A stretch of DNA of 64,000 nucleotides from a virus: positions 1 to 64,000 of IMG/VR virus record IMGVR_UViG_3300030101_002520. The stretch is one strand, 5' to 3'. A program made the position numbers and the translations under genes. The notes below the pieces were generated by a model. It saw only the letters and a program-made list of their open reading frames with translations, was not told the origin of the DNA and made no database searches. Positions 1 to 64,000 of the stretch are shown here, piece by piece (position 1 is the first letter of the stretch; the number at the start of each line of letters is the position of its first letter).

Positions 1-740
1 GTAAGACAACTACATCAGATTCTTTATGTAGTATATTTGTTTATAAGAATGCTGTTGAAGTAACAAGAGAAACAAAGGATGGATTAGAAACATTTATAGA
101 AGGAGATAAAATAGTTGCATCATGGTGCGGTAGATATGATGATATAAATAAAACACATGAACAATTAGAAATTATTATTGAATGGTATAATGCTTGGACT
201 ATTGTTGAAAATAATATATCATTATTTATACAACATATGATAGCAAAGAAAAAACAAAAATATTTAGTACCAAAGCAACAAATAGTATTCTTAAAAGATC
301 TTGGATCTAATAGTACAGTTTATCAAGAGTATGGTTGGAAGAATACCGGTACATTATTTAAAAGTCATTTGATATCTTATGCTATAGAATTTCTTAGAGA
401 AGAGATTAGTCAAGATACAGATGAACATGGTAATATAATTAAAACAACACTTGGTGTAGAAAGAATACCAGACAAAATGTTATTAACAGAAATGATGCAA
501 TATTACCCTGGATTAAATGTGGATAGACTTGTAGCATTTTCCGCTCTAATTGCATTTGTAAAGCTTCAACAGTCTAATAGAGGTTATATTAGACGTAAAG
601 AGAGTGATAAGTCTAAGGATAACTTGGAAAAATCACAAAATTTGTATAAATTATCTAGTAGACCTTTTAAAAATTTAGGTAGATCTAGAATAGCAAATAA
701 ATCAAAATTTAAAAAATCTGCATTTAAAAATTTAAGATAA
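1..740 (+). CDS. terL: Terminase large subunit, C-terminal part (5' end outside window)
   Basis: The reading frame is open from base 3, upstream of the first ATG at 237, so this is the 3' part of a longer gene rather than a 167-aa protein. The visible 245 residues look like the RNase H-like nuclease half of a large terminase: a V-A-S-W-C-G-R segment followed by a long helix with acidic residues (E-I-I-I-E-W-Y-N-A-W), a conserved Y-P-G-L-N-V-D-R-L-V-A-F segment and a lysine/arginine-rich tail. The ATPase half would lie to the left. Terminase pumps DNA through the portal and cuts concatemers, and the portal gene follows 100 bases downstream, as in crAss-like phages. The stop codon overlaps the start of the next small ORF as TAATG. 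The family call rests on motif appearance plus gene order. Confidence 0.8.
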   Translation, partial: KTTTSDSLCSIFVYKNAVEVTRETKDGLETFIEGDKIVASWCGRYDDINKTHEQLEIIIEWYNAWTIVENNISLFIQHMIAKKKQKYLVPKQQIVFLKDLGSNSTVYQEYGWKNTGTLFKSHLISYAIEFLREEISQDTDEHGNIIKTTLGVERIPDKMLLTEMMQYYPGLNVDRLVAFSALIAFVKLQQSNRGYIRRKESDKSKDNLEKSQNLYKLSSRPFKNLGRSRIANKSKFKKSAFKNLR

Positions 741-841
741 TGAAAAAATATTGGACAACTACTTCTACAGGTTACTCATCTAATTGGAAAACTAATTCTA
801 CCTATGGTAAAGTATATATTACTTATACGCTAAAAAAATAA
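740..841 (+). CDS. Putative 33-aa protein between terminase and portal
   Basis: A short ORF starts on the ATG that overlaps the terminase stop codon (TAATG) and ends three bases before the portal start, filling the gap exactly. The predicted peptide is basic and rich in threonine, serine and tyrosine, beginning M-K-K-Y-W-T-T-T-S-T-G and ending in L-K-K. The same TAATG coupling is used by four certain gene pairs further down the window, which supports translation. I recognise no family. It could also be untranslated leader for the portal gene. Confidence 0.45.
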   Translation: MKKYWTTTSTGYSSNWKTNSTYGKVYITYTLKK

Positions 842-844
842 TTT

Positions 845-3595
845 ATGAGAATTTTAAATGCTTTACAATTAAAGAATGGTGCAAAAGCAGATAGTAAAGA
901 TTATCCATCTTCTGCTGCACTTACGCAACCTACGCAATTTTTACCAGCTAAAAAGAAAACAGATGATTGGGCATCATGGAATTTAGATTGGTTAGAGACA
1001 GAAGGTTTAGAGTATCTAAGAAAGACATCTAGAAAACTTCTTAAGAATTATAAGTTAGCAAAAGGTATTATTGATAAAACAGATTACATTATTGAAGAAG
1101 ATAATGAATATAAAGATTTAATGGATGTACTAACTAAGTCAGATGATTCTGCTTTAGAATTAAAATTTTATCCTATAATACCAAATGTTATAAATGTATT
1201 AACTGGTGAATTTTCTAAAAGATTTTCTAAAGTTCAATTTAGAGCTGTTGATGATCAATCATATAATGAAATGTTAGAGAATAAAAGAAAGCTAGTAGAA
1301 GAAAATTTATTAGCTGATGCAAAAGCTAATATATTATATGAAATGATAAAGATGGGTTTAGATCCACAATCAGATGAAGCTAAAGAAAAATTAGATGTAG
1401 AAAATGTAAAAACACTTCCTGAAATAGAAGATTTTTTTTCTAAAGACTATAGAAGTTTAGTTGAAGAGTGGGCTAGTCATCAACTAATAGTAGATGAGGA
1501 AAGATTTAAAATGCATGAACTTGAGGAGAGAGCGTTTAGGGATATGCTTATTACAGATAGAGAATTTTGGCATTTTAAAATGATGGAAGATGATTATGAA
1601 GTTGAATTATGGAATCCTGTACTAACGTTTTATCAAAAATCTCCAGATACTAGATATATATCAGATTCTAATTATGTAGGTAAATGTGATATGATGACAC
1701 CAGCAGATGTTATAGATACTTATGGTTATCTCATGAGTGAGTCACAATTAAAGTCATTAGAAAAAATATACCCTACTAAAAATTCAAAATATCCTATACA
1801 AGGTTATCAAAATGATGGAACATTTTATGATCCAACAAAGTCATATGAGTGGAATACTAATATGCCTTCATTAGGATATAGACAATTTGTAAGCAATATG
1901 CATAATTCTACTGGTAGAGCAAATGATGTTGTTAAAATGATTTTAAATGAGGGAGAGGATATTAATACTTGGGGTGAAAGAAATATGCTTAGAGTTACAA
2001 CAGTGTATTGGAAAACACAAAGAAAAGTAGGACATCTTACACGAGTATTAGAAAATGGCACTGTTGTTTCTAAAGTTGTTGATGAAAATTTTAAATTAAC
2101 AGAGACACCTGTATATAATACAAAATTATTTAAAGAAAAAACAAGAGATAATTTATTGTATGGAGAGCATGTAGATTATATATGGATTAATGAAGTATGG
2201 GGTGGTGTTAAGATTGGACCTAACTTACCATCAACATGGAAACAAACTTCTACAGAATTAAATCCTATATACATTGGCATAAATCAAACTAAACCAGGAA
2301 GAGTACCATTTCAGTTTAAAGGTGATAGTAATCTTTATGGTTGTAAGTTACCTGTAGAGGGCAGGGTATTTTCTGATAGAAATACAAGATCTACCTCTTT
2401 AGTTGATCTTATGAAAGCATTTCAAGTTGGTTATAATATGGTTAATAATCAAATAGCTGATATACTTGTTGATGAACTTGGCACTGTAATTATGTTTGAT
2501 CAAAATGCATTACCACGTCATTCAATGGGTGAAGACTGGGGTAAAAATAATATGGCTAAAGCATATGTAGCTATGAAGGATTTTGGTATGCTACCATTAG
2601 ATACTTCTATTACAAATACAGAAAATGCTACAAACTTTAATCATTATCAGACATTAAACATGGAGCAGACAAATAGATTAATGTCTAGAATACAATTAGC
2701 AAATTATTTTAAAGGTCAAGCATTTGAAGCTATTGGTATAAATCCTCAAAGATTAGGTCAAGAAATTTCAAGACAAACAGCAACTGGTGTACAACAAGCT
2801 GTACAATCTTCTTTTGCACAAACAGAAATGTATTTTATACAGCACTCAGATAACCTTATGCCTAGGGTGCATCAAATGAGAACTGATCTTTCACAATACT
2901 ATCATAGTAATACACCTAGTGTAAGATTAAATTATATATCAAGTGAAGCAGAAAAAGTTAATTTTCAGATAAATGGAACTGAGTTATTGATGAGAGATTT
3001 CAATATTTTTTGTACTACTAAAACAAATCATAGAGCAATATTAGATCAATTAAAACAATTAGCTATACAAAATAATACAAGTGGTGCTAGTATATTTGAT
3101 TTAGGTAGTGTTATAAAAGCTGAGTCTATTGCTGAAGTTACAGATATATTAAAAGATTCTGAAAAGAAATCAAAAGAAGAAAGACAGGCTCAATTGAAAC
3201 AACAACAAGAAATGCAACAGCAACAATTACAAGCACAAGCTCAAGAAAAAGCAGCTGAACGTGAGTTTAAGAAAGCTGAAAATGAGGCTGAGCGTAAAAA
3301 AGATATTACTGTTGCAGAAATAAGATCTGCTAGTTATGGATCACAAGCAGATATTAATCAAAATATGCAGAGTGATTTTCAAGATGCTATGGAAAATATA
3401 CGTAAAAGAGATGAGTATAGAGAGCAAATGAACTTTAAAAGAGAAGAATCTGCTGTAAGAAATTCAAATGATCAAGCTAAGATGGGAATAGATAGAGAAA
3501 AACTTGCAACTCAAAGGGAAATAGCTAATAAAAATTTAGAAATTGCACGTGAAAATAAAAACAAATATGATGTGCAAGGTGGAGAAAAAAGTTAA
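845..3595 (+). CDS. Portal protein
   Basis: At 916 aa this matches the large portal proteins of crAss-like phages and follows the terminase directly. The portal forms the dodecameric ring at the capsid vertex through which DNA is packaged and ejected. The N-terminal third is helical (residues about 40-230). A mixed core follows, with W-K-T-Q-R and W-I-N-E-V-W-G-G-V-K-I-G segments near residues 390-460. The last 150 residues are a glutamine- and lysine/glutamate-rich helix or coiled coil (Q-Q-Q-E-M-Q-Q-Q-Q-L-Q-A-Q-A-Q-E-K), comparable to the C-terminal barrel and crown helices of podovirus-type portals. The start is the first ATG after the small upstream ORF. The assignment comes from size, position and overall composition; no catalytic motif exists to confirm it. 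Confidence 0.78.
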   Translation: MRILNALQLKNGAKADSKDYPSSAALTQPTQFLPAKKKTDDWASWNLDWLETEGLEYLRKTSRKLLKNYKLAKGIIDKTDYIIEEDNEYKDLMDVLTKSDDSALELKFYPIIPNVINVLTGEFSKRFSKVQFRAVDDQSYNEMLENKRKLVEENLLADAKANILYEMIKMGLDPQSDEAKEKLDVENVKTLPEIEDFFSKDYRSLVEEWASHQLIVDEERFKMHELEERAFRDMLITDREFWHFKMMEDDYEVELWNPVLTFYQKSPDTRYISDSNYVGKCDMMTPADVIDTYGYLMSESQLKSLEKIYPTKNSKYPIQGYQNDGTFYDPTKSYEWNTNMPSLGYRQFVSNMHNSTGRANDVVKMILNEGEDINTWGERNMLRVTTVYWKTQRKVGHLTRVLENGTVVSKVVDENFKLTETPVYNTKLFKEKTRDNLLYGEHVDYIWINEVWGGVKIGPNLPSTWKQTSTELNPIYIGINQTKPGRVPFQFKGDSNLYGCKLPVEGRVFSDRNTRSTSLVDLMKAFQVGYNMVNNQIADILVDELGTVIMFDQNALPRHSMGEDWGKNNMAKAYVAMKDFGMLPLDTSITNTENATNFNHYQTLNMEQTNRLMSRIQLANYFKGQAFEAIGINPQRLGQEISRQTATGVQQAVQSSFAQTEMYFIQHSDNLMPRVHQMRTDLSQYYHSNTPSVRLNYISSEAEKVNFQINGTELLMRDFNIFCTTKTNHRAILDQLKQLAIQNNTSGASIFDLGSVIKAESIAEVTDILKDSEKKSKEERQAQLKQQQEMQQQQLQAQAQEKAAEREFKKAENEAERKKDITVAEIRSASYGSQADINQNMQSDFQDAMENIRKRDEYREQMNFKREESAVRNSNDQAKMGIDREKLATQREIANKNLEIARENKNKYDVQGGEKS

Positions 3596-3679
3596 TAAAA
3601 TAGTAAAAATTAAATGATAGCTATATACTGTCACAAATTTTAAATTTAAAAAAAATTTTTAAGGTTTATCATAAAAAGA

Positions 3680-3701
3680 TTTACTATATTATATATATAA
3701 A
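3680..3701 (+). promoter_or_regulatory. Phage promoter-like motif, copy 1
   Basis: The 126-base gap between the portal and scaffold genes holds TTTACTATATTATATATATAA, a copy of the recurring element whose best copies read TTTGTATATTATTATATA. It lies about 20 bases before the scaffold ATG. Upstream at 3636-3660 is an AT-only tract with partial dyad symmetry. The call is by similarity to the other copies and by placement. Confidence 0.5.
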
Positions 3702-3721
3702 CGTTATAAAACCAAATAATT

Positions 3722-5026
3722 ATGGCTGAAAAAGAAACCAAAACAGTTGATACAAAGGTTGAACAAGTTGATGTTAATCTTGATGACATTTTTAATGCAG
3801 CACCAGGAGGAGAATCAATTACACTACCAGAAGAAAGTGAAAAAAAACCTAGTGTATTTAGTAGAAAAAAGCCTGTAGATACAAGCTTTTTATATGAAAA
3901 TAAAAAACAAGAAAAGAAGGAAGAAGTTGTAGAAGAAAAAGTAGAAGAGAAAGTAGAAGCAAAAGAAGAAGTAGTAGAAGAGAAGAAAGAAGAAAAACCT
4001 AAACAGGAAAGTAAAGAAAGTATAGATGAGGTCTTAGGTTTAAATGAAGAAGTAGAAGAAGAAGTAGTTGAGACACCTAAGAAAGGAAGGAAAAGAATAG
4101 AAGGTATAACTGATGTTTTTTCAAAACTTATTAAAGATGAAAAAATTATACCTTTTGATGATGATAAGGAGCTTGATGATTATTCAGCAAAAGACTGGGA
4201 AGAATTGATTCAAGCTAACTTGGATGAAAAAGTTAATCAGGTAAGAAAAGAAACACCTAAGCAGTTTTTTAATAGTTTACCTGAAGAATTACAGATAGCT
4301 GCTAAGTATGTAGCAGATGGTGGTAAAGATCTAAAAACTTTATTTGGAGCTTTATCAAAAGTAGAAGAAACAAGAGAGCTAGATGTAAAAAATGAAAATG
4401 ACCAGGAGCAAATAATAAGAGAATATTTAGGTGCAACTGGTTATGGAACAGCAGAAGAGATAAAAGAAGAGATTGATATTTGGAAAGATCTTGGCAAGCT
4501 TGAACAGCAAGCTAATAAGTTCAAACCAAAATTAGATAAGATGCAAGAAAAAGTTGTTGCTAAAAGATTGCAAGAGCAAGAAATGAGAAAGAAGAAACAG
4601 CAACAAGCTTCTGAAACATATATGAATAGTGTATATGAGACTTTAAAAGGTGGTGAGATTAATGAAATAAAGCTAGATAGAAAGACTCAATCCTTGTTAT
4701 ATAATGGATTAGTAGAACCTGCTTATCCATCTATATCAGGAAAAAATACAAATTTGTTAGGACATCTTTTGGAGAAGTACCAGTTTGTTGAACCAAACTA
4801 TCCATTAATAACTGAAGCATTATGGTTATTAGCAGATCCAAAAGGTTACAAAGCTAAATTGATGGAGAAAGGAGAAAGTGTAGCTACAGAAAAAACAGTG
4901 AGAAAGTTAAAGACAGCTCAATCACAAAAAGCAAGTTCTGCAGCGTCTGTAACAGAAAATAAAAATACTAGAAGAAGTGGCTCAAGAAAGCTACCTAGAA
5001 ATAAAAATATATTTAAAAGGTTTTAA
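3722..5026 (+). CDS. Putative scaffolding protein
   Basis: This 434-aa protein sits between the portal and major capsid genes, the usual place for a scaffold that guides procapsid assembly and is then lost or degraded. Residues about 55-125 are an extreme low-complexity run of lysine, glutamate and valine (K-K-E-E-V-V-E-E-K-V-E-E-K type). The remainder is predicted helical and highly charged, with a Q-E-Q-E-M-R-K-K-K-Q-Q-Q coiled coil near residue 290 and a basic C-terminus ending R-K-L-P-R-N-K-N-I-F-K-R-F, suitable for contacting the capsid shell. Scaffold sequences diverge too far for a sequence-only identification, so the role is inferred from position, charge and helicity. It has its own upstream promoter-like motif and the TAATTATG start context. 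Confidence 0.6.
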   Translation: MAEKETKTVDTKVEQVDVNLDDIFNAAPGGESITLPEESEKKPSVFSRKKPVDTSFLYENKKQEKKEEVVEEKVEEKVEAKEEVVEEKKEEKPKQESKESIDEVLGLNEEVEEEVVETPKKGRKRIEGITDVFSKLIKDEKIIPFDDDKELDDYSAKDWEELIQANLDEKVNQVRKETPKQFFNSLPEELQIAAKYVADGGKDLKTLFGALSKVEETRELDVKNENDQEQIIREYLGATGYGTAEEIKEEIDIWKDLGKLEQQANKFKPKLDKMQEKVVAKRLQEQEMRKKKQQQASETYMNSVYETLKGGEINEIKLDRKTQSLLYNGLVEPAYPSISGKNTNLLGHLLEKYQFVEPNYPLITEALWLLADPKGYKAKLMEKGESVATEKTVRKLKTAQSQKASSAASVTENKNTRRSGSRKLPRNKNIFKRF

Positions 5027-5067
5027 TATATTAATTAATGTTTAACAATTAAAAATAAATTTCAATT

Positions 5068-6711
5068 ATGGCAACTCCAGTTTTAAATAATGGGATTTTC
5101 CTAAGAGATACTAACTATAAAGCAAGTTCTCATGTTGATTCTTATCACTTAACAAACATGCTCGGGGACACAGAACCTATGGATATGGGTCCTATTGACA
5201 TGTGGGCAATGATGCAAAAGGTAGAGATGCCATTGTATCAAATGGCTTCATTTGGTGGTGCGAATACAATACAAGTAGATAATGCTAGAGGTGAGTATAA
5301 ATGGCAAACTCCCGTTGCTCAAGACCTACCATATATCGTTAAAGATATAGAGGCAGGTGGTGACCACTTTGGTCAGGACGGAACTACATTCAAAATTATG
5401 CTTAATAAAAGAGCATTTGGTCATGGTGACATTATTACTTATGATAAGTATAATGGTGCTGAACTTTACATCACGGCTGATGACATTTATGAAGCAGGTG
5501 AAGGTGTGGTTTATACTGTTCAAATGGTAAATAATTCAACCTCAGCAACTTTTGATAGAGCAAAGTATCTAAAAGCAGGTACAAAATACTTTAGAAAAGG
5601 TTCTGCAAGAGGTGAGTATGGTGAAAGATTTTCAGATATTACAACTTCAAATGGTTTCCGTGAATTCTATAACTTTGTAGGAGGAGCAGAAGCACATGTA
5701 CATTATTCAGTATCATCTAGAGCTGATCTTATGATCAAAGGTGGTATGAATGCTGATGGTACTGTTCCAGTTACGGAAATTTGGAGATCTTTTGACAAAG
5801 GTTTAGATCCATCAATTTCTTCATTAGAATCAATGGTAGAGATTATGGGTGCTGACTATGTTAGAAGAGCTTTTGATAATGGAGATCTATCAAGAACTTT
5901 CCTTACTAATTTAGAAGCAGCTCATCTTTCTAAAATTGCAACAGATATTGAAACGTACCTAATGTGGGGACGTGGAGGTAGAGTTAAGCAAGACGGACCA
6001 GATGACATTAGACTATCAGTAGGTCTTTGGAGACAATTAGACAACTCATTTAAAAGAGTTTATAATAAAGCTTCATTTAACTTAGATATGTTTAAGTCTG
6101 AGCTTTACAACTTCTATCAAGGTAAAGTTGATCTAGATGGACCAGATCCACAAAGATCTTTAATTGTACAAACAGGTATTGGTGGTATGCAGTTAATCAA
6201 TAAAGCTATCAAAGATGATGTTAGCATGATTAACCAAGGTAACAATGGACAAGCTCCTTTTGTTATTAATGCTGATAGCGTTGGTGCAGTTACAGGTCAA
6301 GGAATGGATATGGGTTATGGATATGCATTTACATCATTTGTAATTCCATTCTTAGCAAACGTTAAGTTTGTTCTGAATCCTGCATTTGACAACTTACATA
6401 CTAATGATATTGAGAATCCGCTTATTGACGGAAGACCTTTAAGTTCTTATTCATTTATAATCTTTGATGTAACTGATCAAGGAAATGATAATATTCACTT
6501 ATTGAAATTATCATGGGATAATCAGTTAAAGTGGTTCTATCAAAATGGAACTATGGATTATATGGGAAGAACTCAAGGATTCCAGTCTAATGGACAATTT
6601 AATGGCTATAGAGTTTATATGACTCAAACAATGCCTGGTATTTGGGTTAAAGATCCAACCAAAGTATTGAAGATAGTTATGAAGAATCCTACTACAGGTG
6701 GTTCATTCTAA
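5068..6711 (+). CDS. Major capsid protein
   Basis: The 547-aa product is placed after portal and scaffold and is followed at once by a strong terminator, as expected for the most abundant virion protein. The length is a little above the roughly 500 residues usual for crAss-like major capsid proteins of HK97 fold. Visible segments consistent with that fold are the N-terminal arm (to about residue 60), an E-loop-like stretch around E-Y-K-W-Q-T-P-V-A-Q-D-L-P, a long helix around residues 240-300 (L-E-S-M-V-E-I-M-G-A-D-Y-V-R-R-A-F) and glycine-rich beta segments at the C-terminus. Codon use is slightly richer in C- and G-ending codons than in the neighbouring genes, in line with high expression. 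No maturation protease gene was recognised nearby. Confidence 0.78.
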   Translation: MATPVLNNGIFLRDTNYKASSHVDSYHLTNMLGDTEPMDMGPIDMWAMMQKVEMPLYQMASFGGANTIQVDNARGEYKWQTPVAQDLPYIVKDIEAGGDHFGQDGTTFKIMLNKRAFGHGDIITYDKYNGAELYITADDIYEAGEGVVYTVQMVNNSTSATFDRAKYLKAGTKYFRKGSARGEYGERFSDITTSNGFREFYNFVGGAEAHVHYSVSSRADLMIKGGMNADGTVPVTEIWRSFDKGLDPSISSLESMVEIMGADYVRRAFDNGDLSRTFLTNLEAAHLSKIATDIETYLMWGRGGRVKQDGPDDIRLSVGLWRQLDNSFKRVYNKASFNLDMFKSELYNFYQGKVDLDGPDPQRSLIVQTGIGGMQLINKAIKDDVSMINQGNNGQAPFVINADSVGAVTGQGMDMGYGYAFTSFVIPFLANVKFVLNPAFDNLHTNDIENPLIDGRPLSSYSFIIFDVTDQGNDNIHLLKLSWDNQLKWFYQNGTMDYMGRTQGFQSNGQFNGYRVYMTQTMPGIWVKDPTKVLKIVMKNPTTGGSF

Positions 6712-6726
6712 TATGTTCTTATTTAG

Positions 6727-6755
6727 AAGAGGGATCTAATGGTCCCTCTTTTAAA
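6727..6755 (+). terminator. Rho-independent terminator after the capsid gene
   Basis: A perfect 8-bp stem, AAGAGGGA pairing with TCCCTCTT around an 8-base loop, is followed by a short T-rich run. It lies 15 bases after the major capsid stop codon and would limit read-through into the connector genes. Confidence 0.85.
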
Positions 6756-6787
6756 TTTTATTTAATAATTTAAAAAACCTTTTAAAA

Positions 6788-7888
6788 ATGGCTAAGAAAA
6801 AAACAACTAAAAAAGAAGTAGTAGTAAATGATATTGATACAATGGAAACTACTATAGATACTTTACAACCTGAAGTTTCAATGGAAGACTTCACAATGAT
6901 TGAAAAATATCAACAAGGAAAAAATCAAACTATTGCTATACGTCCTTATGTTACAAATGATGAAAACATGGGATTAGAAAATTATAATATGTCTTTATAT
7001 GATAATGTATATCATGAAGAACAATTAACATGTTTAGATATAAATGGTGTTAGAAGATATATTACTGGTTTAAATGAGTTTGCTCCAGAAATAAAACAAT
7101 TAGAACCTTCAAAAAGAAAAGCTAAAGTAAAACAGATAAGAACAGCTGTAGCTGAATTAGAAAAAGAATTAGCACAAAATGTTATATCTGTAGATGATCC
7201 AGAGTTTTGGAATAAAGTAAAATTACTTAGACCTAATAATGATGAGTTTTGGTCTAAGATAAGTGTAAGAGCTGGTAATGATCCTTTATATTTAGATCCA
7301 AAAAAGGATGCATATGATTTAATAAAAATCTTTGCAATAGAAGCAGGAGGATTTTCTATAGTTGCAAAAAGTTTAGAAGAAGCTAAAAGAAAAGGACCTA
7401 GTTGTAAATTTTATTTAGATAATGTAAAAGATACAGTTAATACTAGAACTAAGACTTCTAAAGTTAGAAATAGAGCACTTGCTGCATTACAAAACTTGTA
7501 TGATACTAATCCTACAAAATTAAAATATGTTGGTATGGTTGTTGATCAATATCAAGCATATAATAATTCAACACCAAATGATGTAATATATGAAGATATG
7601 GATAATTACATTAATGGTTTTGGTAGAGAGTCAAATAAAAGTAATGCTGCAAAACAGTTTTTAGATACTGCTAATTTAAGTTTAGATGAATTAAAACTAA
7701 CAGCTGTTATTAAATGTGCAAGATATTATAAATTTTTAATGGATAAATCTGATGGATTTATTTATACAGATAATAATGTAAGACTTGGAAGAACTTTAGA
7801 CGATGCTCTATCTTTCTTGAGCAGTCCTTTAAATGATGAAGTCTTAATGTACGTTTTAAAGAAAGTAGAACATGAATGGTCATTATAG
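6788..7888 (+). CDS. Conserved structural protein downstream of the capsid gene
   Basis: This 366-aa protein begins with a basic tail (M-A-K-K-K-T-T-K-K-E) and is otherwise mostly helical and mixed-charge, with a central coiled-coil-like segment (K-Q-I-R-T-A-V-A-E-L-E-K-E-L). crAss-like phages carry a conserved virion protein directly after the capsid gene, and this is the positional equivalent. No enzymatic motif is visible. It ends in a single TAG that is followed immediately, in the same frame, by the ATG of the next gene, so any read-through would fuse the two into one 923-residue chain. The exact role (head-to-tail connector or capsid-associated protein) is not decidable from sequence. 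Confidence 0.6.
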   Translation: MAKKKTTKKEVVVNDIDTMETTIDTLQPEVSMEDFTMIEKYQQGKNQTIAIRPYVTNDENMGLENYNMSLYDNVYHEEQLTCLDINGVRRYITGLNEFAPEIKQLEPSKRKAKVKQIRTAVAELEKELAQNVISVDDPEFWNKVKLLRPNNDEFWSKISVRAGNDPLYLDPKKDAYDLIKIFAIEAGGFSIVAKSLEEAKRKGPSCKFYLDNVKDTVNTRTKTSKVRNRALAALQNLYDTNPTKLKYVGMVVDQYQAYNNSTPNDVIYEDMDNYINGFGRESNKSNAAKQFLDTANLSLDELKLTAVIKCARYYKFLMDKSDGFIYTDNNVRLGRTLDDALSFLSSPLNDEVLMYVLKKVEHEWSL

Positions 7889-9559
7889 ATGAATAATACA
7901 ACCCTACAAGTTAAGATAAAGCAAAGAATGAACAAGATTGATAGTCAGGACTATGACAATATCAAATCTTGGGAAATTGCTGAAGCTTTTAATAAAGCAC
8001 AATTAGAATGGTGTAGAAGGCAGTTAGCAGGTACAAATATACGTAAAGAGGGAGATGAAATGTCCAAAAGACGTATAGATGATTTAAGTATTCTATTAAC
8101 TAGAAAAAAACTTGTAGGAGTTGATATTCAATATAATGATACATATGGATATTTTCAAAGTAGTAATTTTGGATCTATATATGATCCACAACAAGGTGGT
8201 GATTATTTAGAGTTTAAAAAGATTGAGTGTAATTCACAACAATGTTTTCCTTTTACTAATGCTACAACTACAACAGGTATAGTAGAGAATGAAAGCACTA
8301 TACCAGGGTATTGGCAAACAAATTATGAAACAGTTGTTACAAATACTCCTGGCAGCACTGAGGAAATTACAACTAGTATACAGAATGTTCCTATATTTGG
8401 TTTTTATACACATGGCAGCCCTTCTGGAGATTTTATCCCATCACAAAATAGAATTGAAGATTGGGGAGAATATGGCGATCCTAATCAACCATTTTGGCCC
8501 GGGATTCCAGCAACACAAATAACAACAAATGAACCTTGGGTTTTTAATAATAATTTGTTTCCTCCTATAATTTTTGATAATGGAACAGGTAATGTAGTTT
8601 ATAATAATAATATTGTAATGCCTATTTTGGATTCAGCAGGACCAATAACTGGTTGTAATTATTGTGGTTTAACAGGTTCTGAAATTATTAATAATCCAAA
8701 CTTATTACAGTTTTTTGCTGAAAAAGCAAATGTAAATGTAGGATATGTTATAGGTGGACCTAACAATGAGCTTTTAGATTTTACACAATCACCAGCTGTG
8801 CTTAGCTCAATACCTGATTTAAGTGCTCAGGCAGGTGGTGTTAATGGTGTTTTAAATGAACAATATCCATATACTAATGCTCCTAATAATTGGATTAATA
8901 ATACAATACAATTATTTGATGTTCAAACTGATGCTCTTTGTGCTTCATCAGGTTGTTGGTTTGTGCCAAATAGTGTTCAATTTCAAACTTTTAGTATAAG
9001 TAATTGGGAAACAATACCTGGTAGCACAGATTTAAATATAATTGAAACAGATCCTACTTATATACCAGATCAAACAATTACTTATCAAACAGAAGAAACT
9101 ATAGATGTACCATTTCAAAAATGTTATTGTGCTCCTGGTGCTGATAAAGAAAGATTTTGTATTAAACCACGGACTATGACTGTATATCAATCTGAGGTAG
9201 CTAATGTTGATTTAATACTTAGAGATCCATTAAAAAGACCTGATTTTGATTGGTGTGAAACATTTTGCACTTTAGAATCTAATCAGGATAATAATAATAA
9301 TCCTGCTATTAGAATTTGGAGAAAAGATTTTTTTATAATGGATCCTGTATTGGTTTATTATAGAGTTCCTAGGAGAGTAGAGATATTAGGATCAGTTGAT
9401 CCTTATAACGGAGCAGATGTATTAGCAAATGTTGAATGTGAATTTAAAGATGATATAGTAGAATTATTAATAGATTATACTGCATCTATACTTGCTGGTG
9501 ATATTAGTGATGCTAATCAAATGATTAGAGGAGAACAGCAAGGTGAAAAAAATAACTAG
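7889..9559 (+). CDS. Ring-like connector protein with a large insertion
   Basis: The 556-aa product starts directly after the preceding TAG. Its first 75 residues (K-I-K-Q-R-M-N-K-I, then S-W-E-I-A-E-A-F-N-K-A-Q-L-E-W) and last 90 residues (Y-Y-R-V-P-R-R-V-E-I, then a helical D-I-V-E-L-L-I-D-Y-T-A-S-I-L) resemble the helical-plus-beta plan of the two ring proteins encoded at 19913-21498. Between them, residues about 115-420 are rich in asparagine, threonine, proline and glycine and contain cysteine pairs (G-C-N-Y-C-G, C-Y-C-A-P-G), which looks like an inserted surface domain. crAss-like virions stack several such rings between portal and tail. The ring role is inferred from resemblance and position. 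Confidence 0.5.
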   Translation: MNNTTLQVKIKQRMNKIDSQDYDNIKSWEIAEAFNKAQLEWCRRQLAGTNIRKEGDEMSKRRIDDLSILLTRKKLVGVDIQYNDTYGYFQSSNFGSIYDPQQGGDYLEFKKIECNSQQCFPFTNATTTTGIVENESTIPGYWQTNYETVVTNTPGSTEEITTSIQNVPIFGFYTHGSPSGDFIPSQNRIEDWGEYGDPNQPFWPGIPATQITTNEPWVFNNNLFPPIIFDNGTGNVVYNNNIVMPILDSAGPITGCNYCGLTGSEIINNPNLLQFFAEKANVNVGYVIGGPNNELLDFTQSPAVLSSIPDLSAQAGGVNGVLNEQYPYTNAPNNWINNTIQLFDVQTDALCASSGCWFVPNSVQFQTFSISNWETIPGSTDLNIIETDPTYIPDQTITYQTEETIDVPFQKCYCAPGADKERFCIKPRTMTVYQSEVANVDLILRDPLKRPDFDWCETFCTLESNQDNNNNPAIRIWRKDFFIMDPVLVYYRVPRRVEILGSVDPYNGADVLANVECEFKDDIVELLIDYTASILAGDISDANQMIRGEQQGEKNN

Positions 9560-9581
9560 TATACAAAGACTATTGCTTATT

Positions 9582-9602
9582 TTTTGTATATTATATATAT
9601 AA
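9582..9602 (+). promoter_or_regulatory. Phage promoter-like motif, copy 2
   Basis: TTTTTGTATATTATATATAT is one of the three best copies of the recurring element. It lies 20 bases after the ring-like gene and about 65 bases before the 407-aa gene, which is a single-gene unit closed by its own terminator. Confidence 0.6.
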
Positions 9603-9622
9603 AACCTTCTTGTTTATTTATG

Positions 9623-9637
9623 GGTCTTTTATAGACC
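9623..9637 (+). promoter_or_regulatory. Leader hairpin upstream of the 407-aa gene
   Basis: GGTCT and AGACC can pair around a 5-base loop in the leader between the promoter-like motif and the start codon. There is no T-run after it, so it is not a terminator. It could stabilise the mRNA or bind a regulator. It is weak evidence alone; a comparable dyad lies after motif copy 4. Confidence 0.3.
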
Positions 9638-9665
9638 TCAAGTTTATTTTATAAAATTATTAATT

Positions 9666-10889
9666 ATGAGTTTATTTCCAAACGCGTTTAAAAAAACGTT
9701 TGTTCCAGGTGATGTACATACAGCAGCTGGAGCCGCAACAATTGATATGACCTCTCAAAAAGTAGGATTATTTGATCCTAATACAAATTTAAGTATAGCA
9801 ACAGGTTCACTAGCTGCACATAACGCTGCTGTACCTGCTTTGTTTTACTTTGCACAAGGATCTTTTTATGGTTCAGATACTGTAGGAAACAATCCTGGCA
9901 TTGGAGGATATCAAGAAACATTAAAGAGTAAAGTGTTAAATCCAAGATATACAAGTTTTGTTGGAAAAATGGATGCACAAGCTGCTACAAATGATGCAAT
10001 TACTTTAACTGCTCAACATAATTGTTTTCCATGTGGAACATTAGGTATGATAAGAGTTGATATTAAAGGATCTCCAGCATTAAGATTTATGGATAGAAAT
10101 ATGTATAAGGTATTTTCTTCTAATAATATGTGTTGTACTACAGGTGAATCTTATCAAGATCCAACTTGGGTATTAGCTAATATTGCAGATGAAATTGCTG
10201 GTGATACTTTTTGGTCACAATTTCTTACAGTAGGTTTAAATACATCTACTAATGGTGGTGGTTCATTTAGTGCAGTAACTGCTTCTTCTGGTTCATTTGT
10301 AACTGGTTATAATAGTGGTTCTCCATTATCTACAATTACTTCATCTAACCAAGGGCAGTTAACTTTAACTGCTGCATTTAGTAGTACTACATTTGGTAAC
10401 AGTTCTTTTGATCCTAGAGATTATCATGAAATGGAGCCAATTATTATTACTAGTGCTGATGTATTAGATGAGCAAGGTGATGTTTGTGTTACTTGTGGAA
10501 CTTTTGCACATACTGCAAATGGTGCACAATTAATTGGATCTGGTGAAACAGTTTTACGTGATCTTATTTTATCTGAATCTTATAGACAATTTCATTTTCC
10601 AGTGGGAAATAAAAATGCTTCTAGAATGAGAGAGATAGAACAAGGTGCTGATTTATTTACTTATGTTGATAGAACACAAAATGATTATAATTCTTATTAC
10701 ATACAACATCATGTACCAAGATTTAATAATCCTTCTGGAACATTTGATAATGATCAATACATGTTAAAATTTGTTGCTAGGGATGCTGTTGGCGCAGATG
10801 GTGATTTAGTTACTTTATTTGGAACTAATTTACCTGCATGGGCTGGTATTCCATTCACAGATCTTAATTCAGTTGATTCTCAACCATAA
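9666..10889 (+). CDS. Probable abundant virion protein, monocistronic
   Basis: This 407-aa protein is rich in glycine, serine, threonine and asparagine and looks mainly beta-stranded. A serine/threonine/glycine tract spans residues about 195-245. Cysteine pairs occur as C-F-P-C-G, M-C-C-T-T-G and C-V-T-C-G-T. It has no membrane segment or signal peptide. It is the only gene between a promoter-like motif (9582) and a 12-bp terminator (10911). That arrangement is otherwise typical of a highly made structural protein, so I infer a head decoration, auxiliary capsid or fibre-base protein. I recognise no family with certainty. Confidence 0.5.
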   Translation: MSLFPNAFKKTFVPGDVHTAAGAATIDMTSQKVGLFDPNTNLSIATGSLAAHNAAVPALFYFAQGSFYGSDTVGNNPGIGGYQETLKSKVLNPRYTSFVGKMDAQAATNDAITLTAQHNCFPCGTLGMIRVDIKGSPALRFMDRNMYKVFSSNNMCCTTGESYQDPTWVLANIADEIAGDTFWSQFLTVGLNTSTNGGGSFSAVTASSGSFVTGYNSGSPLSTITSSNQGQLTLTAAFSSTTFGNSSFDPRDYHEMEPIIITSADVLDEQGDVCVTCGTFAHTANGAQLIGSGETVLRDLILSESYRQFHFPVGNKNASRMREIEQGADLFTYVDRTQNDYNSYYIQHHVPRFNNPSGTFDNDQYMLKFVARDAVGADGDLVTLFGTNLPAWAGIPFTDLNSVDSQP

Positions 10890-10910
10890 TCATTACTGAT
10901 TAGATTTTAT

Positions 10911-10940
10911 AAAAGGGCGGGATTATTCCTGCCCTTTTTA
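10911..10940 (+). terminator. Strong Rho-independent terminator after the 407-aa gene
   Basis: AAAAGGGCGGGA pairs with TCCTGCCCTTTT (one G-T wobble) around a TTAT tetraloop, a 12-bp stem running into further T residues. A new promoter-like motif begins about 20 bases later. Confidence 0.9.
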
Positions 10941-10958
10941 TTTTTATATACTATTCAT

Positions 10959-10976
10959 TTTTTGTATATTATTTAT
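10959..10976 (+). promoter_or_regulatory. Phage promoter-like motif, copy 3
   Basis: TTTTTGTATATTATTTATGA lies between the 10911 terminator and the 188-aa gene, 25-40 bases before its ATG. The TTTGTATATTAT core is identical to copies 2 and 4. Confidence 0.6.
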
Positions 10977-10999
10977 GAGTACTATATTAAATTAATCCT

Positions 11000-11566
11000 A
11001 TGGCAGCAAAGCATATATTAAGTCTGGAGATACCCTCCGTTACCAATTGTGATATTTTTAGTGTAAAAGATACAAGTCAGTATGCAGAAAATTTGCCTAT
11101 AGAATGTCCAGAATTATTAATTACACCTCCTGGTTTTAATGCACCATACATGGTTGAAGTTCAACCTGGATTTAATTTAAATTTAACACCATGTGCTTTA
11201 GGTTTTCAAACACATGGTTGTGATGAAAGCACAGCTCCTTTTCCTGATGGAGTTTATACAATAGGTTATAGAGTTCAGCCACATGAAAAAGTTGTTGTTC
11301 AATATCATTATTTAAGAGTTACTGAAATATTAAAAAGATATTTTGAAAAATTATGTCATTTAGACATAACACCTTGTGAGCCAACATTTGCAAAACAAAA
11401 ATTATTAAGCAATATGAGATTTGTAAGAACAATGATAGATGCTGCAAAAGCAAAGGTAGAGTATGCTAATAATATTGAAGAGGGTTTACAACTTTATAAT
11501 TTTGCTCATAAAAGATTAAATAAAATAAGTTGTGATAATTCTACTTGTGATAATTCTTCTTATTAA
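11000..11566 (+). CDS. Conserved virion protein, possible fibre adaptor
   Basis: The 188-aa product has an N-terminal beta domain (residues about 1-110), with a P-D-G-V-Y-T-I-G-Y-R-V-Q-P core followed by an exposed V-V-V-Q-Y-H-Y-L-R-V strand. A helical C-terminal part follows (residues about 110-175) with F-V-R-T-M-I-D-A-A-K-A-K-V-E-Y. Six or more cysteines are present. The beta-then-helix plan resembles small conserved proteins next to the fibre genes of Bacteroidota phages. It heads a unit with the 563-aa gene, two bases downstream, so a role as a fibre attachment or assembly protein is likely but unproven. Confidence 0.45.
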   Translation: MAAKHILSLEIPSVTNCDIFSVKDTSQYAENLPIECPELLITPPGFNAPYMVEVQPGFNLNLTPCALGFQTHGCDESTAPFPDGVYTIGYRVQPHEKVVVQYHYLRVTEILKRYFEKLCHLDITPCEPTFAKQKLLSNMRFVRTMIDAAKAKVEYANNIEEGLQLYNFAHKRLNKISCDNSTCDNSSY

Positions 11567-11568
11567 TT

Positions 11569-13260
11569 ATGGGATATACTAAAGACTATAATAATAATAA
11601 AAAAGATCAAACTCAAAGAATAAACATTGAGAAAAAGTTTGCTGACTATGTTTATAAAGAATTTAGATCACAAAGATTTGGTTTAGCTTCTTGTTGTCCT
11701 ATTGATTTATTAGATAAATTTACAATTAAGAAAGAGATTTGTGACTGGTATGATAATGAACTAGAAACATTTTCTAAAATTGAATATGAATTTAAAAATT
11801 TTTTTCCTATACCAGAAAATAATCCAGATCTATTTGATACTATTACTGAAACAATAACTACTACAACCCCTATTATAACATACACAACAACTACAATAGT
11901 TGAAGGTGAGCCTATTTATGTTGTTGATACGTGTCAAAATAACTGTGTATATCCTCCAATATTTAAACCTACTCAAGATCAATTATTTAATATAGGTAAT
12001 GCAGGTAGTACTGGTACTGAAAACCCTGGCTTATTACCAAATCAAGTTTCAGCAAATGCGGCAATTAAATTACTTCAAACAGATTTAGAGTTTATACCTA
12101 ATAATTCAGGAAATGCAGAAGTTACAATTTATGCTCCAATAGATGGACAATCAATGCTTCAATACTATTTAAATGATAGTTCTATTTCTATTGATTCTTT
12201 ATTTGTACCCGCTGTAACAGATACTCTTAACTTTCCTCCTAATTTATTTACAGATCCTCCTGAAACATATTTTGTTCCTGTATCACAATTTACTTTAATA
12301 CCAGGTATTAATGCATTTAATGGTCTACCTAGTGTTACTGTTGCATATAGATATAAAGATCCAGGTTTATCTGTAATATCAGGTGGTGGTGAAGAAATAA
12401 TAGTTAATGGAGAAACAATGTTTAAGAGTAACAATGATGGTGATATTGGTCCTACTCTTTTTGGTAATACAAAAAGTTTTCAAGCTAGTTTAGGAACATC
12501 ATCTCAATATTTTAATCTTAATGGTGGATTATTTTATGGATCACAAAATGCAAATAAACAATTAAGGGTTGTTGTTAAAGATGGTTTTGATGTTTATTAT
12601 GTAGATCCTCTTATTGGTGGACAAGGTATTAATTTAAATTTTCCTGATCCTAGTGTATATTATTATGCAAATGAAAATGTAAGTGGGAATTTTGAAGGTG
12701 ATCAAACATTATGGTTTGAATTACCATACTTTTTTGAAGAACCTACTATAAATGCTCAATTACAAAAACCAAGTTGCTCTTTTAATTTTGGTGTTGGAAC
12801 TACAACAATTGCAGATAATATAAGTTTAACAGGTAATATTGTTGAGCCAGGTGTTTTAGATAATGAATGTACTTTTATAGGTATTGAAACTACAGAAGAA
12901 GAAGTTATTACTGTTACAGAGGGAGGTGAAACTATTACTGAAACAGTTACAAAGTTTACTTGTAAAACTGATGATGAATATGTAGTATTTAAAGTTTGTG
13001 ATCAGAATGGAGATTATATAGAAGGATATGAAATAATATTAGATGGAGGTAATATAGGTAAAACAGATCAATATGGTATACTAAAAACAACTATACCTAA
13101 TGCTTCCGTTAATACAAAGCATACAGTAAATGTATGTTATTGTTTTGAAACAACAGGTGCTTGCACTCAAAAAGAAATTAAAATTACAGTTACAGATGAT
13201 GAAATAGTAGATCTTACAATTAATAAAGCTGATTGTATAGATATTTCAGAATCTGAATAA
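11569..13260 (+). CDS. Putative fibre/appendage protein with C-terminal beta-sandwich
   Basis: The 563-aa product begins with a helical, basic segment (residues 1-85) containing Y-V-Y-K-E-F-R-S-Q-R-F and a cysteine pair, which could anchor it to the virion. The middle is rich in asparagine, threonine and proline. Residues about 465-555 form a beta-sandwich like carboxypeptidase-regulatory domains, recognisable from V-F-K-V-C-D-Q-N-G-D-Y-I-E-G-Y, then G-K-T-D-Q-Y-G, then a closing V-T-D-D-E-I-V-D-L-T-I strand. Such domains are common in surface-binding proteins. It follows the 188-aa gene by two bases and uses the TTAATTATG start context. Appendage function is inferred from domains and neighbours. 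Confidence 0.45.
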   Translation: MGYTKDYNNNKKDQTQRINIEKKFADYVYKEFRSQRFGLASCCPIDLLDKFTIKKEICDWYDNELETFSKIEYEFKNFFPIPENNPDLFDTITETITTTTPIITYTTTTIVEGEPIYVVDTCQNNCVYPPIFKPTQDQLFNIGNAGSTGTENPGLLPNQVSANAAIKLLQTDLEFIPNNSGNAEVTIYAPIDGQSMLQYYLNDSSISIDSLFVPAVTDTLNFPPNLFTDPPETYFVPVSQFTLIPGINAFNGLPSVTVAYRYKDPGLSVISGGGEEIIVNGETMFKSNNDGDIGPTLFGNTKSFQASLGTSSQYFNLNGGLFYGSQNANKQLRVVVKDGFDVYYVDPLIGGQGINLNFPDPSVYYYANENVSGNFEGDQTLWFELPYFFEEPTINAQLQKPSCSFNFGVGTTTIADNISLTGNIVEPGVLDNECTFIGIETTEEEVITVTEGGETITETVTKFTCKTDDEYVVFKVCDQNGDYIEGYEIILDGGNIGKTDQYGILKTTIPNASVNTKHTVNVCYCFETTGACTQKEIKITVTDDEIVDLTINKADCIDISESE

Positions 13261-13279
13261 CTTGGTTACTAACTAAATC

Positions 13280-13301
13280 TTTTGTATATTATTATATATA
13301 G
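13280..13301 (+). promoter_or_regulatory. Phage promoter-like motif, copy 4
   Basis: TTTTGTATATTATTATATAT lies 20 bases after the 563-aa gene and about 35 bases before the large fibre gene. This is the longest match to the consensus. Confidence 0.65.
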
Positions 13302-13302
13302 T

Positions 13303-13316
13303 AATCTCAAGAGATT
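13303..13316 (+). promoter_or_regulatory. Perfect short inverted repeat next to promoter-like motif
   Basis: AATCTC, two bases, GAGATT: a 6-bp dyad starting two bases after motif copy 4. The close spacing would suit an operator for a dimeric repressor better than a stable RNA hairpin, but the short length makes chance possible. Confidence 0.3.
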
Positions 13317-13333
13317 TTTAAAAAAATAAATTT

Positions 13334-16300
13334 ATGTTACCACTTAGTACTGGAAATACGCAAGGATGTAAACCTATATCATCTAATTGTGTTGTATGGC
13401 AAGGTCCAGATTTAAATTGTATTAATGTTTGCAATGGTGATACTATTAGTATTATTATAGCAAAAATGGCTGAATTAATTTGTACATTAATTGATACAGG
13501 TTTAGAAGCTAATTTTGATATAAGTGGTATAAATCAAAACTGTGTAATAAATAATCCACCATCTTCTGATTTACAAGGTCTTATTCAGGATATAATTAAT
13601 ACAGCATGTAATAATTTAAATAACATTACCAACCTACAAAATACAGTAAATGTATTAATTGAAGGTATTGATGATCTTGAATTAGAACAAGGTCCAACAG
13701 GACCTGCAGGGCCTCAAGGACCATCAGGAGAATCAAGTGTTATTACAAATATACAAGATAATGGTAATGGTACTTTTACTGTTACATATCAAACTGGTGA
13801 TGTTATTGTAACAGAAGATATTTCAACTATCCCTGGTATTCAAGGGCCTCCAGGTGCCCCTGGTGACCCAGGTGTTCCAGGTGCTCCAGGTAATCCAGGT
13901 AACATAAAAGTTAGACTACCTAAATGTATTATAAGTTTATTAGGTACTATAACTGATAATAATACTGGTAATATACTAGGTGAAAATGATACCATGTTTC
14001 TTCAGGTGCAAGATGCAACAGGAGTGGCAATACCAAATGCCTATACTGAAAGTTTTACTGATGGTGGAACTGGTGCTGTTACAGTTTATCAATACAGTGG
14101 TTGGGTAGATTTAGTTACACAAAAACTTTGTTGTTTATTAGACGGAAGGTGTGCAGATGCTAGTGTAATAGGTACAACAAATGGTCCTAATAGTCCTGCA
14201 GTCATGGTAAATGATAGTGCAGTTAGAAATTTACCTATTATAACCCAACTTAGAAATAGAATAATTGCTGTAGAGAGAAAGGGTGCAGCAGTATATACAC
14301 CACCTAAAATTTTAGCTAGATTTGTTACAAATAGAGTTGGTCAACGTGTAGAAATGCATGAGTTACTATCAGCTTTAGAAATAGACTATGGAAATTTAAG
14401 AAAAGCAATAGGCTCAAGTTCTGAAGTATTAAAAGCTTCTAGACAACAATGCATTAATTTATCTGCATCAACTCGTCTAAGTGGTAACGGTGTAATGTCA
14501 ACATTACCTGGATGGAATAACTCTCCATCTAATTTATCAGAAGCATTTAGTAATGCTTGGAAAACTATATGTGATATGAGAACTGCAGTGGAAACTTTAC
14601 AAAGTACTGTAACTCCTTCAGGATGTACAGGTTTTGTATATGATCCAAAAATAAGTTTATCTAAAGATGTATCAGGAAATGTAACAGGCATTAAGTTTTT
14701 ATTTACAGAAATGAAAATACCAGAAGGCTATTCAGATTCTGATAAAACAAAAGGCACTAAAATTATTATAGAAGATTCATCTCTTAATACTTTTGTAAAG
14801 TATGCTAACATTAGTAATTTACAAAATAGTGCAACAGGATTTACTATTAGTAATTTAAGTACATCAGGTTTAGATGTAACAAGCAATTTTAAAGTTAAAA
14901 TAGAATTTGCATTTACTGATGGATCTAATTTGTGTGAACGAATTATGGAGTTTACTTTAGAAAATACTTCTGCTTGTCCTACAGTTACTTTAGCAACTAC
15001 AGGTGAAACTGCTATAACATATAATATTACTGGTTTAAATACTTCATCTAAATCAACATATGAGATTATTGTAGAAGATCAATCAGGATCTATGATGTCT
15101 AAGCAAACTATTAGTCAGCCATCATCTATAACTTCATCAGGTAAAGCATCTGGTTTAATAGCAGGTACTAATTATGATATATATGTTAAAGTAACTAGTT
15201 TGGCAGGAAATGTTTCTACATGTGATAGAATAACCTTTAAAACTTCAGCTCCTACATGTACTTCATATTCTTATGTATCAACTGATTATAAGACAACTGC
15301 TGCAGATTTAGGATCTACTACTAAAACAGTTGCTACTTTTAAAAGTGGTACTATAACTACCGCATGGATAGCTGGTTTTGATGCTACAACATTATTACCT
15401 TGCGCTTATAAAGGTACTGATAGTACTGCAACAGGTGTAGATGATTCATTTGTTGTAAATACAACACCAATTAGTGATAATCCAACAACAAGTATTAGTT
15501 GTGGAAATGTTGCCTATCCAGCTACAGGAATGACTACATTAATGAATTCTAATGAAAATGGATGGCAATATTTAGATGCATTAACAAAAAGTGGTGTAAC
15601 TTATTATATATATGCGCTAGTAAATACAGCTAATAAAAGTATAGATCAAATTGTATTTTGCTGTGATTGTAAACCTTCTTATGTAAGAACTAAATATGGT
15701 AGTACTTCAACCATATCAACTTCAGAAGCGTATCTCCCTGATAGACATTCTTGGTATGCAGTTAGTGGTCAAGATTTAAGAATTCCTATTGATATAGTAG
15801 GTCATTCAAAACAATCAACTCCAATTAAATGGAGTGCATCAGCCGCATTAGGTGGATCAACAAAGTTTTTATTATCTAGTGATAAAGATTATGATTCTGC
15901 ATTAGGTGGCACTGCTCAATTAATATATACACCTTCTGCAGGTAGACCAACTGCTGGTATTGATTCAATAGATGTATATGCTGAAACAGATTGTACAATT
16001 GGTAATCCAGGAAATAGAACTATTAATACTGTTACTATTCCTATAAATGATGCTAATTTAATATCAAATATTGATACAGATATTACAGTGTTTATAGATA
16101 CAAATATAATTACACTAAGCGAAGCTGAAATAATAAAAACTGAGTTTGATAGAGTTAAAACTGTAATTCAAAGTACTTGTTCTACATGGACTGGAACTGT
16201 AAATTATGTTCCTATAACTGGTAGTAATACTGGAGATTATTTAGAACATACAAAAGCAATGGTTGATATGAAAGCTGGAGGAACAGGTAGTGTAACTGTT

Positions 16301-17341
16301 TCTAATGGGTACACAACTGTTAAAAGTTTACCAGCATATTGGACACCAGGATCATCAAGTTCAATTCCTAGTACTGTTAGTATAGTTTCTTTTATTGGTG
16401 ATGTCAATGGTAAAGGAAATTATGGTGGTGCAAGTTTAACAAATGGTTGGGGAGTTCAACCTACTGCTAAATATCAACAAAACTATGATGAATTATTAGA
16501 TATACTTTATATTAATGGAACAACTAGAACAGCTTGGGGTGCTTCAAATGGATGTACTTATAAAAAGTTTGATTTAAAACAAACCATAATTCCAGTAGTA
16601 ACAGGATCACAAGATAACAGTGCAGCAGCAGTTTTACAAGTTGCTGGGGCAGTAACAGGAACAGTTCTTTCATCAACAGGATTAAAAGGTTTTCCTACAG
16701 GTAGTGTAAAAAATCCAATTAATATAGATCAATATATAGGTCCTAAATCTTCTCAAATGGTTCCTTATAATGGTACAACTGTAGGCGGATCTAATACTAT
16801 AATTGGCTTGTATAATTATGGATTTAGAATATTACCTTTTATAGATAAAAGTTATTTAGAGACAGATTCTAATATTTATTCAGGAGGGGATCAATCAAAT
16901 TTTGTAGGTGATGCTATAAAACGTTTAATAGGTATTGATAGTTCTGGAATGGGATTATCTAAAGATTCTAAGTGTCCTACAAATACTGATAGTGTACAAC
17001 TAATGAGTGGCACATTAAATGGTAGCGTAGTTAGTACTTATGGAAATGATGCAGGTGATCCTACAAACTGTACTAAAGCTGGTAATGTTGGAACATCAGC
17101 AGCTAGTTGTGTACCATTATATAATTCAACAGGAGTAGAATTTGACCCAAGTGTTCCAGCTTATGTAACTGTATCAGGTGGTAATGTAAATGCAGTAACA
17201 GCTCAACCTGTTGATGGTGCATATTATGCGCAACAGGGTCCAGCTGCTCAAAATGCTGTAAGAAGAGCAGCTCAGTATGATAGAGATGGTGCTAGTACTG
17301 GTGCGTATTGGGTTAATGTTAAAGTTGTAGCAGCTTGTTAA
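13334..17341 (+). CDS. Large tail/head fibre with collagen-like and FnIII-like domains
   Basis: This 1335-aa protein has fibre architecture. Residues 1-60 form a cysteine-rich head (C-V-V-W-Q-G-P-D-L-N-C-I-N-V-C) that resembles N-termini of other Bacteroidota phage fibres. Two collagen-like Gly-X-Y tracts follow at residues 120-134 and 168-190, G-P-T-G-P-A-G-P-Q-G and G-P-P-G-A-P-G-D-P-G-V. These normally form triple helices and imply a trimer. Residues about 545-642 look like a fibronectin type III sandwich. Residues about 915-1100 begin with D-I-T-V-F-I-D-T-N, which could be a degenerate von Willebrand A-like fold, a weaker call. Receptor binding is inferred. It is followed after 18 bases by a smaller cysteine-rich protein, forming a two-gene unit. 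Confidence 0.65.
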   Translation: MLPLSTGNTQGCKPISSNCVVWQGPDLNCINVCNGDTISIIIAKMAELICTLIDTGLEANFDISGINQNCVINNPPSSDLQGLIQDIINTACNNLNNITNLQNTVNVLIEGIDDLELEQGPTGPAGPQGPSGESSVITNIQDNGNGTFTVTYQTGDVIVTEDISTIPGIQGPPGAPGDPGVPGAPGNPGNIKVRLPKCIISLLGTITDNNTGNILGENDTMFLQVQDATGVAIPNAYTESFTDGGTGAVTVYQYSGWVDLVTQKLCCLLDGRCADASVIGTTNGPNSPAVMVNDSAVRNLPIITQLRNRIIAVERKGAAVYTPPKILARFVTNRVGQRVEMHELLSALEIDYGNLRKAIGSSSEVLKASRQQCINLSASTRLSGNGVMSTLPGWNNSPSNLSEAFSNAWKTICDMRTAVETLQSTVTPSGCTGFVYDPKISLSKDVSGNVTGIKFLFTEMKIPEGYSDSDKTKGTKIIIEDSSLNTFVKYANISNLQNSATGFTISNLSTSGLDVTSNFKVKIEFAFTDGSNLCERIMEFTLENTSACPTVTLATTGETAITYNITGLNTSSKSTYEIIVEDQSGSMMSKQTISQPSSITSSGKASGLIAGTNYDIYVKVTSLAGNVSTCDRITFKTSAPTCTSYSYVSTDYKTTAADLGSTTKTVATFKSGTITTAWIAGFDATTLLPCAYKGTDSTATGVDDSFVVNTTPISDNPTTSISCGNVAYPATGMTTLMNSNENGWQYLDALTKSGVTYYIYALVNTANKSIDQIVFCCDCKPSYVRTKYGSTSTISTSEAYLPDRHSWYAVSGQDLRIPIDIVGHSKQSTPIKWSASAALGGSTKFLLSSDKDYDSALGGTAQLIYTPSAGRPTAGIDSIDVYAETDCTIGNPGNRTINTVTIPINDANLISNIDTDITVFIDTNIITLSEAEIIKTEFDRVKTVIQSTCSTWTGTVNYVPITGSNTGDYLEHTKAMVDMKAGGTGSVTVSNGYTTVKSLPAYWTPGSSSSIPSTVSIVSFIGDVNGKGNYGGASLTNGWGVQPTAKYQQNYDELLDILYINGTTRTAWGASNGCTYKKFDLKQTIIPVVTGSQDNSAAAVLQVAGAVTGTVLSSTGLKGFPTGSVKNPINIDQYIGPKSSQMVPYNGTTVGGSNTIIGLYNYGFRILPFIDKSYLETDSNIYSGGDQSNFVGDAIKRLIGIDSSGMGLSKDSKCPTNTDSVQLMSGTLNGSVVSTYGNDAGDPTNCTKAGNVGTSAASCVPLYNSTGVEFDPSVPAYVTVSGGNVNAVTAQPVDGAYYAQQGPAAQNAVRRAAQYDRDGASTGAYWVNVKVVAAC
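13691..13903 (+). repeat. Two collagen-like Gly-X-Y tracts in the fibre gene
   Basis: GGN-initiated triplet coding repeats occur at 13691-13735 and 13835-13903, separated by about 33 residues of beta-like sequence. The second is proline-rich. Codons for glycine vary, so this is a protein-level repeat and not a recent DNA slippage product. Confidence 0.85.
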
Positions 17342-17359
17342 TAATTAAAAAATAAAGAA

Positions 17360-17989
17360 ATGGCTTGTCAAAAATGTGCTTCTAATCAATCTACTTCTTG
17401 TTCTTGTCAAGGAACAAGTTATACTATACCTACAAATGCTGTATATGGAGATTCAACTTGTAAGTTACCCGCAGAGCCTTGTGAAAGTGTTACATGTAGT
17501 GAGTGTGTAAGACATTGCCATCAAGAAGATAAATGGTGTGTAAAGTATCCTACTGTTACAGGGGCTGTTGAATTATGTATGAGAAGGGGAGAAAGATTAG
17601 ATCAGTTTTTACAAAAAATTGCTTTAGCTAGTTCTAATGCTGCAGTATATCCTTTTGCAGTTAAAAACTTTTTTGTAGATAATTTAACAGGAGGTGCTAA
17701 TCCTACAATTAAGTTTATATGGTTTGATTTTGAACCAGCAGTTACAGGTATAAAATTATTGTATGCTCCTGAAGGATCTGGAGATTTTCAAGCAATACCA
17801 GCATTTGCAAATATAAACCCTCTATTAAATAATACATTTACTGTTGATAGTACTATGATTCCTTTAACACCTGGAACAACATATAAATTTAAATTATCAA
17901 CAACTACATTTGGAAACACAGTTGGTGCTGAAGAAGCTGTATATGAAAGCGTAGCATCAGTAATGCTTACTGTAACTATCCCAGCATAG
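17360..17989 (+). CDS. Cysteine-rich small fibre or fibre-tip protein
   Basis: The 209-aa product has a cysteine-dense N-terminus (residues 1-75, at least a dozen cysteines including C-S-C-Q-G and C-S-E-C-V-R-H-C-H), a short helix (G-E-R-L-D-Q-F-L-Q-K-I-A-L-A) and a C-terminal FnIII-like sandwich (residues about 105-208), marked by I-P-L-T-P-G-T-T-Y-K-F-K-L-S. The helix after a cysteine-rich head parallels the start of the larger fibre upstream, so the two may share an attachment mode. It closes the fibre unit just before a strong terminator. Zinc binding by the cysteines is possible but not shown. Confidence 0.5.
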   Translation: MACQKCASNQSTSCSCQGTSYTIPTNAVYGDSTCKLPAEPCESVTCSECVRHCHQEDKWCVKYPTVTGAVELCMRRGERLDQFLQKIALASSNAAVYPFAVKNFFVDNLTGGANPTIKFIWFDFEPAVTGIKLLYAPEGSGDFQAIPAFANINPLLNNTFTVDSTMIPLTPGTTYKFKLSTTTFGNTVGAEEAVYESVASVMLTVTIPA

Positions 17990-18035
17990 CGAAGCGTGGA
18001 GATTTTTTTGTTGGTTTTACTCTACAAAACGCTCT

Positions 18036-18069
18036 GAACCCTAGATACTCATCTGGGGTTCTTTTTTTT
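18036..18069 (+). terminator. Strong Rho-independent terminator after the fibre module
   Basis: GAACCCTAGAT pairs with ATCTGGGGTTC (one T-G wobble) around an ACTC loop and is followed by eight T residues. A second, weaker pairing (AGCGT at 17993 with ACGCT at 18029) encloses the region just upstream and might be an alternative fold. Confidence 0.9.
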
Positions 18070-18077
18070 ATTAACAA

Positions 18078-18093
18078 TTTTTTTATATATTAG
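18078..18093 (+). promoter_or_regulatory. Weak promoter-like motif before the phosphoesterase gene
   Basis: TTTTTTTATATATTAGC lies just after the 18036 terminator and 27 bases before the next ATG. It is a poorer match to the recurring element, lacking the G of TTTG. Position after a strong terminator argues that some promoter must be here. Confidence 0.35.
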
Positions 18094-18119
18094 CAACACT
18101 AATTAACATAGCTATCCCC

Positions 18120-19328
18120 ATGAATTTAAAACAAAAGGTAAAAAATGCACTTAAGTGGAAAAAAAATACAGAATATTGCGCAGAGAGATTAGGTATAACA
18201 GAAGAAGAATTTGATAAAATAAAAAAAGAAATATATGCAGAAGAAAAAGAAAAAAGAAAAGAAGAAAGAGATATGGGATATGTCACAGATGATTGTACGT
18301 CATCATATGACATTGAAAAGGGTCAAGGAAAAATTACTGGAATCTCAAATACAGAACCTAAATCTGCTGAAGAAATTATACAAATATTAAATATTGATAC
18401 AACACAATGGAAGTTGTCACAATATTGGAATAAACAAATGTCAGATCACTGGCGTATATCAGCTTTAATTACAAAACTTAAAAATAATGATACAGCTCAC
18501 ATAGAGCAACTGCTTGAAAAATGGCAGCCTAAGAAGTTTACACCAGTTAAAAGGATTAAAAGTCAAGGTAAAAAAGATGTGTGTGCTATATTATCATTAC
18601 AAGATATTCATTTTGGTAAACAAGGAAATGAAACTATAGATAAAGATTTTGAGGAAACTATTATGGATCTTGTAGAAAGAGCACACAGTAGTCACAATCT
18701 TAAAAAAATATTTTATGTAGTGGGAGGAGATCTTATGAATATGGATACATGGGGTGGAACAACTACTAGTGGCACACCTTTAGATAATTGTTCTACAGCT
18801 ACAGATGCATATATGCAAGCATTTGACGCTTTATATTGGAGTATTAATTTTTTAAAACAGTATTGTGATGATCTTCAAGTTGTATATATACCTGGTAATC
18901 ATGATAGATTATCTTCATTTCATTTAGCACATGCATTATCAAGATCTATAGATGATCCAAATATACTTTGGGATGTTACATATCTTGAAAGAAAAGTATA
19001 TACATGGGGTGATAATTTTTTTGCATTTGAACATGGTGATGTAAATACTAAAAATTCTCTTTTACTTTATGCTACAGAGTTTTCACAACAATGGGGTATA
19101 ACTAAGAATAGAACTTTATTTACAGGTCATTTACATCATAAAAAAAAGATAGAATACATTACTACAAATGAACGCACAGGATTTTTATTAAAAATATTAC
19201 CAAGTCTTTCTAGAACAGATTATTGGCATTATCATAATAAGTTTGTTGGATCTAAACGTTCAGGTGTTATAGAATTACATGACTATAGTAAAGGTAATAT
19301 ATGTGAACTAACTTATTCTCCAGATTAA
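18120..19328 (+). CDS. Calcineurin-like metallophosphoesterase
   Basis: The full two-metal phosphoesterase motif set is present in this 402-aa protein: D162-x-H164 (Q-D-I-H-F-G-K), G-G-D204, G-N260-H261-D262-R, H305 (F-E-H-G-D) and G-H337-L-H339. It should hydrolyse phosphodiester or phosphomonoester bonds using manganese or iron; the substrate is unknown. Residues 1-60 form a basic, helical N-terminal extension (R-L-G-I-T-E-E-E-F-D-K) resembling a small helix-turn-helix, so nucleic acid is a reasonable substrate. It is unusual to find this enzyme between fibre and ring genes. Either it is packaged in the virion or it is simply expressed late. Alternatives are a DNA-repair nuclease of the SbcD type or a host-RNA or nucleotide phosphatase. 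Confidence 0.85.
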   Translation: MNLKQKVKNALKWKKNTEYCAERLGITEEEFDKIKKEIYAEEKEKRKEERDMGYVTDDCTSSYDIEKGQGKITGISNTEPKSAEEIIQILNIDTTQWKLSQYWNKQMSDHWRISALITKLKNNDTAHIEQLLEKWQPKKFTPVKRIKSQGKKDVCAILSLQDIHFGKQGNETIDKDFEETIMDLVERAHSSHNLKKIFYVVGGDLMNMDTWGGTTTSGTPLDNCSTATDAYMQAFDALYWSINFLKQYCDDLQVVYIPGNHDRLSSFHLAHALSRSIDDPNILWDVTYLERKVYTWGDNFFAFEHGDVNTKNSLLLYATEFSQQWGITKNRTLFTGHLHHKKKIEYITTNERTGFLLKILPSLSRTDYWHYHNKFVGSKRSGVIELHDYSKGNICELTYSPD

Positions 19329-19360
19329 TCTATTGTGTATAAACTTTCATTAGTCCTCTT

Positions 19361-19383
19361 TTTTTTGTAAATTATATTGTATA
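19361..19383 (+). promoter_or_regulatory. Phage promoter-like motif overlapping the start region
   Basis: TTTTTTGTAAATTATATTGT is a variant of the recurring element that runs up to three bases before the ATG at 19386. A transcript from it would have almost no leader. Confidence 0.45.
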
Positions 19384-19385
19384 GT

Positions 19386-19901
19386 ATGATAAGTAATTTT
19401 AAAGCTCCGGATTTAAATGCTCCTAGATATAGGGAAAAAGTTTTAAGTCTGTTAAATGCAGACTTATTTAAAGACTTTAAAGACAAATATCCTATGTATA
19501 GTGACATAGATAATTCTAAGTTAAAAAGTATTATAAATTCATACAATAAAAAATTATGGGAAGAGGTAATTAAAAGTAGAGAGGGTGTAGAATTACCAGA
19601 CTCTTTAGGATATTTATTTATAGGAACTTGCCCTGCTGCTAAAAGTGTAAATACAAATTATTCATTATCAAAGCAATATGGTAAAGTCTTACAAAATAGG
19701 AATTTAAAAACAGATGGTAAAATTGCTAAAATATTCTATACAAATCTATCAACAAAGTATAGATTTAAAAATAGAGATTTGTGGCAATTTCAAGCTGTTA
19801 GACAATTTAAAAGAACTGTTGCTAAAACTTATCCAGATAACTGGCCTAAATACATTGTTATGGAAAGTAAAAGGAGAGTTAAGGATATGTTTATAAAATA
19901 A
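19386..19901 (+). CDS. Small conserved protein of the connector module
   Basis: I place the start at the ATG at 19386 rather than the in-frame TTG nine bases upstream, because that TTG lies inside the promoter-like motif. The 171-aa product is basic, with a helical first half and a second half with G-Y-L-F-I-G-T-C-P and R-D-L-W-Q-F-Q-A-V-R-Q-F-K-R-T segments. Small basic proteins occur at this position in the structural block of crAss-like phages. I do not recognise a catalytic motif. A DNA-contacting connector or assembly factor is plausible. It is followed 11 bases later by the ring-protein gene. Confidence 0.4.
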   Translation: MISNFKAPDLNAPRYREKVLSLLNADLFKDFKDKYPMYSDIDNSKLKSIINSYNKKLWEEVIKSREGVELPDSLGYLFIGTCPAAKSVNTNYSLSKQYGKVLQNRNLKTDGKIAKIFYTNLSTKYRFKNRDLWQFQAVRQFKRTVAKTYPDNWPKYIVMESKRRVKDMFIK

Positions 19902-19912
19902 AAGTTTATAAT

Positions 19913-20584
19913 ATGCAAAGAATAGGAGATATAATTTCTCGGATTAGAGGTCAAATAAAAGCTGAATCTGAGGATGCTTTTGTTACAGATAGATACTTAT
20001 ATAGTTTAATTAAAAAGTATGCACAACTTTTTATGAGAAGGCAAGACAGCACTAATAAGCTTAAGAAGTTTAATAGTGTATGGCAAAGTTTAGATTTTGT
20101 AGAGCTAGTAGAAGTTGATAAAATAGAATCTAAATGTTGTGGTATTCAAAGTGATTGTAAAATAAAACGTACTAGATTAAAACTTCCAGCATTTATGGAA
20201 GGTTATTGGGGACCTTTAATTAGAACTGTATCTTCTATTGATGGATCTATAGAATGTCAAGCTACTTCACCTGGCACATATACATCAATGACCAGATCTA
20301 CATCATTTAAATATAATAAAACAAAATATTTCTGGTGGTTAAATGACTATTTATACTTACCTAATGTAGAATGGGATGCAATTAAAGTAGAAGGTATATG
20401 GGAAAATGATATATCAAAATTTAATTGTGATCCTTCTGATGATTGTATTCCTAGATATTTACAAAGAATATATGTACCAGAATTTCTATTTGCAGAAATA
20501 GAACAACAAGTGTTACAAGAAACCTTTAATACAATGAAAGTTCCTGCAGAAAATGCGGATGATAAACAAAATATAAATAGATAA
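19913..20584 (+). CDS. Ring/head-tail connector protein
   Basis: The 223-aa product begins with a helical domain (I-S-R-I-R-G-Q-I-K-A-E-S, then Y-L-Y-S-L-I-K-K-Y-A-Q-L-F-M-R-R-Q) followed by a beta domain with C-C-G-I-Q-S-D-C-K and Y-F-W-W-L-N-D-Y-L-Y-L-P. A C-terminal helix follows (F-A-E-I-E-Q-Q-V-L-Q-E-T). This helix-beta-helix plan, the size and the position before the muzzle fit the ring or adaptor proteins that stack under the portal in crAss-like virions. Its stop overlaps the next start as TAATG. Which ring layer it forms cannot be read from sequence. Confidence 0.6.
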   Translation: MQRIGDIISRIRGQIKAESEDAFVTDRYLYSLIKKYAQLFMRRQDSTNKLKKFNSVWQSLDFVELVEVDKIESKCCGIQSDCKIKRTRLKLPAFMEGYWGPLIRTVSSIDGSIECQATSPGTYTSMTRSTSFKYNKTKYFWWLNDYLYLPNVEWDAIKVEGIWENDISKFNCDPSDDCIPRYLQRIYVPEFLFAEIEQQVLQETFNTMKVPAENADDKQNINR

Positions 20585-21498
20585 TGGCAATCTCACATAA
20601 ATATAGAACGTTTAATCAATTATTAGAAGATGTAACTATAGATTTTTCTAGTCAAGCTTTAGAAGGTATGGTTGAACCTCAACAGTTAATTAGAGTTGCA
20701 ATAAGAGTTAACTATGATTTAGGTTTAAGAATTAATAGAACAAAAGAATATCTTTTAGAAGTAGAACATGGTAAAGCAAAAATGCCAGCAGATTTTAAAT
20801 ATTTAAATTATGCTTTTGTATGTGATGAATTTAAAATAGTAAATACACTTCCTTCAGGTACACATATTGACACAACACAACCTAAATATGTACCAGCTCC
20901 TGATGGTGGTGATACAGGGCCTTGTGATGATCCTACATGTAAAGATGTTTGTATTGTCCAAACTTGTCCAGATGAAAAGAATGGAGAAACTGTGTTTAAT
21001 CAATATATGGTTGTTCAGTATATGGGTGCTGAACAGTATAGAACTTCTAATAGATTTTATCCTTTAAGAATTAAAGATAGTATTGGATCTGTACAAAACG
21101 GATGTCCAAATATGAATGTAGAGGCTGTTGATATAGCTGAAATAAGGGATGGTTATCTTTTAACTAATTTTGATACTGGTAAAGTATTTATAAGTTATCA
21201 AGGAGCTATGGAGGATGAGGATGGTAATCTTTTAGTTTTAGATCATCCTTACTGTAATGAATATTATGAGTATGCTTTAAAAGAAAGAATATTAGAGAAC
21301 ATGTTATTTGATGGAGAAAATGTATCACAAAAATTAGGATATATACAAGGTAGATTAAGAGCAGCTAGAAACAATGCTTTAGGATTTATAAATACACCGA
21401 ACTTTAAAGAAATGCAAAAAATATGGGAAGTAAATAGAAAGGCACAATATAATAATTATTATAATATGTTTAAAAGCTTTCCTACAACTAGAATGTAA
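20584..21498 (+). CDS. Ring/head-tail connector protein
   Basis: This 304-aa protein begins with a helical segment (T-F-N-Q-L-L-E-D-V, then I-R-V-A-I-R-V-N-Y-D-L-G-L-R-I), then a beta core with V-E-H-G-K-A-K-M-P-A-D-F-K-Y-L-N-Y and a cysteine-rich loop (residues about 112-140, C-D-D-P-T-C-K-D-V-C). It ends with helices (Y-E-Y-A-L-K-E-R-I-L-E-N-M). The strand 'kMPADFKyL' is the kind seen in podovirus gp4-like adaptor proteins. It is coupled by TAATG overlaps both to the preceding ring gene and to the muzzle gene, supporting assembly in one complex. Confidence 0.6.
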   Translation: MAISHKYRTFNQLLEDVTIDFSSQALEGMVEPQQLIRVAIRVNYDLGLRINRTKEYLLEVEHGKAKMPADFKYLNYAFVCDEFKIVNTLPSGTHIDTTQPKYVPAPDGGDTGPCDDPTCKDVCIVQTCPDEKNGETVFNQYMVVQYMGAEQYRTSNRFYPLRIKDSIGSVQNGCPNMNVEAVDIAEIRDGYLLTNFDTGKVFISYQGAMEDEDGNLLVLDHPYCNEYYEYALKERILENMLFDGENVSQKLGYIQGRLRAARNNALGFINTPNFKEMQKIWEVNRKAQYNNYYNMFKSFPTTRM

Positions 21499-24400
21499 TG
21501 GCAAAAAAACAATCAAATTTTAAGCCTGTTAATACCTCAAATATAGATACAGATGTATTTATAAAAGGTATGAATAAAGACTCTCATAGAAGTTTTGTTG
21601 GAAAGGAGAGTTGGACACATTGTAGAAATTGTATAAATAATTCTGCTAAAGGAGATGCTGGTACTGTAGGTAATGAGCCAGCAACTCTTCTATGTATTAC
21701 TACTGGTTATACTATTATAGGTGCTATTTATCTATATGGAGATAAATGGATATTATATTCTACTGATGATACTAATAGTGAAATAGGTTTATTTGATGAC
21801 AGTGAATGTACTTACAATCCATTAGTAAATGACACATGTTTAAACTTTAATAGATTTAATTTAATAACAGGAGCATCAAAAGAAAATTTTGATTGTACTT
21901 GGCAAGTATATTGGGATGACGGACTTAATCCATCTAGAACAATCAACTTAGGAAATAAAGATGAAATATTAGAAAATAATTATATTCCTTATGTTCAAGT
22001 ACAAGTTGCAGGTTTAGATGTAAATGGAGATCCTTGTGTTGAGTTTGAAAATGTTCAACCATTACAATTAGATTGTGATAGAATACGTTTAGCACCTTTA
22101 ATGAAAACACCATGTGTAAAACTATCTAAAGCAGATAGTCCTGGTCAACTATTAAATGGATCATACCAAGCTTATATAGCTTATTTAATAAATGAACAAC
22201 AAATAGGTAATTATATAGGTGTTTCAAATGTGCAAGCTTTATATGATGAAGGTGGCACTGCTTCTTCTTTAGATATTAAGATAACTAATTTAGATACTAA
22301 TTTTAGTGATTATAAATTAGTATTATTAATAAATAATCAACAACAACCGCAAGCTATACAAGTGGGTATCTATAGCACACATCAAACTGAAATAAATATA
22401 GATTATGTTTCAGAAAATAAAGCTACAGCTGCACAAGTAGATATAGCAGAATTGCCATTACAAAATCCTGCATATGAAAGATCAGATCAAATGGTTCCTG
22501 TTAATGATTACTTATTAAGAATTGGACCTACAACTAATTTTGATTTTAATTATCAACCGTTAGCAAATAAAATAACTGCCAAATGGGTTTCTGTAGAATA
22601 TCCTGCTGAGTATTATAAGAATGGAGGTAGCAAACCTACATTTATGAGGGATGAGCAATACTCATTTTTTATTAGATTTATATATAATACAGGAGATAAA
22701 TCAAGTTCATATCACATACCAGGGCGTGCATACTTAACTAACAATCCTATATATGGAGATGAAAAAGGTGCACCCGGTCAACAAAATGTTTTAAATAATC
22801 AAGAGACTGAAATATGGCAAGTAAATAATACTTCATTTGTAGATGACTTTGGACCTTTTGATAATCCTAATACAGATGATGGAGGTGTAATAATTTCTAA
22901 AGGTCAAATGGGTTATTGGGAATCTACAGAGTTTTATCCTGCTGAAGATCCTTATGGAAGATGGCAAGAGCTTTGTGGTCAACCTATAAGACATCATAAA
23001 TTTCCAGATGAACAAACTGATGAAACTGTAGATAGATCTAATGCTGATAATCAAAAAATTAGAGTGCTTGGTGTAGAGTTTGATAATATAGCCTGGCCTG
23101 TAGATAATGAAGGACAAATAATAAGAAATATTGTTGGTTATGAAATACTTGTAGGTTCAAGACAAGGTAATAAATCTATCCTATCTAAAGGTATAGTTAG
23201 AAATATGAAGCAATATAGATTACCTGATGCTCCACAAACAGGTGGTAACTATGGTGCTGATAATCCATTTCTTACAGACACTGTAGGTATAATGCCTAAC
23301 TATCCTTATAATGATTTAAGAAATGACCAATTCTTAACAGCAAATGCGCCAGATGGAGGTAATTCAAATAATCCACCAATGCCAGTAAGTGGTGCTTTTC
23401 GTTGTGGAGATACTACAGATTTTAGAGGTTGTAATAATTTTTATACATTTCATTCACCAGAGACATCATTTCAAAGACCGTTTTTAAATCCTTCAGAAAT
23501 GAAAACTTACGGTTACACTAGAGGAAAGCAACAAGGGTTTTTTAGACCTTCAGAAGGTCATCCTAAAAATATATTAATAAGAGACTTTGTAGCAATAATA
23601 GCAGCATTTATTGGTGTAGGTTTTGCTATTAGTAAACATCGTGGTAAAAGAACAACTGAGTTAGAAATAGGTGGTACTGTTGGTTATCCTGTTGCAAGTG
23701 CTGCTATTGAACCTTTAGAAACAGCATTTACAGCATCTTCATTAGTTGGTCCAGGTTTGGGTGAGGTTGTTTACTTTAATGGTACATCTGGAATAATTGC
23801 AGCTAATGCTGTTCCAGCAGGTATAGTAGGGCAATTAGGGGGTAATAGAAAAATTACATTTGAAGGAACAGATGTAAAGTCATTACCTAATATACCCGCT
23901 ATAATATCTGGTTTATTTACAACAATGCACTATGCTGCTGTTGGTGGACAAGAAGTTGTAGATCTTGTTTATAATGTAGCAGGTGAACATCAGTATGCTT
24001 ACAAGTATAATTCTTATGGTTTATATTCTATAACATCACCAATACCTATTGATCAAACATTTAGGCAAAATATAACAAAGTCAAGATATGTTGGTAATAC
24101 ATTTCAAGATTTTGGATCAGATGATATTTTTACAAATGTAAGAATTAACAATTTATATAGACCAGCTACAGTAGTTGTTCAAACAAATGGAACTGCTGAC
24201 AATATTCTTAATGCATTACCTACACCTTTTAACTTTGATGTTTCAAGAAATACTATAGGTAATTTAGGTATAACAGCTTTTCCTACAGCAGACATTAGAT
24301 CTGATATTGGTGCTCATTATGTTGCAATGAAATTTGCAATGGATAATCAATATGGACAATTAGACGGTATTAAACAAGTTCCTATTCCATGTCCTCAAAG

Positions 24401-27400
24401 ATTTATTAGGCAGGGTGCAAAGCCTGATCAAGATGAAGTAGAAGTTACACCATTAGATTTATTACCTTATGTTTCAACAAATTTAAATAATTTAATTCCT
24501 GGTGAAGTATTTAAAACAGAAACTTTATTTGGTGGTGATGTATATATAAATAGATATAGTGAGAAAGTTATAATGCCTTTCTTTTGGGAATTTTTAAATG
24601 GTCAACCTGATAACTTTGGATTTGATTATAGAGACTATCAAAATGTTCCTTATCCAAGATATTATATGAGTACAAATAAATATGATATGCATAATTTATT
24701 TGCCCCATTACTTGATTTAAGTTTTAACTGGTCAACAGGTGATAGTATTCCTAGTGCTATGCGTAATATGGATAAGGAAGGTGATGGTTTATCTGGATCT
24801 TTTGGTGGTGGTGGTACTATTAATATAGGTGCAGCTTCAGGTATAGGAACAGGTGGTCAAGGTGCTGCACAAGGTAGTAGTTTATTTGTATTAAGAAGAG
24901 CATACATGTACACTCATAATAGTGGTGTAAATGATTTCTTTGTAGAGTCTGAATTAAATCTTGCATATAGAGCACAAGGTGAAGGTAGAAAAGAAAAATA
25001 TTATGACTGGTCACAGTTTACAGATCTTAATACTTTATTTCATTCTGATATTATTAAAGAAGGTAATTTTTATAAGTATGATTATTCATTAAGTAAGTCT
25101 AATTTAATAAGTCAATTAATAAGTTACAGTTTAATACAAGGTAGAGATTATGATCCAAATGTAGCAGCTACATGTTATGATCACTATACAAAAAGAGTCT
25201 TATATTCATTACAAGCATTTAAAGAAGCTAAACAAGATTTCTGGAGAGTATACCTACCAAATAACTATAAAGACTTTAAGAATGCTCCTACAACTATTAA
25301 ACCTATATCTAAAACAGGAGCAATGATTTTATTTCCACATTTAGCTCCATTATTATTTGAAGGTGTTGATACACTTACAACTGATTTAGATACTAAACTT
25401 ACTATTGGTGATGGAGGTTTATTTAGTCAACCAATGAAGCAAATTACTACTGCTGATTTGCCACATGAATATGGATCATGTGAAAATTCTAGAAGTGTGA
25501 TTAATACACCAGCTGGTATTTATTATATCTCTCAAGCTCAAGGTAAAATATTTAATGTTTCAGGTCAAGGTTTAAATAATATTGCTGATGCTGGAATGAA
25601 ACAATGGTTTAATACATATTTACCATCTAGATTATTAGCTGCTTTTCCAGAAATAGAAGGCACAGATTTTGCTGATAATCCTGTTGTAGGTATAGGATGT
25701 CAAGCTGTATATGATCCTAATTATGATATAGTTTACTTTTCTAAAAAAGATTATGAACCTTGTAATGTAGATAGTTGTATAGAGTTTGATCCTACTATTC
25801 CTGGTTTTATTAATCCTTGTGAAAACCCTCCTGTTGAAGAATGTCCTGATGGATTTATTCTAAATGAAGAAACAGGATTATGTTGTACTGAGTGTTCTCC
25901 AATTCAAATAGATAATGGAGATCAGTGTTGTACTTGGTATTTTCAAGAACCTGATTTTGAATTGCCTAGTGCTCCTTCTGATGCTAATTTTGATGCAGTA
26001 GATTTATATTTAGAAAATGGCGGATTTCAAAATGAAACTGGAACTCCTTACTGGCCAGACTGTACATTTACCTCTGATAACGATGGCAGTTGTATTGACC
26101 AAATAATGCAAAGTGGGTGGGGAAATGTTCCTAGTCCATGGGAACCTTGCATGAAAGATTGTTGTGATCCTTATTTTATAGATGCTGATGGAATAGAACA
26201 GTGTTCTCCAGTTTGCGCAGGTCTTATTCCAACGCCTGACTGTGGTGAACAAGGACATGCTCAAACTACTGATAGTCTTAATGGTGAAATTTTTAGGCAA
26301 ACTAAAACAAGAACTTGTTGTGGTTTAAAACCATTTACAGGTACTACTTATTTAGGATTAGTACATCAATGGAATGGAAATTATCCAGGAGCATGGCAAG
26401 AAGGAGCAAGTCAGGAATTAAAAGATGAAGATGGTAATCCTCAACCAATGACTACTGGTGCTATATATGAAGGAAGAGTAGTAGTAGCAGCAGATTATCA
26501 AAAAAATCTTGATGGTGAACCAGGTTCTCCTTTGGTACTTATTGCTGGTATTTTAGGTGAGGAGGCTGAGTTCCCTCCACCTGATCCAGTATATGATACT
26601 TATTACACTAATATACCGCCAGAAGAAAATCAAGCACTATATGCTGATTTTCCTTATGATATTTATCAGTCTGCTTATCAGTGGGGCGTAAAATGGGAGA
26701 TAACATATAATATATTTGAAGATGTTACTTCAGTAGTTGATCTATTCAATTGCCGTTTGAATACTGAAGTTATATTGCAATGGGATGCAGAGTCACCACT
26801 TCGTGATTTAGAATTAAATGTATATCCAGTACTAGGTGGACCTAACGAAAATGAGTGGGGTGGATATCAAGGTCAATATTATAATAGACCTGAAATACAA
26901 ATATGGGGTAGTATGGAGCCTTGTCTTAGTGAGGACGGATATTGGTGTACTGCATTTGATACAGTAACTGTACCAGGTCCTGCATACGGTGATCCTGTAA
27001 ATGTAGTTGAATATATTGGAAGCCCTGATGATGCAGAATTACTTTGGAGATCAGGAGATATTTCTCAAGGTGGAACAGTGCATCATATAAATACCGGTTG
27101 GGTACCATATACTTATACATTACAACCAACAAAACCATGGAAGTATTTTACTTATCTAGTAAACGGTTTACCTGCTATTCACTATCAATTTAGCGGTAGC
27201 ACCATGACAGGTCAATATAGGGATGTAACTTCAACTGGTGCTTACTTATGTTTAGATAGCCTTACACCTCCTAGTGTTGTAATTACACCTGGGTTTTGTT
27301 CGTGTGCTGATCCTTATACTTTAGTTTTTGATGATGGTGAATATCAAACACCTGCAACAGAAGAAGATTGTCTTAATTTTCAAATAAATGGTACTAATCC

Positions 27401-30400
27401 TGTAATATGCGCATTACAAGAGTGTACAGATAAGGTGTGTACAGAACCCACACTTGTAAACCCTCCTATAGATATAACAAATAGTGAAGACTTTAAAGAT
27501 GTTTCTTGGACTGCAAGTTATGATCCTAAAATAAAAGGATGGATATCATTTCATGATTGGCATCCAGAACTTACTATATCTAGCTTAAATCATTTTATGA
27601 CTACAAAAATTAGTAGTATAGATAATTTATATTGTCCACCTAATTATGAGTTAAATCCAATAACTGGTCAATGTGATCCAATAAATATAGAATGCCCAGA
27701 AGGTTCAGTTTTAATAGATGGTGAGTGTTGTAGTGTTGCATATGGTGAATTAAATTATAACCCTGGTGATCTTGATAGTGTAGAGTATAACATGAATGAA
27801 GGAGTTGTAAATATGTTTACTAGGGTAGATACAACTAAATCTTATACATATAGTGATAAGAATACAATTCAATTTGAAATTGATGATAAAGTATTACAAA
27901 ATATAAAAAGATTTAAACCTAAGACTTTTAAATTAAATATACCTTTTTATGAGGATGAAACAATTGAGGTTACATTAGAACATACATCTGTAAGAAAGAA
28001 AGATTTTGTTTATTTAGCTAGAACTAAAGATGGATATGAAAGAAAAAATATATATCCTAATGTTCGTACATATAAAATTAAATCAGATAATATTAGTGGT
28101 ATATTAAGTATTTCTGATAACTCAGTAATAGGAACTTTAGTGAAAGATAAAAAGATATCTGAGATACATAGGGCTAATACTAATACACATGTTTTATATA
28201 AATCTTCTGATGCTAAAGTTAAATCAACATTCACATGTCTTACAGAAAATGCAAAAGATTCAGCTATAAGAGCAGCAGGTAGAAATACACAAACACCTAG
28301 ATCTTTAAATGCTCAGTGTATTACAATGGCTTTTGATATAGACTTTCCTACAGCAAATGCGCTTGGTGGTGATCTTCCTAATTTTTTAGAAACTGTAGTA
28401 GCTGGAATGAGTGAAATTTATACCAATGAATTAAATACAGAAATTATACTTGGTAGCATGGTAGTTTCAGAAGCAGAAGGTATTATTTATAGTGAACAAT
28501 TACCTGATATAGTGGATGAAAATGGAAATGTTATTGAAGCAGGAGAGTATGTAATACAATCATCTCAAGAGATGTTAGATTTATTAATTGATACTTGGAC
28601 AAATACTCCGGAGTTAGAAGATATTGAAAGAACTACTGTTCATTTAATAACTACAAGACTTTCTACTGGTAGAGCTAAAAAGTTAGGTTTATGTAGCAAG
28701 TCACAAAGTTTTGCTGTTTGTGGTTTAGCTTCATCATTTGTTATACAAGGTCAACCGGGTAGTTTGGGTTATTCAATTGAAGATGGTTGGGTAGGAGTTG
28801 CAATTTCTTGGCCACTAAAAGTTCTTTGTCATGAGCTTGGTCATAACATTGGATCTAGTCATACTCATGCTGGATATTGGCAACCAGATCCTAATTATAA
28901 TTTTCCAGGAGGCCCTATAGATTCTTGTGATTCATTTTCTAATACTTATGATCAAACTAATTCAAATGCTAGTGGAGTTGATCCTGATACTTTAGAATGG
29001 AATAGTAATATAGAATATGGAACAATAATGAGTTATTGTCAATGGTTACCTGATGCAGATGATCTAATGACTTTTGAATTTCATCCTATTGTTAAAGATC
29101 AAATATTAATTCCAAATCTAACTCAAGATTCAACTAATGCAATTCTTTATTTTGATGTATCAAGTCAAAATGCAGTATCTAGTGATGATATAATGGCAAC
29201 TCCATGTTTATCTTGCCCAGATGTTGTTACAGACGAAACATATGGATGTACCGATGTTAATGCATCAAATTATAATCCAAATGCAACAATTGATGATAAT
29301 AGTTGTGTATATGATATACCTGGAGGCTGCACTGATCCAACAGCATTAAATTATGATGTATCAGCAGAGGTTGATAATGGTAGTTGTATTTATGATTCTA
29401 CTTTTGGCTGTACTGATCCAATAGCAATAAACTACAATGCTAATGCAACCGATGATGATGGTTCATGCATTTATCCTCCACCAACTATATTAGGTTGTAC
29501 TGATCCTGCTGCATTAAATTTTGATCCTGCAGCTAACACACCTTGTACAACAGATGCCCAGGGTATTTTTAATTTTTTAAATGCTTGTTGTGTATATCCA
29601 CCTGTATTAACTTCTTGCACCTGCCCAAGTGGTTATATAATGATACAAGCAGGATCTTTAAACTCTAGCACACTTGAATATGTTGAAGCTACTGCAGCTG
29701 ATTGTCTTAATTGTGGAGGAACTTGTGTGGAATGTATTCAGATAAACTGCACTCCTTTAGATACAGATAGTTTAGAACCATCAGCTGGATCAGGAAGTTT
29801 ATGGAAACATAATGTTCGTTGTGATTTATTTAACAACTACTATGATGTACAATATCCTTGGGAGATAGAGCTTGTAGAAAGTATAGGTCAAACAGTTAAT
29901 ACTATAAGAAGTATTGAATATCAATTAGAATCATATTTACATCAACCAAAGTTAGATGAAGATGGTTGTGTTTTAAATTATGGATGTGATGATAGATGGC
30001 ATGATCTTAGTTATAATTTTGATGAAGCTATTATTTATAATACAGAACAAGTATCTGGTTTACTAACACTTACAGAACAGACAGCAGATGTTAATGATAT
30101 TGTTAGTTATCCAATAATAGGTGTAGCAGATATAAATATTCTTTATAGTAAAATAGAACAAAAATATAGGTTTGATCAATTTTGGGATGTTACAAATGAT
30201 AGGTCTGTACCTGAACCAATATTTATTACACAACTAAATGGTTATGTAAGAGATCTTAATGAGGCTTATATGAACTATAACAAGCCACAATTAGAACGTA
30301 AGAAGTTTAGACATTATGTGAATAATTTAATTTTAAGAAAGAAAGTTTCTGTTGATGAATTAGAACAACCAATACTTCATACAAGAAAGATGATACTTAA

Positions 30401-30437
30401 ATTAGTAAATACAAAAATAAATTTATCAGTTAGATAA
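21498..30437 (+). CDS. Muzzle-like tail protein with inserted metzincin protease and GCTD repeats
   Basis: At 2979 aa this is far larger than the usual crAss-like tail muzzle. Core features are an N-terminal F-I-K-G-M-N-K-D segment (residues 17-26), a membrane-like helix near residues 692-712 (F-V-A-I-I-A-A-F-I-G-V-G), a W-T-A-S-Y-D-P-K-I-K-G-W-I-S-F-H-D-W segment near 2005-2023 and a C-terminal block beginning L-W-K-H-N near 2768. The core seems interrupted twice. Residues about 1422-1996 are cysteine-rich, with a C-P-D-G type motif. Residues about 2045-2766 contain a metzincin motif H2445-E-L-G-H2449-N-I-G-S-S-H2455, a Met-turn at M2511 (I-M-S-Y-C) and four GCTD repeats. It should close the tail and contact the cell surface; proteolysis of host surface proteins is inferred. 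Confidence 0.72.
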   Translation: MAKKQSNFKPVNTSNIDTDVFIKGMNKDSHRSFVGKESWTHCRNCINNSAKGDAGTVGNEPATLLCITTGYTIIGAIYLYGDKWILYSTDDTNSEIGLFDDSECTYNPLVNDTCLNFNRFNLITGASKENFDCTWQVYWDDGLNPSRTINLGNKDEILENNYIPYVQVQVAGLDVNGDPCVEFENVQPLQLDCDRIRLAPLMKTPCVKLSKADSPGQLLNGSYQAYIAYLINEQQIGNYIGVSNVQALYDEGGTASSLDIKITNLDTNFSDYKLVLLINNQQQPQAIQVGIYSTHQTEINIDYVSENKATAAQVDIAELPLQNPAYERSDQMVPVNDYLLRIGPTTNFDFNYQPLANKITAKWVSVEYPAEYYKNGGSKPTFMRDEQYSFFIRFIYNTGDKSSSYHIPGRAYLTNNPIYGDEKGAPGQQNVLNNQETEIWQVNNTSFVDDFGPFDNPNTDDGGVIISKGQMGYWESTEFYPAEDPYGRWQELCGQPIRHHKFPDEQTDETVDRSNADNQKIRVLGVEFDNIAWPVDNEGQIIRNIVGYEILVGSRQGNKSILSKGIVRNMKQYRLPDAPQTGGNYGADNPFLTDTVGIMPNYPYNDLRNDQFLTANAPDGGNSNNPPMPVSGAFRCGDTTDFRGCNNFYTFHSPETSFQRPFLNPSEMKTYGYTRGKQQGFFRPSEGHPKNILIRDFVAIIAAFIGVGFAISKHRGKRTTELEIGGTVGYPVASAAIEPLETAFTASSLVGPGLGEVVYFNGTSGIIAANAVPAGIVGQLGGNRKITFEGTDVKSLPNIPAIISGLFTTMHYAAVGGQEVVDLVYNVAGEHQYAYKYNSYGLYSITSPIPIDQTFRQNITKSRYVGNTFQDFGSDDIFTNVRINNLYRPATVVVQTNGTADNILNALPTPFNFDVSRNTIGNLGITAFPTADIRSDIGAHYVAMKFAMDNQYGQLDGIKQVPIPCPQRFIRQGAKPDQDEVEVTPLDLLPYVSTNLNNLIPGEVFKTETLFGGDVYINRYSEKVIMPFFWEFLNGQPDNFGFDYRDYQNVPYPRYYMSTNKYDMHNLFAPLLDLSFNWSTGDSIPSAMRNMDKEGDGLSGSFGGGGTINIGAASGIGTGGQGAAQGSSLFVLRRAYMYTHNSGVNDFFVESELNLAYRAQGEGRKEKYYDWSQFTDLNTLFHSDIIKEGNFYKYDYSLSKSNLISQLISYSLIQGRDYDPNVAATCYDHYTKRVLYSLQAFKEAKQDFWRVYLPNNYKDFKNAPTTIKPISKTGAMILFPHLAPLLFEGVDTLTTDLDTKLTIGDGGLFSQPMKQITTADLPHEYGSCENSRSVINTPAGIYYISQAQGKIFNVSGQGLNNIADAGMKQWFNTYLPSRLLAAFPEIEGTDFADNPVVGIGCQAVYDPNYDIVYFSKKDYEPCNVDSCIEFDPTIPGFINPCENPPVEECPDGFILNEETGLCCTECSPIQIDNGDQCCTWYFQEPDFELPSAPSDANFDAVDLYLENGGFQNETGTPYWPDCTFTSDNDGSCIDQIMQSGWGNVPSPWEPCMKDCCDPYFIDADGIEQCSPVCAGLIPTPDCGEQGHAQTTDSLNGEIFRQTKTRTCCGLKPFTGTTYLGLVHQWNGNYPGAWQEGASQELKDEDGNPQPMTTGAIYEGRVVVAADYQKNLDGEPGSPLVLIAGILGEEAEFPPPDPVYDTYYTNIPPEENQALYADFPYDIYQSAYQWGVKWEITYNIFEDVTSVVDLFNCRLNTEVILQWDAESPLRDLELNVYPVLGGPNENEWGGYQGQYYNRPEIQIWGSMEPCLSEDGYWCTAFDTVTVPGPAYGDPVNVVEYIGSPDDAELLWRSGDISQGGTVHHINTGWVPYTYTLQPTKPWKYFTYLVNGLPAIHYQFSGSTMTGQYRDVTSTGAYLCLDSLTPPSVVITPGFCSCADPYTLVFDDGEYQTPATEEDCLNFQINGTNPVICALQECTDKVCTEPTLVNPPIDITNSEDFKDVSWTASYDPKIKGWISFHDWHPELTISSLNHFMTTKISSIDNLYCPPNYELNPITGQCDPINIECPEGSVLIDGECCSVAYGELNYNPGDLDSVEYNMNEGVVNMFTRVDTTKSYTYSDKNTIQFEIDDKVLQNIKRFKPKTFKLNIPFYEDETIEVTLEHTSVRKKDFVYLARTKDGYERKNIYPNVRTYKIKSDNISGILSISDNSVIGTLVKDKKISEIHRANTNTHVLYKSSDAKVKSTFTCLTENAKDSAIRAAGRNTQTPRSLNAQCITMAFDIDFPTANALGGDLPNFLETVVAGMSEIYTNELNTEIILGSMVVSEAEGIIYSEQLPDIVDENGNVIEAGEYVIQSSQEMLDLLIDTWTNTPELEDIERTTVHLITTRLSTGRAKKLGLCSKSQSFAVCGLASSFVIQGQPGSLGYSIEDGWVGVAISWPLKVLCHELGHNIGSSHTHAGYWQPDPNYNFPGGPIDSCDSFSNTYDQTNSNASGVDPDTLEWNSNIEYGTIMSYCQWLPDADDLMTFEFHPIVKDQILIPNLTQDSTNAILYFDVSSQNAVSSDDIMATPCLSCPDVVTDETYGCTDVNASNYNPNATIDDNSCVYDIPGGCTDPTALNYDVSAEVDNGSCIYDSTFGCTDPIAINYNANATDDDGSCIYPPPTILGCTDPAALNFDPAANTPCTTDAQGIFNFLNACCVYPPVLTSCTCPSGYIMIQAGSLNSSTLEYVEATAADCLNCGGTCVECIQINCTPLDTDSLEPSAGSGSLWKHNVRCDLFNNYYDVQYPWEIELVESIGQTVNTIRSIEYQLESYLHQPKLDEDGCVLNYGCDDRWHDLSYNFDEAIIYNTEQVSGLLTLTEQTADVNDIVSYPIIGVADINILYSKIEQKYRFDQFWDVTNDRSVPEPIFITQLNGYVRDLNEAYMNYNKPQLERKKFRHYVNNLILRKKVSVDELEQPILHTRKMILKLVNTKINLSVR
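25761..27490 (+). other. Insertion 1 in the muzzle gene: cysteine-rich domain
   Basis: This stretch separates Y-F-S-K-K-D-Y (residue about 1415) from W-T-A-S-Y-D-P (residue about 2003), segments that I expect to be close together in a standard muzzle protein. It encodes about 575 residues with many cysteines, short C-P-D-G-F-I-L-N-E-E-T-G-L-C-C type units, and tryptophan-rich beta segments that could bind carbohydrate. It stays in frame and has the base composition of the rest of the gene. Boundaries are approximate. Confidence 0.5.
27630..29795 (+). other. Insertion 2 in the muzzle gene: metzincin protease cassette
   Basis: The cassette begins with a C-P-P-N-Y-E-L-N-P-I-T-G-Q-C unit and a beta pre-domain. 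The catalytic domain (residues about 2275-2560) follows with HEXXHXXGXXH at 2445-2455 and a Met-turn at 2511, then the GCTD repeats. Zinc metalloproteases of the M12/reprolysin type have exactly this three-histidine plus methionine pattern, with I-M-S-Y-C common in bacterial secreted forms. It ends where the muzzle core resumes with S-L-W-K-H-N. Horizontal capture from a host secreted protein is an inference. Confidence 0.65.
29244..29606 (+). repeat. Four tandem GCTD-type protein repeats
   Basis: Units start at residues 2583, 2610, 2637 and 2666 (spacing 27, 27, 29), each of the form G-C-T-D-x-x-A-x-N-Y/F-x-x-x-A, with D-D-x-S-C-V/I-Y at the end of the first three. The asparagine/aspartate-rich ends suggest calcium binding as in thrombospondin type 3-like repeats. 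They are frequent beside secretion domains in marine Bacteroidota proteins. Confidence 0.85.
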
Positions 30438-33169
30438 TGTATAGTAAAGACGGATATAAAAGAAATAGCAAGGATAGAAATAATCCATTTAATATAATAC
30501 CATCAGGTAATATAACTATGGAGGATGTAGACTTTCCTGTGTTTGGTATGGATAACTTAGGTAATAGTAAACTTATGATGCCGGGTGCTAACTATCAATT
30601 TCCAGGTGATGAAGTTTTTGAAATGCCTTTACCACAATACCAAAGAGCAGGTGCACTAAAAACAATTTTAAACTTTTTTAAACCTGCAGTAAAAAAAGTT
30701 GATGATGTAGTAGACATTGCAAAAGTAGATGATATTATTGATCCTCTTAATATTAGAGAGATGCCTCCAGGTTTAAACATGCCTAGACAAAAAGACTGGT
30801 TATTTAAAAGACATACTAATGTTGATGATATAATGGAACCAATGGAGTTTCCAGGTAATGTAATTCGTAGTGGAGTACCAGTTCCTACTAAAATAAGTTG
30901 GTTTACTCCATCTTCAAGAGCTTATTCAGATTATGGTTCTATGACATTTCAAGGAAATATAGTTCCTAAAAATCCTCTTTATCTTGATAGAAATAGAATA
31001 TATAGTGAAGAGTTTATGAAAGATGTTATGAATAAAGGTTATGATGCTATTATAGTTAGAGGTAGAGTTAATAATACAGGACCTCTTGTAGATGATATAA
31101 GATATGCAAAAGAAGTTATTCCTTTAAATAAAGATCTTATTAAAAATTTAGAAAGGATAAGAGAGTATGGCGGTTCATTACCAAAATTTCAAAACGCTGG
31201 TGAGTATGATGAGGATGGATATAAGACTGTGACATATGGTGCTAATAAAAAGAAATATCAAGATACAGGTGATTGGTCAGAGTATGAACCTTATGAAACA
31301 TATAGTGGTCAAACATATAGAAAAAGAACATATGAATTAAGCAGAGATGATTTAAGATATTTAGAATATAAAAAAAGTTTTCTTAAAGATGCTAATTATA
31401 GAACAGGTAAAAATAATGCTCCAAGAAATCTTACACAATTTATAAGAAATTCTAATAAAGCTTGGAGAGTACAAGAGATTATAAAAGATAATGGAGCAGT
31501 ACTATATCAATTACAATATCCAACTGAAACAGGTTTTAGAACATTTGCATCAGGTGATGCTAACTCAGGTCTTGCTAATTTAAATCCTGAGTATGTGCAA
31601 GGTTTAAAGAAAACAGGTAAAAAAGGTATTACTCAATTCAGTAGCTGGTTTGATATGGCACCACAAGAAAGAAAAGACTATGGATATAATGAGTGGTTTG
31701 ATCAAGGTTTTAAAAGAGATCTTAAAATTAATAAAGATGGAAAGACAAAAAGTGGCTGGAAATATTATGGTGAAAAAACACCTTTAACATATACATTAAG
31801 TGATGTAGAAGTACGTAAATTACCTAAATCAATAGTTCAAAAATACAATCTTGTTGGAAATGATAAAATAAAACTTAGTCCTACAACCGGAGAAATTTAT
31901 TTTATAACTGGAACTGGTAGTTTTAGAAATGTTGTTAATCAAAAGGATATGCAATGGTTTCAAAATCCAGGCAGATTAAAAGAATTAGCATATGATTCTA
32001 GATTTAATTACAAAGAAGATAATGTATTAGATTATTTAAACAATCCTGATTTCAGATATTTTGCTGATAGTCAAACAACTACTTTGGATCCTGTTAAACT
32101 AGATGGTTTACCTTCAGAAAAAAATATGTCTTTGCAAAAACCTAAACCTTATGAATCTACAGTTACTTTAGAACCTAAAACTTTAGATCAAATAGAAACA
32201 GAAAGAGAAGATGAGATAATAAAAAGAAGACCATATGAAGCTCCTGTTACTTTAGATCCAGTAGAATTTAAAGGCTTTTCTGATAAAGAAGAAAGTATAA
32301 AAAAATCTAATCCTTATGAATCTGCAATAACTTTAGATAAAAAAGAAATTGAAGAGATTCCTGTAGATGAGAGCTCTTTAATAGAAAGACGTAAGCAAGA
32401 AACACCAATTACATTAGATCCTATAAATGTAACTGGTATTGATTCAGATGGAACTATAACAACAGATGCATCAAAACAAAGGTTTGTTCCAAAGCCTGAC
32501 ATTCAAACAGATATGCCTGATATAGTTCTTACTCCTGAAATGGAAGAAAAAAGAGATAAAGCTAAAACTGTTGAAGATATTATGGGTAATCTTCAAGATG
32601 TTAGAGGTACAACAAAATATGTAAATAAATCTGCAAAGGCTATATTAGATGCAGTAAATAAAGAAGACTATACTGAAAAAGATTTATCAAGAGATTTAGG
32701 TATATTTGAAAAATATTATGGTCAAGAAAATTTAGGTTATCTAAAAGATATGTTAGATAAAACACAAGGTCCTAAAGCAAATAAAGGTATAGAAGTTTTA
32801 GAAGATGGAAAGTTTGATATAAAGATGAATAGGTTAAATTCTATTATTGATAAGTATGATGCAGATCAAGATCTTTCACCTGCTGAAATGGAATTATTAG
32901 AATCTTATGGTTTAATGTCTAAGACAGAACCAGAGGTGGAAGAAGTAAAAGAAACTGATTTAGTTATAGATAATAAGAAGTTTAGTTTAGATGATCAGAT
33001 TTATATTTATAATCAGTATTTAGATAGCGCATTTACAAGTGATGATGAAGAAAAAAGTGGTAATAAAATAGTTGATAAAATAAATAGAGTATATTATAAT
33101 CAAGCTAAGCAAAAAGATATACATGTGTATGACTTATTATTAGCTATGCAAACTGAGATGAGACAATAG
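30437..33169 (+). CDS. Cargo-like protein with ADP-ribosyltransferase-like domain
   Basis: The 910-aa product begins on the TAATG overlap with the muzzle gene. Residues 64-100 contain P-Q-Y-Q-R-A-G followed by an amphipathic linker (I-L-N-F-F-K-P-A-V-K-K-V-D-D-V-V-D) that recurs in the next gene. Residues about 145-242 fit the ADP-ribosyltransferase-like fold of polyvalent phage proteins: I-S-W-F-T-P-S-S-R-A-Y-S-D-Y-G, N-P-L-Y-L-D, G-Y-D-A-I-I-V, then a closing V-I-P-L-N-K-D-L-I-K. Directly after comes Y-G-G-S-L-P-K-F-Q-N-A-G (residue 244). Residues 549-665 are a five-unit repeat. The C-terminus is helical and acidic. Placement before the giant polymerase gene suggests a protein packaged in the head and ejected. 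Enzyme activity is unproven. Confidence 0.55.
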   Translation: MYSKDGYKRNSKDRNNPFNIIPSGNITMEDVDFPVFGMDNLGNSKLMMPGANYQFPGDEVFEMPLPQYQRAGALKTILNFFKPAVKKVDDVVDIAKVDDIIDPLNIREMPPGLNMPRQKDWLFKRHTNVDDIMEPMEFPGNVIRSGVPVPTKISWFTPSSRAYSDYGSMTFQGNIVPKNPLYLDRNRIYSEEFMKDVMNKGYDAIIVRGRVNNTGPLVDDIRYAKEVIPLNKDLIKNLERIREYGGSLPKFQNAGEYDEDGYKTVTYGANKKKYQDTGDWSEYEPYETYSGQTYRKRTYELSRDDLRYLEYKKSFLKDANYRTGKNNAPRNLTQFIRNSNKAWRVQEIIKDNGAVLYQLQYPTETGFRTFASGDANSGLANLNPEYVQGLKKTGKKGITQFSSWFDMAPQERKDYGYNEWFDQGFKRDLKINKDGKTKSGWKYYGEKTPLTYTLSDVEVRKLPKSIVQKYNLVGNDKIKLSPTTGEIYFITGTGSFRNVVNQKDMQWFQNPGRLKELAYDSRFNYKEDNVLDYLNNPDFRYFADSQTTTLDPVKLDGLPSEKNMSLQKPKPYESTVTLEPKTLDQIETEREDEIIKRRPYEAPVTLDPVEFKGFSDKEESIKKSNPYESAITLDKKEIEEIPVDESSLIERRKQETPITLDPINVTGIDSDGTITTDASKQRFVPKPDIQTDMPDIVLTPEMEEKRDKAKTVEDIMGNLQDVRGTTKYVNKSAKAILDAVNKEDYTEKDLSRDLGIFEKYYGQENLGYLKDMLDKTQGPKANKGIEVLEDGKFDIKMNRLNSIIDKYDADQDLSPAEMELLESYGLMSKTEPEVEEVKETDLVIDNKKFSLDDQIYIYNQYLDSAFTSDDEEKSGNKIVDKINRVYYNQAKQKDIHVYDLLLAMQTEMRQ
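30865..31162 (+). other. ADP-ribosyltransferase-like domain in the 910-aa cargo protein
   Basis: The order F-T-P-S-S-x-A-x-x-Y, N-P-L-x-L-D, G-Y-D-A-I-I-V, then a V-I-P-L-N-x-x-x-I-K strand matches the small ART-like domains found in phage polyvalent and MuF-type proteins, where the tyrosine after the S-S-x-A helix and a late glutamate or asparagine help bind NAD. I cannot see a classical R-S-E triad, so it may be divergent or inactive. Confidence 0.5.
32075..32430 (+). repeat. Five-unit degenerate protein repeat with TLDP core
   Basis: Units centre on T-L-D/E-P or T-L-D-K with the leucine at residues 550, 578, 606, 633 and 660 (spacing 28, 28, 27, 27). Three are preceded by P-Y-E-S/A-x-V/I. 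They lie in a charged, likely extended part of the 910-aa protein. The nucleotide copies have diverged, so the array is not a recent duplication. Confidence 0.75.
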
Positions 33170-33194
33170 CTATAATTAGATTATCTCCTTAATA

Positions 33195-33214
33195 TTTAGT
33201 ATATTATTATATAG
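33195..33214 (+). promoter_or_regulatory. Phage promoter-like motif, copy before the 1027-aa gene
   Basis: TTTAGTATATTATTATATAG in the 56-base gap matches motif copy 4 in 15 consecutive bases apart from A for T before the G. It ends 11 bases before the ATG at 33226, so any transcript leader is very short. Confidence 0.55.
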
Positions 33215-33225
33215 ACTGTATTTTT

Positions 33226-36200
33226 ATGTATAAAAAGTTAAAAAAATATCAAAACGGCACAGGTATTATACCTACAGAGATTGATAAAACTTATGTTGCT
33301 CCTGAATATGCTTTTCCTGGTGCATATAGGGGTGTTGGTTCAGGGGAAAGATCAAAGTCTGAGATTGAACAAATGATGTATAGTATTTTTGGTCCGCCGC
33401 CTTCTACAGCAGAAGAGATGATGCAATTAACGGATGATATAGCTATGACAAACATTGATCTAAAAAGAGACATGAAAGGTGATAATAGTTTAACACGTGG
33501 TACAATTAATCTTTTAAAAGCAATAGGTAAAGGAATTGTTAGTAATCCGTTAGGTGTTTTTGTTGCAGAAAATATAGATGCAATACTTACTGATGAAGGT
33601 CCTACTGATTATCAAAAAGACTTTTTATTTCCTGGTGTATATGATGATAGAACACCAATTATTATGAACTATGGATCTGAGTTACGTAAGGCTCAAGAAG
33701 GTAATATTGAGGATGAACCTTTATATCAAAGTTTAAAAAACTATTTAGATGATCCTGAAAGAGCTAAGTTAGTTGCAGAGAATCCTTTACTACCTGCAGC
33801 TGAAGAATATATTTACGGTAATCTATTAAATCCACCACAGTTTATGGGAGATGATAGTATATCAATTGATTTAATGGCTGGAGATGATGGTGTAATTGAT
33901 GCTAATGACTTAACGCTTATAAAAAATGAATCTCAAAGAAATTTACAAAAAGCAGGTTATAATCCTGATAAGGTAAAAACTTTTAAAGAGTATGGGCAGG
34001 ATGCATTAAGATTTTTAGGCAATGTTGGTAGAGGTGCTAGAACTGCATTTGCTAGAAATCCGCTTGGTTTACTTTTAGCAAATACTGTTGGAGAAGCTTA
34101 TGATTATGCAACAACTGGTGAATTACCAGAGCCAAGTCCTTATATGCAAATGTTAACAGGTACATTTGGTCAGCCAGATGAAAATCAAATATATGCTTAT
34201 GGTGATGAGATTAGAGATCTTGTAACTCCACAAAAAAATCCTAATATACAAAATATATATGAAGGTGATGATAGATTTACTATATCTAAAATGGAAAGAG
34301 AGAAAGAGAAAACAGATAAGCTTTTTCAGGAACAACAAGAGTATTTATATGATGAGTCTGGATTTCTTAATCCAAACTTAGATTTATCTAAAAATCCATT
34401 AAGAAATAAAAAGTATACACTATACAATCCATATAGTGAAGATATGTTTTATGATCCTATGAATCCTACTAAATTATTTACTGAAACAGAGTATGGAGAG
34501 TATCAAGATGATATGACAACTACAAGAACTATAGCAGCTTTAAATCAAAGAGCTGACATGTATCCAGAATTATTTCAAAAGGTAACAGGTTTTGATCCTG
34601 AAACAAAAGAAATAACATATGCAGGAGATAAACTAGAAGGAGATTTATTTAGTGACGCAAATCCTGATTCTGCTTATTTACAATATACTACACCTGAAGG
34701 TGAAGAGTCAGGTAGTTTTACAGGTAGTTTAGTATCTGATGCAGAAGGTGATATAACAGCTCCTGTATATGATCCTTTTGATCAATATGAAAATGATGAA
34801 GGTACATATACTTTCATGGAAGCAGAGGCTAAATACGGTGGTATACCAAAATACCAAAGAGCAGGAACTATAAGGAGAATAATGAATTTTTTTAAAGGTG
34901 CAGATGATGTAGCTGATGTTGCAAAGACAGCTAATACCGGTGTTTCTAAGAATGAAATTTTACAAAAGTTTTTACAACAAGGTGATAATTTAGAGAATTA
35001 TAATGACATGATTACTAGAGGATTTAATATAGATTTAAATTCACCATTAAGTAGACAGGCTATTACAAATTATAAAACTAAGTTTCCTTTAAATTTTGGT
35101 GCATCAGATGAGCTTGCTGCAACTACCAAAGATTCTAAAGAAGTTATTGAGGCTCTTGGTTATGATGCAATAACAAAAAGAGCAAACCTTTTAGATGATT
35201 ATATTGCAAAAAATCCTGGTTACAAAACATCACCAGAAGATTTTACTTATTTAGGTAATAAGAGTGGTAGACAAATAGTATCTGTTGACACTCCTGTTGG
35301 AACACAATATTTTTATAAGTCTTCAGGTCTTGCTGGAAAAAAAGGATCAAAGGATATGTGGGTTCCATTAGAAGGATTTTTAGATGATACTTCAGGAATG
35401 GCAGTAAATAGATTGAAAGGAAATCCTGATTGGTTTATGAAAAGAGGATCAGTGGGAACATATAAAGGACAACCAATTGAAACAATAAGTTTTGCAGATA
35501 AAACTACTAAGGGTGTAAAACAACAGTTAATAGATATGGGTGTTGATCCTAATGAAGCTTTAAGATCTGGAGATCTTATATTAGATAAACCTGGCTGGGA
35601 TTTTGCATATACTACAAATCCTGATTCATTTTATAATAAATTGTCTAATCAGCTAGATAGAATAACACAAGAAAAAGGTTGGGGTGTTCTTGATAAAACA
35701 ACTAGAGCACATGGTGGACCACATACTGAAGAAGAGTGGGAAGAGTGGAGACAACAAAGAGAAAACTATCAACAAAATAATATGTCTAATGAATCCGTTG
35801 GTAATGAATTTAATTATTATGATAGTATAGCACCAGGTTCATATGATTCTAGTGTAATGGATAATATGTATTTTGCTGATCAGTTTCAAGAAAAAATAGA
35901 AGAAGACACTGATGATGAGTTTGAATTTGCTGATCCTAATAAACCAGTTATGAGTGTAAAGGATGAAGAGCGTAAACCAAGAGATTTTAACTTTAAACCA
36001 TTTGAAGCTTTAGTTACAGGATTAGGTGCAGTAAATCAAATGTTAGAAAACAGACCAAAAGATTTTTCTACTAACCAATTAGCAATGAATCAGTTTCAAG
36101 AAGACACAAGAAATAATAGAGGATTTTATGATGTTAATACTGGTATTTTAAATCCAGATAGAAATATTGTAGAAAGACAAGCTGCATATGGAGGTAGAAC

Positions 36201-36309
36201 TGATCAATTAAGAAATAGACAATATGATGATATTGATACTACAATAGAATTAGATGAAGGAACAATACAAGAACTAATAGCTGCTGGAGCAGAAATAGAT
36301 ATATTATAA
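33226..36309 (+). CDS. Cargo-like protein sharing a linker with its neighbour
   Basis: The 1027-aa product starts M-Y-K-K-L-K-K-Y-Q-N-G. It has two similar N-terminal segments with alternating helices (around residues 95-130 and 255-305, each with N-P-L-G and a following A/T-E-x-x-D pattern), suggesting an internal duplication. At residue 537 it carries Y-G-G-I-P-K-Y-Q-R-A-G, then I-M-N-F-F-K-G-A-D-D-V-A-D-V-A-K, nearly the same as in the 910-aa protein. The domain after that (residues about 580-830) differs from the ART-like one and I do not recognise it. The C-terminal 200 residues are acidic and disordered-looking, with A-A-Y-G-G-R-T-D near 985. A head-packaged, ejected protein is inferred from its neighbours. 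Confidence 0.5.
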   Translation: MYKKLKKYQNGTGIIPTEIDKTYVAPEYAFPGAYRGVGSGERSKSEIEQMMYSIFGPPPSTAEEMMQLTDDIAMTNIDLKRDMKGDNSLTRGTINLLKAIGKGIVSNPLGVFVAENIDAILTDEGPTDYQKDFLFPGVYDDRTPIIMNYGSELRKAQEGNIEDEPLYQSLKNYLDDPERAKLVAENPLLPAAEEYIYGNLLNPPQFMGDDSISIDLMAGDDGVIDANDLTLIKNESQRNLQKAGYNPDKVKTFKEYGQDALRFLGNVGRGARTAFARNPLGLLLANTVGEAYDYATTGELPEPSPYMQMLTGTFGQPDENQIYAYGDEIRDLVTPQKNPNIQNIYEGDDRFTISKMEREKEKTDKLFQEQQEYLYDESGFLNPNLDLSKNPLRNKKYTLYNPYSEDMFYDPMNPTKLFTETEYGEYQDDMTTTRTIAALNQRADMYPELFQKVTGFDPETKEITYAGDKLEGDLFSDANPDSAYLQYTTPEGEESGSFTGSLVSDAEGDITAPVYDPFDQYENDEGTYTFMEAEAKYGGIPKYQRAGTIRRIMNFFKGADDVADVAKTANTGVSKNEILQKFLQQGDNLENYNDMITRGFNIDLNSPLSRQAITNYKTKFPLNFGASDELAATTKDSKEVIEALGYDAITKRANLLDDYIAKNPGYKTSPEDFTYLGNKSGRQIVSVDTPVGTQYFYKSSGLAGKKGSKDMWVPLEGFLDDTSGMAVNRLKGNPDWFMKRGSVGTYKGQPIETISFADKTTKGVKQQLIDMGVDPNEALRSGDLILDKPGWDFAYTTNPDSFYNKLSNQLDRITQEKGWGVLDKTTRAHGGPHTEEEWEEWRQQRENYQQNNMSNESVGNEFNYYDSIAPGSYDSSVMDNMYFADQFQEKIEEDTDDEFEFADPNKPVMSVKDEERKPRDFNFKPFEALVTGLGAVNQMLENRPKDFSTNQLAMNQFQEDTRNNRGFYDVNTGILNPDRNIVERQAAYGGRTDQLRNRQYDDIDTTIELDEGTIQELIAAGAEIDIL

Positions 36310-36311
36310 TT

Positions 36312-38699
36312 ATGGGAAGAAAAGTAAAAATAAAAAGTTTACCAAAAGGCTTTATACTTAAAGATAATAAAATAATTAAAGAGTATGGAGGTTCTAAAAC
36401 TGGTGACCAAGTAGGATATGGTTTAACTACATTTCCTAAAACTAATGATGCTAATGGTATGGGTGATTCTACTAGCACATTTTTTCCATCTAAAAATGAG
36501 ACTAAATATACATTACAGCCAGATCCTAGAAAAGAATCTAATGTAGAAGCTGAAAAAAATGAAACAGTTCTTACAGATTTAAATTTTGATGGTGATTTTG
36601 AATTCTATAATATTGGAGGTAAAAGGCATAATCAAGGTGGTACACCTTTAAATTTACCAGAACAGTCATTTATATATTCAGATACTAGATCTATGAAGCT
36701 TACAAAAGATGAAATGTCAGAGCTTAATGTAGATTCTAAAAAAAGAATAACGCCAGCTAAAGTATCTAAAAATTTTGAGTTAAATAAATTTACTGAACTT
36801 TTAAATGATCCTTATGCTGATAAAATACAAAAGGATACAGCTGACTATATGTTAGATAAAAATAAAAATAAACTATCTCATTTAGCATTTGTACAAGAAG
36901 CAAAAAAAGATTTTGAAGAGGGTGTTCCTAAAGCAGCCTTTCCTTATTTAAAAAAGAAAGGAATTGATCCTATAAAGTATGCTGATATTATGGAAAAAAT
37001 AAATACACAACAAGAAGCACTAGCAGAAAAGATGGAGATGGGTCCTACAGATCAAGAAAAAACTCAAGTGCTTATGTCTTTTCTTCCAGGTAATGATCAA
37101 GAGTCTGCACCTCAAATGCAACAGCCTGCACCAATGCAACAAAATATGCCTATGAATAATCCTATGACTATGGCACAAGGTGGTACAGAAATAACAGACT
37201 TTGAAAAGAATTGGAATAGTTCTAAGTATGATGATTTAAAAGAAGAGTTTTATGCCCAGTATGCAGCCGTATTAGATAAAGATGAGTTAAGTGATGAAGA
37301 GAAGACAGCAATAGATAAATTGCTAATTCAAGATACTCAGATGAAAACTTTAATGCATGATAATTTTGAAAGTGATTATTTTACAGGAAAAGATTGGGAT
37401 GCAGGGGGTGACCAAAGGAATGCAAGGTATAATGCTGCTGTACAAAAGTTAATTGATGATGGACTATACGAAGGTGAAGCATTAACGGAAGATCAAATTA
37501 AAGAAGTTCAGAATGCACATATTGTTTTAAATAATATGTCTGTTATGCCTGAGTATGAGAAACTTATGACCGATACTGGTTTAAATTTATTAGGCCCTGA
37601 ACAAAAAGGTAATCTTGGTTCTAATCAAACTTTATCTAGATCTGATGGTGTTGCTGGTGATAATTTTATAAATACATTCCCTACAACTAAGACTACTATT
37701 ACACCTGATGAAAATACTCCTAAGATAAATTTACCTGTTGGTGATGAGTATGTTCAGCCAGATCCTGGCTATTGGTTGCAGGATAATATGAACTTATTAG
37801 GATCTATAATGGACAAGTTTACTATTAAGAAAAGAGGTCCTGTATTATCACAATACCAACCTGAGTATATTGATGCAATGTATCTTAGCCCTACAAGACA
37901 GTTTGCAAAGATAGGTGAGATGGCTGCTCAAGCTACAAAAGCAGCTACAACATTTGCTGGTCCTCAAAGAGCTTTAGCAGTAGCTAGTAAAGTTCAAGGA
38001 GAAGCAATGAAGCAACTTGCAAATGTACAAGCTGATACTGATAATAAAAACTTAGCAATATTTACAGATGTAGATGGTAAAAATACTGTTATAAGAAATC
38101 AGTTTGAAGAGATGAATAAAAGAGCATTATCTGATTTCTATGATAAGACACAGTTAACAGAAGAAAATTATGATACTGCTATAAGGAATGCAAATCAAGC
38201 AATTGGTAGACAATTAGTAGCAAGAGAGACTAATAGAGCTATGACTAAGAACCTTAATACTTTATATCCTGCATTTGATATTGATCCTACAAAAGGAGGA
38301 GATATAAATATTCTAGACTATAACATGTTCTTTCCAACTGATGATGCTAGTGAAACAGCATATAATACTAAAGTAAATAGGATAAAACAATTAATTGATG
38401 ATGAAGTAATAGATAAAGTAACGGGTGATAAGTTATTATTAGATTTAATTAATACGGATCTTAATGCTCCTAAAGCAAATCCTTATGAGAATACTATTTT
38501 AAATCAGATGAATTATCCTAGTTATGGTCAGTTTAATCAGTTTACAAATCCTCTTATGCAGCAACTTGCTATGTTGAATCAAATGAATCAACAAAATAGA
38601 AGAAGTCCATATGGGGAAGAAGGTATGGAAGTAGGATATGTGCCAGTTAATCCTTTTACGTTAAGAAGACCTAAGAGAAAATTGGTTGATTTGGATTAA
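36312..38699 (+). CDS. Cargo/internal virion protein with GGxxHxxGG motif
   Basis: This 795-aa protein has a basic N-terminus and, at residues about 97-120, the segment I-G-G-K-R-H-N-Q-G-G-T-P-L-N-L-P followed by S-F-I-Y-S-D-T. I associate that segment with internal virion proteins of crAss-like and related Bacteroidota phages. A methionine/proline/glutamine-rich stretch follows (residues about 260-290). The second half (about 500-680) is helical, with long alanine- and glutamine-rich helices such as A-A-Q-A-T-K-A-A-T-T-F, able to form a bundle inside the head or tail. It starts two bases after the previous stop and is closed by a hairpin terminator. The exact role in DNA ejection is unknown. 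Confidence 0.6.
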   Translation: MGRKVKIKSLPKGFILKDNKIIKEYGGSKTGDQVGYGLTTFPKTNDANGMGDSTSTFFPSKNETKYTLQPDPRKESNVEAEKNETVLTDLNFDGDFEFYNIGGKRHNQGGTPLNLPEQSFIYSDTRSMKLTKDEMSELNVDSKKRITPAKVSKNFELNKFTELLNDPYADKIQKDTADYMLDKNKNKLSHLAFVQEAKKDFEEGVPKAAFPYLKKKGIDPIKYADIMEKINTQQEALAEKMEMGPTDQEKTQVLMSFLPGNDQESAPQMQQPAPMQQNMPMNNPMTMAQGGTEITDFEKNWNSSKYDDLKEEFYAQYAAVLDKDELSDEEKTAIDKLLIQDTQMKTLMHDNFESDYFTGKDWDAGGDQRNARYNAAVQKLIDDGLYEGEALTEDQIKEVQNAHIVLNNMSVMPEYEKLMTDTGLNLLGPEQKGNLGSNQTLSRSDGVAGDNFINTFPTTKTTITPDENTPKINLPVGDEYVQPDPGYWLQDNMNLLGSIMDKFTIKKRGPVLSQYQPEYIDAMYLSPTRQFAKIGEMAAQATKAATTFAGPQRALAVASKVQGEAMKQLANVQADTDNKNLAIFTDVDGKNTVIRNQFEEMNKRALSDFYDKTQLTEENYDTAIRNANQAIGRQLVARETNRAMTKNLNTLYPAFDIDPTKGGDINILDYNMFFPTDDASETAYNTKVNRIKQLIDDEVIDKVTGDKLLLDLINTDLNAPKANPYENTILNQMNYPSYGQFNQFTNPLMQQLAMLNQMNQQNRRSPYGEEGMEVGYVPVNPFTLRRPKRKLVDLD

Positions 38700-38700
38700 T

Positions 38701-38735
38701 CTACACTTTAAAAGTGTAGTTTAATTAGTTTTAAA
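38701..38735 (+). terminator. Hairpin terminator after the 795-aa gene
   Basis: CTACACTT pairs perfectly with AAGTGTAG around a 3-base loop, followed by an interrupted T-rich tract. The stem begins directly after the stop codon. The weak T-run means it may be leaky. Confidence 0.65.
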
Positions 38736-38745
38736 ACTTAAAAAA

Positions 38746-38763
38746 TTTTAGTATTTTTGATAT
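38746..38763 (+). promoter_or_regulatory. Promoter-like element before the 1122-aa gene
   Basis: TTTTAGTATTTTTGATAT runs to the ATG at 38764. It contains TATTTTTG, an exact fit to the Bacteroidota -7 consensus TAnnTTTG, and also resembles the shorter copies of the phage motif. A transcript would be nearly leaderless. Confidence 0.4.
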
Positions 38764-41700
38764 ATGGCAACTTATTTACCCGGAGTACAACCTTTTCTAC
38801 CACAGACACAAGTTTTTACTCCTGATTATAAATTTTTACAAAACGTTCTATCTGTTAGACAAGACAGGTTTGACACTAACTATAAAGAGATAAATAAGCT
38901 TTATGGGCAAGTTGTCTATGCACCTTTATCTAGAGCTGATAGCAAAGATAAAAGAGACCAATATGCTAATGCTTTAACTAACTCTTTAAAGCAAGTTGCT
39001 GGTATGGATTTATCTTTAGCACAAAACGTTAATACAGCAAAAGCATTATTTAGTCCATTCTATAAAGATCAGGATCTTGTTAGAGATATGTATGCTACAA
39101 AGACATTTCAAAATTCTCAAAAAGAAATTCAAAGATATAAAGATGCAAACAATAGAGATGTATCACGTAATTATTGGCTTGATGGTGAAAAGTTTGTAAA
39201 CTACCGTATGCAAGATTTTATAAATGCAACAGCTGATGATGCAAGAAAATTTAATGTGGGTGATTTAAAGTATGCTAAGAATCCAGATATATTTAATAGA
39301 GCTCAAGAGATATTAACTGAAGAAGGTTTAGAGGCAGAAGATTTCTTTATGCAAGGTGATTATATTTATAAAATTAAAAATGGTCCTGCTTTAACTAATC
39401 AAAAATATCAATATGTAGATGAGAATGGTAAAGTAAAACAAGGTACTAGAAATGCAGCTATGGATTTTGTTGTACAAGCTTTAGCTGATGATCCTAAGAT
39501 TCAAAGAGGTATGAATATAAAATACCAAAATAGAAGAAGAGAATATATAGACAATAATATATCAAACTTTGCTGGTGATAGAAATGCTGCAGGAACTGCA
39601 TTTGATAGAGATATATTAGAAAATACTACACAAAAAGAATTAAAAAAGTATGCTGAGTTAGAAACAGAGTTAAAAGGTGATTCAGCTGCTTTAAACAATT
39701 GGCTAGCTTATAAACAAGAGTATGGTATAATAACTGGATCTAAAGAAGATGAACAATATAAAAAGTTACAGTTTGAAGTAATGCTTAAAAGAAAAGCACA
39801 AAATAAGCTTAGTGAAAGAATACTAACACTAAAAGGACCTGCTAGCAATCAAAAGGTTTTACAAGAGAAAGCAGCTATAGCATTTATATCTGATACAATG
39901 CAAAAAGAATTTTATGACGCATCAGTAGCTTATTCAAATAAAAATTATTCAAGAGATGTTGAAGTAAATTCAGCAGCAGTAGCGGCAAAGAGACTTGCAT
40001 GGGATAAACAAAAATTTAAGATTCAAGAGATGAATAAGTTTTTGCTTGAAGAACAAAAAAAGAAAAATCAAGGTGGTGACTCTCAAACTCAATTAGATAA
40101 TATACTTAATCAAAATGACACTGAACTTAATGTAGATGCTGTAAAAGAAACACAAAATCCATTAAGAAATGTAGGTGATGGTCTTGTAGCAATTGATAAG
40201 ACACAAAGAGAAATGGAAGTTCAAGCTATAATGACGCTTTATAACTATCCAGGATTTAATAAATATTTATCTGGCGGTAGAGTGGGTATGATAAATGTTG
40301 GTACTGATGAAGAACCAAATTATTTACCAGAAGCACAAGCAGGAGATTGGTTAAGAGATCCTGATAATGCAAGTGAGTTGAATAGAATATTTAAAGATGT
40401 AACAGGTAAACTGCAAAGCACTGATTTACAAGATTTTATAGGTGTTTTTGCACCGGGAGATAGTTTTAAAATGACTAAGGATGATCTTAATGTTATACAA
40501 GCTGCTATAAATAATACAATGTTAGAAGAAAGTGGTGATCCTGGTAGTTTATCAGGAATGACACAAGAGTTTTATCATAATTTAAAAGATCAGGAAGCTT
40601 ATTATATTCAAACTAATCCTAATTCTCAATATAGTAATGCGAGAAAATCAGGTTATCCTTCTATTGTAACTTCTCAGGTGCAAGCACAGTTAGAAGAAAT
40701 GGGAGTTCCTGCATATCTTATTGATGCTGGACCTGATGCAGTATTTCCAGAAAACTCTAACAAAGCTGGTGTAAGAGTGTGGGATTATTTAGAAAAGATT
40801 TATTTAGCAAATGGTAATCCTGATGAACTAAAATTAGATGGTAATAATAATGTTATCTATAAGGGTGATAAAAACTTTTATGATTTTAGTAGAAATAGTG
40901 GTTTAGTTATAAGAAATCAAGAAGACTTAGTAAATTCTACTTTATCATCTATGAGAGGTAATAATAACAGCACTATAAAAGGATTAAATCAGTTATATCC
41001 AAATGGTCCAAATGAAGAGTTTGAAAATGATTGGAGATTTAATAAAAATTCTAATTCTGCGTTTAGAGCAAATGCTTTAAGGTGGAACGCACAAGATGGC
41101 TGGTCTATTGATGAGAGTTATGTAAGACAACAACTTATAGGTGGTGAGGGTGCTTTCTATAATAATTGGGTAAACAGTGTTAATGATACGTGGTCAAGAA
41201 CAGATTCTACAGCAGATTCAGGTATACCATATCCTACTGTAATGAGTAAAATATTAGCGCAAGACATAGATCTTGGAACTAATATGATGAATGCTTTTGT
41301 TAGTAGAACGCTTTTAACTAATGAAGCTCCTATGACTGAAGATGCTTTAGTTAACTTTAATGCTGCTTTAAAAGCACTTAATGTAGCTATTCCACAAGGA
41401 GACGGTATGATATTACAAGGTAATTATTTAGGTCAAGAAGCTGGTGATAAAACAGTAAGTGATCCTTTGGCAAAAGCATTTTTTAATGATGTAATAAGAA
41501 AAGAATTAAGAGTTGGTGACACATCTATGGGTTTAACATGGTCTCAACTTTCTCCAACAACATATGAAAATCCTCAAACAGGTGAAACAGAAAATTATTC
41601 TGCTTATGTATTTACATTACCTACTGAGTTTTTAAATAAGCATAAAGATTTTAAACCAACTGGTACAGATACAAAATTAGAAGACTCTGATATGTTTAAA

Positions 41701-42132
41701 GCTCAAACTCTTACAATATTAGTGAAAGAAGAGTTTGATAAGCAATACAATAATAAGCATATGGAAAATCAAATGCCTAGTGCTGCAGAGAGATTATTAT
41801 ATGCAAATGGATATTATAGTCCTCAACCAATAGCAGGTGGCGGCTCACATCATTATTATAGGAATGATCAAGGAATGATTACACAGGAAATCAAACCAGT
41901 TATTTGGGATAGTAATGCAAACGCATATGTACAAGATCCTATATCATATAGAACAACAACTATTGATGCTAATCAGTTACAAAATGTAATAATGTTAACA
42001 CAAGAGTCATTAATAAATAATCAAAGAACTCAATTAGATGTAAAGTCAGGAAATGTTTCAATAGAGGATAAACAAGTTTCTAGTAGTGGCATCTATCAAG
42101 CATATCCTGGAGGTCCTTTCTTACCTAATTAA
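38764..42132 (+). CDS. Large cargo-like virion protein
   Basis: The 1122-aa product starts with T-Y-L-P-G-V-Q-P-F-L-P-Q-T-Q-V-F-T-P-D-Y-K-F-L, a proline-rich N-terminus typical of internal virion proteins next to crAss-like polymerase genes. It is then mostly helical and charged, with a basic coiled coil near residues 410-440 (L-L-E-E-Q-K-K-K-N-Q-G). No enzyme motif or membrane segment is seen. It has its own promoter-like element and is separated from the giant polymerase gene by ten bases. I infer a structural component of the ejected cargo. Confidence 0.5.
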   Translation: MATYLPGVQPFLPQTQVFTPDYKFLQNVLSVRQDRFDTNYKEINKLYGQVVYAPLSRADSKDKRDQYANALTNSLKQVAGMDLSLAQNVNTAKALFSPFYKDQDLVRDMYATKTFQNSQKEIQRYKDANNRDVSRNYWLDGEKFVNYRMQDFINATADDARKFNVGDLKYAKNPDIFNRAQEILTEEGLEAEDFFMQGDYIYKIKNGPALTNQKYQYVDENGKVKQGTRNAAMDFVVQALADDPKIQRGMNIKYQNRRREYIDNNISNFAGDRNAAGTAFDRDILENTTQKELKKYAELETELKGDSAALNNWLAYKQEYGIITGSKEDEQYKKLQFEVMLKRKAQNKLSERILTLKGPASNQKVLQEKAAIAFISDTMQKEFYDASVAYSNKNYSRDVEVNSAAVAAKRLAWDKQKFKIQEMNKFLLEEQKKKNQGGDSQTQLDNILNQNDTELNVDAVKETQNPLRNVGDGLVAIDKTQREMEVQAIMTLYNYPGFNKYLSGGRVGMINVGTDEEPNYLPEAQAGDWLRDPDNASELNRIFKDVTGKLQSTDLQDFIGVFAPGDSFKMTKDDLNVIQAAINNTMLEESGDPGSLSGMTQEFYHNLKDQEAYYIQTNPNSQYSNARKSGYPSIVTSQVQAQLEEMGVPAYLIDAGPDAVFPENSNKAGVRVWDYLEKIYLANGNPDELKLDGNNNVIYKGDKNFYDFSRNSGLVIRNQEDLVNSTLSSMRGNNNSTIKGLNQLYPNGPNEEFENDWRFNKNSNSAFRANALRWNAQDGWSIDESYVRQQLIGGEGAFYNNWVNSVNDTWSRTDSTADSGIPYPTVMSKILAQDIDLGTNMMNAFVSRTLLTNEAPMTEDALVNFNAALKALNVAIPQGDGMILQGNYLGQEAGDKTVSDPLAKAFFNDVIRKELRVGDTSMGLTWSQLSPTTYENPQTGETENYSAYVFTLPTEFLNKHKDFKPTGTDTKLEDSDMFKAQTLTILVKEEFDKQYNNKHMENQMPSAAERLLYANGYYSPQPIAGGGSHHYYRNDQGMITQEIKPVIWDSNANAYVQDPISYRTTTIDANQLQNVIMLTQESLINNQRTQLDVKSGNVSIEDKQVSSSGIYQAYPGGPFLPN

Positions 42133-42142
42133 AAAATAAACC

Positions 42143-45100
42143 ATGGCAGAAAATCCAAATATAGGGAACAATAAATTTATAAATCAAAATTATACACCAC
42201 CGGTAGATATAAACACAGGATCCGTACCTCAAATAAGTTCACAAGAACATCAGGATATTACTGATGCATTAAGAGAATCTACTATTCAATTTGATAGATC
42301 TTCTGAAATAGATCCTATGAGTTTAAAGTTTATAGATCAACAATCTAAAATTATTAATGAGCAAGAAACATTAAACCCTAGTAGATTTACATCCCCTTAT
42401 CCTGGTAATGCAACTCCTAATAGAAATCCATTTGCTTATAATACTGGTCAAAATGATCTTTCAACACAACAGGGTAGAAGAGATTATTTTGGATCTATAT
42501 TAGAAAGAGCTAATGGTATAAGTGATACAAGACCTCATGGTGGTGCTTGGCAAAATCCTATTATATACGGTAAAAGACAAGTTAATGCAGATAGATATTT
42601 AAGTCATCCTAGCTTTGATGATTTGGGTTTCCACCCTTATAGAGATAATGAAACATTCTATAATCAAAATAGTACATGGTATGATGATTTAGGTAGAACT
42701 AGTTCTGCTTTTGTTCAAATGTTTAAACCTGCTTTTACAAGTGGTTGGAGAGCTTTAGGTGATTTTATTAGTGGAGATGGTTTATCACAAGACTATATTG
42801 GAGCTGAAGCAATGCAAGATGCAATGAGAATAGCTTCATCAACTAGAGGTGGTATTACTGGATTTACGAATGATTTATATTTAAATAGTGCATACACATT
42901 TGGTATACTAGGTAGTATATTTGCTGAGGAGGTTGCTCTAGGTTTGGGTACTGTGGCAACTAAAGGTATGAGTTCATCTATTGCTGCACAAAGAACTGCT
43001 GGTAATTTTAAAAGACTATTTGATGCGGCTGATGCAATGAAGACAGGTGCAAGAAATATAGGAAACTTTTCTTACAATGTTATGAGAGATCTTGGTGCTG
43101 TAGACAAAGCAAAAGATTTTTATAACTATGCAAAAGGCAATATGTATGGGGATGAAGTAGGTAGATTTATATCAAACTTCTTTGCTCCAGAAACTACAAG
43201 AGCTCTTCAGACAATGAACTCTACAAAAAATACTGCTAAGAATGTATCTAATCTTTCTAAATTAAATACTACATTTGGTGCATTTTACAGAGATATAAGA
43301 CAATTTAATATTGCGTGGGCAGAATCTAAAATGGAAGGAGGTTTGCGTGAGATAGAAACTTTAGAAGAAGCTTATTTAAAAGCGTTACAAGAGAATGGTG
43401 GCAACCCTCTAACAGAAGAACAATATAATCTTATACATAGTAAATCTAAATCTGCAGGATTAGGAACAGCATTATTAAACTTTCCTATAATATATTTATC
43501 TAACAAGCTTGTATTTGATGGAGCATTAAGAGGATTTAAACCTTTAGCTAGACAACTTGATAATGCTAAATCAGGATTAGGCAGACAAATAATGAGAAAT
43601 ACTAAGGATGGTGTAGTAAATTCTGGCAAAAAAGCTTATGTAAATGTGGGTAGTGGTTTAAAAAGAATGTATAGAGAGGGTGTTGTAAATGGATTAAAAG
43701 CTGCAGGTGTTGCAGGTTTAAGATATAGTACAAGAAATTTTGCAGAAGGTTTTCAAGAATTAGCTCAGGAGCTAGTTAGTGCATCAGTTGGTGATTACTA
43801 TACAGGTTTATTTGATGAAGTTTTATCTGATTCTATGAATGCTAATGCAGCGGAACTTGAAAGTAGAGTTAAAAATGCTGAAGCTAGTATGGCACAAGCA
43901 ATAAGTTCTGGTCTGAATAATGAAGCTGTAGGTTTTAAAACATTTATGTCTGGATTTTTAATGGGTGGATTAGTTCAACCATTTCAAACTGTGATGTTTG
44001 AATATGTGCCTAATACCTATACTTATGTTACTGATAGAAAAAAGTATGATGCATATGCTAAAAAGAAAGAAGATTATATAAATGAGTCTACAAAGACACT
44101 AACTGAAATGTTTGATGATCCTAGAAATCTTTTTAAACTTACCAATTTAAATACACTTACACAAAAGCAACTTAATAAATTTATGTTATTATCATCATAT
44201 AATAATGATATAATGGCATTTAAAGATTCAAAAGATGCTGCAGCATTTCACCATGTGTTAACAATGCTTAGAGTAGGTAAAGCAGAAGACTTTAAAGCTC
44301 ATTTAAATGGTATACTTCAAATGAATGATGCAGATCTTCAAAATGCCTTTAAAGATACAGAAGCATCACCAGCAGAAATTAGAAAAAGATTTACTGGATT
44401 GATTGATAAGGTTGATACCATGAGAGATAGATTCAATAGATTTGATGATAAGTATATTAATCCTTATAATCCAGATAACTTTAAACAAGGTAGTAGACCA
44501 TGGGCTCAAGAAATAATTAGACAATCTGCATTTGAACATGCTAAGATGATGTTTATGTTTACTAATGATACTTATGAAAGATCTGTTGTTAGAATGGAAT
44601 CTATATTAAGTAATTTGTCTGTAAATCCTGTTATAGATAAAATGGCTGCTAATGATATAACTGCATTAACTAGTCAAAAAGGTATGCTTGCAGAGATAAA
44701 CATGCTAAAGGATGAAACATCTGTAGCCCCAGCTAGAAATGCTTCAGTAGAGTTAAAAGAACAATACAAGAATAAACAAGAAAAGTTAAAGATCTTTCAA
44801 GAGTTTTATGATACCTTTTATGCTAAAGATAATTACAAAATACTTAGCAGAACAAAAGATAAAGTTAAGTATGGTAAACTAAAAGTAAGTGGTAAAAATA
44901 AATTAAAGAAAGTATTTATTAAATTACTTGATCATCTTTCTAAAACTACTGGTGGTAGAATACAAGATAATGATGCAATAAATACAGCTTTTGAAATGAT
45001 TATTGATCATGAGTATTTAGCTGGTAGAGCTTCTGATTATTATCAAGCAGCAAGAATACTAGATGATCCATCTATCCTTAATGATTTAGCAGATAGATCT

Positions 45101-48100
45101 GCTGAAGCTATGAATAAAGTTTGGAATGATCAAAGAAAGAAGTTTAAAGTATACGGTAAATTAAAAAATTGGGTTGATAATCAGGAAAGAGCTAAAATAA
45201 TTTCTGATCTAGCAAAGGTAGGAATTTTTGCAGAGTCAGAACAAGCTAAGAATTTTATTGAGACTGGTCAACAACCAACAGAGTTTTTTAGTGAAGAAAG
45301 TAGACTAACAGCTATAACAGCTGAAGAAAATCCTAATGCTTGGAAAACTTTAACAAACATACTGAAAGGGTATCAAAAACAAAAAGAAGCTGAAGCAAGA
45401 GCTGCTAAAGATAAAGCTGGACAAGATCTTGAGATAAATAAAGAAGAGTTTGACAAAGATTCTGATCTTAGTGCTGGTGATGAAATAAATTCAGTTCCAG
45501 AAGTAGAGGAAGAAAGGGGAGCTCAGATATCATCAAACATACAACCAAGAATATACACACTAAAGGATTATCAACAGTTTATAGATCAAGATCCTGATAC
45601 ACAAGCTATACTTAATAAAAAGTATCAAGAGTATGAATATGCTTGGAATAAATTGGGTATAAAAAAATTATCAGGTAAAGAAGGTCAGATCTTAACTAAA
45701 AGTGAATGGGTTAATTCAAAAGAGGGCGGTGGTAAAATTGTTAAAGCAAGACACAGATTGTTTAGAACATACGCAATGCAATCACCTGGTATGAAGAACA
45801 AAACAACATTTGAAGAATATTTAACTAAGAATCAAGATCAACAATTTCTTATAAATGTTGTACAAGGATATGGTCTTAGAGTGGAAGATATACTTGTAGA
45901 TACAGTTATTAATGAGAATATAGCAGTTGAACAAGGTTTAGGTAGCAGAGATACAATAGTAGATACAGATAATGATTACTCTAAAAATAAAATTAAGATA
46001 GTTAGAAGAAGAAGATTTGCAACAGAAGAAGGTGTTGCAAGTGATTTCTTTATGGTTCTAACTCTTAATAATGAAAATACAGTTGATAAGTATGCAGGTC
46101 TTCCTAATGCAAATACTAATTTATCTACAACATATAAAACAGAAGCAGAAGCTATAGCTGCAGCTGATTGGTTAAGTATGAATATACCAGCTGCAAGTAA
46201 TTTTGATTTTACAGTAGAAGGTAAAGCTGAAGATGGATTTACAAGTGGAGAGATTGTTGTTAAAGATGGAAGAAGATATAGTGTAGAAAGTAAAGAGGAA
46301 GATAATAGCATGCTTGTAAAAGATTTAGAATCAGGTCAAGAAGAAACTATAGACGCAGGCAAGTTTGCATCAGAAGGTTGGACAAGATCTAAAGATGAAA
46401 AAATTCAAATAGCTGATATAAAAACTTCAACTAAACTATTTGTTGATAGGGCTTTACAAATACTTCCATTTGATCCAAATGCAGACTCTTATAAAACAAT
46501 GAATGATCCTCAGAAGGAAAAAATATTAAGAGCTCAAGCAAGAAAAGATTTTGAAAAAACATTACAACAATTAACTATTGATGAAATAAACAAATTAAAA
46601 TTTAGTATTGTAAAAGGTGAAGACTTTGAAAAGGTTATAACAAACACAGCTCCGTCTGACAGAGATGTATTTCCAGCTAGTGTTAATTATGATGAGAATA
46701 AACAAATAAGGGTTGGTGCTGCTAAGTATAGAGTTGTAATATACAAAGGAGATGAACCTTTTGCATTATTAGCTAGTCCTTATACAGCTACTATGGTAGA
46801 TTCTAAAGGAGAGAAAATAGATCCTTTAACAATTACACAAAAGCAAGCTGAGACATTATTTATAGGTGCAATAGCTGATCCAAGTGCATATAAAAAGATT
46901 AGAGCTAATTATGCTGCTGCATATGAAATAGAAAAGATATTTGAAGATGCATTAAAAAATTCTAAAGGTGATCAAGCTTTTATGTCTTTTAAAGACCTAC
47001 AAAAGAACAATATAGATATGCAGTTTACACCTGGTTTAATTCTATATAAGTCAGAAGAAGTGGTTAATGGCAAACAAATTAATAATGAATCAAGTATTGA
47101 AGAGTTAGCAAACAATGGCTTTACAGTTGCTGAGGGTGTTGGTACTGACGGTAATCCTTTATTCTTAATAGAAGATAACCAGATTATAGATAGAAAAGAA
47201 GGGGTAAGAGAAGAAGCATCTATTATAACAAATATATCTGTAAAAGATTCAAACACTCTTGATAAACTAAGAGCTGATATTAATGCATCTATGAGGCGTC
47301 AAGGTTTTGATACAAAGACAAAGCTAGGAAGATATGTTGGTTATGTTTATTCACCTGGTCTAGGTGAGTATACTGCCTTTGAATTAAAAGCAAAACCAAA
47401 ATCATTAGAGCAAGTAAATACATTATTTACAGAGTATCTTAATAGAATGGAAGATACTGTTAAAAATAATCTAGATAAAGGTAATGTAAAAGATGAATTG
47501 TATAATAGAGCTTTTAATACAGAAAAAGAACAAGATAATTTTATAGTAGGAAAAGGTAATCAACAATTTTCTATTAGTGTAACAAGTAGAGGTGATCTTA
47601 AATTTAGATATTATAATAGTGGTGTAAGAGGTGTTGGTATAAATATATTTTTAAAAGTAAAAGATGTAAAGAATCTTTTACAGTCAGAAGCTGGTGTTAC
47701 ATCTCTTTTAAAAAATATACAGAAAAAAGTAAACAATAAAATTAAAGCAGATAAGAAGCTGAATGATCTACAAAATCTTTTAATAAATCTTAATGCAGAA
47801 AACTTTAAAGACAGTTTACCAAAAGATATTAACTCTAACAGTAATAAGTATACCATAATAAATACTAAAATGGATGCTGTTATTGGTCCTAATGTAAGAT
47901 CTAAAATTTATGGTAATATAGTATTTAATGATACTTCCGCTATAAATAGTGCAATACAAACAGCATTAGATATACAAAGAGAAGCACCAGTAAAGACTTC
48001 AACTGTTACTGAAAAACCATTATCTAATGTTAGTTTAGAAGATACTGACTATTTTAAAAAACAATCAAAAGAGAAATTTGCAAATATAGATGAGTCTATA

Positions 48101-51100
48101 TTAAAAGAGATAGCTAATAAAATTGTTAAGGATGGTAAAGAAAGTTTAACGGAAAGAGAGAAATTAGCATTACAGAACACACCTAATAGTAGAAGGGTTA
48201 GTGAGTTTATGCTTGAGATTACTAGCAGGCAAGCTAGTTATAAAGCTCAAGAAGAAGCTGAGAACTCAGAAGAACAAAAAGAAGTTGACAGTGAATTAAA
48301 ATTACAAGACCAGTTAAGGGTTTTAAAGAAAGAAAAGTATGATAAATATTATCAAGAGAGATCTGTTGAAACTATAGATGGTCAACGTAATAGTAAGTAT
48401 ATAAAGAAAGAAGGAGAAAGAAGAAGGGCAGCTTTATCAGATGTAAGTCTAGATCCTGAGATACAAGATTTAACAAATAGAATAAATTCTGCACTTAAAG
48501 TAATTGATACAGAGTTTGATGGTAGAGACATAGAAGACATAAATAAATTTGTTACTTGGTTAAAAGCTAATCTACCTGAAGATATAGTAACTATAAAAGA
48601 TATAAATGATCTTTCTGAAAGATTAAAAAACAATGGTACTACTGTAGGAGCTTTTATTATGAGATTAAAAACACTACGTGGTAAGTCTAAAACTGTTGGG
48701 GAGATCTATACATCTAAAGAATCTCCATTTAGATATCATGAAGCATTCCATGCTGCGTTTAGATTATTATTAACTGAAGATCAAATTATAGACTTTTTAA
48801 ATGTAGCAAAGAAAGCTAAAAAAGCAGAACTTAAAAAAGAAGGTAAGAGTTTAGATCAAGCTTTAAAAGAACTTGCATTGCTAAGTCCTACATATTCTGC
48901 TATGAATAAAAAGGAATTAGAAGATACCTTATATGAAGAGTATTTAGCTGATGAGTTTGAAAAGTTTAAACAAAGCCCAACTAGTACAAAGATAGCTCCT
49001 AAAGTAAAAAGTTTCTTTACTAAGTTATTAGAAATGATAACAAAGATTTTTGAAAATGCATTTAAAGTATTTTCAGGATCTGCTTTAGTTGAGCAATCTA
49101 CAGATACTCAACTAAATAAATTATTCCAAGATATTGATTCTGGTAAATTTAAATCTTCTAAAACACAAGAGAACAGGTTTACAGATGCAGTTGCAGAAAC
49201 TAGTGGTGGTGTTTCTAACCCAGTATATGCTATAGTAGCAAAACAAACTGCAATTATACCAGTCACTGTAAGAAGAGCTGGAGAACTTATTACATTAAAT
49301 AGAAAAGTTGTAATACCATTTCCTGCAGAGCAAGTAGATAGTCTTGTAAAAAGAATTGCTGCAACATATACTCAACTTAAAAGTAGATTTGTACCTGCTA
49401 GAGAGACTCCAGCTTTTAGTAAATCTAAAGGTATAAGACAAGCTACTGATATGATTATTCAAATGTATGATCCAGGTAATTCACAATATGATCAGATTAG
49501 CAGTGATATAGAAAAGTTATTTGAATTAGAAGATATATATAATGCTTTAAATAATCCTGATAATAAAAAAGCATTGGCTAATGGTGTAAGAGATTATATT
49601 AATATTGTTGAAGAAGTAGACAATGTTTTAGAAGATAATATGGACGTGGCTAAAAACGAAGAGAGAGATGCTCCATATCAAATTGATGATAAGAGGAATC
49701 AGATGGCTGGTTTTTCTAATCTAAATGAAATGATAAGAATGTTTATTCTTACTACTACAGTTGATGTTCAAGATGATAGATTTGGAAATACTTTTGTAAA
49801 TCCTGATGCAGCTGAAGCAGATAGAATACCATTACAGGAGAGTGTTAACTATATTGAGGTGTTTAATGGATTGTTAAAAGCACTTTCTGGTACTGCTAAT
49901 CCTGCTACATCTCTAAGAAAGATGTCTATATTTGCTGAATCAAATAGAGAGACACAGGCTGTAGTTAACAGATTCTTTATGGAATTTTTTGGAAACAATG
50001 GACCTAAATTAATAAAAGACTTTGTAGAAGGTAGGTCTGAAATACCTACACCACAAGGCGCAAAAGGTGCAGAGTTTTTTCAAAAAACAATGAATGCTTT
50101 TCATCAGTTTAGAGTTGACTATATTGTAGGTCTTAAAGATAAGAAAACTGGTAATACAAGTTTAATTGCTGCAAACAAGAATGATGATACACATTGGCAG
50201 TTACAAAGATGGAGCAATTCATTTGATAACAAAGATTTAAGAAAAGGTACAGTTAGTTATAATACAATAATAGATGACTTAAAGAACTTAGAAACTCTTA
50301 TGACTTCAGGAGAAGTTTTAAGTGATTTAGAAGTTAGAGCAAAAGGGGAAAGTGTTGCGGAAGCTCTTAATAGACATTTAGGTATTGATATTTCACCTAA
50401 GTTTGTAGAGTACAGTTTATTATCTAGTATGGGTTCTTCTACACCTTATCAAAATAATCTATTAAGTTTATTTGAAGAGAGACCTATAACTATAAGTGAT
50501 GAGAATCAAAACTCTGATTTAACAGAAATTATAAAATCTTTACAGAGAGGCGAACAACTATATAATGAAACTAATAAAGAAGATTCTATAGAATCTGAAA
50601 AAGAAACATCAACAAATTATTCAGAGCAAACCTCTACTAATGCTCAGGGTGTATTTTATAGATTACAGAAATGGGCTATAGCTAATGCTGCTTTTGATGA
50701 AAAGGTTGGATCTACTGTAATGTTAGATCCAAAAGGTAATTATATATATACACATCAAACTCCTACATATCATTTAGAGATAGCACAAAAACTTAATTCT
50801 CAAAATGGTATTAATGATTTAATAAGTGAAAGACCTGACTTAGTTGCAAACACACTATTGCAAGATCCTAAGTTCTTAGCTCTTTCAGATGCACGTAAGT
50901 TAAGTATTATTAGAAGTTTAGGTACAAAAACAACAACCTTTACTGTTACAAATGATGGTCAAAAAATAGAGAATAAATCTTTAGATACTAATGATGATGC
51001 AAAAACATATGGTGACTATACTCCAGCTGAATTTTTAGCTGATAGGATAAATCTATATCTTCTTAATTTTAATGATCTAAATGGTAAGGTTGCACAAGAA

Positions 51101-54100
51101 AGTTTTTTTGAAGAAGATAAAGAATCACCTACAGTATTTACATACTCTCCTGTTTTACTTAGGGTAATGAGTGATTCTAATATGGGTGATATGCAAAACA
51201 TGCCTGTAATTAAAGTTCAAAGTAAAAAGAATACATTTGCTAAAGAGTATTTACAACAATGGGCAAATCTAATAAAGGATGATTATACAATTATACAAAC
51301 TAATAGTAAAGAACTAAGAGATGTTACATTATTTCCTGTAAGGAATGTACATAAAGGGTATAATGATATAGAAGCTTCTGATATTGATTTTACAAATGGT
51401 AATTTAAATCCTAATCTTGCAGATCCTAATAAAGCTAGAGGTTTTAAAATGGGTTTAGGTACGGCAGATGTATTAACAATAAGAAAGGTTGGAGAGCAAA
51501 AAGAGTTTGATGAAAGTTTAAAGTTGCATTTAGAAAAAGTAGCAAGAAGTTTTAAACCTGATGGCAGTCAGTATACTATAGAAGAGGCATATAAATCTTT
51601 TGTTAGTACTAAAACTGATGATTCAAGTGAAAGCGCACCAAAAAGAAATGCAGGAAGATTTATACTAGATGCTTTAGAAGCACAGTATAAAAGGTTTGAA
51701 AGTGAGCTAGAGGATTTAGGAGCTGATACTTTAGTTGATAATAGAATAAAAAAAGGTTTAGCAAAAACAGGAAATACAGAATTTAAAAATAATGCAAGAT
51801 TATCTCAAGCATTATTATTTTTAGGTACAGATGAAAGATCAAATCTAAGACAAATATATTTTAATAACTGGTTGCAAACTACACGTATTAATGATGTATA
51901 TCTACCTAATCAAAGCATGTCACTAAAAGATGCAGTAGATGCTATTAAGAGAGCTAAGATGCAAAATGCTGGTGGAGCAAATACAGAATCATATATATCT
52001 GCGCCTGAATTAGGTATAAATAAACCACTTCAAGAATTACATGTACTTATTGGTACTGATCCTTTAGTTAAGAAAAAGTATGATGTAGATGGTGAAGATC
52101 AAAAACCTGGAGAGCAAACAGATGGTCAAGGTTACATGACTACTAAAACTTTTAGAGCAACATGGTTTGGTTTAGGTAAGCTTACTGAGAATCAGGCAGA
52201 TATGTTAAATAAAATAGAAAATAATCAACCAATTACAGAAGAAGAATTTTTTGGTGCTGTAGAAGAAACAGAAGCAGGTTTAAGTAGTTTAGGTTATAAG
52301 GATTATAAATCTCAAATAAACTCTAAGAAGTATGTTTATGGAGACGGTAGTTTGTACTTTAAACTATCTTATACAGTTTTAACACCTGCTTTGGATAGTT
52401 ATGCTGATGGTACACCATTAGAAAGTAGGAGAAGGTTGTATAATTTAAGAACTACTTTGGAAGCCAAAGAAAAAAGGGATGATGTGTTTATGATGTATAT
52501 ACCAGAGTCTGCTTCTAAAATGCGTAAGACAGATATACTTGATAGAGAGACAAGTGAATTATTATTTGATCAAGGTCTTACTATTGGTGAAAGACTTGAA
52601 GGTTCACAAGTTATAACAGATATGGGTAAAAAGCTTGAAGATGCTATAGAAATTGTTCCTGCTAAATATATGAGACTACAACAAATAACTCCATCAAATA
52701 AAATGGAAGTTGTTGATCCTAGACAAATACAAAATCTTATTCTTAATGAGCAGAATGATGATCAAGATATTACTTATATGGGTGAATCCTTGAAAGTAAA
52801 AGATCTTAAAAAAATGTATCAATGGTCTATATCTAATAGAAAACAAATTAACTACTTTAATAGACATAGTTTAGTTTTTGATTTACAACATGGATTACAA
52901 TACTTACAAGAAGCTATTGATGAGAATAAAGTAACACCAGATCTAGATGCATTTGTTGATTATGCACAAAACTCCTTACAAGCATCACAAGCATCTACAT
53001 TATTATTAGAATACTTTTCTAAAGCTAAGAATGGAGAGTCTAGGTATGAATTAAATAATCCGGTTACAATACAAAAGTTTACGGAACTTATTATGAGTTT
53101 CTTTAGTAAGGGTGTAATTGCAGATAGGCAACCTGGTAAGGCTGTTGTGCTTGTATCTGATTATGGAATGGATGTGTATAAAAGGGTTGATGCAGTTGAT
53201 AATAATGGTACTCCTATAGCATGGACAGTGATAACAACAGAGGGTTGGAAACAATCATCTGCTCAACAAAGAGGTGCGTTAGTAGTAGATCCTACAGTAA
53301 ATCCAAATGGAGATGTAATAGGTTTATCTGAAGATCAAGTTTATGTTGATAGGCTAAGACATGATGTAGTTGAATATAAAAGAGATACTAATGGAAAGCT
53401 TATTAGAGAGGATGGGGAGTTAGTTTCTACTGGAGAAGTGTATACAGAGTTTATGTTACCTCCACACTTTAGAGAAGAGATGCAACTAAATCCTGGTGAT
53501 CCTATACCAGATGTAATAGCTAAACAGTTTGCAGTGCGTATACCATCTCAAGATAAACACTCTGCTATTAATTTAAAATTAGTTGATCACCTTCCTGTAT
53601 TCTATGGGTCATCCGGTGTATTTGCAAGAGAGTTATTAGAGATAACAGGATCTGACTTTGATATTGATAAATTTTATGTACATCATAAAGAGTTTTATGA
53701 AAATGAAAATGGTGAACTTGTAGAATATGGTAAAGGCAGAACTGCAGAAGAAAGGTATCAAGAATATCTAATGGCATCAGAGAAGGATATGTCAAAATCA
53801 GGAACAAATATTTTCTATGCATACAAGAAGTGGAGAGAAAGAAAAAGAACAGCTGATAAAGAAAAATACACAGATGTACAAGAAAAAATAAATAAAGAGT
53901 TTAATGAGTTTATACTTACTAGTGAAACAGGATTATTACTTAGTGGTCAAGATCCTAAAACATTAAAAGAAGCTTTTGCAAAAGAAAGAGGATATGATTA
54001 TGATTCAAAAGCTGATGAGTTTTATTTATCTCCTAACGAAGAAATTGGTGTTGAAGAACCAAATAAACAAGCAGCACTATTAGGATCTTTAAAGATTTTA

Positions 54101-57082
54101 AATCTACCGGTTACTATAGAGCAGTATGAACAGTTTAGAGAAGAGAATAAGTTTGTAACAGAAAGTGGTGCTACACTATTTAGAGAACCTTATGCACAAG
54201 CATATAGTAATAATATATTAGATTTTAAAATGTTATTGTTGGGTAATGACTCTATGTCAAAAGCTCAAGGTGGACGTTTACATGCTATAAAGAATGAGCC
54301 TGCTGTAGATAAACCTTTTGTAAATATATGGAATAGTTGGAAAGATAAACTACCAAACTACTATGAAAACAATAGAGTAGACTTAAACTTTAGTGTAAAT
54401 AATATTAATGGTCAAACTAAATATTATAAAGATAGTAAAGAAGGTGCAAGAAATATTGGAGCTGTAGTTCAACCTAATACATACTTAGGATGGCATAAAA
54501 TATTTAAAACAAAACTAAGAGATGGTCAACCAAATGAGAGTGGTATATATATAGGTCCTCCAACACTTAATGGACATACTTATAAAGACTATAATATAAA
54601 CTACTTTATTGATCCTAGTAATGGAAAACAGCTAAAGGATGGTGAAAGAATTCAATATGCTATGTCTGCATTAGTTTCTATTATGGTTGATAATGGAAAA
54701 AATCCATATGCAGCAAAGTTAGGTTTGAATAAACAACTTGTTGTAATGGTTGCAAATGCAATTGCATTAGGTATTAATCTTGAGACAGCATTATTACTTG
54801 TTAATCAACCTATTGTTCAGGATGCATTTAAACAATCTAATATAACAGGTACTAATGCAATCTCAACTCTTCGGTCAGCTTACAATGGATTTATAAAAGG
54901 TGAAAAACCATTAAATACTGTATCTATGGGTACAGAGGTTACAGATGAATTTTTGGAAGATTTAATACGTAAGGCTAAAAGACCTTTAGATAAAGGAACA
55001 AAAAGAAGTGTAGAGAAAGAAATGGCAGGTCTTAGAGAGTTTTTAAATCTTAGTTATATTACTCAAGCAAATAATAACCTAGGAGCTATAGCTGCATTAG
55101 CAGAAAGTATGGGTAGAGATCTAGATGCTGTTGCTAATACTAATAAAAATTTAAATGATTTAGGTTTGTTTTTAGACAAAGAAGATTATTTAGATGCTAG
55201 AGTAATGGGTAATCCAATACCTTTTGAGTATAATTTTGTTAAAGGAATAACAAATATAAATAGTATACCTGGTGTTAACACTAACCTATTTAAACACTTT
55301 ACAGATCTTAGTGTACCGTATTTATTAACTCCAGCAACTGAAGTTTTCATTGGATTAGAAAACTTTTTGACTAGAGGTCTTAAAGGTATGACTCCTAAAA
55401 GAACAGCTGATGCTACATCTAAAATTAGAAAAGATTTATTAAGTTATTTGACAATAAAATCTTATATGCATAATCTTAATCTATTAGGTGAGTCTGGTCA
55501 AGAATCATTAGCTTCATTGAATAACGCATTGATATATAATGAAATGGAGGGCTCTATAAGGATTGACAAAGAAATTGAAAAAGTAAGAGACTTTTTAAAA
55601 GCCACTGATCAAAAGAATGAGTTTATTAATTTATTTATTAGAAATGATAGAACTGGAACTAAAAAGAATAAGACTGGTATTAATAGAGTAAGGACGCAAA
55701 ATCTTGTTAAACTTAGTAACAATAAAGCTAATAGAATTCAAACATCCCTTATATCATTATTAAAAGATAAAACAACTAGAGCTGCTGTAACACACTTGAT
55801 ACACTATGAAATGGTTAAGAATGGATTTCAACAAAAAGCAGGATCATTTTTACAAGTTATAGCACCTGCATTACCAGATATTCAAATGTATTTAGGAGAA
55901 GCTAAAAGAGTTAAAGATCTTTTGTCAACTAAGTTTAAAAATTTAGAAGAGGTAGATGAAGGATTTAAAAATACATTTGGTTTAACACTTGATGAAACAT
56001 TACAAGATTTAAGTCAATGGTTTAGATCATCTAAAGATTCTTATTATATTCCACGAATTGGAAAGGGTGTACAATTTAATACATCAAAAGGAGTGAGATC
56101 ACCAATGTATATAAAAGATAATAAATTTATTGTAGATTACCATCAAGGTACAACTGAGATTACAAAGTATAAATCTAAAGATCCAAATGATAAAAGAATA
56201 AAAATACCAAAACTAGAAATAGATATTGAAAAGAAGTCATATGAAATATTAACAGGAGCAGGTTTTAGACCAAGTGGGTTAGGGTTTATATTTCCACAAG
56301 TTACATCAGTTTCCCAAACTTTAGCAGATGGCACCTCAACAGTAAAATATTATTATTTAAATAGATTATTTTCTCCATATACAAAAGGTAAGACAAATAC
56401 TAATTTATATGCTGCTGAGAAAGTTTCTAATGCTTTAGTTGGTACAACAGCTGAATATATAGAGTTTGATTTATTAGGTAGTAAAGATCAGTGGAAAATG
56501 GGTTTCATGTTTAATATTGCAAAGATTAATGGTAAAACTCAGTTACAACCCACACTTAAAGAGATAGCACAAAAAGAAAGTATGAATCAAACTGATGGAG
56601 CACCAATTCCTCCAAGTGATTATGCAGATCAGTCTTATACTATTCCAGCTAATGTTGAACCTAGGAATACTGTAAATGATACCAACATTAATAGTATAGA
56701 AGCAAACAATGATAAAATAGAATTTAAAAAAGATGATAACGTTGTTGGCTCAACTGAAAATCAAGATCCTCAAACTATTATAAATGCTAATGTTATTGTG
56801 GATAAAAAGAAGGCAGCTCCAGCATCTGCATTTAGTAAAGCTGAAGGAGTGGGTGCAAAGTTTTCTAAAGATAAGTTAGGGCCACAAACAAAAAAAGATA
56901 ATAATTATGTTGATGTAATTAGAGAGTGGTTTCAATCAACACCTGTTGGAGAACTTAATAAAGCTGCAGAAGCTAATTTGCTTACTGGTGCTAGATTAAA
57001 AGACTTTGTAACATATTATGAAAAGAATAGAAATGTTACTAACTTAGATGACTTCATGTATAGACTTAAAAACTGTAAATAA
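42143..57082 (+). CDS. Giant virion RNA polymerase-like polyprotein with HEXXH motif
   Basis: This single 4979-aa frame of 14.9 kb is exceptional even for phages. The N-terminus (residues about 130-260) has R-Y-L-S-H-P-S-F-D-D-L-G-F-H-P-Y-R-D-N-E-T, a signature I associate with the large ejected proteins of Bacteroidota phages, followed by a hydrophobic segment. A zincin-like H2199-E-A-F-H2203 motif lies near the middle. Near the C-terminal third, D3838-F-D-I-D3842 (in I-T-G-S-D-F-D-I-D-K-F) matches the DxDxD metal-binding loop of the single-chain virion RNA polymerases of crAss-like phages, which transcribe early genes after ejection. The length suggests fusion of what are separate proteins in relatives, or later cleavage. 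It is coupled by TAATG to the last late gene. Confidence 0.72.
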   Translation: MAENPNIGNNKFINQNYTPPVDINTGSVPQISSQEHQDITDALRESTIQFDRSSEIDPMSLKFIDQQSKIINEQETLNPSRFTSPYPGNATPNRNPFAYNTGQNDLSTQQGRRDYFGSILERANGISDTRPHGGAWQNPIIYGKRQVNADRYLSHPSFDDLGFHPYRDNETFYNQNSTWYDDLGRTSSAFVQMFKPAFTSGWRALGDFISGDGLSQDYIGAEAMQDAMRIASSTRGGITGFTNDLYLNSAYTFGILGSIFAEEVALGLGTVATKGMSSSIAAQRTAGNFKRLFDAADAMKTGARNIGNFSYNVMRDLGAVDKAKDFYNYAKGNMYGDEVGRFISNFFAPETTRALQTMNSTKNTAKNVSNLSKLNTTFGAFYRDIRQFNIAWAESKMEGGLREIETLEEAYLKALQENGGNPLTEEQYNLIHSKSKSAGLGTALLNFPIIYLSNKLVFDGALRGFKPLARQLDNAKSGLGRQIMRNTKDGVVNSGKKAYVNVGSGLKRMYREGVVNGLKAAGVAGLRYSTRNFAEGFQELAQELVSASVGDYYTGLFDEVLSDSMNANAAELESRVKNAEASMAQAISSGLNNEAVGFKTFMSGFLMGGLVQPFQTVMFEYVPNTYTYVTDRKKYDAYAKKKEDYINESTKTLTEMFDDPRNLFKLTNLNTLTQKQLNKFMLLSSYNNDIMAFKDSKDAAAFHHVLTMLRVGKAEDFKAHLNGILQMNDADLQNAFKDTEASPAEIRKRFTGLIDKVDTMRDRFNRFDDKYINPYNPDNFKQGSRPWAQEIIRQSAFEHAKMMFMFTNDTYERSVVRMESILSNLSVNPVIDKMAANDITALTSQKGMLAEINMLKDETSVAPARNASVELKEQYKNKQEKLKIFQEFYDTFYAKDNYKILSRTKDKVKYGKLKVSGKNKLKKVFIKLLDHLSKTTGGRIQDNDAINTAFEMIIDHEYLAGRASDYYQAARILDDPSILNDLADRSAEAMNKVWNDQRKKFKVYGKLKNWVDNQERAKIISDLAKVGIFAESEQAKNFIETGQQPTEFFSEESRLTAITAEENPNAWKTLTNILKGYQKQKEAEARAAKDKAGQDLEINKEEFDKDSDLSAGDEINSVPEVEEERGAQISSNIQPRIYTLKDYQQFIDQDPDTQAILNKKYQEYEYAWNKLGIKKLSGKEGQILTKSEWVNSKEGGGKIVKARHRLFRTYAMQSPGMKNKTTFEEYLTKNQDQQFLINVVQGYGLRVEDILVDTVINENIAVEQGLGSRDTIVDTDNDYSKNKIKIVRRRRFATEEGVASDFFMVLTLNNENTVDKYAGLPNANTNLSTTYKTEAEAIAAADWLSMNIPAASNFDFTVEGKAEDGFTSGEIVVKDGRRYSVESKEEDNSMLVKDLESGQEETIDAGKFASEGWTRSKDEKIQIADIKTSTKLFVDRALQILPFDPNADSYKTMNDPQKEKILRAQARKDFEKTLQQLTIDEINKLKFSIVKGEDFEKVITNTAPSDRDVFPASVNYDENKQIRVGAAKYRVVIYKGDEPFALLASPYTATMVDSKGEKIDPLTITQKQAETLFIGAIADPSAYKKIRANYAAAYEIEKIFEDALKNSKGDQAFMSFKDLQKNNIDMQFTPGLILYKSEEVVNGKQINNESSIEELANNGFTVAEGVGTDGNPLFLIEDNQIIDRKEGVREEASIITNISVKDSNTLDKLRADINASMRRQGFDTKTKLGRYVGYVYSPGLGEYTAFELKAKPKSLEQVNTLFTEYLNRMEDTVKNNLDKGNVKDELYNRAFNTEKEQDNFIVGKGNQQFSISVTSRGDLKFRYYNSGVRGVGINIFLKVKDVKNLLQSEAGVTSLLKNIQKKVNNKIKADKKLNDLQNLLINLNAENFKDSLPKDINSNSNKYTIINTKMDAVIGPNVRSKIYGNIVFNDTSAINSAIQTALDIQREAPVKTSTVTEKPLSNVSLEDTDYFKKQSKEKFANIDESILKEIANKIVKDGKESLTEREKLALQNTPNSRRVSEFMLEITSRQASYKAQEEAENSEEQKEVDSELKLQDQLRVLKKEKYDKYYQERSVETIDGQRNSKYIKKEGERRRAALSDVSLDPEIQDLTNRINSALKVIDTEFDGRDIEDINKFVTWLKANLPEDIVTIKDINDLSERLKNNGTTVGAFIMRLKTLRGKSKTVGEIYTSKESPFRYHEAFHAAFRLLLTEDQIIDFLNVAKKAKKAELKKEGKSLDQALKELALLSPTYSAMNKKELEDTLYEEYLADEFEKFKQSPTSTKIAPKVKSFFTKLLEMITKIFENAFKVFSGSALVEQSTDTQLNKLFQDIDSGKFKSSKTQENRFTDAVAETSGGVSNPVYAIVAKQTAIIPVTVRRAGELITLNRKVVIPFPAEQVDSLVKRIAATYTQLKSRFVPARETPAFSKSKGIRQATDMIIQMYDPGNSQYDQISSDIEKLFELEDIYNALNNPDNKKALANGVRDYINIVEEVDNVLEDNMDVAKNEERDAPYQIDDKRNQMAGFSNLNEMIRMFILTTTVDVQDDRFGNTFVNPDAAEADRIPLQESVNYIEVFNGLLKALSGTANPATSLRKMSIFAESNRETQAVVNRFFMEFFGNNGPKLIKDFVEGRSEIPTPQGAKGAEFFQKTMNAFHQFRVDYIVGLKDKKTGNTSLIAANKNDDTHWQLQRWSNSFDNKDLRKGTVSYNTIIDDLKNLETLMTSGEVLSDLEVRAKGESVAEALNRHLGIDISPKFVEYSLLSSMGSSTPYQNNLLSLFEERPITISDENQNSDLTEIIKSLQRGEQLYNETNKEDSIESEKETSTNYSEQTSTNAQGVFYRLQKWAIANAAFDEKVGSTVMLDPKGNYIYTHQTPTYHLEIAQKLNSQNGINDLISERPDLVANTLLQDPKFLALSDARKLSIIRSLGTKTTTFTVTNDGQKIENKSLDTNDDAKTYGDYTPAEFLADRINLYLLNFNDLNGKVAQESFFEEDKESPTVFTYSPVLLRVMSDSNMGDMQNMPVIKVQSKKNTFAKEYLQQWANLIKDDYTIIQTNSKELRDVTLFPVRNVHKGYNDIEASDIDFTNGNLNPNLADPNKARGFKMGLGTADVLTIRKVGEQKEFDESLKLHLEKVARSFKPDGSQYTIEEAYKSFVSTKTDDSSESAPKRNAGRFILDALEAQYKRFESELEDLGADTLVDNRIKKGLAKTGNTEFKNNARLSQALLFLGTDERSNLRQIYFNNWLQTTRINDVYLPNQSMSLKDAVDAIKRAKMQNAGGANTESYISAPELGINKPLQELHVLIGTDPLVKKKYDVDGEDQKPGEQTDGQGYMTTKTFRATWFGLGKLTENQADMLNKIENNQPITEEEFFGAVEETEAGLSSLGYKDYKSQINSKKYVYGDGSLYFKLSYTVLTPALDSYADGTPLESRRRLYNLRTTLEAKEKRDDVFMMYIPESASKMRKTDILDRETSELLFDQGLTIGERLEGSQVITDMGKKLEDAIEIVPAKYMRLQQITPSNKMEVVDPRQIQNLILNEQNDDQDITYMGESLKVKDLKKMYQWSISNRKQINYFNRHSLVFDLQHGLQYLQEAIDENKVTPDLDAFVDYAQNSLQASQASTLLLEYFSKAKNGESRYELNNPVTIQKFTELIMSFFSKGVIADRQPGKAVVLVSDYGMDVYKRVDAVDNNGTPIAWTVITTEGWKQSSAQQRGALVVDPTVNPNGDVIGLSEDQVYVDRLRHDVVEYKRDTNGKLIREDGELVSTGEVYTEFMLPPHFREEMQLNPGDPIPDVIAKQFAVRIPSQDKHSAINLKLVDHLPVFYGSSGVFARELLEITGSDFDIDKFYVHHKEFYENENGELVEYGKGRTAEERYQEYLMASEKDMSKSGTNIFYAYKKWRERKRTADKEKYTDVQEKINKEFNEFILTSETGLLLSGQDPKTLKEAFAKERGYDYDSKADEFYLSPNEEIGVEEPNKQAALLGSLKILNLPVTIEQYEQFREENKFVTESGATLFREPYAQAYSNNILDFKMLLLGNDSMSKAQGGRLHAIKNEPAVDKPFVNIWNSWKDKLPNYYENNRVDLNFSVNNINGQTKYYKDSKEGARNIGAVVQPNTYLGWHKIFKTKLRDGQPNESGIYIGPPTLNGHTYKDYNINYFIDPSNGKQLKDGERIQYAMSALVSIMVDNGKNPYAAKLGLNKQLVVMVANAIALGINLETALLLVNQPIVQDAFKQSNITGTNAISTLRSAYNGFIKGEKPLNTVSMGTEVTDEFLEDLIRKAKRPLDKGTKRSVEKEMAGLREFLNLSYITQANNNLGAIAALAESMGRDLDAVANTNKNLNDLGLFLDKEDYLDARVMGNPIPFEYNFVKGITNINSIPGVNTNLFKHFTDLSVPYLLTPATEVFIGLENFLTRGLKGMTPKRTADATSKIRKDLLSYLTIKSYMHNLNLLGESGQESLASLNNALIYNEMEGSIRIDKEIEKVRDFLKATDQKNEFINLFIRNDRTGTKKNKTGINRVRTQNLVKLSNNKANRIQTSLISLLKDKTTRAAVTHLIHYEMVKNGFQQKAGSFLQVIAPALPDIQMYLGEAKRVKDLLSTKFKNLEEVDEGFKNTFGLTLDETLQDLSQWFRSSKDSYYIPRIGKGVQFNTSKGVRSPMYIKDNKFIVDYHQGTTEITKYKSKDPNDKRIKIPKLEIDIEKKSYEILTGAGFRPSGLGFIFPQVTSVSQTLADGTSTVKYYYLNRLFSPYTKGKTNTNLYAAEKVSNALVGTTAEYIEFDLLGSKDQWKMGFMFNIAKINGKTQLQPTLKEIAQKESMNQTDGAPIPPSDYADQSYTIPANVEPRNTVNDTNINSIEANNDKIEFKKDDNVVGSTENQDPQTIINANVIVDKKKAAPASAFSKAEGVGAKFSKDKLGPQTKKDNNYVDVIREWFQSTPVGELNKAAEANLLTGARLKDFVTYYEKNRNVTNLDDFMYRLKNCK

Positions 57083-60000
57083 TGGCAACTTGTTTTAATA
57101 GAAATTTACCTGCATATCAAACACTTTTAGAGAAGTATGATTCTCCTATGTTTGTAGATGGAGTTATTAATGGATGGCAAAAAGTAAATAGATCTGAACT
57201 TATGCCTACTGTACTTGAAGCAGAAGATTTTTTAAAAGATCAAAAAGAAGTTGGTGTTTTAGATAAACAAAATTTAAAACAATCTATTCTTACAAACTTG
57301 GGTGTAAAAGGTAAAGGGTTAATTAGCAGATTTGGTGAATCATATTATATAAATAATACTAATAAAGAAGTAAGAGCAATTAAAGGTGATGTACAAACAT
57401 TAGAAAGAAATAAGAATAGTGTAGAAAGATTATTAGATTGGTGGCAAGTAACACCAGAGGCTGTAACAATAACAAAGACAGACAATTCTTATAGGTTAGA
57501 TATAAATGCTAATCTACTAAATATGCAAGATGTTATAACAGAAACGTCAGATGTAACACATTTGCAAGATATACTTCAACATCTAACAAGATTATTTCCT
57601 GATGTACAAATTCAAGTGATGAGTGAAACTGATGCAAAAAGAATGTATAATTCATTACCTCAATTTACATCAGAGTTTCAAAAGCCCATAGATTTTAAAG
57701 ATATAAAAAGTTTTTATGTAGATGGTCAAGCCATATTAGTTGAAGGTAGAGTAACATCAGAAACAGCAATAGAAGAAGTATTACATCCATTTGTTAATGC
57801 TTTATATGCAGATAAATCAGAGTTGTTTAGAAGATTAAAAACAGAATCAGAACGTTCTTTTCCTAAACTAGCTCAAGAGATAGCTGGTGCATATACAAAG
57901 ACTAAAGGTTTTGATAATATAGATAGAGATAAAGAGTTGGTTACACAAGCAATGGCTAGACACTTTAAGAGAGAGTATGAGCAAAATCCTACAGAAAGTT
58001 TTAGATCTAAGATTAGAGAGTTTATGAGATGGCTGATGGATGTATTTAGAGATCTTAGTAAGTGGGTTGTAGGTAAAGATTTAGTATTAGCACCGGGTAT
58101 GATAGACAATGCTAATAACTTAACAAGTCTTTCTAAAATTTTGAATACAGGTGATTTAAAATTTGGTCTTGATAGAGCTATAAGACAAGATAGGAAAGTT
58201 AGATTTAGTTTAACACCTAAATTTCAAAAGATATACAATAAAGTAAAAGGTAAAGCCACTTCACAAAAACAAATTACTAGGCTTGATGATCTTTATAATG
58301 TAAGCATTAATAGTCAAAAGCCTATAGATGACTTTACTGTTTCTATGTCAAAAAAGAAAAATCATCCTCTAGTAATATTAAATAAAAAAACACACAAATA
58401 CATTAGTGTAGAAAACATTAATGACCCCTTTACAAGTGTAACTACAAAGATAGGAGGTTTTAGTTCTAAAAGCTATTCTATTAAAAAGGGTGATACTATA
58501 GCAAGCATTGCTAAAAGTTTAGGAACAACTATAAAAAAGATTAAAGAGTTAAATCCAATAGGTGATAATTTAAATACGCTTACTAAAGCAAATGGTCAAC
58601 CTATAAAACAATTATATGTGCCACAAGAAGATTTTCAAATCAATATGGATATTGGTAATGATTTTGATTCTATAGTAAGTGCTATTGTATTAGATGAAGG
58701 TATAGACAGTGTAGACTTAAAAGTTGTTAGTAAAGAAGTTGCAGAAGATTTTTATAAAAAGATGAAGAAAGATCTTGCAGTATTAACAAGAAATGGTGGA
58801 ATACTAATACCACAAGTTGTAGTATCAGATAAGCTTAATCAAATAGCTGGTACTATAGATCTTTTATTTATGGATGAGAATGGAGCTTTAGAGATTATAG
58901 ATATTAAAACAAGCAAGGATAGTTTAAATGCTCTTGTCAATGGTAAATTAAAATATGAAGAAACTTATTTTCCTGTTACCTATGGTAGTATTTTTTATGA
59001 TCCTGCTAAGTCTCATGCAGATCAGCAAAAGTTTACTAAAGAGCAAATGCAAGCATTGCAGGTAAATTCTTATGCTCAGATATTAAGAAATCAAGACTAT
59101 GATATTGATTCTACTTTTACCTATCATGTGCATACACCCACAACAGGGAAAGGTATTAATCAAAAATATACACAGAAATTTGTTATTGAGGGTATTAGAA
59201 CACAATCAGAGACTGCTGATGTGCTTATTGGTGATCCAGGTAATAATAACTTTGCTTCTGAAATGATGGTAAAAGATTTTTCAGATCCTACAGCAAATGA
59301 TAAATTATTTACTTTAGATAAAAAAACAGGAGAGAATGAGATAGAGGTAGATGAGTCTGAGATAGATGCAATAGCAGAGAATGTAACTTCTAAGATGATG
59401 TCAACAGAATCTGTACTTGAACAAATAACAGATTTTAGAGTTGCAATGAGTACAAGAAAAGAAAACTATCAAAGAGTAAAAAATCAAATTGCTTTTTTTA
59501 AAGATGGTAAAGATGTTGTTCAAGAGATTGATAGAACGTTAGCAATTATAGATGCTGGTGTTGAAGATGGCAATGTAATTCCATTATTTGAAGAGATTGT
59601 AAAACAATCAATAAAAGAATTAGATGACTTTATTGAATATGTTAACAACCCAGATAGCTATTTACTGGATGATAAATATATATCTAAAGTGTTAAACTAT
59701 TCAAAAATGGTGAGCACATATGAAAGTTTATCAGAAGTAGAAAAAGCAAAAGGTTTAACAAAGGCACAACTACAATTACTAGAAGAGTTAAGGGGAAAAA
59801 TATATACAATTAACGGTAAAAGAGATGGTTTAGGAAATATAATAGAGGGTAAAGAAGGTTTGATTAATACTGCTATAGATAATTTTGCTAAACAATTTAT
59901 AAAAGATAATTCTAAAAGAGATTTTACACAAGAAGATTTAGAGGACATATTAAGGTGGGGTTCAGATATGGGTATGATAGAGTATCAAACAGGCACACTT

Positions 60001-62898
60001 GCCACATCAAGTGATACTATTCTAGCTTTAATGGATAAAATATTTAAAAGAAAAAGACAAGAAATATTAGATAGAGTAGAAGAAAGAAATTCAGAAGTAA
60101 GAAAGCTAGCTTCTAAAATAGAAAAACTATCTCCGGGTAGAAAAGCTAATTTTGATTTTATGATTGTGCTTGGTGATGATGGTCAACCAACTGGAACTTA
60201 TGTTAGAAAAATAGGTGACCAGTATTATAAAATGAAAAGACAAAGAACTGACAAACTTAAAAATGCTGATGGTGATCCTTTAGAATATGTAATTAAAGAT
60301 AAACTTACACCTGAAGAAATTGCTTATAATAAAAAGTTATATAAAGATAGACAGGAGTATAGAGATTTTATGAAAGCAGAAAGAGTTATAGATAATAAAT
60401 TAGAGGAAGGGAAGTATCATAAGTATAGTGATGTGTTTAAAAAAGAAAGATTGAAGTTTATGTTTTTTGATGGTCAACAATGGCAAAAAAGAGACAGAGT
60501 ACCATTAAATGAATATCTAGAGTTTAGAACTAAGTATTATAATCCATCTAGTTTTTTTAGACCAGAGTTTGATAAAGATGGATTTTCAGGTTATTTAAAA
60601 GAAAAGAAACAGGGATGGTTTGTTAAGTCTGAATATGTTGAAATTAAAGATGAGAGTTCAGAAGATTCAGGATCAGTAAATCTTTTAGACTCAAAGTATC
60701 AAAAGATTATGAATCCTACAGATGCATTGGGTAGAGCACAAAAAGAGTTCTATGAAATGTATGTTAAGTATTTTGAAGAAGATCTTCTTACAAAACTTCC
60801 TATGCGTGTTGTGCAACAAATGCACGGTAGATTACCATTAATTAAAGATACACAATATCAACAACTTAAAAATGCTCCTAATATGATGTCTGAGTTATGG
60901 GCTAAAGTTAAAGGTGTTCCGCGTGGTATATATGATTTCTTTGCAACTAAAACTCAAAAGTCAAGAGTAGTTTTAACTGATGAGTATGGTAATTTTACAA
61001 GCACACTTCCAATATTCTATACAGGTAGTATTCAAACTCAGCAAGATCTTCAAGAAATATCTGATAAGATAAGAGCTAAAGAGGATGAAATAATTAGAGC
61101 TAATGGTGATACAAGAACAACACAAACTAAAATTGATAAATTAAAACAGCAGCTTGAAGACCTAAAGGGTAAAAAAAGAAGAATGCAAAATAGACCTGAA
61201 GCAAGAGAATTAAGTAGAGATCTTGCTGATAGTTTGATAAGATTTAGTGCAATGGCTGAAAACTATGAGATTATGTCAGGTGTAGAAGATACTCTTAGTT
61301 CATTAATAAAAGTATTGGAAAGAAGAACCTATGATCCAGCAACTGGTGATGATCTTAAAACTTTTAAAGATGGTGTAATGCAAAAGGCTGGTTTGAAAGG
61401 AAACTCAGGTTTAGAAACACCGTTAATTGTTAGGAGAGCAAAGAAGTGGATGAAGATGGTTTTTTATGATGATGATCAGAAAACAGAGAATGTATTTGAA
61501 AAAATATCTAGAGGTTTAATTAGTTATACATCCTTAACATATGTTGGTCTTAACCCTTGGGGTAATTTGAATAACTATGCTATAGGTAGATTAAATAATT
61601 TAGTAGAGACAGCTGGTGGTAGATGGTTTGATAGAAAAGCTGCTGTAAGAGCAACAAAAGAATTTAATCAAAGAATGATACCAGACTTTATGAAAAGAAT
61701 GGGTGGTAGAACTTTTCTTAATGATGCTATAGGTGTAAGTCCAAGTCAATATGAAAAGTATAAACCAGGTAGTAAGTATGAGGCTCTTGTAGAATTATTT
61801 AGAATGATGGATGATAAAGCAGATATACGAGAGCAAAATAAAACTGCTGGTAAAGAAAGTCCATTAAGAAAAGCTATGAGTTGGGGTTATATGTTGCAAG
61901 ATGCTGCTGAGTATAATGTACAAACCAAGCTAGGTATGGCAATACTAATGTCTACTAAAATATTTAAGAGTGCTGACCCAGATGGAAGTAAAAGTGCTAT
62001 ATCTTTATTTGATGCTTATGAGTACAACCAAGAAACAGGCAAACTATCTCTACAAGAAGGGTATGATACAGTTATAGATTTTCAAACAGGCAAGCAACAA
62101 AAGATGTCTGATAAAGCAAGATATGATATTAGACAATACATACGTGAGGTTAACATACATGTACATGGTAACTATGCCTATGAGGATAGAATGGTATTAC
62201 AGTCTAGCGCATTAGGACAACTAGCTGCACAGTTTCATAAATGGATTGCGCCAGCTGTTAAGGCAAGATATAGATCAGAATATTTTGATGAAAATCTAGG
62301 TTGGATAGAAGGTAGGTATAGAACCTTTTGGAATTTTATGTCTTATACGGCTAAGAATATGACAGATATTAGAACAGCAGCTAAAGACTGGAAAGAGTTG
62401 CAGGGAGAGAAAGCAGAAATGAAAGTTAAAAATCTTCATAGAGTTGCAGGTGAGTTAATGTTATTTATGATGACAGTAATGTTAAGACAGATGTTTGCTG
62501 CAATGTGGGATGATACAGATGAAGATAAAAAAGGAACAATGAAAAGATTTCAAAATGCTTTTATGTATCAAATGGATAGACAAAGAAGAGAACTTATTCA
62601 GTTTGTAAATCCTGTAGATGCATTTATGTTAATGAAGTCTCCAATTAGTTCTGTAAGAATGATGAAAGAGATGTCTGAAGCATTAATGACTGGTGTACAA
62701 ACACCTTTTGTTATTGGATCATATAAACTACGTGGTGAAGGAGATGTAGAATTAGATAAAAGAATATATTATCAAAGAGGTGCTAAGAAAGGAGATCTTA
62801 AACTTTACAAAGAATTTTATGACGCATTCCCAGGTCTCTACGCATTAAACAGATGGATGTCATATGACAATGTAAAAAACTTCTGGGTAGGAGAATAA
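57082..62898 (+). CDS. Giant virion-associated protein with LysM and PD-(D/E)XK nuclease domains
   Basis: The 1938-aa product is translationally coupled to the polymerase gene. Near residues 231-235, E-E-V-L-H-P resembles a zincin HEXXH motif with the first histidine lost. Residues about 464-520 are a LysM-like peptidoglycan-binding unit (Y-S-I-K-K-G-D-T-I-A-S-I-A-K). Residues about 585-700 fit a PD-(D/E)XK nuclease: G-T-I-D593-L-L-F, then E604-I-I-D607-I-K609, then Q-A-L-Q-V-N-S-Y-A-Q. Long coiled coils follow (near 770-960 and 1330-1380). The last 400 residues are helical with a hydrophobic segment (L-M-L-F-M-M-T-V-M-L-R) and Q-F-H-K-W-I-A-P-A. A role in crossing the cell wall and processing DNA at entry is inferred. 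It ends the rightward late block. Confidence 0.65.
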   Translation: MATCFNRNLPAYQTLLEKYDSPMFVDGVINGWQKVNRSELMPTVLEAEDFLKDQKEVGVLDKQNLKQSILTNLGVKGKGLISRFGESYYINNTNKEVRAIKGDVQTLERNKNSVERLLDWWQVTPEAVTITKTDNSYRLDINANLLNMQDVITETSDVTHLQDILQHLTRLFPDVQIQVMSETDAKRMYNSLPQFTSEFQKPIDFKDIKSFYVDGQAILVEGRVTSETAIEEVLHPFVNALYADKSELFRRLKTESERSFPKLAQEIAGAYTKTKGFDNIDRDKELVTQAMARHFKREYEQNPTESFRSKIREFMRWLMDVFRDLSKWVVGKDLVLAPGMIDNANNLTSLSKILNTGDLKFGLDRAIRQDRKVRFSLTPKFQKIYNKVKGKATSQKQITRLDDLYNVSINSQKPIDDFTVSMSKKKNHPLVILNKKTHKYISVENINDPFTSVTTKIGGFSSKSYSIKKGDTIASIAKSLGTTIKKIKELNPIGDNLNTLTKANGQPIKQLYVPQEDFQINMDIGNDFDSIVSAIVLDEGIDSVDLKVVSKEVAEDFYKKMKKDLAVLTRNGGILIPQVVVSDKLNQIAGTIDLLFMDENGALEIIDIKTSKDSLNALVNGKLKYEETYFPVTYGSIFYDPAKSHADQQKFTKEQMQALQVNSYAQILRNQDYDIDSTFTYHVHTPTTGKGINQKYTQKFVIEGIRTQSETADVLIGDPGNNNFASEMMVKDFSDPTANDKLFTLDKKTGENEIEVDESEIDAIAENVTSKMMSTESVLEQITDFRVAMSTRKENYQRVKNQIAFFKDGKDVVQEIDRTLAIIDAGVEDGNVIPLFEEIVKQSIKELDDFIEYVNNPDSYLLDDKYISKVLNYSKMVSTYESLSEVEKAKGLTKAQLQLLEELRGKIYTINGKRDGLGNIIEGKEGLINTAIDNFAKQFIKDNSKRDFTQEDLEDILRWGSDMGMIEYQTGTLATSSDTILALMDKIFKRKRQEILDRVEERNSEVRKLASKIEKLSPGRKANFDFMIVLGDDGQPTGTYVRKIGDQYYKMKRQRTDKLKNADGDPLEYVIKDKLTPEEIAYNKKLYKDRQEYRDFMKAERVIDNKLEEGKYHKYSDVFKKERLKFMFFDGQQWQKRDRVPLNEYLEFRTKYYNPSSFFRPEFDKDGFSGYLKEKKQGWFVKSEYVEIKDESSEDSGSVNLLDSKYQKIMNPTDALGRAQKEFYEMYVKYFEEDLLTKLPMRVVQQMHGRLPLIKDTQYQQLKNAPNMMSELWAKVKGVPRGIYDFFATKTQKSRVVLTDEYGNFTSTLPIFYTGSIQTQQDLQEISDKIRAKEDEIIRANGDTRTTQTKIDKLKQQLEDLKGKKRRMQNRPEARELSRDLADSLIRFSAMAENYEIMSGVEDTLSSLIKVLERRTYDPATGDDLKTFKDGVMQKAGLKGNSGLETPLIVRRAKKWMKMVFYDDDQKTENVFEKISRGLISYTSLTYVGLNPWGNLNNYAIGRLNNLVETAGGRWFDRKAAVRATKEFNQRMIPDFMKRMGGRTFLNDAIGVSPSQYEKYKPGSKYEALVELFRMMDDKADIREQNKTAGKESPLRKAMSWGYMLQDAAEYNVQTKLGMAILMSTKIFKSADPDGSKSAISLFDAYEYNQETGKLSLQEGYDTVIDFQTGKQQKMSDKARYDIRQYIREVNIHVHGNYAYEDRMVLQSSALGQLAAQFHKWIAPAVKARYRSEYFDENLGWIEGRYRTFWNFMSYTAKNMTDIRTAAKDWKELQGEKAEMKVKNLHRVAGELMLFMMTVMLRQMFAAMWDDTDEDKKGTMKRFQNAFMYQMDRQRRELIQFVNPVDAFMLMKSPISSVRMMKEMSEALMTGVQTPFVIGSYKLRGEGDVELDKRIYYQRGAKKGDLKLYKEFYDAFPGLYALNRWMSYDNVKNFWVGE

Positions 62899-62918
62899 TT
62901 AATATTTCCTTAACAGTT

Positions 62919-62939
62919 ACTTAATATTTACTTAATATT
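62919..62939 (+). repeat. Tandem 11-bp direct repeat in the convergent gap
   Basis: ACTTAATATT occurs twice with an 11-base period, about one helical turn, just before a copy of the promoter-like motif. That spacing would place two protein contacts on the same DNA face. It could be an operator or just AT-rich chance. Confidence 0.45.
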
Positions 62940-62942
62940 AGA

Positions 62943-62960
62943 GTTGTATATTATTAGTAT
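62943..62960 (+). promoter_or_regulatory. Phage promoter-like motif at the end of the late block, reading rightward
   Basis: GTTGTATATTATTAGTAT matches the core of the recurring element. No convincing rightward gene follows: a 24-codon ORF from 62959 overlaps the DUF5522-like gene on the other strand. Transcription from here would be antisense to the leftward genes. No hairpin terminator was seen in 62899-63001. Confidence 0.4.
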
Positions 62961-63001
62961 GAGAATAAACGTTACTAATTATATATATATAGCAATAATG
63001 A

Positions 63002-63154
63002 TCACTGCTTTTGCTTTTGGTCTTTTGTTTTAAAAGGACAATGCTTACAACCACTGTTACAACAGTATCCTCTTTCTAAATGGTATGCTGCAGTCATGAC
63101 TGTATTACCATCTTTATCTTTGTAAAAGTATGGACTAAACTCAGTTGACTTCAC
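63002..63154 (-). CDS. DUF5522-like mini-protein
   Basis: A 50-aa reading frame on the minus strand starts at a GTG inside the end of the reductase gene (14-base overlap) and stops at TGA. It contains Y-K-D-K-D-G-N-T-V-M-T-A-A-Y-H-L then E-R-G-Y-C-C-N-S-G-C-K-H-C-P-F, matching the compact cysteine motif (R-G-Y-C-C-x-x-x-C-x-H-C-P) of the DUF5522 family, which is common in Bacteroidota. The four cysteines and two histidines suggest metal binding; function is unknown. The only internal ATG would remove the N-terminal third, so the GTG start is preferred. Its position directly behind the reductase suggests co-transcription and perhaps a helper role. Confidence 0.75.
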   Translation of the reverse strand: MKSTEFSPYFYKDKDGNTVMTAAYHLERGYCCNSGCKHCPFKTKDQKQKQ

Positions 63155-64000
63155 AAGCACCACCAGCACACGCCAGCTCTCCCATTAAATTAGTTTCATC
63201 ATCATCTTCTATAACCTTAGAAAGATCTATATCCATTATTGATGTAACCATTGTATTAAACTTATGCTCATCTATATCTTCAAATGGAGCTTGAGTATAA
63301 GTACCACCATCATAAGGTAGTACAGCTAGTCCATTGTAGTGATCTCTATTATTCCACATCCATTCACCTGCATCATTCCAGTCTTCATCCTTTAAACTAA
63401 TAGTAGCAGAAACATTATGACTGTTAGATCCTGTTCTATGTCCAGGTTTTACCCATTCAGTTGCAACTTTTTTTACTCTTTCTAATAATTGAAAAGCAGA
63501 TTCAGTTCTTAATATAGATCCTCCTGGTGCTTTTTGTGGTATACTTATTACAGCAGTATCATGACCACGGAACACACAGTCTTCTACAAGATCAGGGTGG
63601 TTCTTAGCAAGATATCCATATATAGATTCATTTTTACCAACACGTATTCTTCTTACATAATAATCATTATGCCATGCATGAATCCCGGAACTAGTTCCTA
63701 ATGTTAATGATGTTGTACCAGCAGGTTTTACTGTTGTTGTTCTAGCAGCCTTTCTGATACCAATTAAGTTAGCAACACGTGCATTTTCTTTATTTACAAT
63801 TTTTGCTGCAGCTGTCATGTCTATATAGTCAGCAAGAACTTTTTTAGATCCTATACCTGTCATAGATACACCAATTAGTGCATCTTTTTCTGTAGTCTCT
63901 TGCCATACTGGTCTGAGATAGTGGAAGTTAGTATATCCTGCTTGAAGTGTTCCTATAAATGCAGCAGCTTTAACTCTTGCTTCTAAATCTTCTTGAGCTT
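63141..64000 (-). CDS. nrdJ: Adenosylcobalamin-dependent ribonucleotide reductase (class II), C-terminal part
   Basis: The frame is open to the window edge: upstream of the ATG at 63863 it continues with F-I-G-T-L-Q-A-G-Y-T-N-F-H-Y-L-R-P, so the 5' part lies outside. Visible class II features are the V-K-P-A-G-T-T-S-L-T-L-G-T-S-S-G-I-H segment lining the active site, Y-Y-V-R-R-I-R-V, N-S-H-N-V-S-A-T, and a C-terminal C-A-G-G-A-C pair used to re-reduce the active site. The enzyme converts ribonucleotides to deoxyribonucleotides without oxygen, using vitamin B12 coenzyme, and supports phage DNA synthesis. It lies on the opposite strand to the late genes, in what is probably the early/replication arm. 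Monomeric triphosphate type is likely from the C-terminus. Confidence 0.9.
   Translation of the reverse strand, partial: AQEDLEARVKAAAFIGTLQAGYTNFHYLRPVWQETTEKDALIGVSMTGIGSKKVLADYIDMTAAAKIVNKENARVANLIGIRKAARTTTVKPAGTTSLTLGTSSGIHAWHNDYYVRRIRVGKNESIYGYLAKNHPDLVEDCVFRGHDTAVISIPQKAPGGSILRTESAFQLLERVKKVATEWVKPGHRTGSNSHNVSATISLKDEDWNDAGEWMWNNRDHYNGLAVLPYDGGTYTQAPFEDIDEHKFNTMVTSIMDIDLSKVIEDDDETNLMGELACAGGACEVN

Follow-up and report, generated by a model that had tools for sequence, protein, structure and literature searches.

The question raised by this locus is whether a reading frame of 4979 codons, at 42143–57082, encodes one genuine protein, and what such a chain would do for the virus. The window (the whole stretch of DNA analysed, 64,000 nucleotides long) is part of a 115,139-bp virus contig, and the frame, the gene after it, and the portal, capsid, ring, and muzzle genes all lie on the plus strand. 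Read from the letters, the frame runs from ATG to stop with no internal stop codon, bearing out the initial annotation, which had claimed a single uninterrupted frame; stop-free runs in 20 shuffles that preserved the composition reached 103 codons at most. The motifs HEAFH and DFDID were found exactly where they had been placed by that annotation, at residues 2199–2203 (48737–48751) and 3838–3842 (53654–53668), respectively. DxDxD as a bare pattern is found at four places in the giant (residues 1104, 1148, 1274, and 3838) and therefore carries no weight by itself; what is conserved in all relatives is the context of DFDID, G-[SA]-D-F-D-[IV]-D. Searches of the giant against PHROGs and Pfam gave nothing significant and a single-sequence PDB search was likewise empty, so that profiles were needed; the pattern GATTTTGATATTGAT was a poor query, and phage records searched at the DNA level yielded no match. 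From the analyses below we conclude that the giant is a genuine protein, in which a virion RNA polymerase and a virion partner with a protease-like motif are joined in one chain. On our main reading (probability about 0.9), it is the RNA polymerase that a deep-branching environmental crAss-like phage carries in its virion, and it is made up of a gp47-like part ending in a zincin-like HEAFH domain and a gp66-type catalytic part.

The genome was found to be Crassvirales-like by its conserved virion genes, comprising those for the portal protein (845–3595; phrog_6547, E 1.3e-90), the major capsid protein (5068–6711; Pfam Crass_capsid, E 3.6e-30), tail ring protein 2 (19913–20584; Pfam CrAss_Ring_2, E 2.7e-18), tail ring protein 1 (20584–21498; Pfam CrAss_Ring_1, E 1.3e-12), the 2979-aa muzzle protein (21498–30437; Pfam crAss_MUZ, E 4e-17), and TerL; there was also a weak match to phi14:2 IHF (E 6e-4). 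TerL spans the contig ends: the last ORF covers positions 77–566 of phrog_6681 and the first ORF of the window covers 553–743, and the two parts (L003 9591–11139 and window 1–740) join in frame, which suggests that the genome is complete, circular or permuted, and cut within TerL. Within the virion gene block, the giant occupies the 3' end and is followed by a gene for a second RNAP-associated protein of 1938 aa (57082–62898), a homologue of crAss001 gp49 (E 6e-25) and phi14:2 gp65 (E 5e-15). Single-sequence hhalign of the upstream genes (910, 1027, 795, and 1122 aa) against gp45 and gp46 gave no match.

Several features of these neighbours were observed in passing. The 910-aa (30437–33169) and 1027-aa (33226–36309) virion-block proteins share a short, 54%-identical stretch, and the former has distant similarity to a 495-aa protein (XAI97386) of Leptolyngbya phage Lbo-JY46 (PP438436; L094/L095). 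Judged by its portal (34% over 81%), this phage, which has a cyanobacterial host, is the closest of the named relatives, suggesting that crAss-like phages occur outside Bacteroidota hosts; it possesses a crAss-like tail block with gp47- and gp49-like proteins, no DxDxD catalytic protein was seen in its corresponding block, and a literature search found no paper on it. The window's muzzle protein, a protein of the tail tip, carries, toward its C-terminal end (residues 2275–2467; 28320–28898), a Reprolysin-like M12 metallopeptidase domain with the motif HELGHNIG (Pfam Reprolysin_5, E 7e-9), and the homologous 1654-aa muzzle of Lbo-JY46 does not have the extra length. In the gp49-like protein, a LysM domain at residues 465–491 (Pfam, E 5e-7) and weak endolysin-family similarity at residues ~341–563 (E 1e-5) suggest a putative cell-wall-binding segment in the polymerase partner; Pfam detected no LysM or endolysin-type domain in the relative L012. 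The same protein may contain a second zincin-like domain at residues ~207–294, where the motif is degenerate in the window (EEVLH), as it is in cr118_1 and crAss001; HExxH is intact in phi14:2 gp65, cr114_1, and Lbo-JY46 and present in L040, L049, and L055.

Profile comparison and structure modelling identified the C-terminal ~2600 residues of the giant as a predicted catalytic subunit of the same type as phi14:2 gp66, a polymerase with two double-psi barrels in a single chain. The DFDID block, predicted to form the metal-binding catalytic loop, is common to the giant, crAss001 gp50 (E 1e-9 against the giant), and proteins of Intestiviridae and Suoliviridae, and GSDFDID of the giant aligns with the corresponding segments of all of these and of the solved phi14:2 gp66 (6vr4), itself matched by crAss001 gp50 with E 6e-32. 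A 60-sequence profile of relatives matched 6vr4 with E 3.4e-21 and with the DFDID loops aligned. The catalytic core was modelled with AlphaFold2 over residues 3140–4330 (51560–55132; pLDDT 82.8, pTM 0.83), and in a Foldseek search with this model, 6vr4 was the sole match below 0.001 (E 3.1e-25, probability 1.00, 1180 columns), followed by weaker matches to QDE-1 and then mostly to other two-barrel or multisubunit RNAPs, e.g. Pol I. The query-normalised TM to 6vr4 was 0.53 and the overall rmsd was large, so the domain arrangement either differs from that of 6vr4 or is mis-modelled. The profile and model matches uphold the initial annotation's claim of a single-chain polymerase of the phi14:2 gp66 type; around residue 3840, where it had proposed to look for double-psi barrels, the predicted fold matches that of 6vr4, with the barrels not delineated individually.

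The N-terminal half (residues 1–~2340; 42143–49162) was identified by hhalign as a homologue of crAss001 gp47, phi14:2 gp67, and the zincin-RNAP-associated protein of Intestiviridae. With an N-half profile, residues 141–723 matched the 'RNAP associated protein fused to zincin protease' of Intestiviridae (E 3e-8), and residues 547–734 (E 5e-9) and 2134–2341 (E 4e-9) matched the gp47/gp67 pair; controls with column-shuffled templates and unrelated large phage proteins all gave E of at least 0.1. The homology is remote and limited to residues ~141–734 and ~2134–2341. Near the point where a gp47-like and a gp66-like gene would be expected to meet lies a poorly conserved linker of low model confidence (residues ~2301–2360; 49043–49222). 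In crAss001 gp47, HEAFH stands 184 residues before the end of the protein, and in phi14:2 gp66, DFDID begins at residue 1361; mapped onto the giant, these distances place the end of the first gene at ~2380 and the start of the polymerase at ~2480 (2355 by crAss001 gp50), just past the linker. In the giant, a gp47-like virion protein and a gp50/gp66-like catalytic polymerase are therefore joined head to tail. The N-terminal signature of ejected proteins seen by the initial annotation is not a defined motif; what stands is that homology between this region and crAss proteins packaged in virions can be detected. Likewise, the proposed fusion to ejection partners holds in that a virion-protein homologue roughly doubles the length of the chain, but it concerns the gp47-like partner only, the gp49-like subunit being encoded by the separate next gene and four more large upstream genes being separate as well. 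BLAST of the giant against gp45 and gp46 (ejection cargo proteins C1 and C2) at E 1e-3 returned no match.

The presence of a zincin-like domain before the junction raises the possibility that the chain is cut. At the level of sequence, the residues of an HExxH motif with a third zinc ligand are conserved (H2199, E2200, H2203, and E2265/E2266), HEAFH being the predicted zincin motif and the conserved EE at 2265–2266 the possible third ligand. HEAFH and the downstream EE are invariant in 57 aligned relatives, for which HEAFH, and not EE, was a selection criterion. The model of the HEAFH domain reached a pTM of 0.50, with low confidence in the stretch just before the motif, and its Foldseek search matched no solved zincin fold; a sub-threshold profile match of the region was to Pro-Pro endopeptidase (E 0.11). 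Self-cleavage of the giant by this predicted protease domain is possible. As a polyprotein precursor, the giant would be cut near residues 2300–2480 by the HEAFH domain or a different protease, and the working polymerase would be a separate gp66-like protein as in phi14:2. Such a precursor would fit the invariance of HEAFH and EE, the poorly conserved, low-confidence stretch between the halves, and the existence of the halves as two genes in relatives; it fits poorly with the failure to recover a zincin fold, with the absence of the motif from phi14:2 gp67 and the relative L048, and with its presence in crAss001 gp47, a protein encoded apart from the polymerase. Since HEAFH occurs in unfused gp47 and is missing from gp67, cutting the giant's junction cannot be its general or sole role, and we regard the precursor as unlikely. 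Still less probable, in our estimation, is that an intact polymerase-protease chain of ~560 kDa is packaged and threaded into the host, where its own zincin domain would free the polymerase after entry, cleavage switching on early transcription. A literature search found no paper linking zincins with crAss-like phages.

The closest named systems share parts of this arrangement. Like the window, the Suoliviridae (delta crAss) encode giants (cr118_1 gp14, 4946 aa; cr114_1, 4272 aa; cr60_1, 4494 aa) in which a HEAFH/HEAWH domain is followed by a DFDID polymerase in one chain, with a gp49-like gene next, and a profile match to the window's giant runs through the polymerase half ahead of the loop (E 1e-19). 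They differ in sharing ~31–33% identity in the best local stretch and in being set apart by a fully supported long branch in the RNAP tree. Two of these giants are deposited under misleading labels, cr118_1 gp14 (L010) as 'exonuclease V' and that of cr60_1 (L090) as 'nuclear pore complex protein-like protein', and when the 4272-aa giant of cr114_1 (L009 10557–23375) is read with table 11, 69 stops fall in frame, which agrees with the stop-codon reassignment that has been described in its group (PMC7886860). Phi14:2 shares the catalytic fold, the DFDID loop, and the gene order gp67-gp66-gp65 with the window; by contrast, its three genes are separate and its gp67 has no HExxH. In crAss001, gp47, gp50, and gp49 are homologues of the window's N-terminal half, C-terminal half, and next gene, respectively, but the genes are separate, gp49 and gp50 lying on the opposite strand from gp47. 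Intestiviridae (CrAssphage C0521BD4, cr3_1, and cr107_1) resemble the window in having a zincin RNAP-associated protein and then a DFDxD polymerase, and differ in that the polymerase is joined to the gp49-like part and the zincin protein is separate, whereas Steigviridae have one gene for each of the three parts.

Thermus phage P23-45 gp96 is also a virion chain of ~5000 aa with a two-barrel RNAP, there fused to the tape measure protein of a very long tail and located N-terminally (PMC10770324). Reading the window's giant as a tail tape-measure/RNAP fusion of this kind would account for the similar length (5002 aa in gp96), the DFDxD loop, and the virion role (PMC10770324), and 8h2m was among the weak fold matches (E 0.04), but we consider it highly improbable, given that the virion genes encode crAss ring and muzzle proteins of the short-tailed type, 6vr4 is by far the best match, and the polymerase of the window is C-terminal.

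A scan of viral contigs with six aligned sequences found at least 431 encoded relatives, of which 80 were taken for analysis; single-sequence scans of viral contigs had found one. By HMM, 73 of the 81 related loci were found to combine the zincin and polymerase regions in a single ORF, and 75 of the 81 to have the gp49-like ORF separate. Among the eight other loci, four have the upstream part cut by the locus end (L024, L026, L055, and L071); L004 and L091 belong to a single contig interrupted by ten Ns, a scaffold gap in the nearest relative (75–80% aa identity), in which the frame is kept open; L031 is frameshifted, and the closely similar contig L033 is intact; L048 alone appears to be without the zincin motif, and its gene is split. 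An overlapping frame break was also present in L080, one of the 73. The deposited Suoliviridae genomes have the same fusion in their giants of 4272–4946 aa. A sequencing or assembly artefact that joined adjacent genes, for which the separate halves in phi14:2 and crAss001 could be cited, was rejected as next to impossible, since the fusion is conserved across independent assemblies, as one frame in those 73 loci and likewise in the Suoliviridae records, and the giant's own frame is open throughout.

In the RNAP tree, for which the tool warns that long-branch joins need care, the giant falls in an environmental clade, which a long branch (100/100) sets apart from every named family; it did not group with Suoliviridae, and the fusion is nonetheless shared with them. 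The kind of fusion is already known from public Suoliviridae records and from the literature: papers have described crAss virion RNAPs that are fused, as well as crAss genes for RNAPs that reach ~6000 aa (PMC10770324, PMC10136315; gene length in PMC10136315), and GenBank already has an RNAP-associated protein annotated as fused to a zincin. What is new is a deep environmental clade outside the named families, represented by ~80 environmental contigs, in which the fusion is the rule. Homology, fold, gene order, and conservation of the fusion are established by the present analysis.

As to function, gp47, gp49, and gp50 of crAss001 were detected in virions by mass spectrometry, and its tail passage narrows to under 50 Å in places, so cargo presumably travels through it partly unfolded (PMC10172136). 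A phi14:2 virion RNAP is active in vitro and was linked to rifampicin-resistant transcription of early genes (PMC10136315). Homology to these virion proteins of relatives implies that the giant should be packaged, ejected, and used in early transcription. Most probably, the virion would contain it together with the gp49-like product of the following gene, and it would leave through the tail in a partly unfolded state, before the DNA or along with it; once refolded in the cell, it would transcribe early genes without the host polymerase, its DFDID loop presumably holding the catalytic metal, and the covalent link would tie the polymerase to its travelling partner.

Across the group, the crAss transcription block consists of a zincin partner (Z), a catalytic part (R), and a further partner (A), which are kept while the gene boundaries move: Z and R are fused in Suoliviridae and in the large environmental clade, R and A in Intestiviridae, and all are separate in Steigviridae. 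These shifting boundaries with constant Z, R, and A argue that all three act together. A deep environmental lineage that belongs to none of the named families can now be credited with a virion RNAP of this type, and the natural fusions allow one to ask which parts must travel or stay linked.
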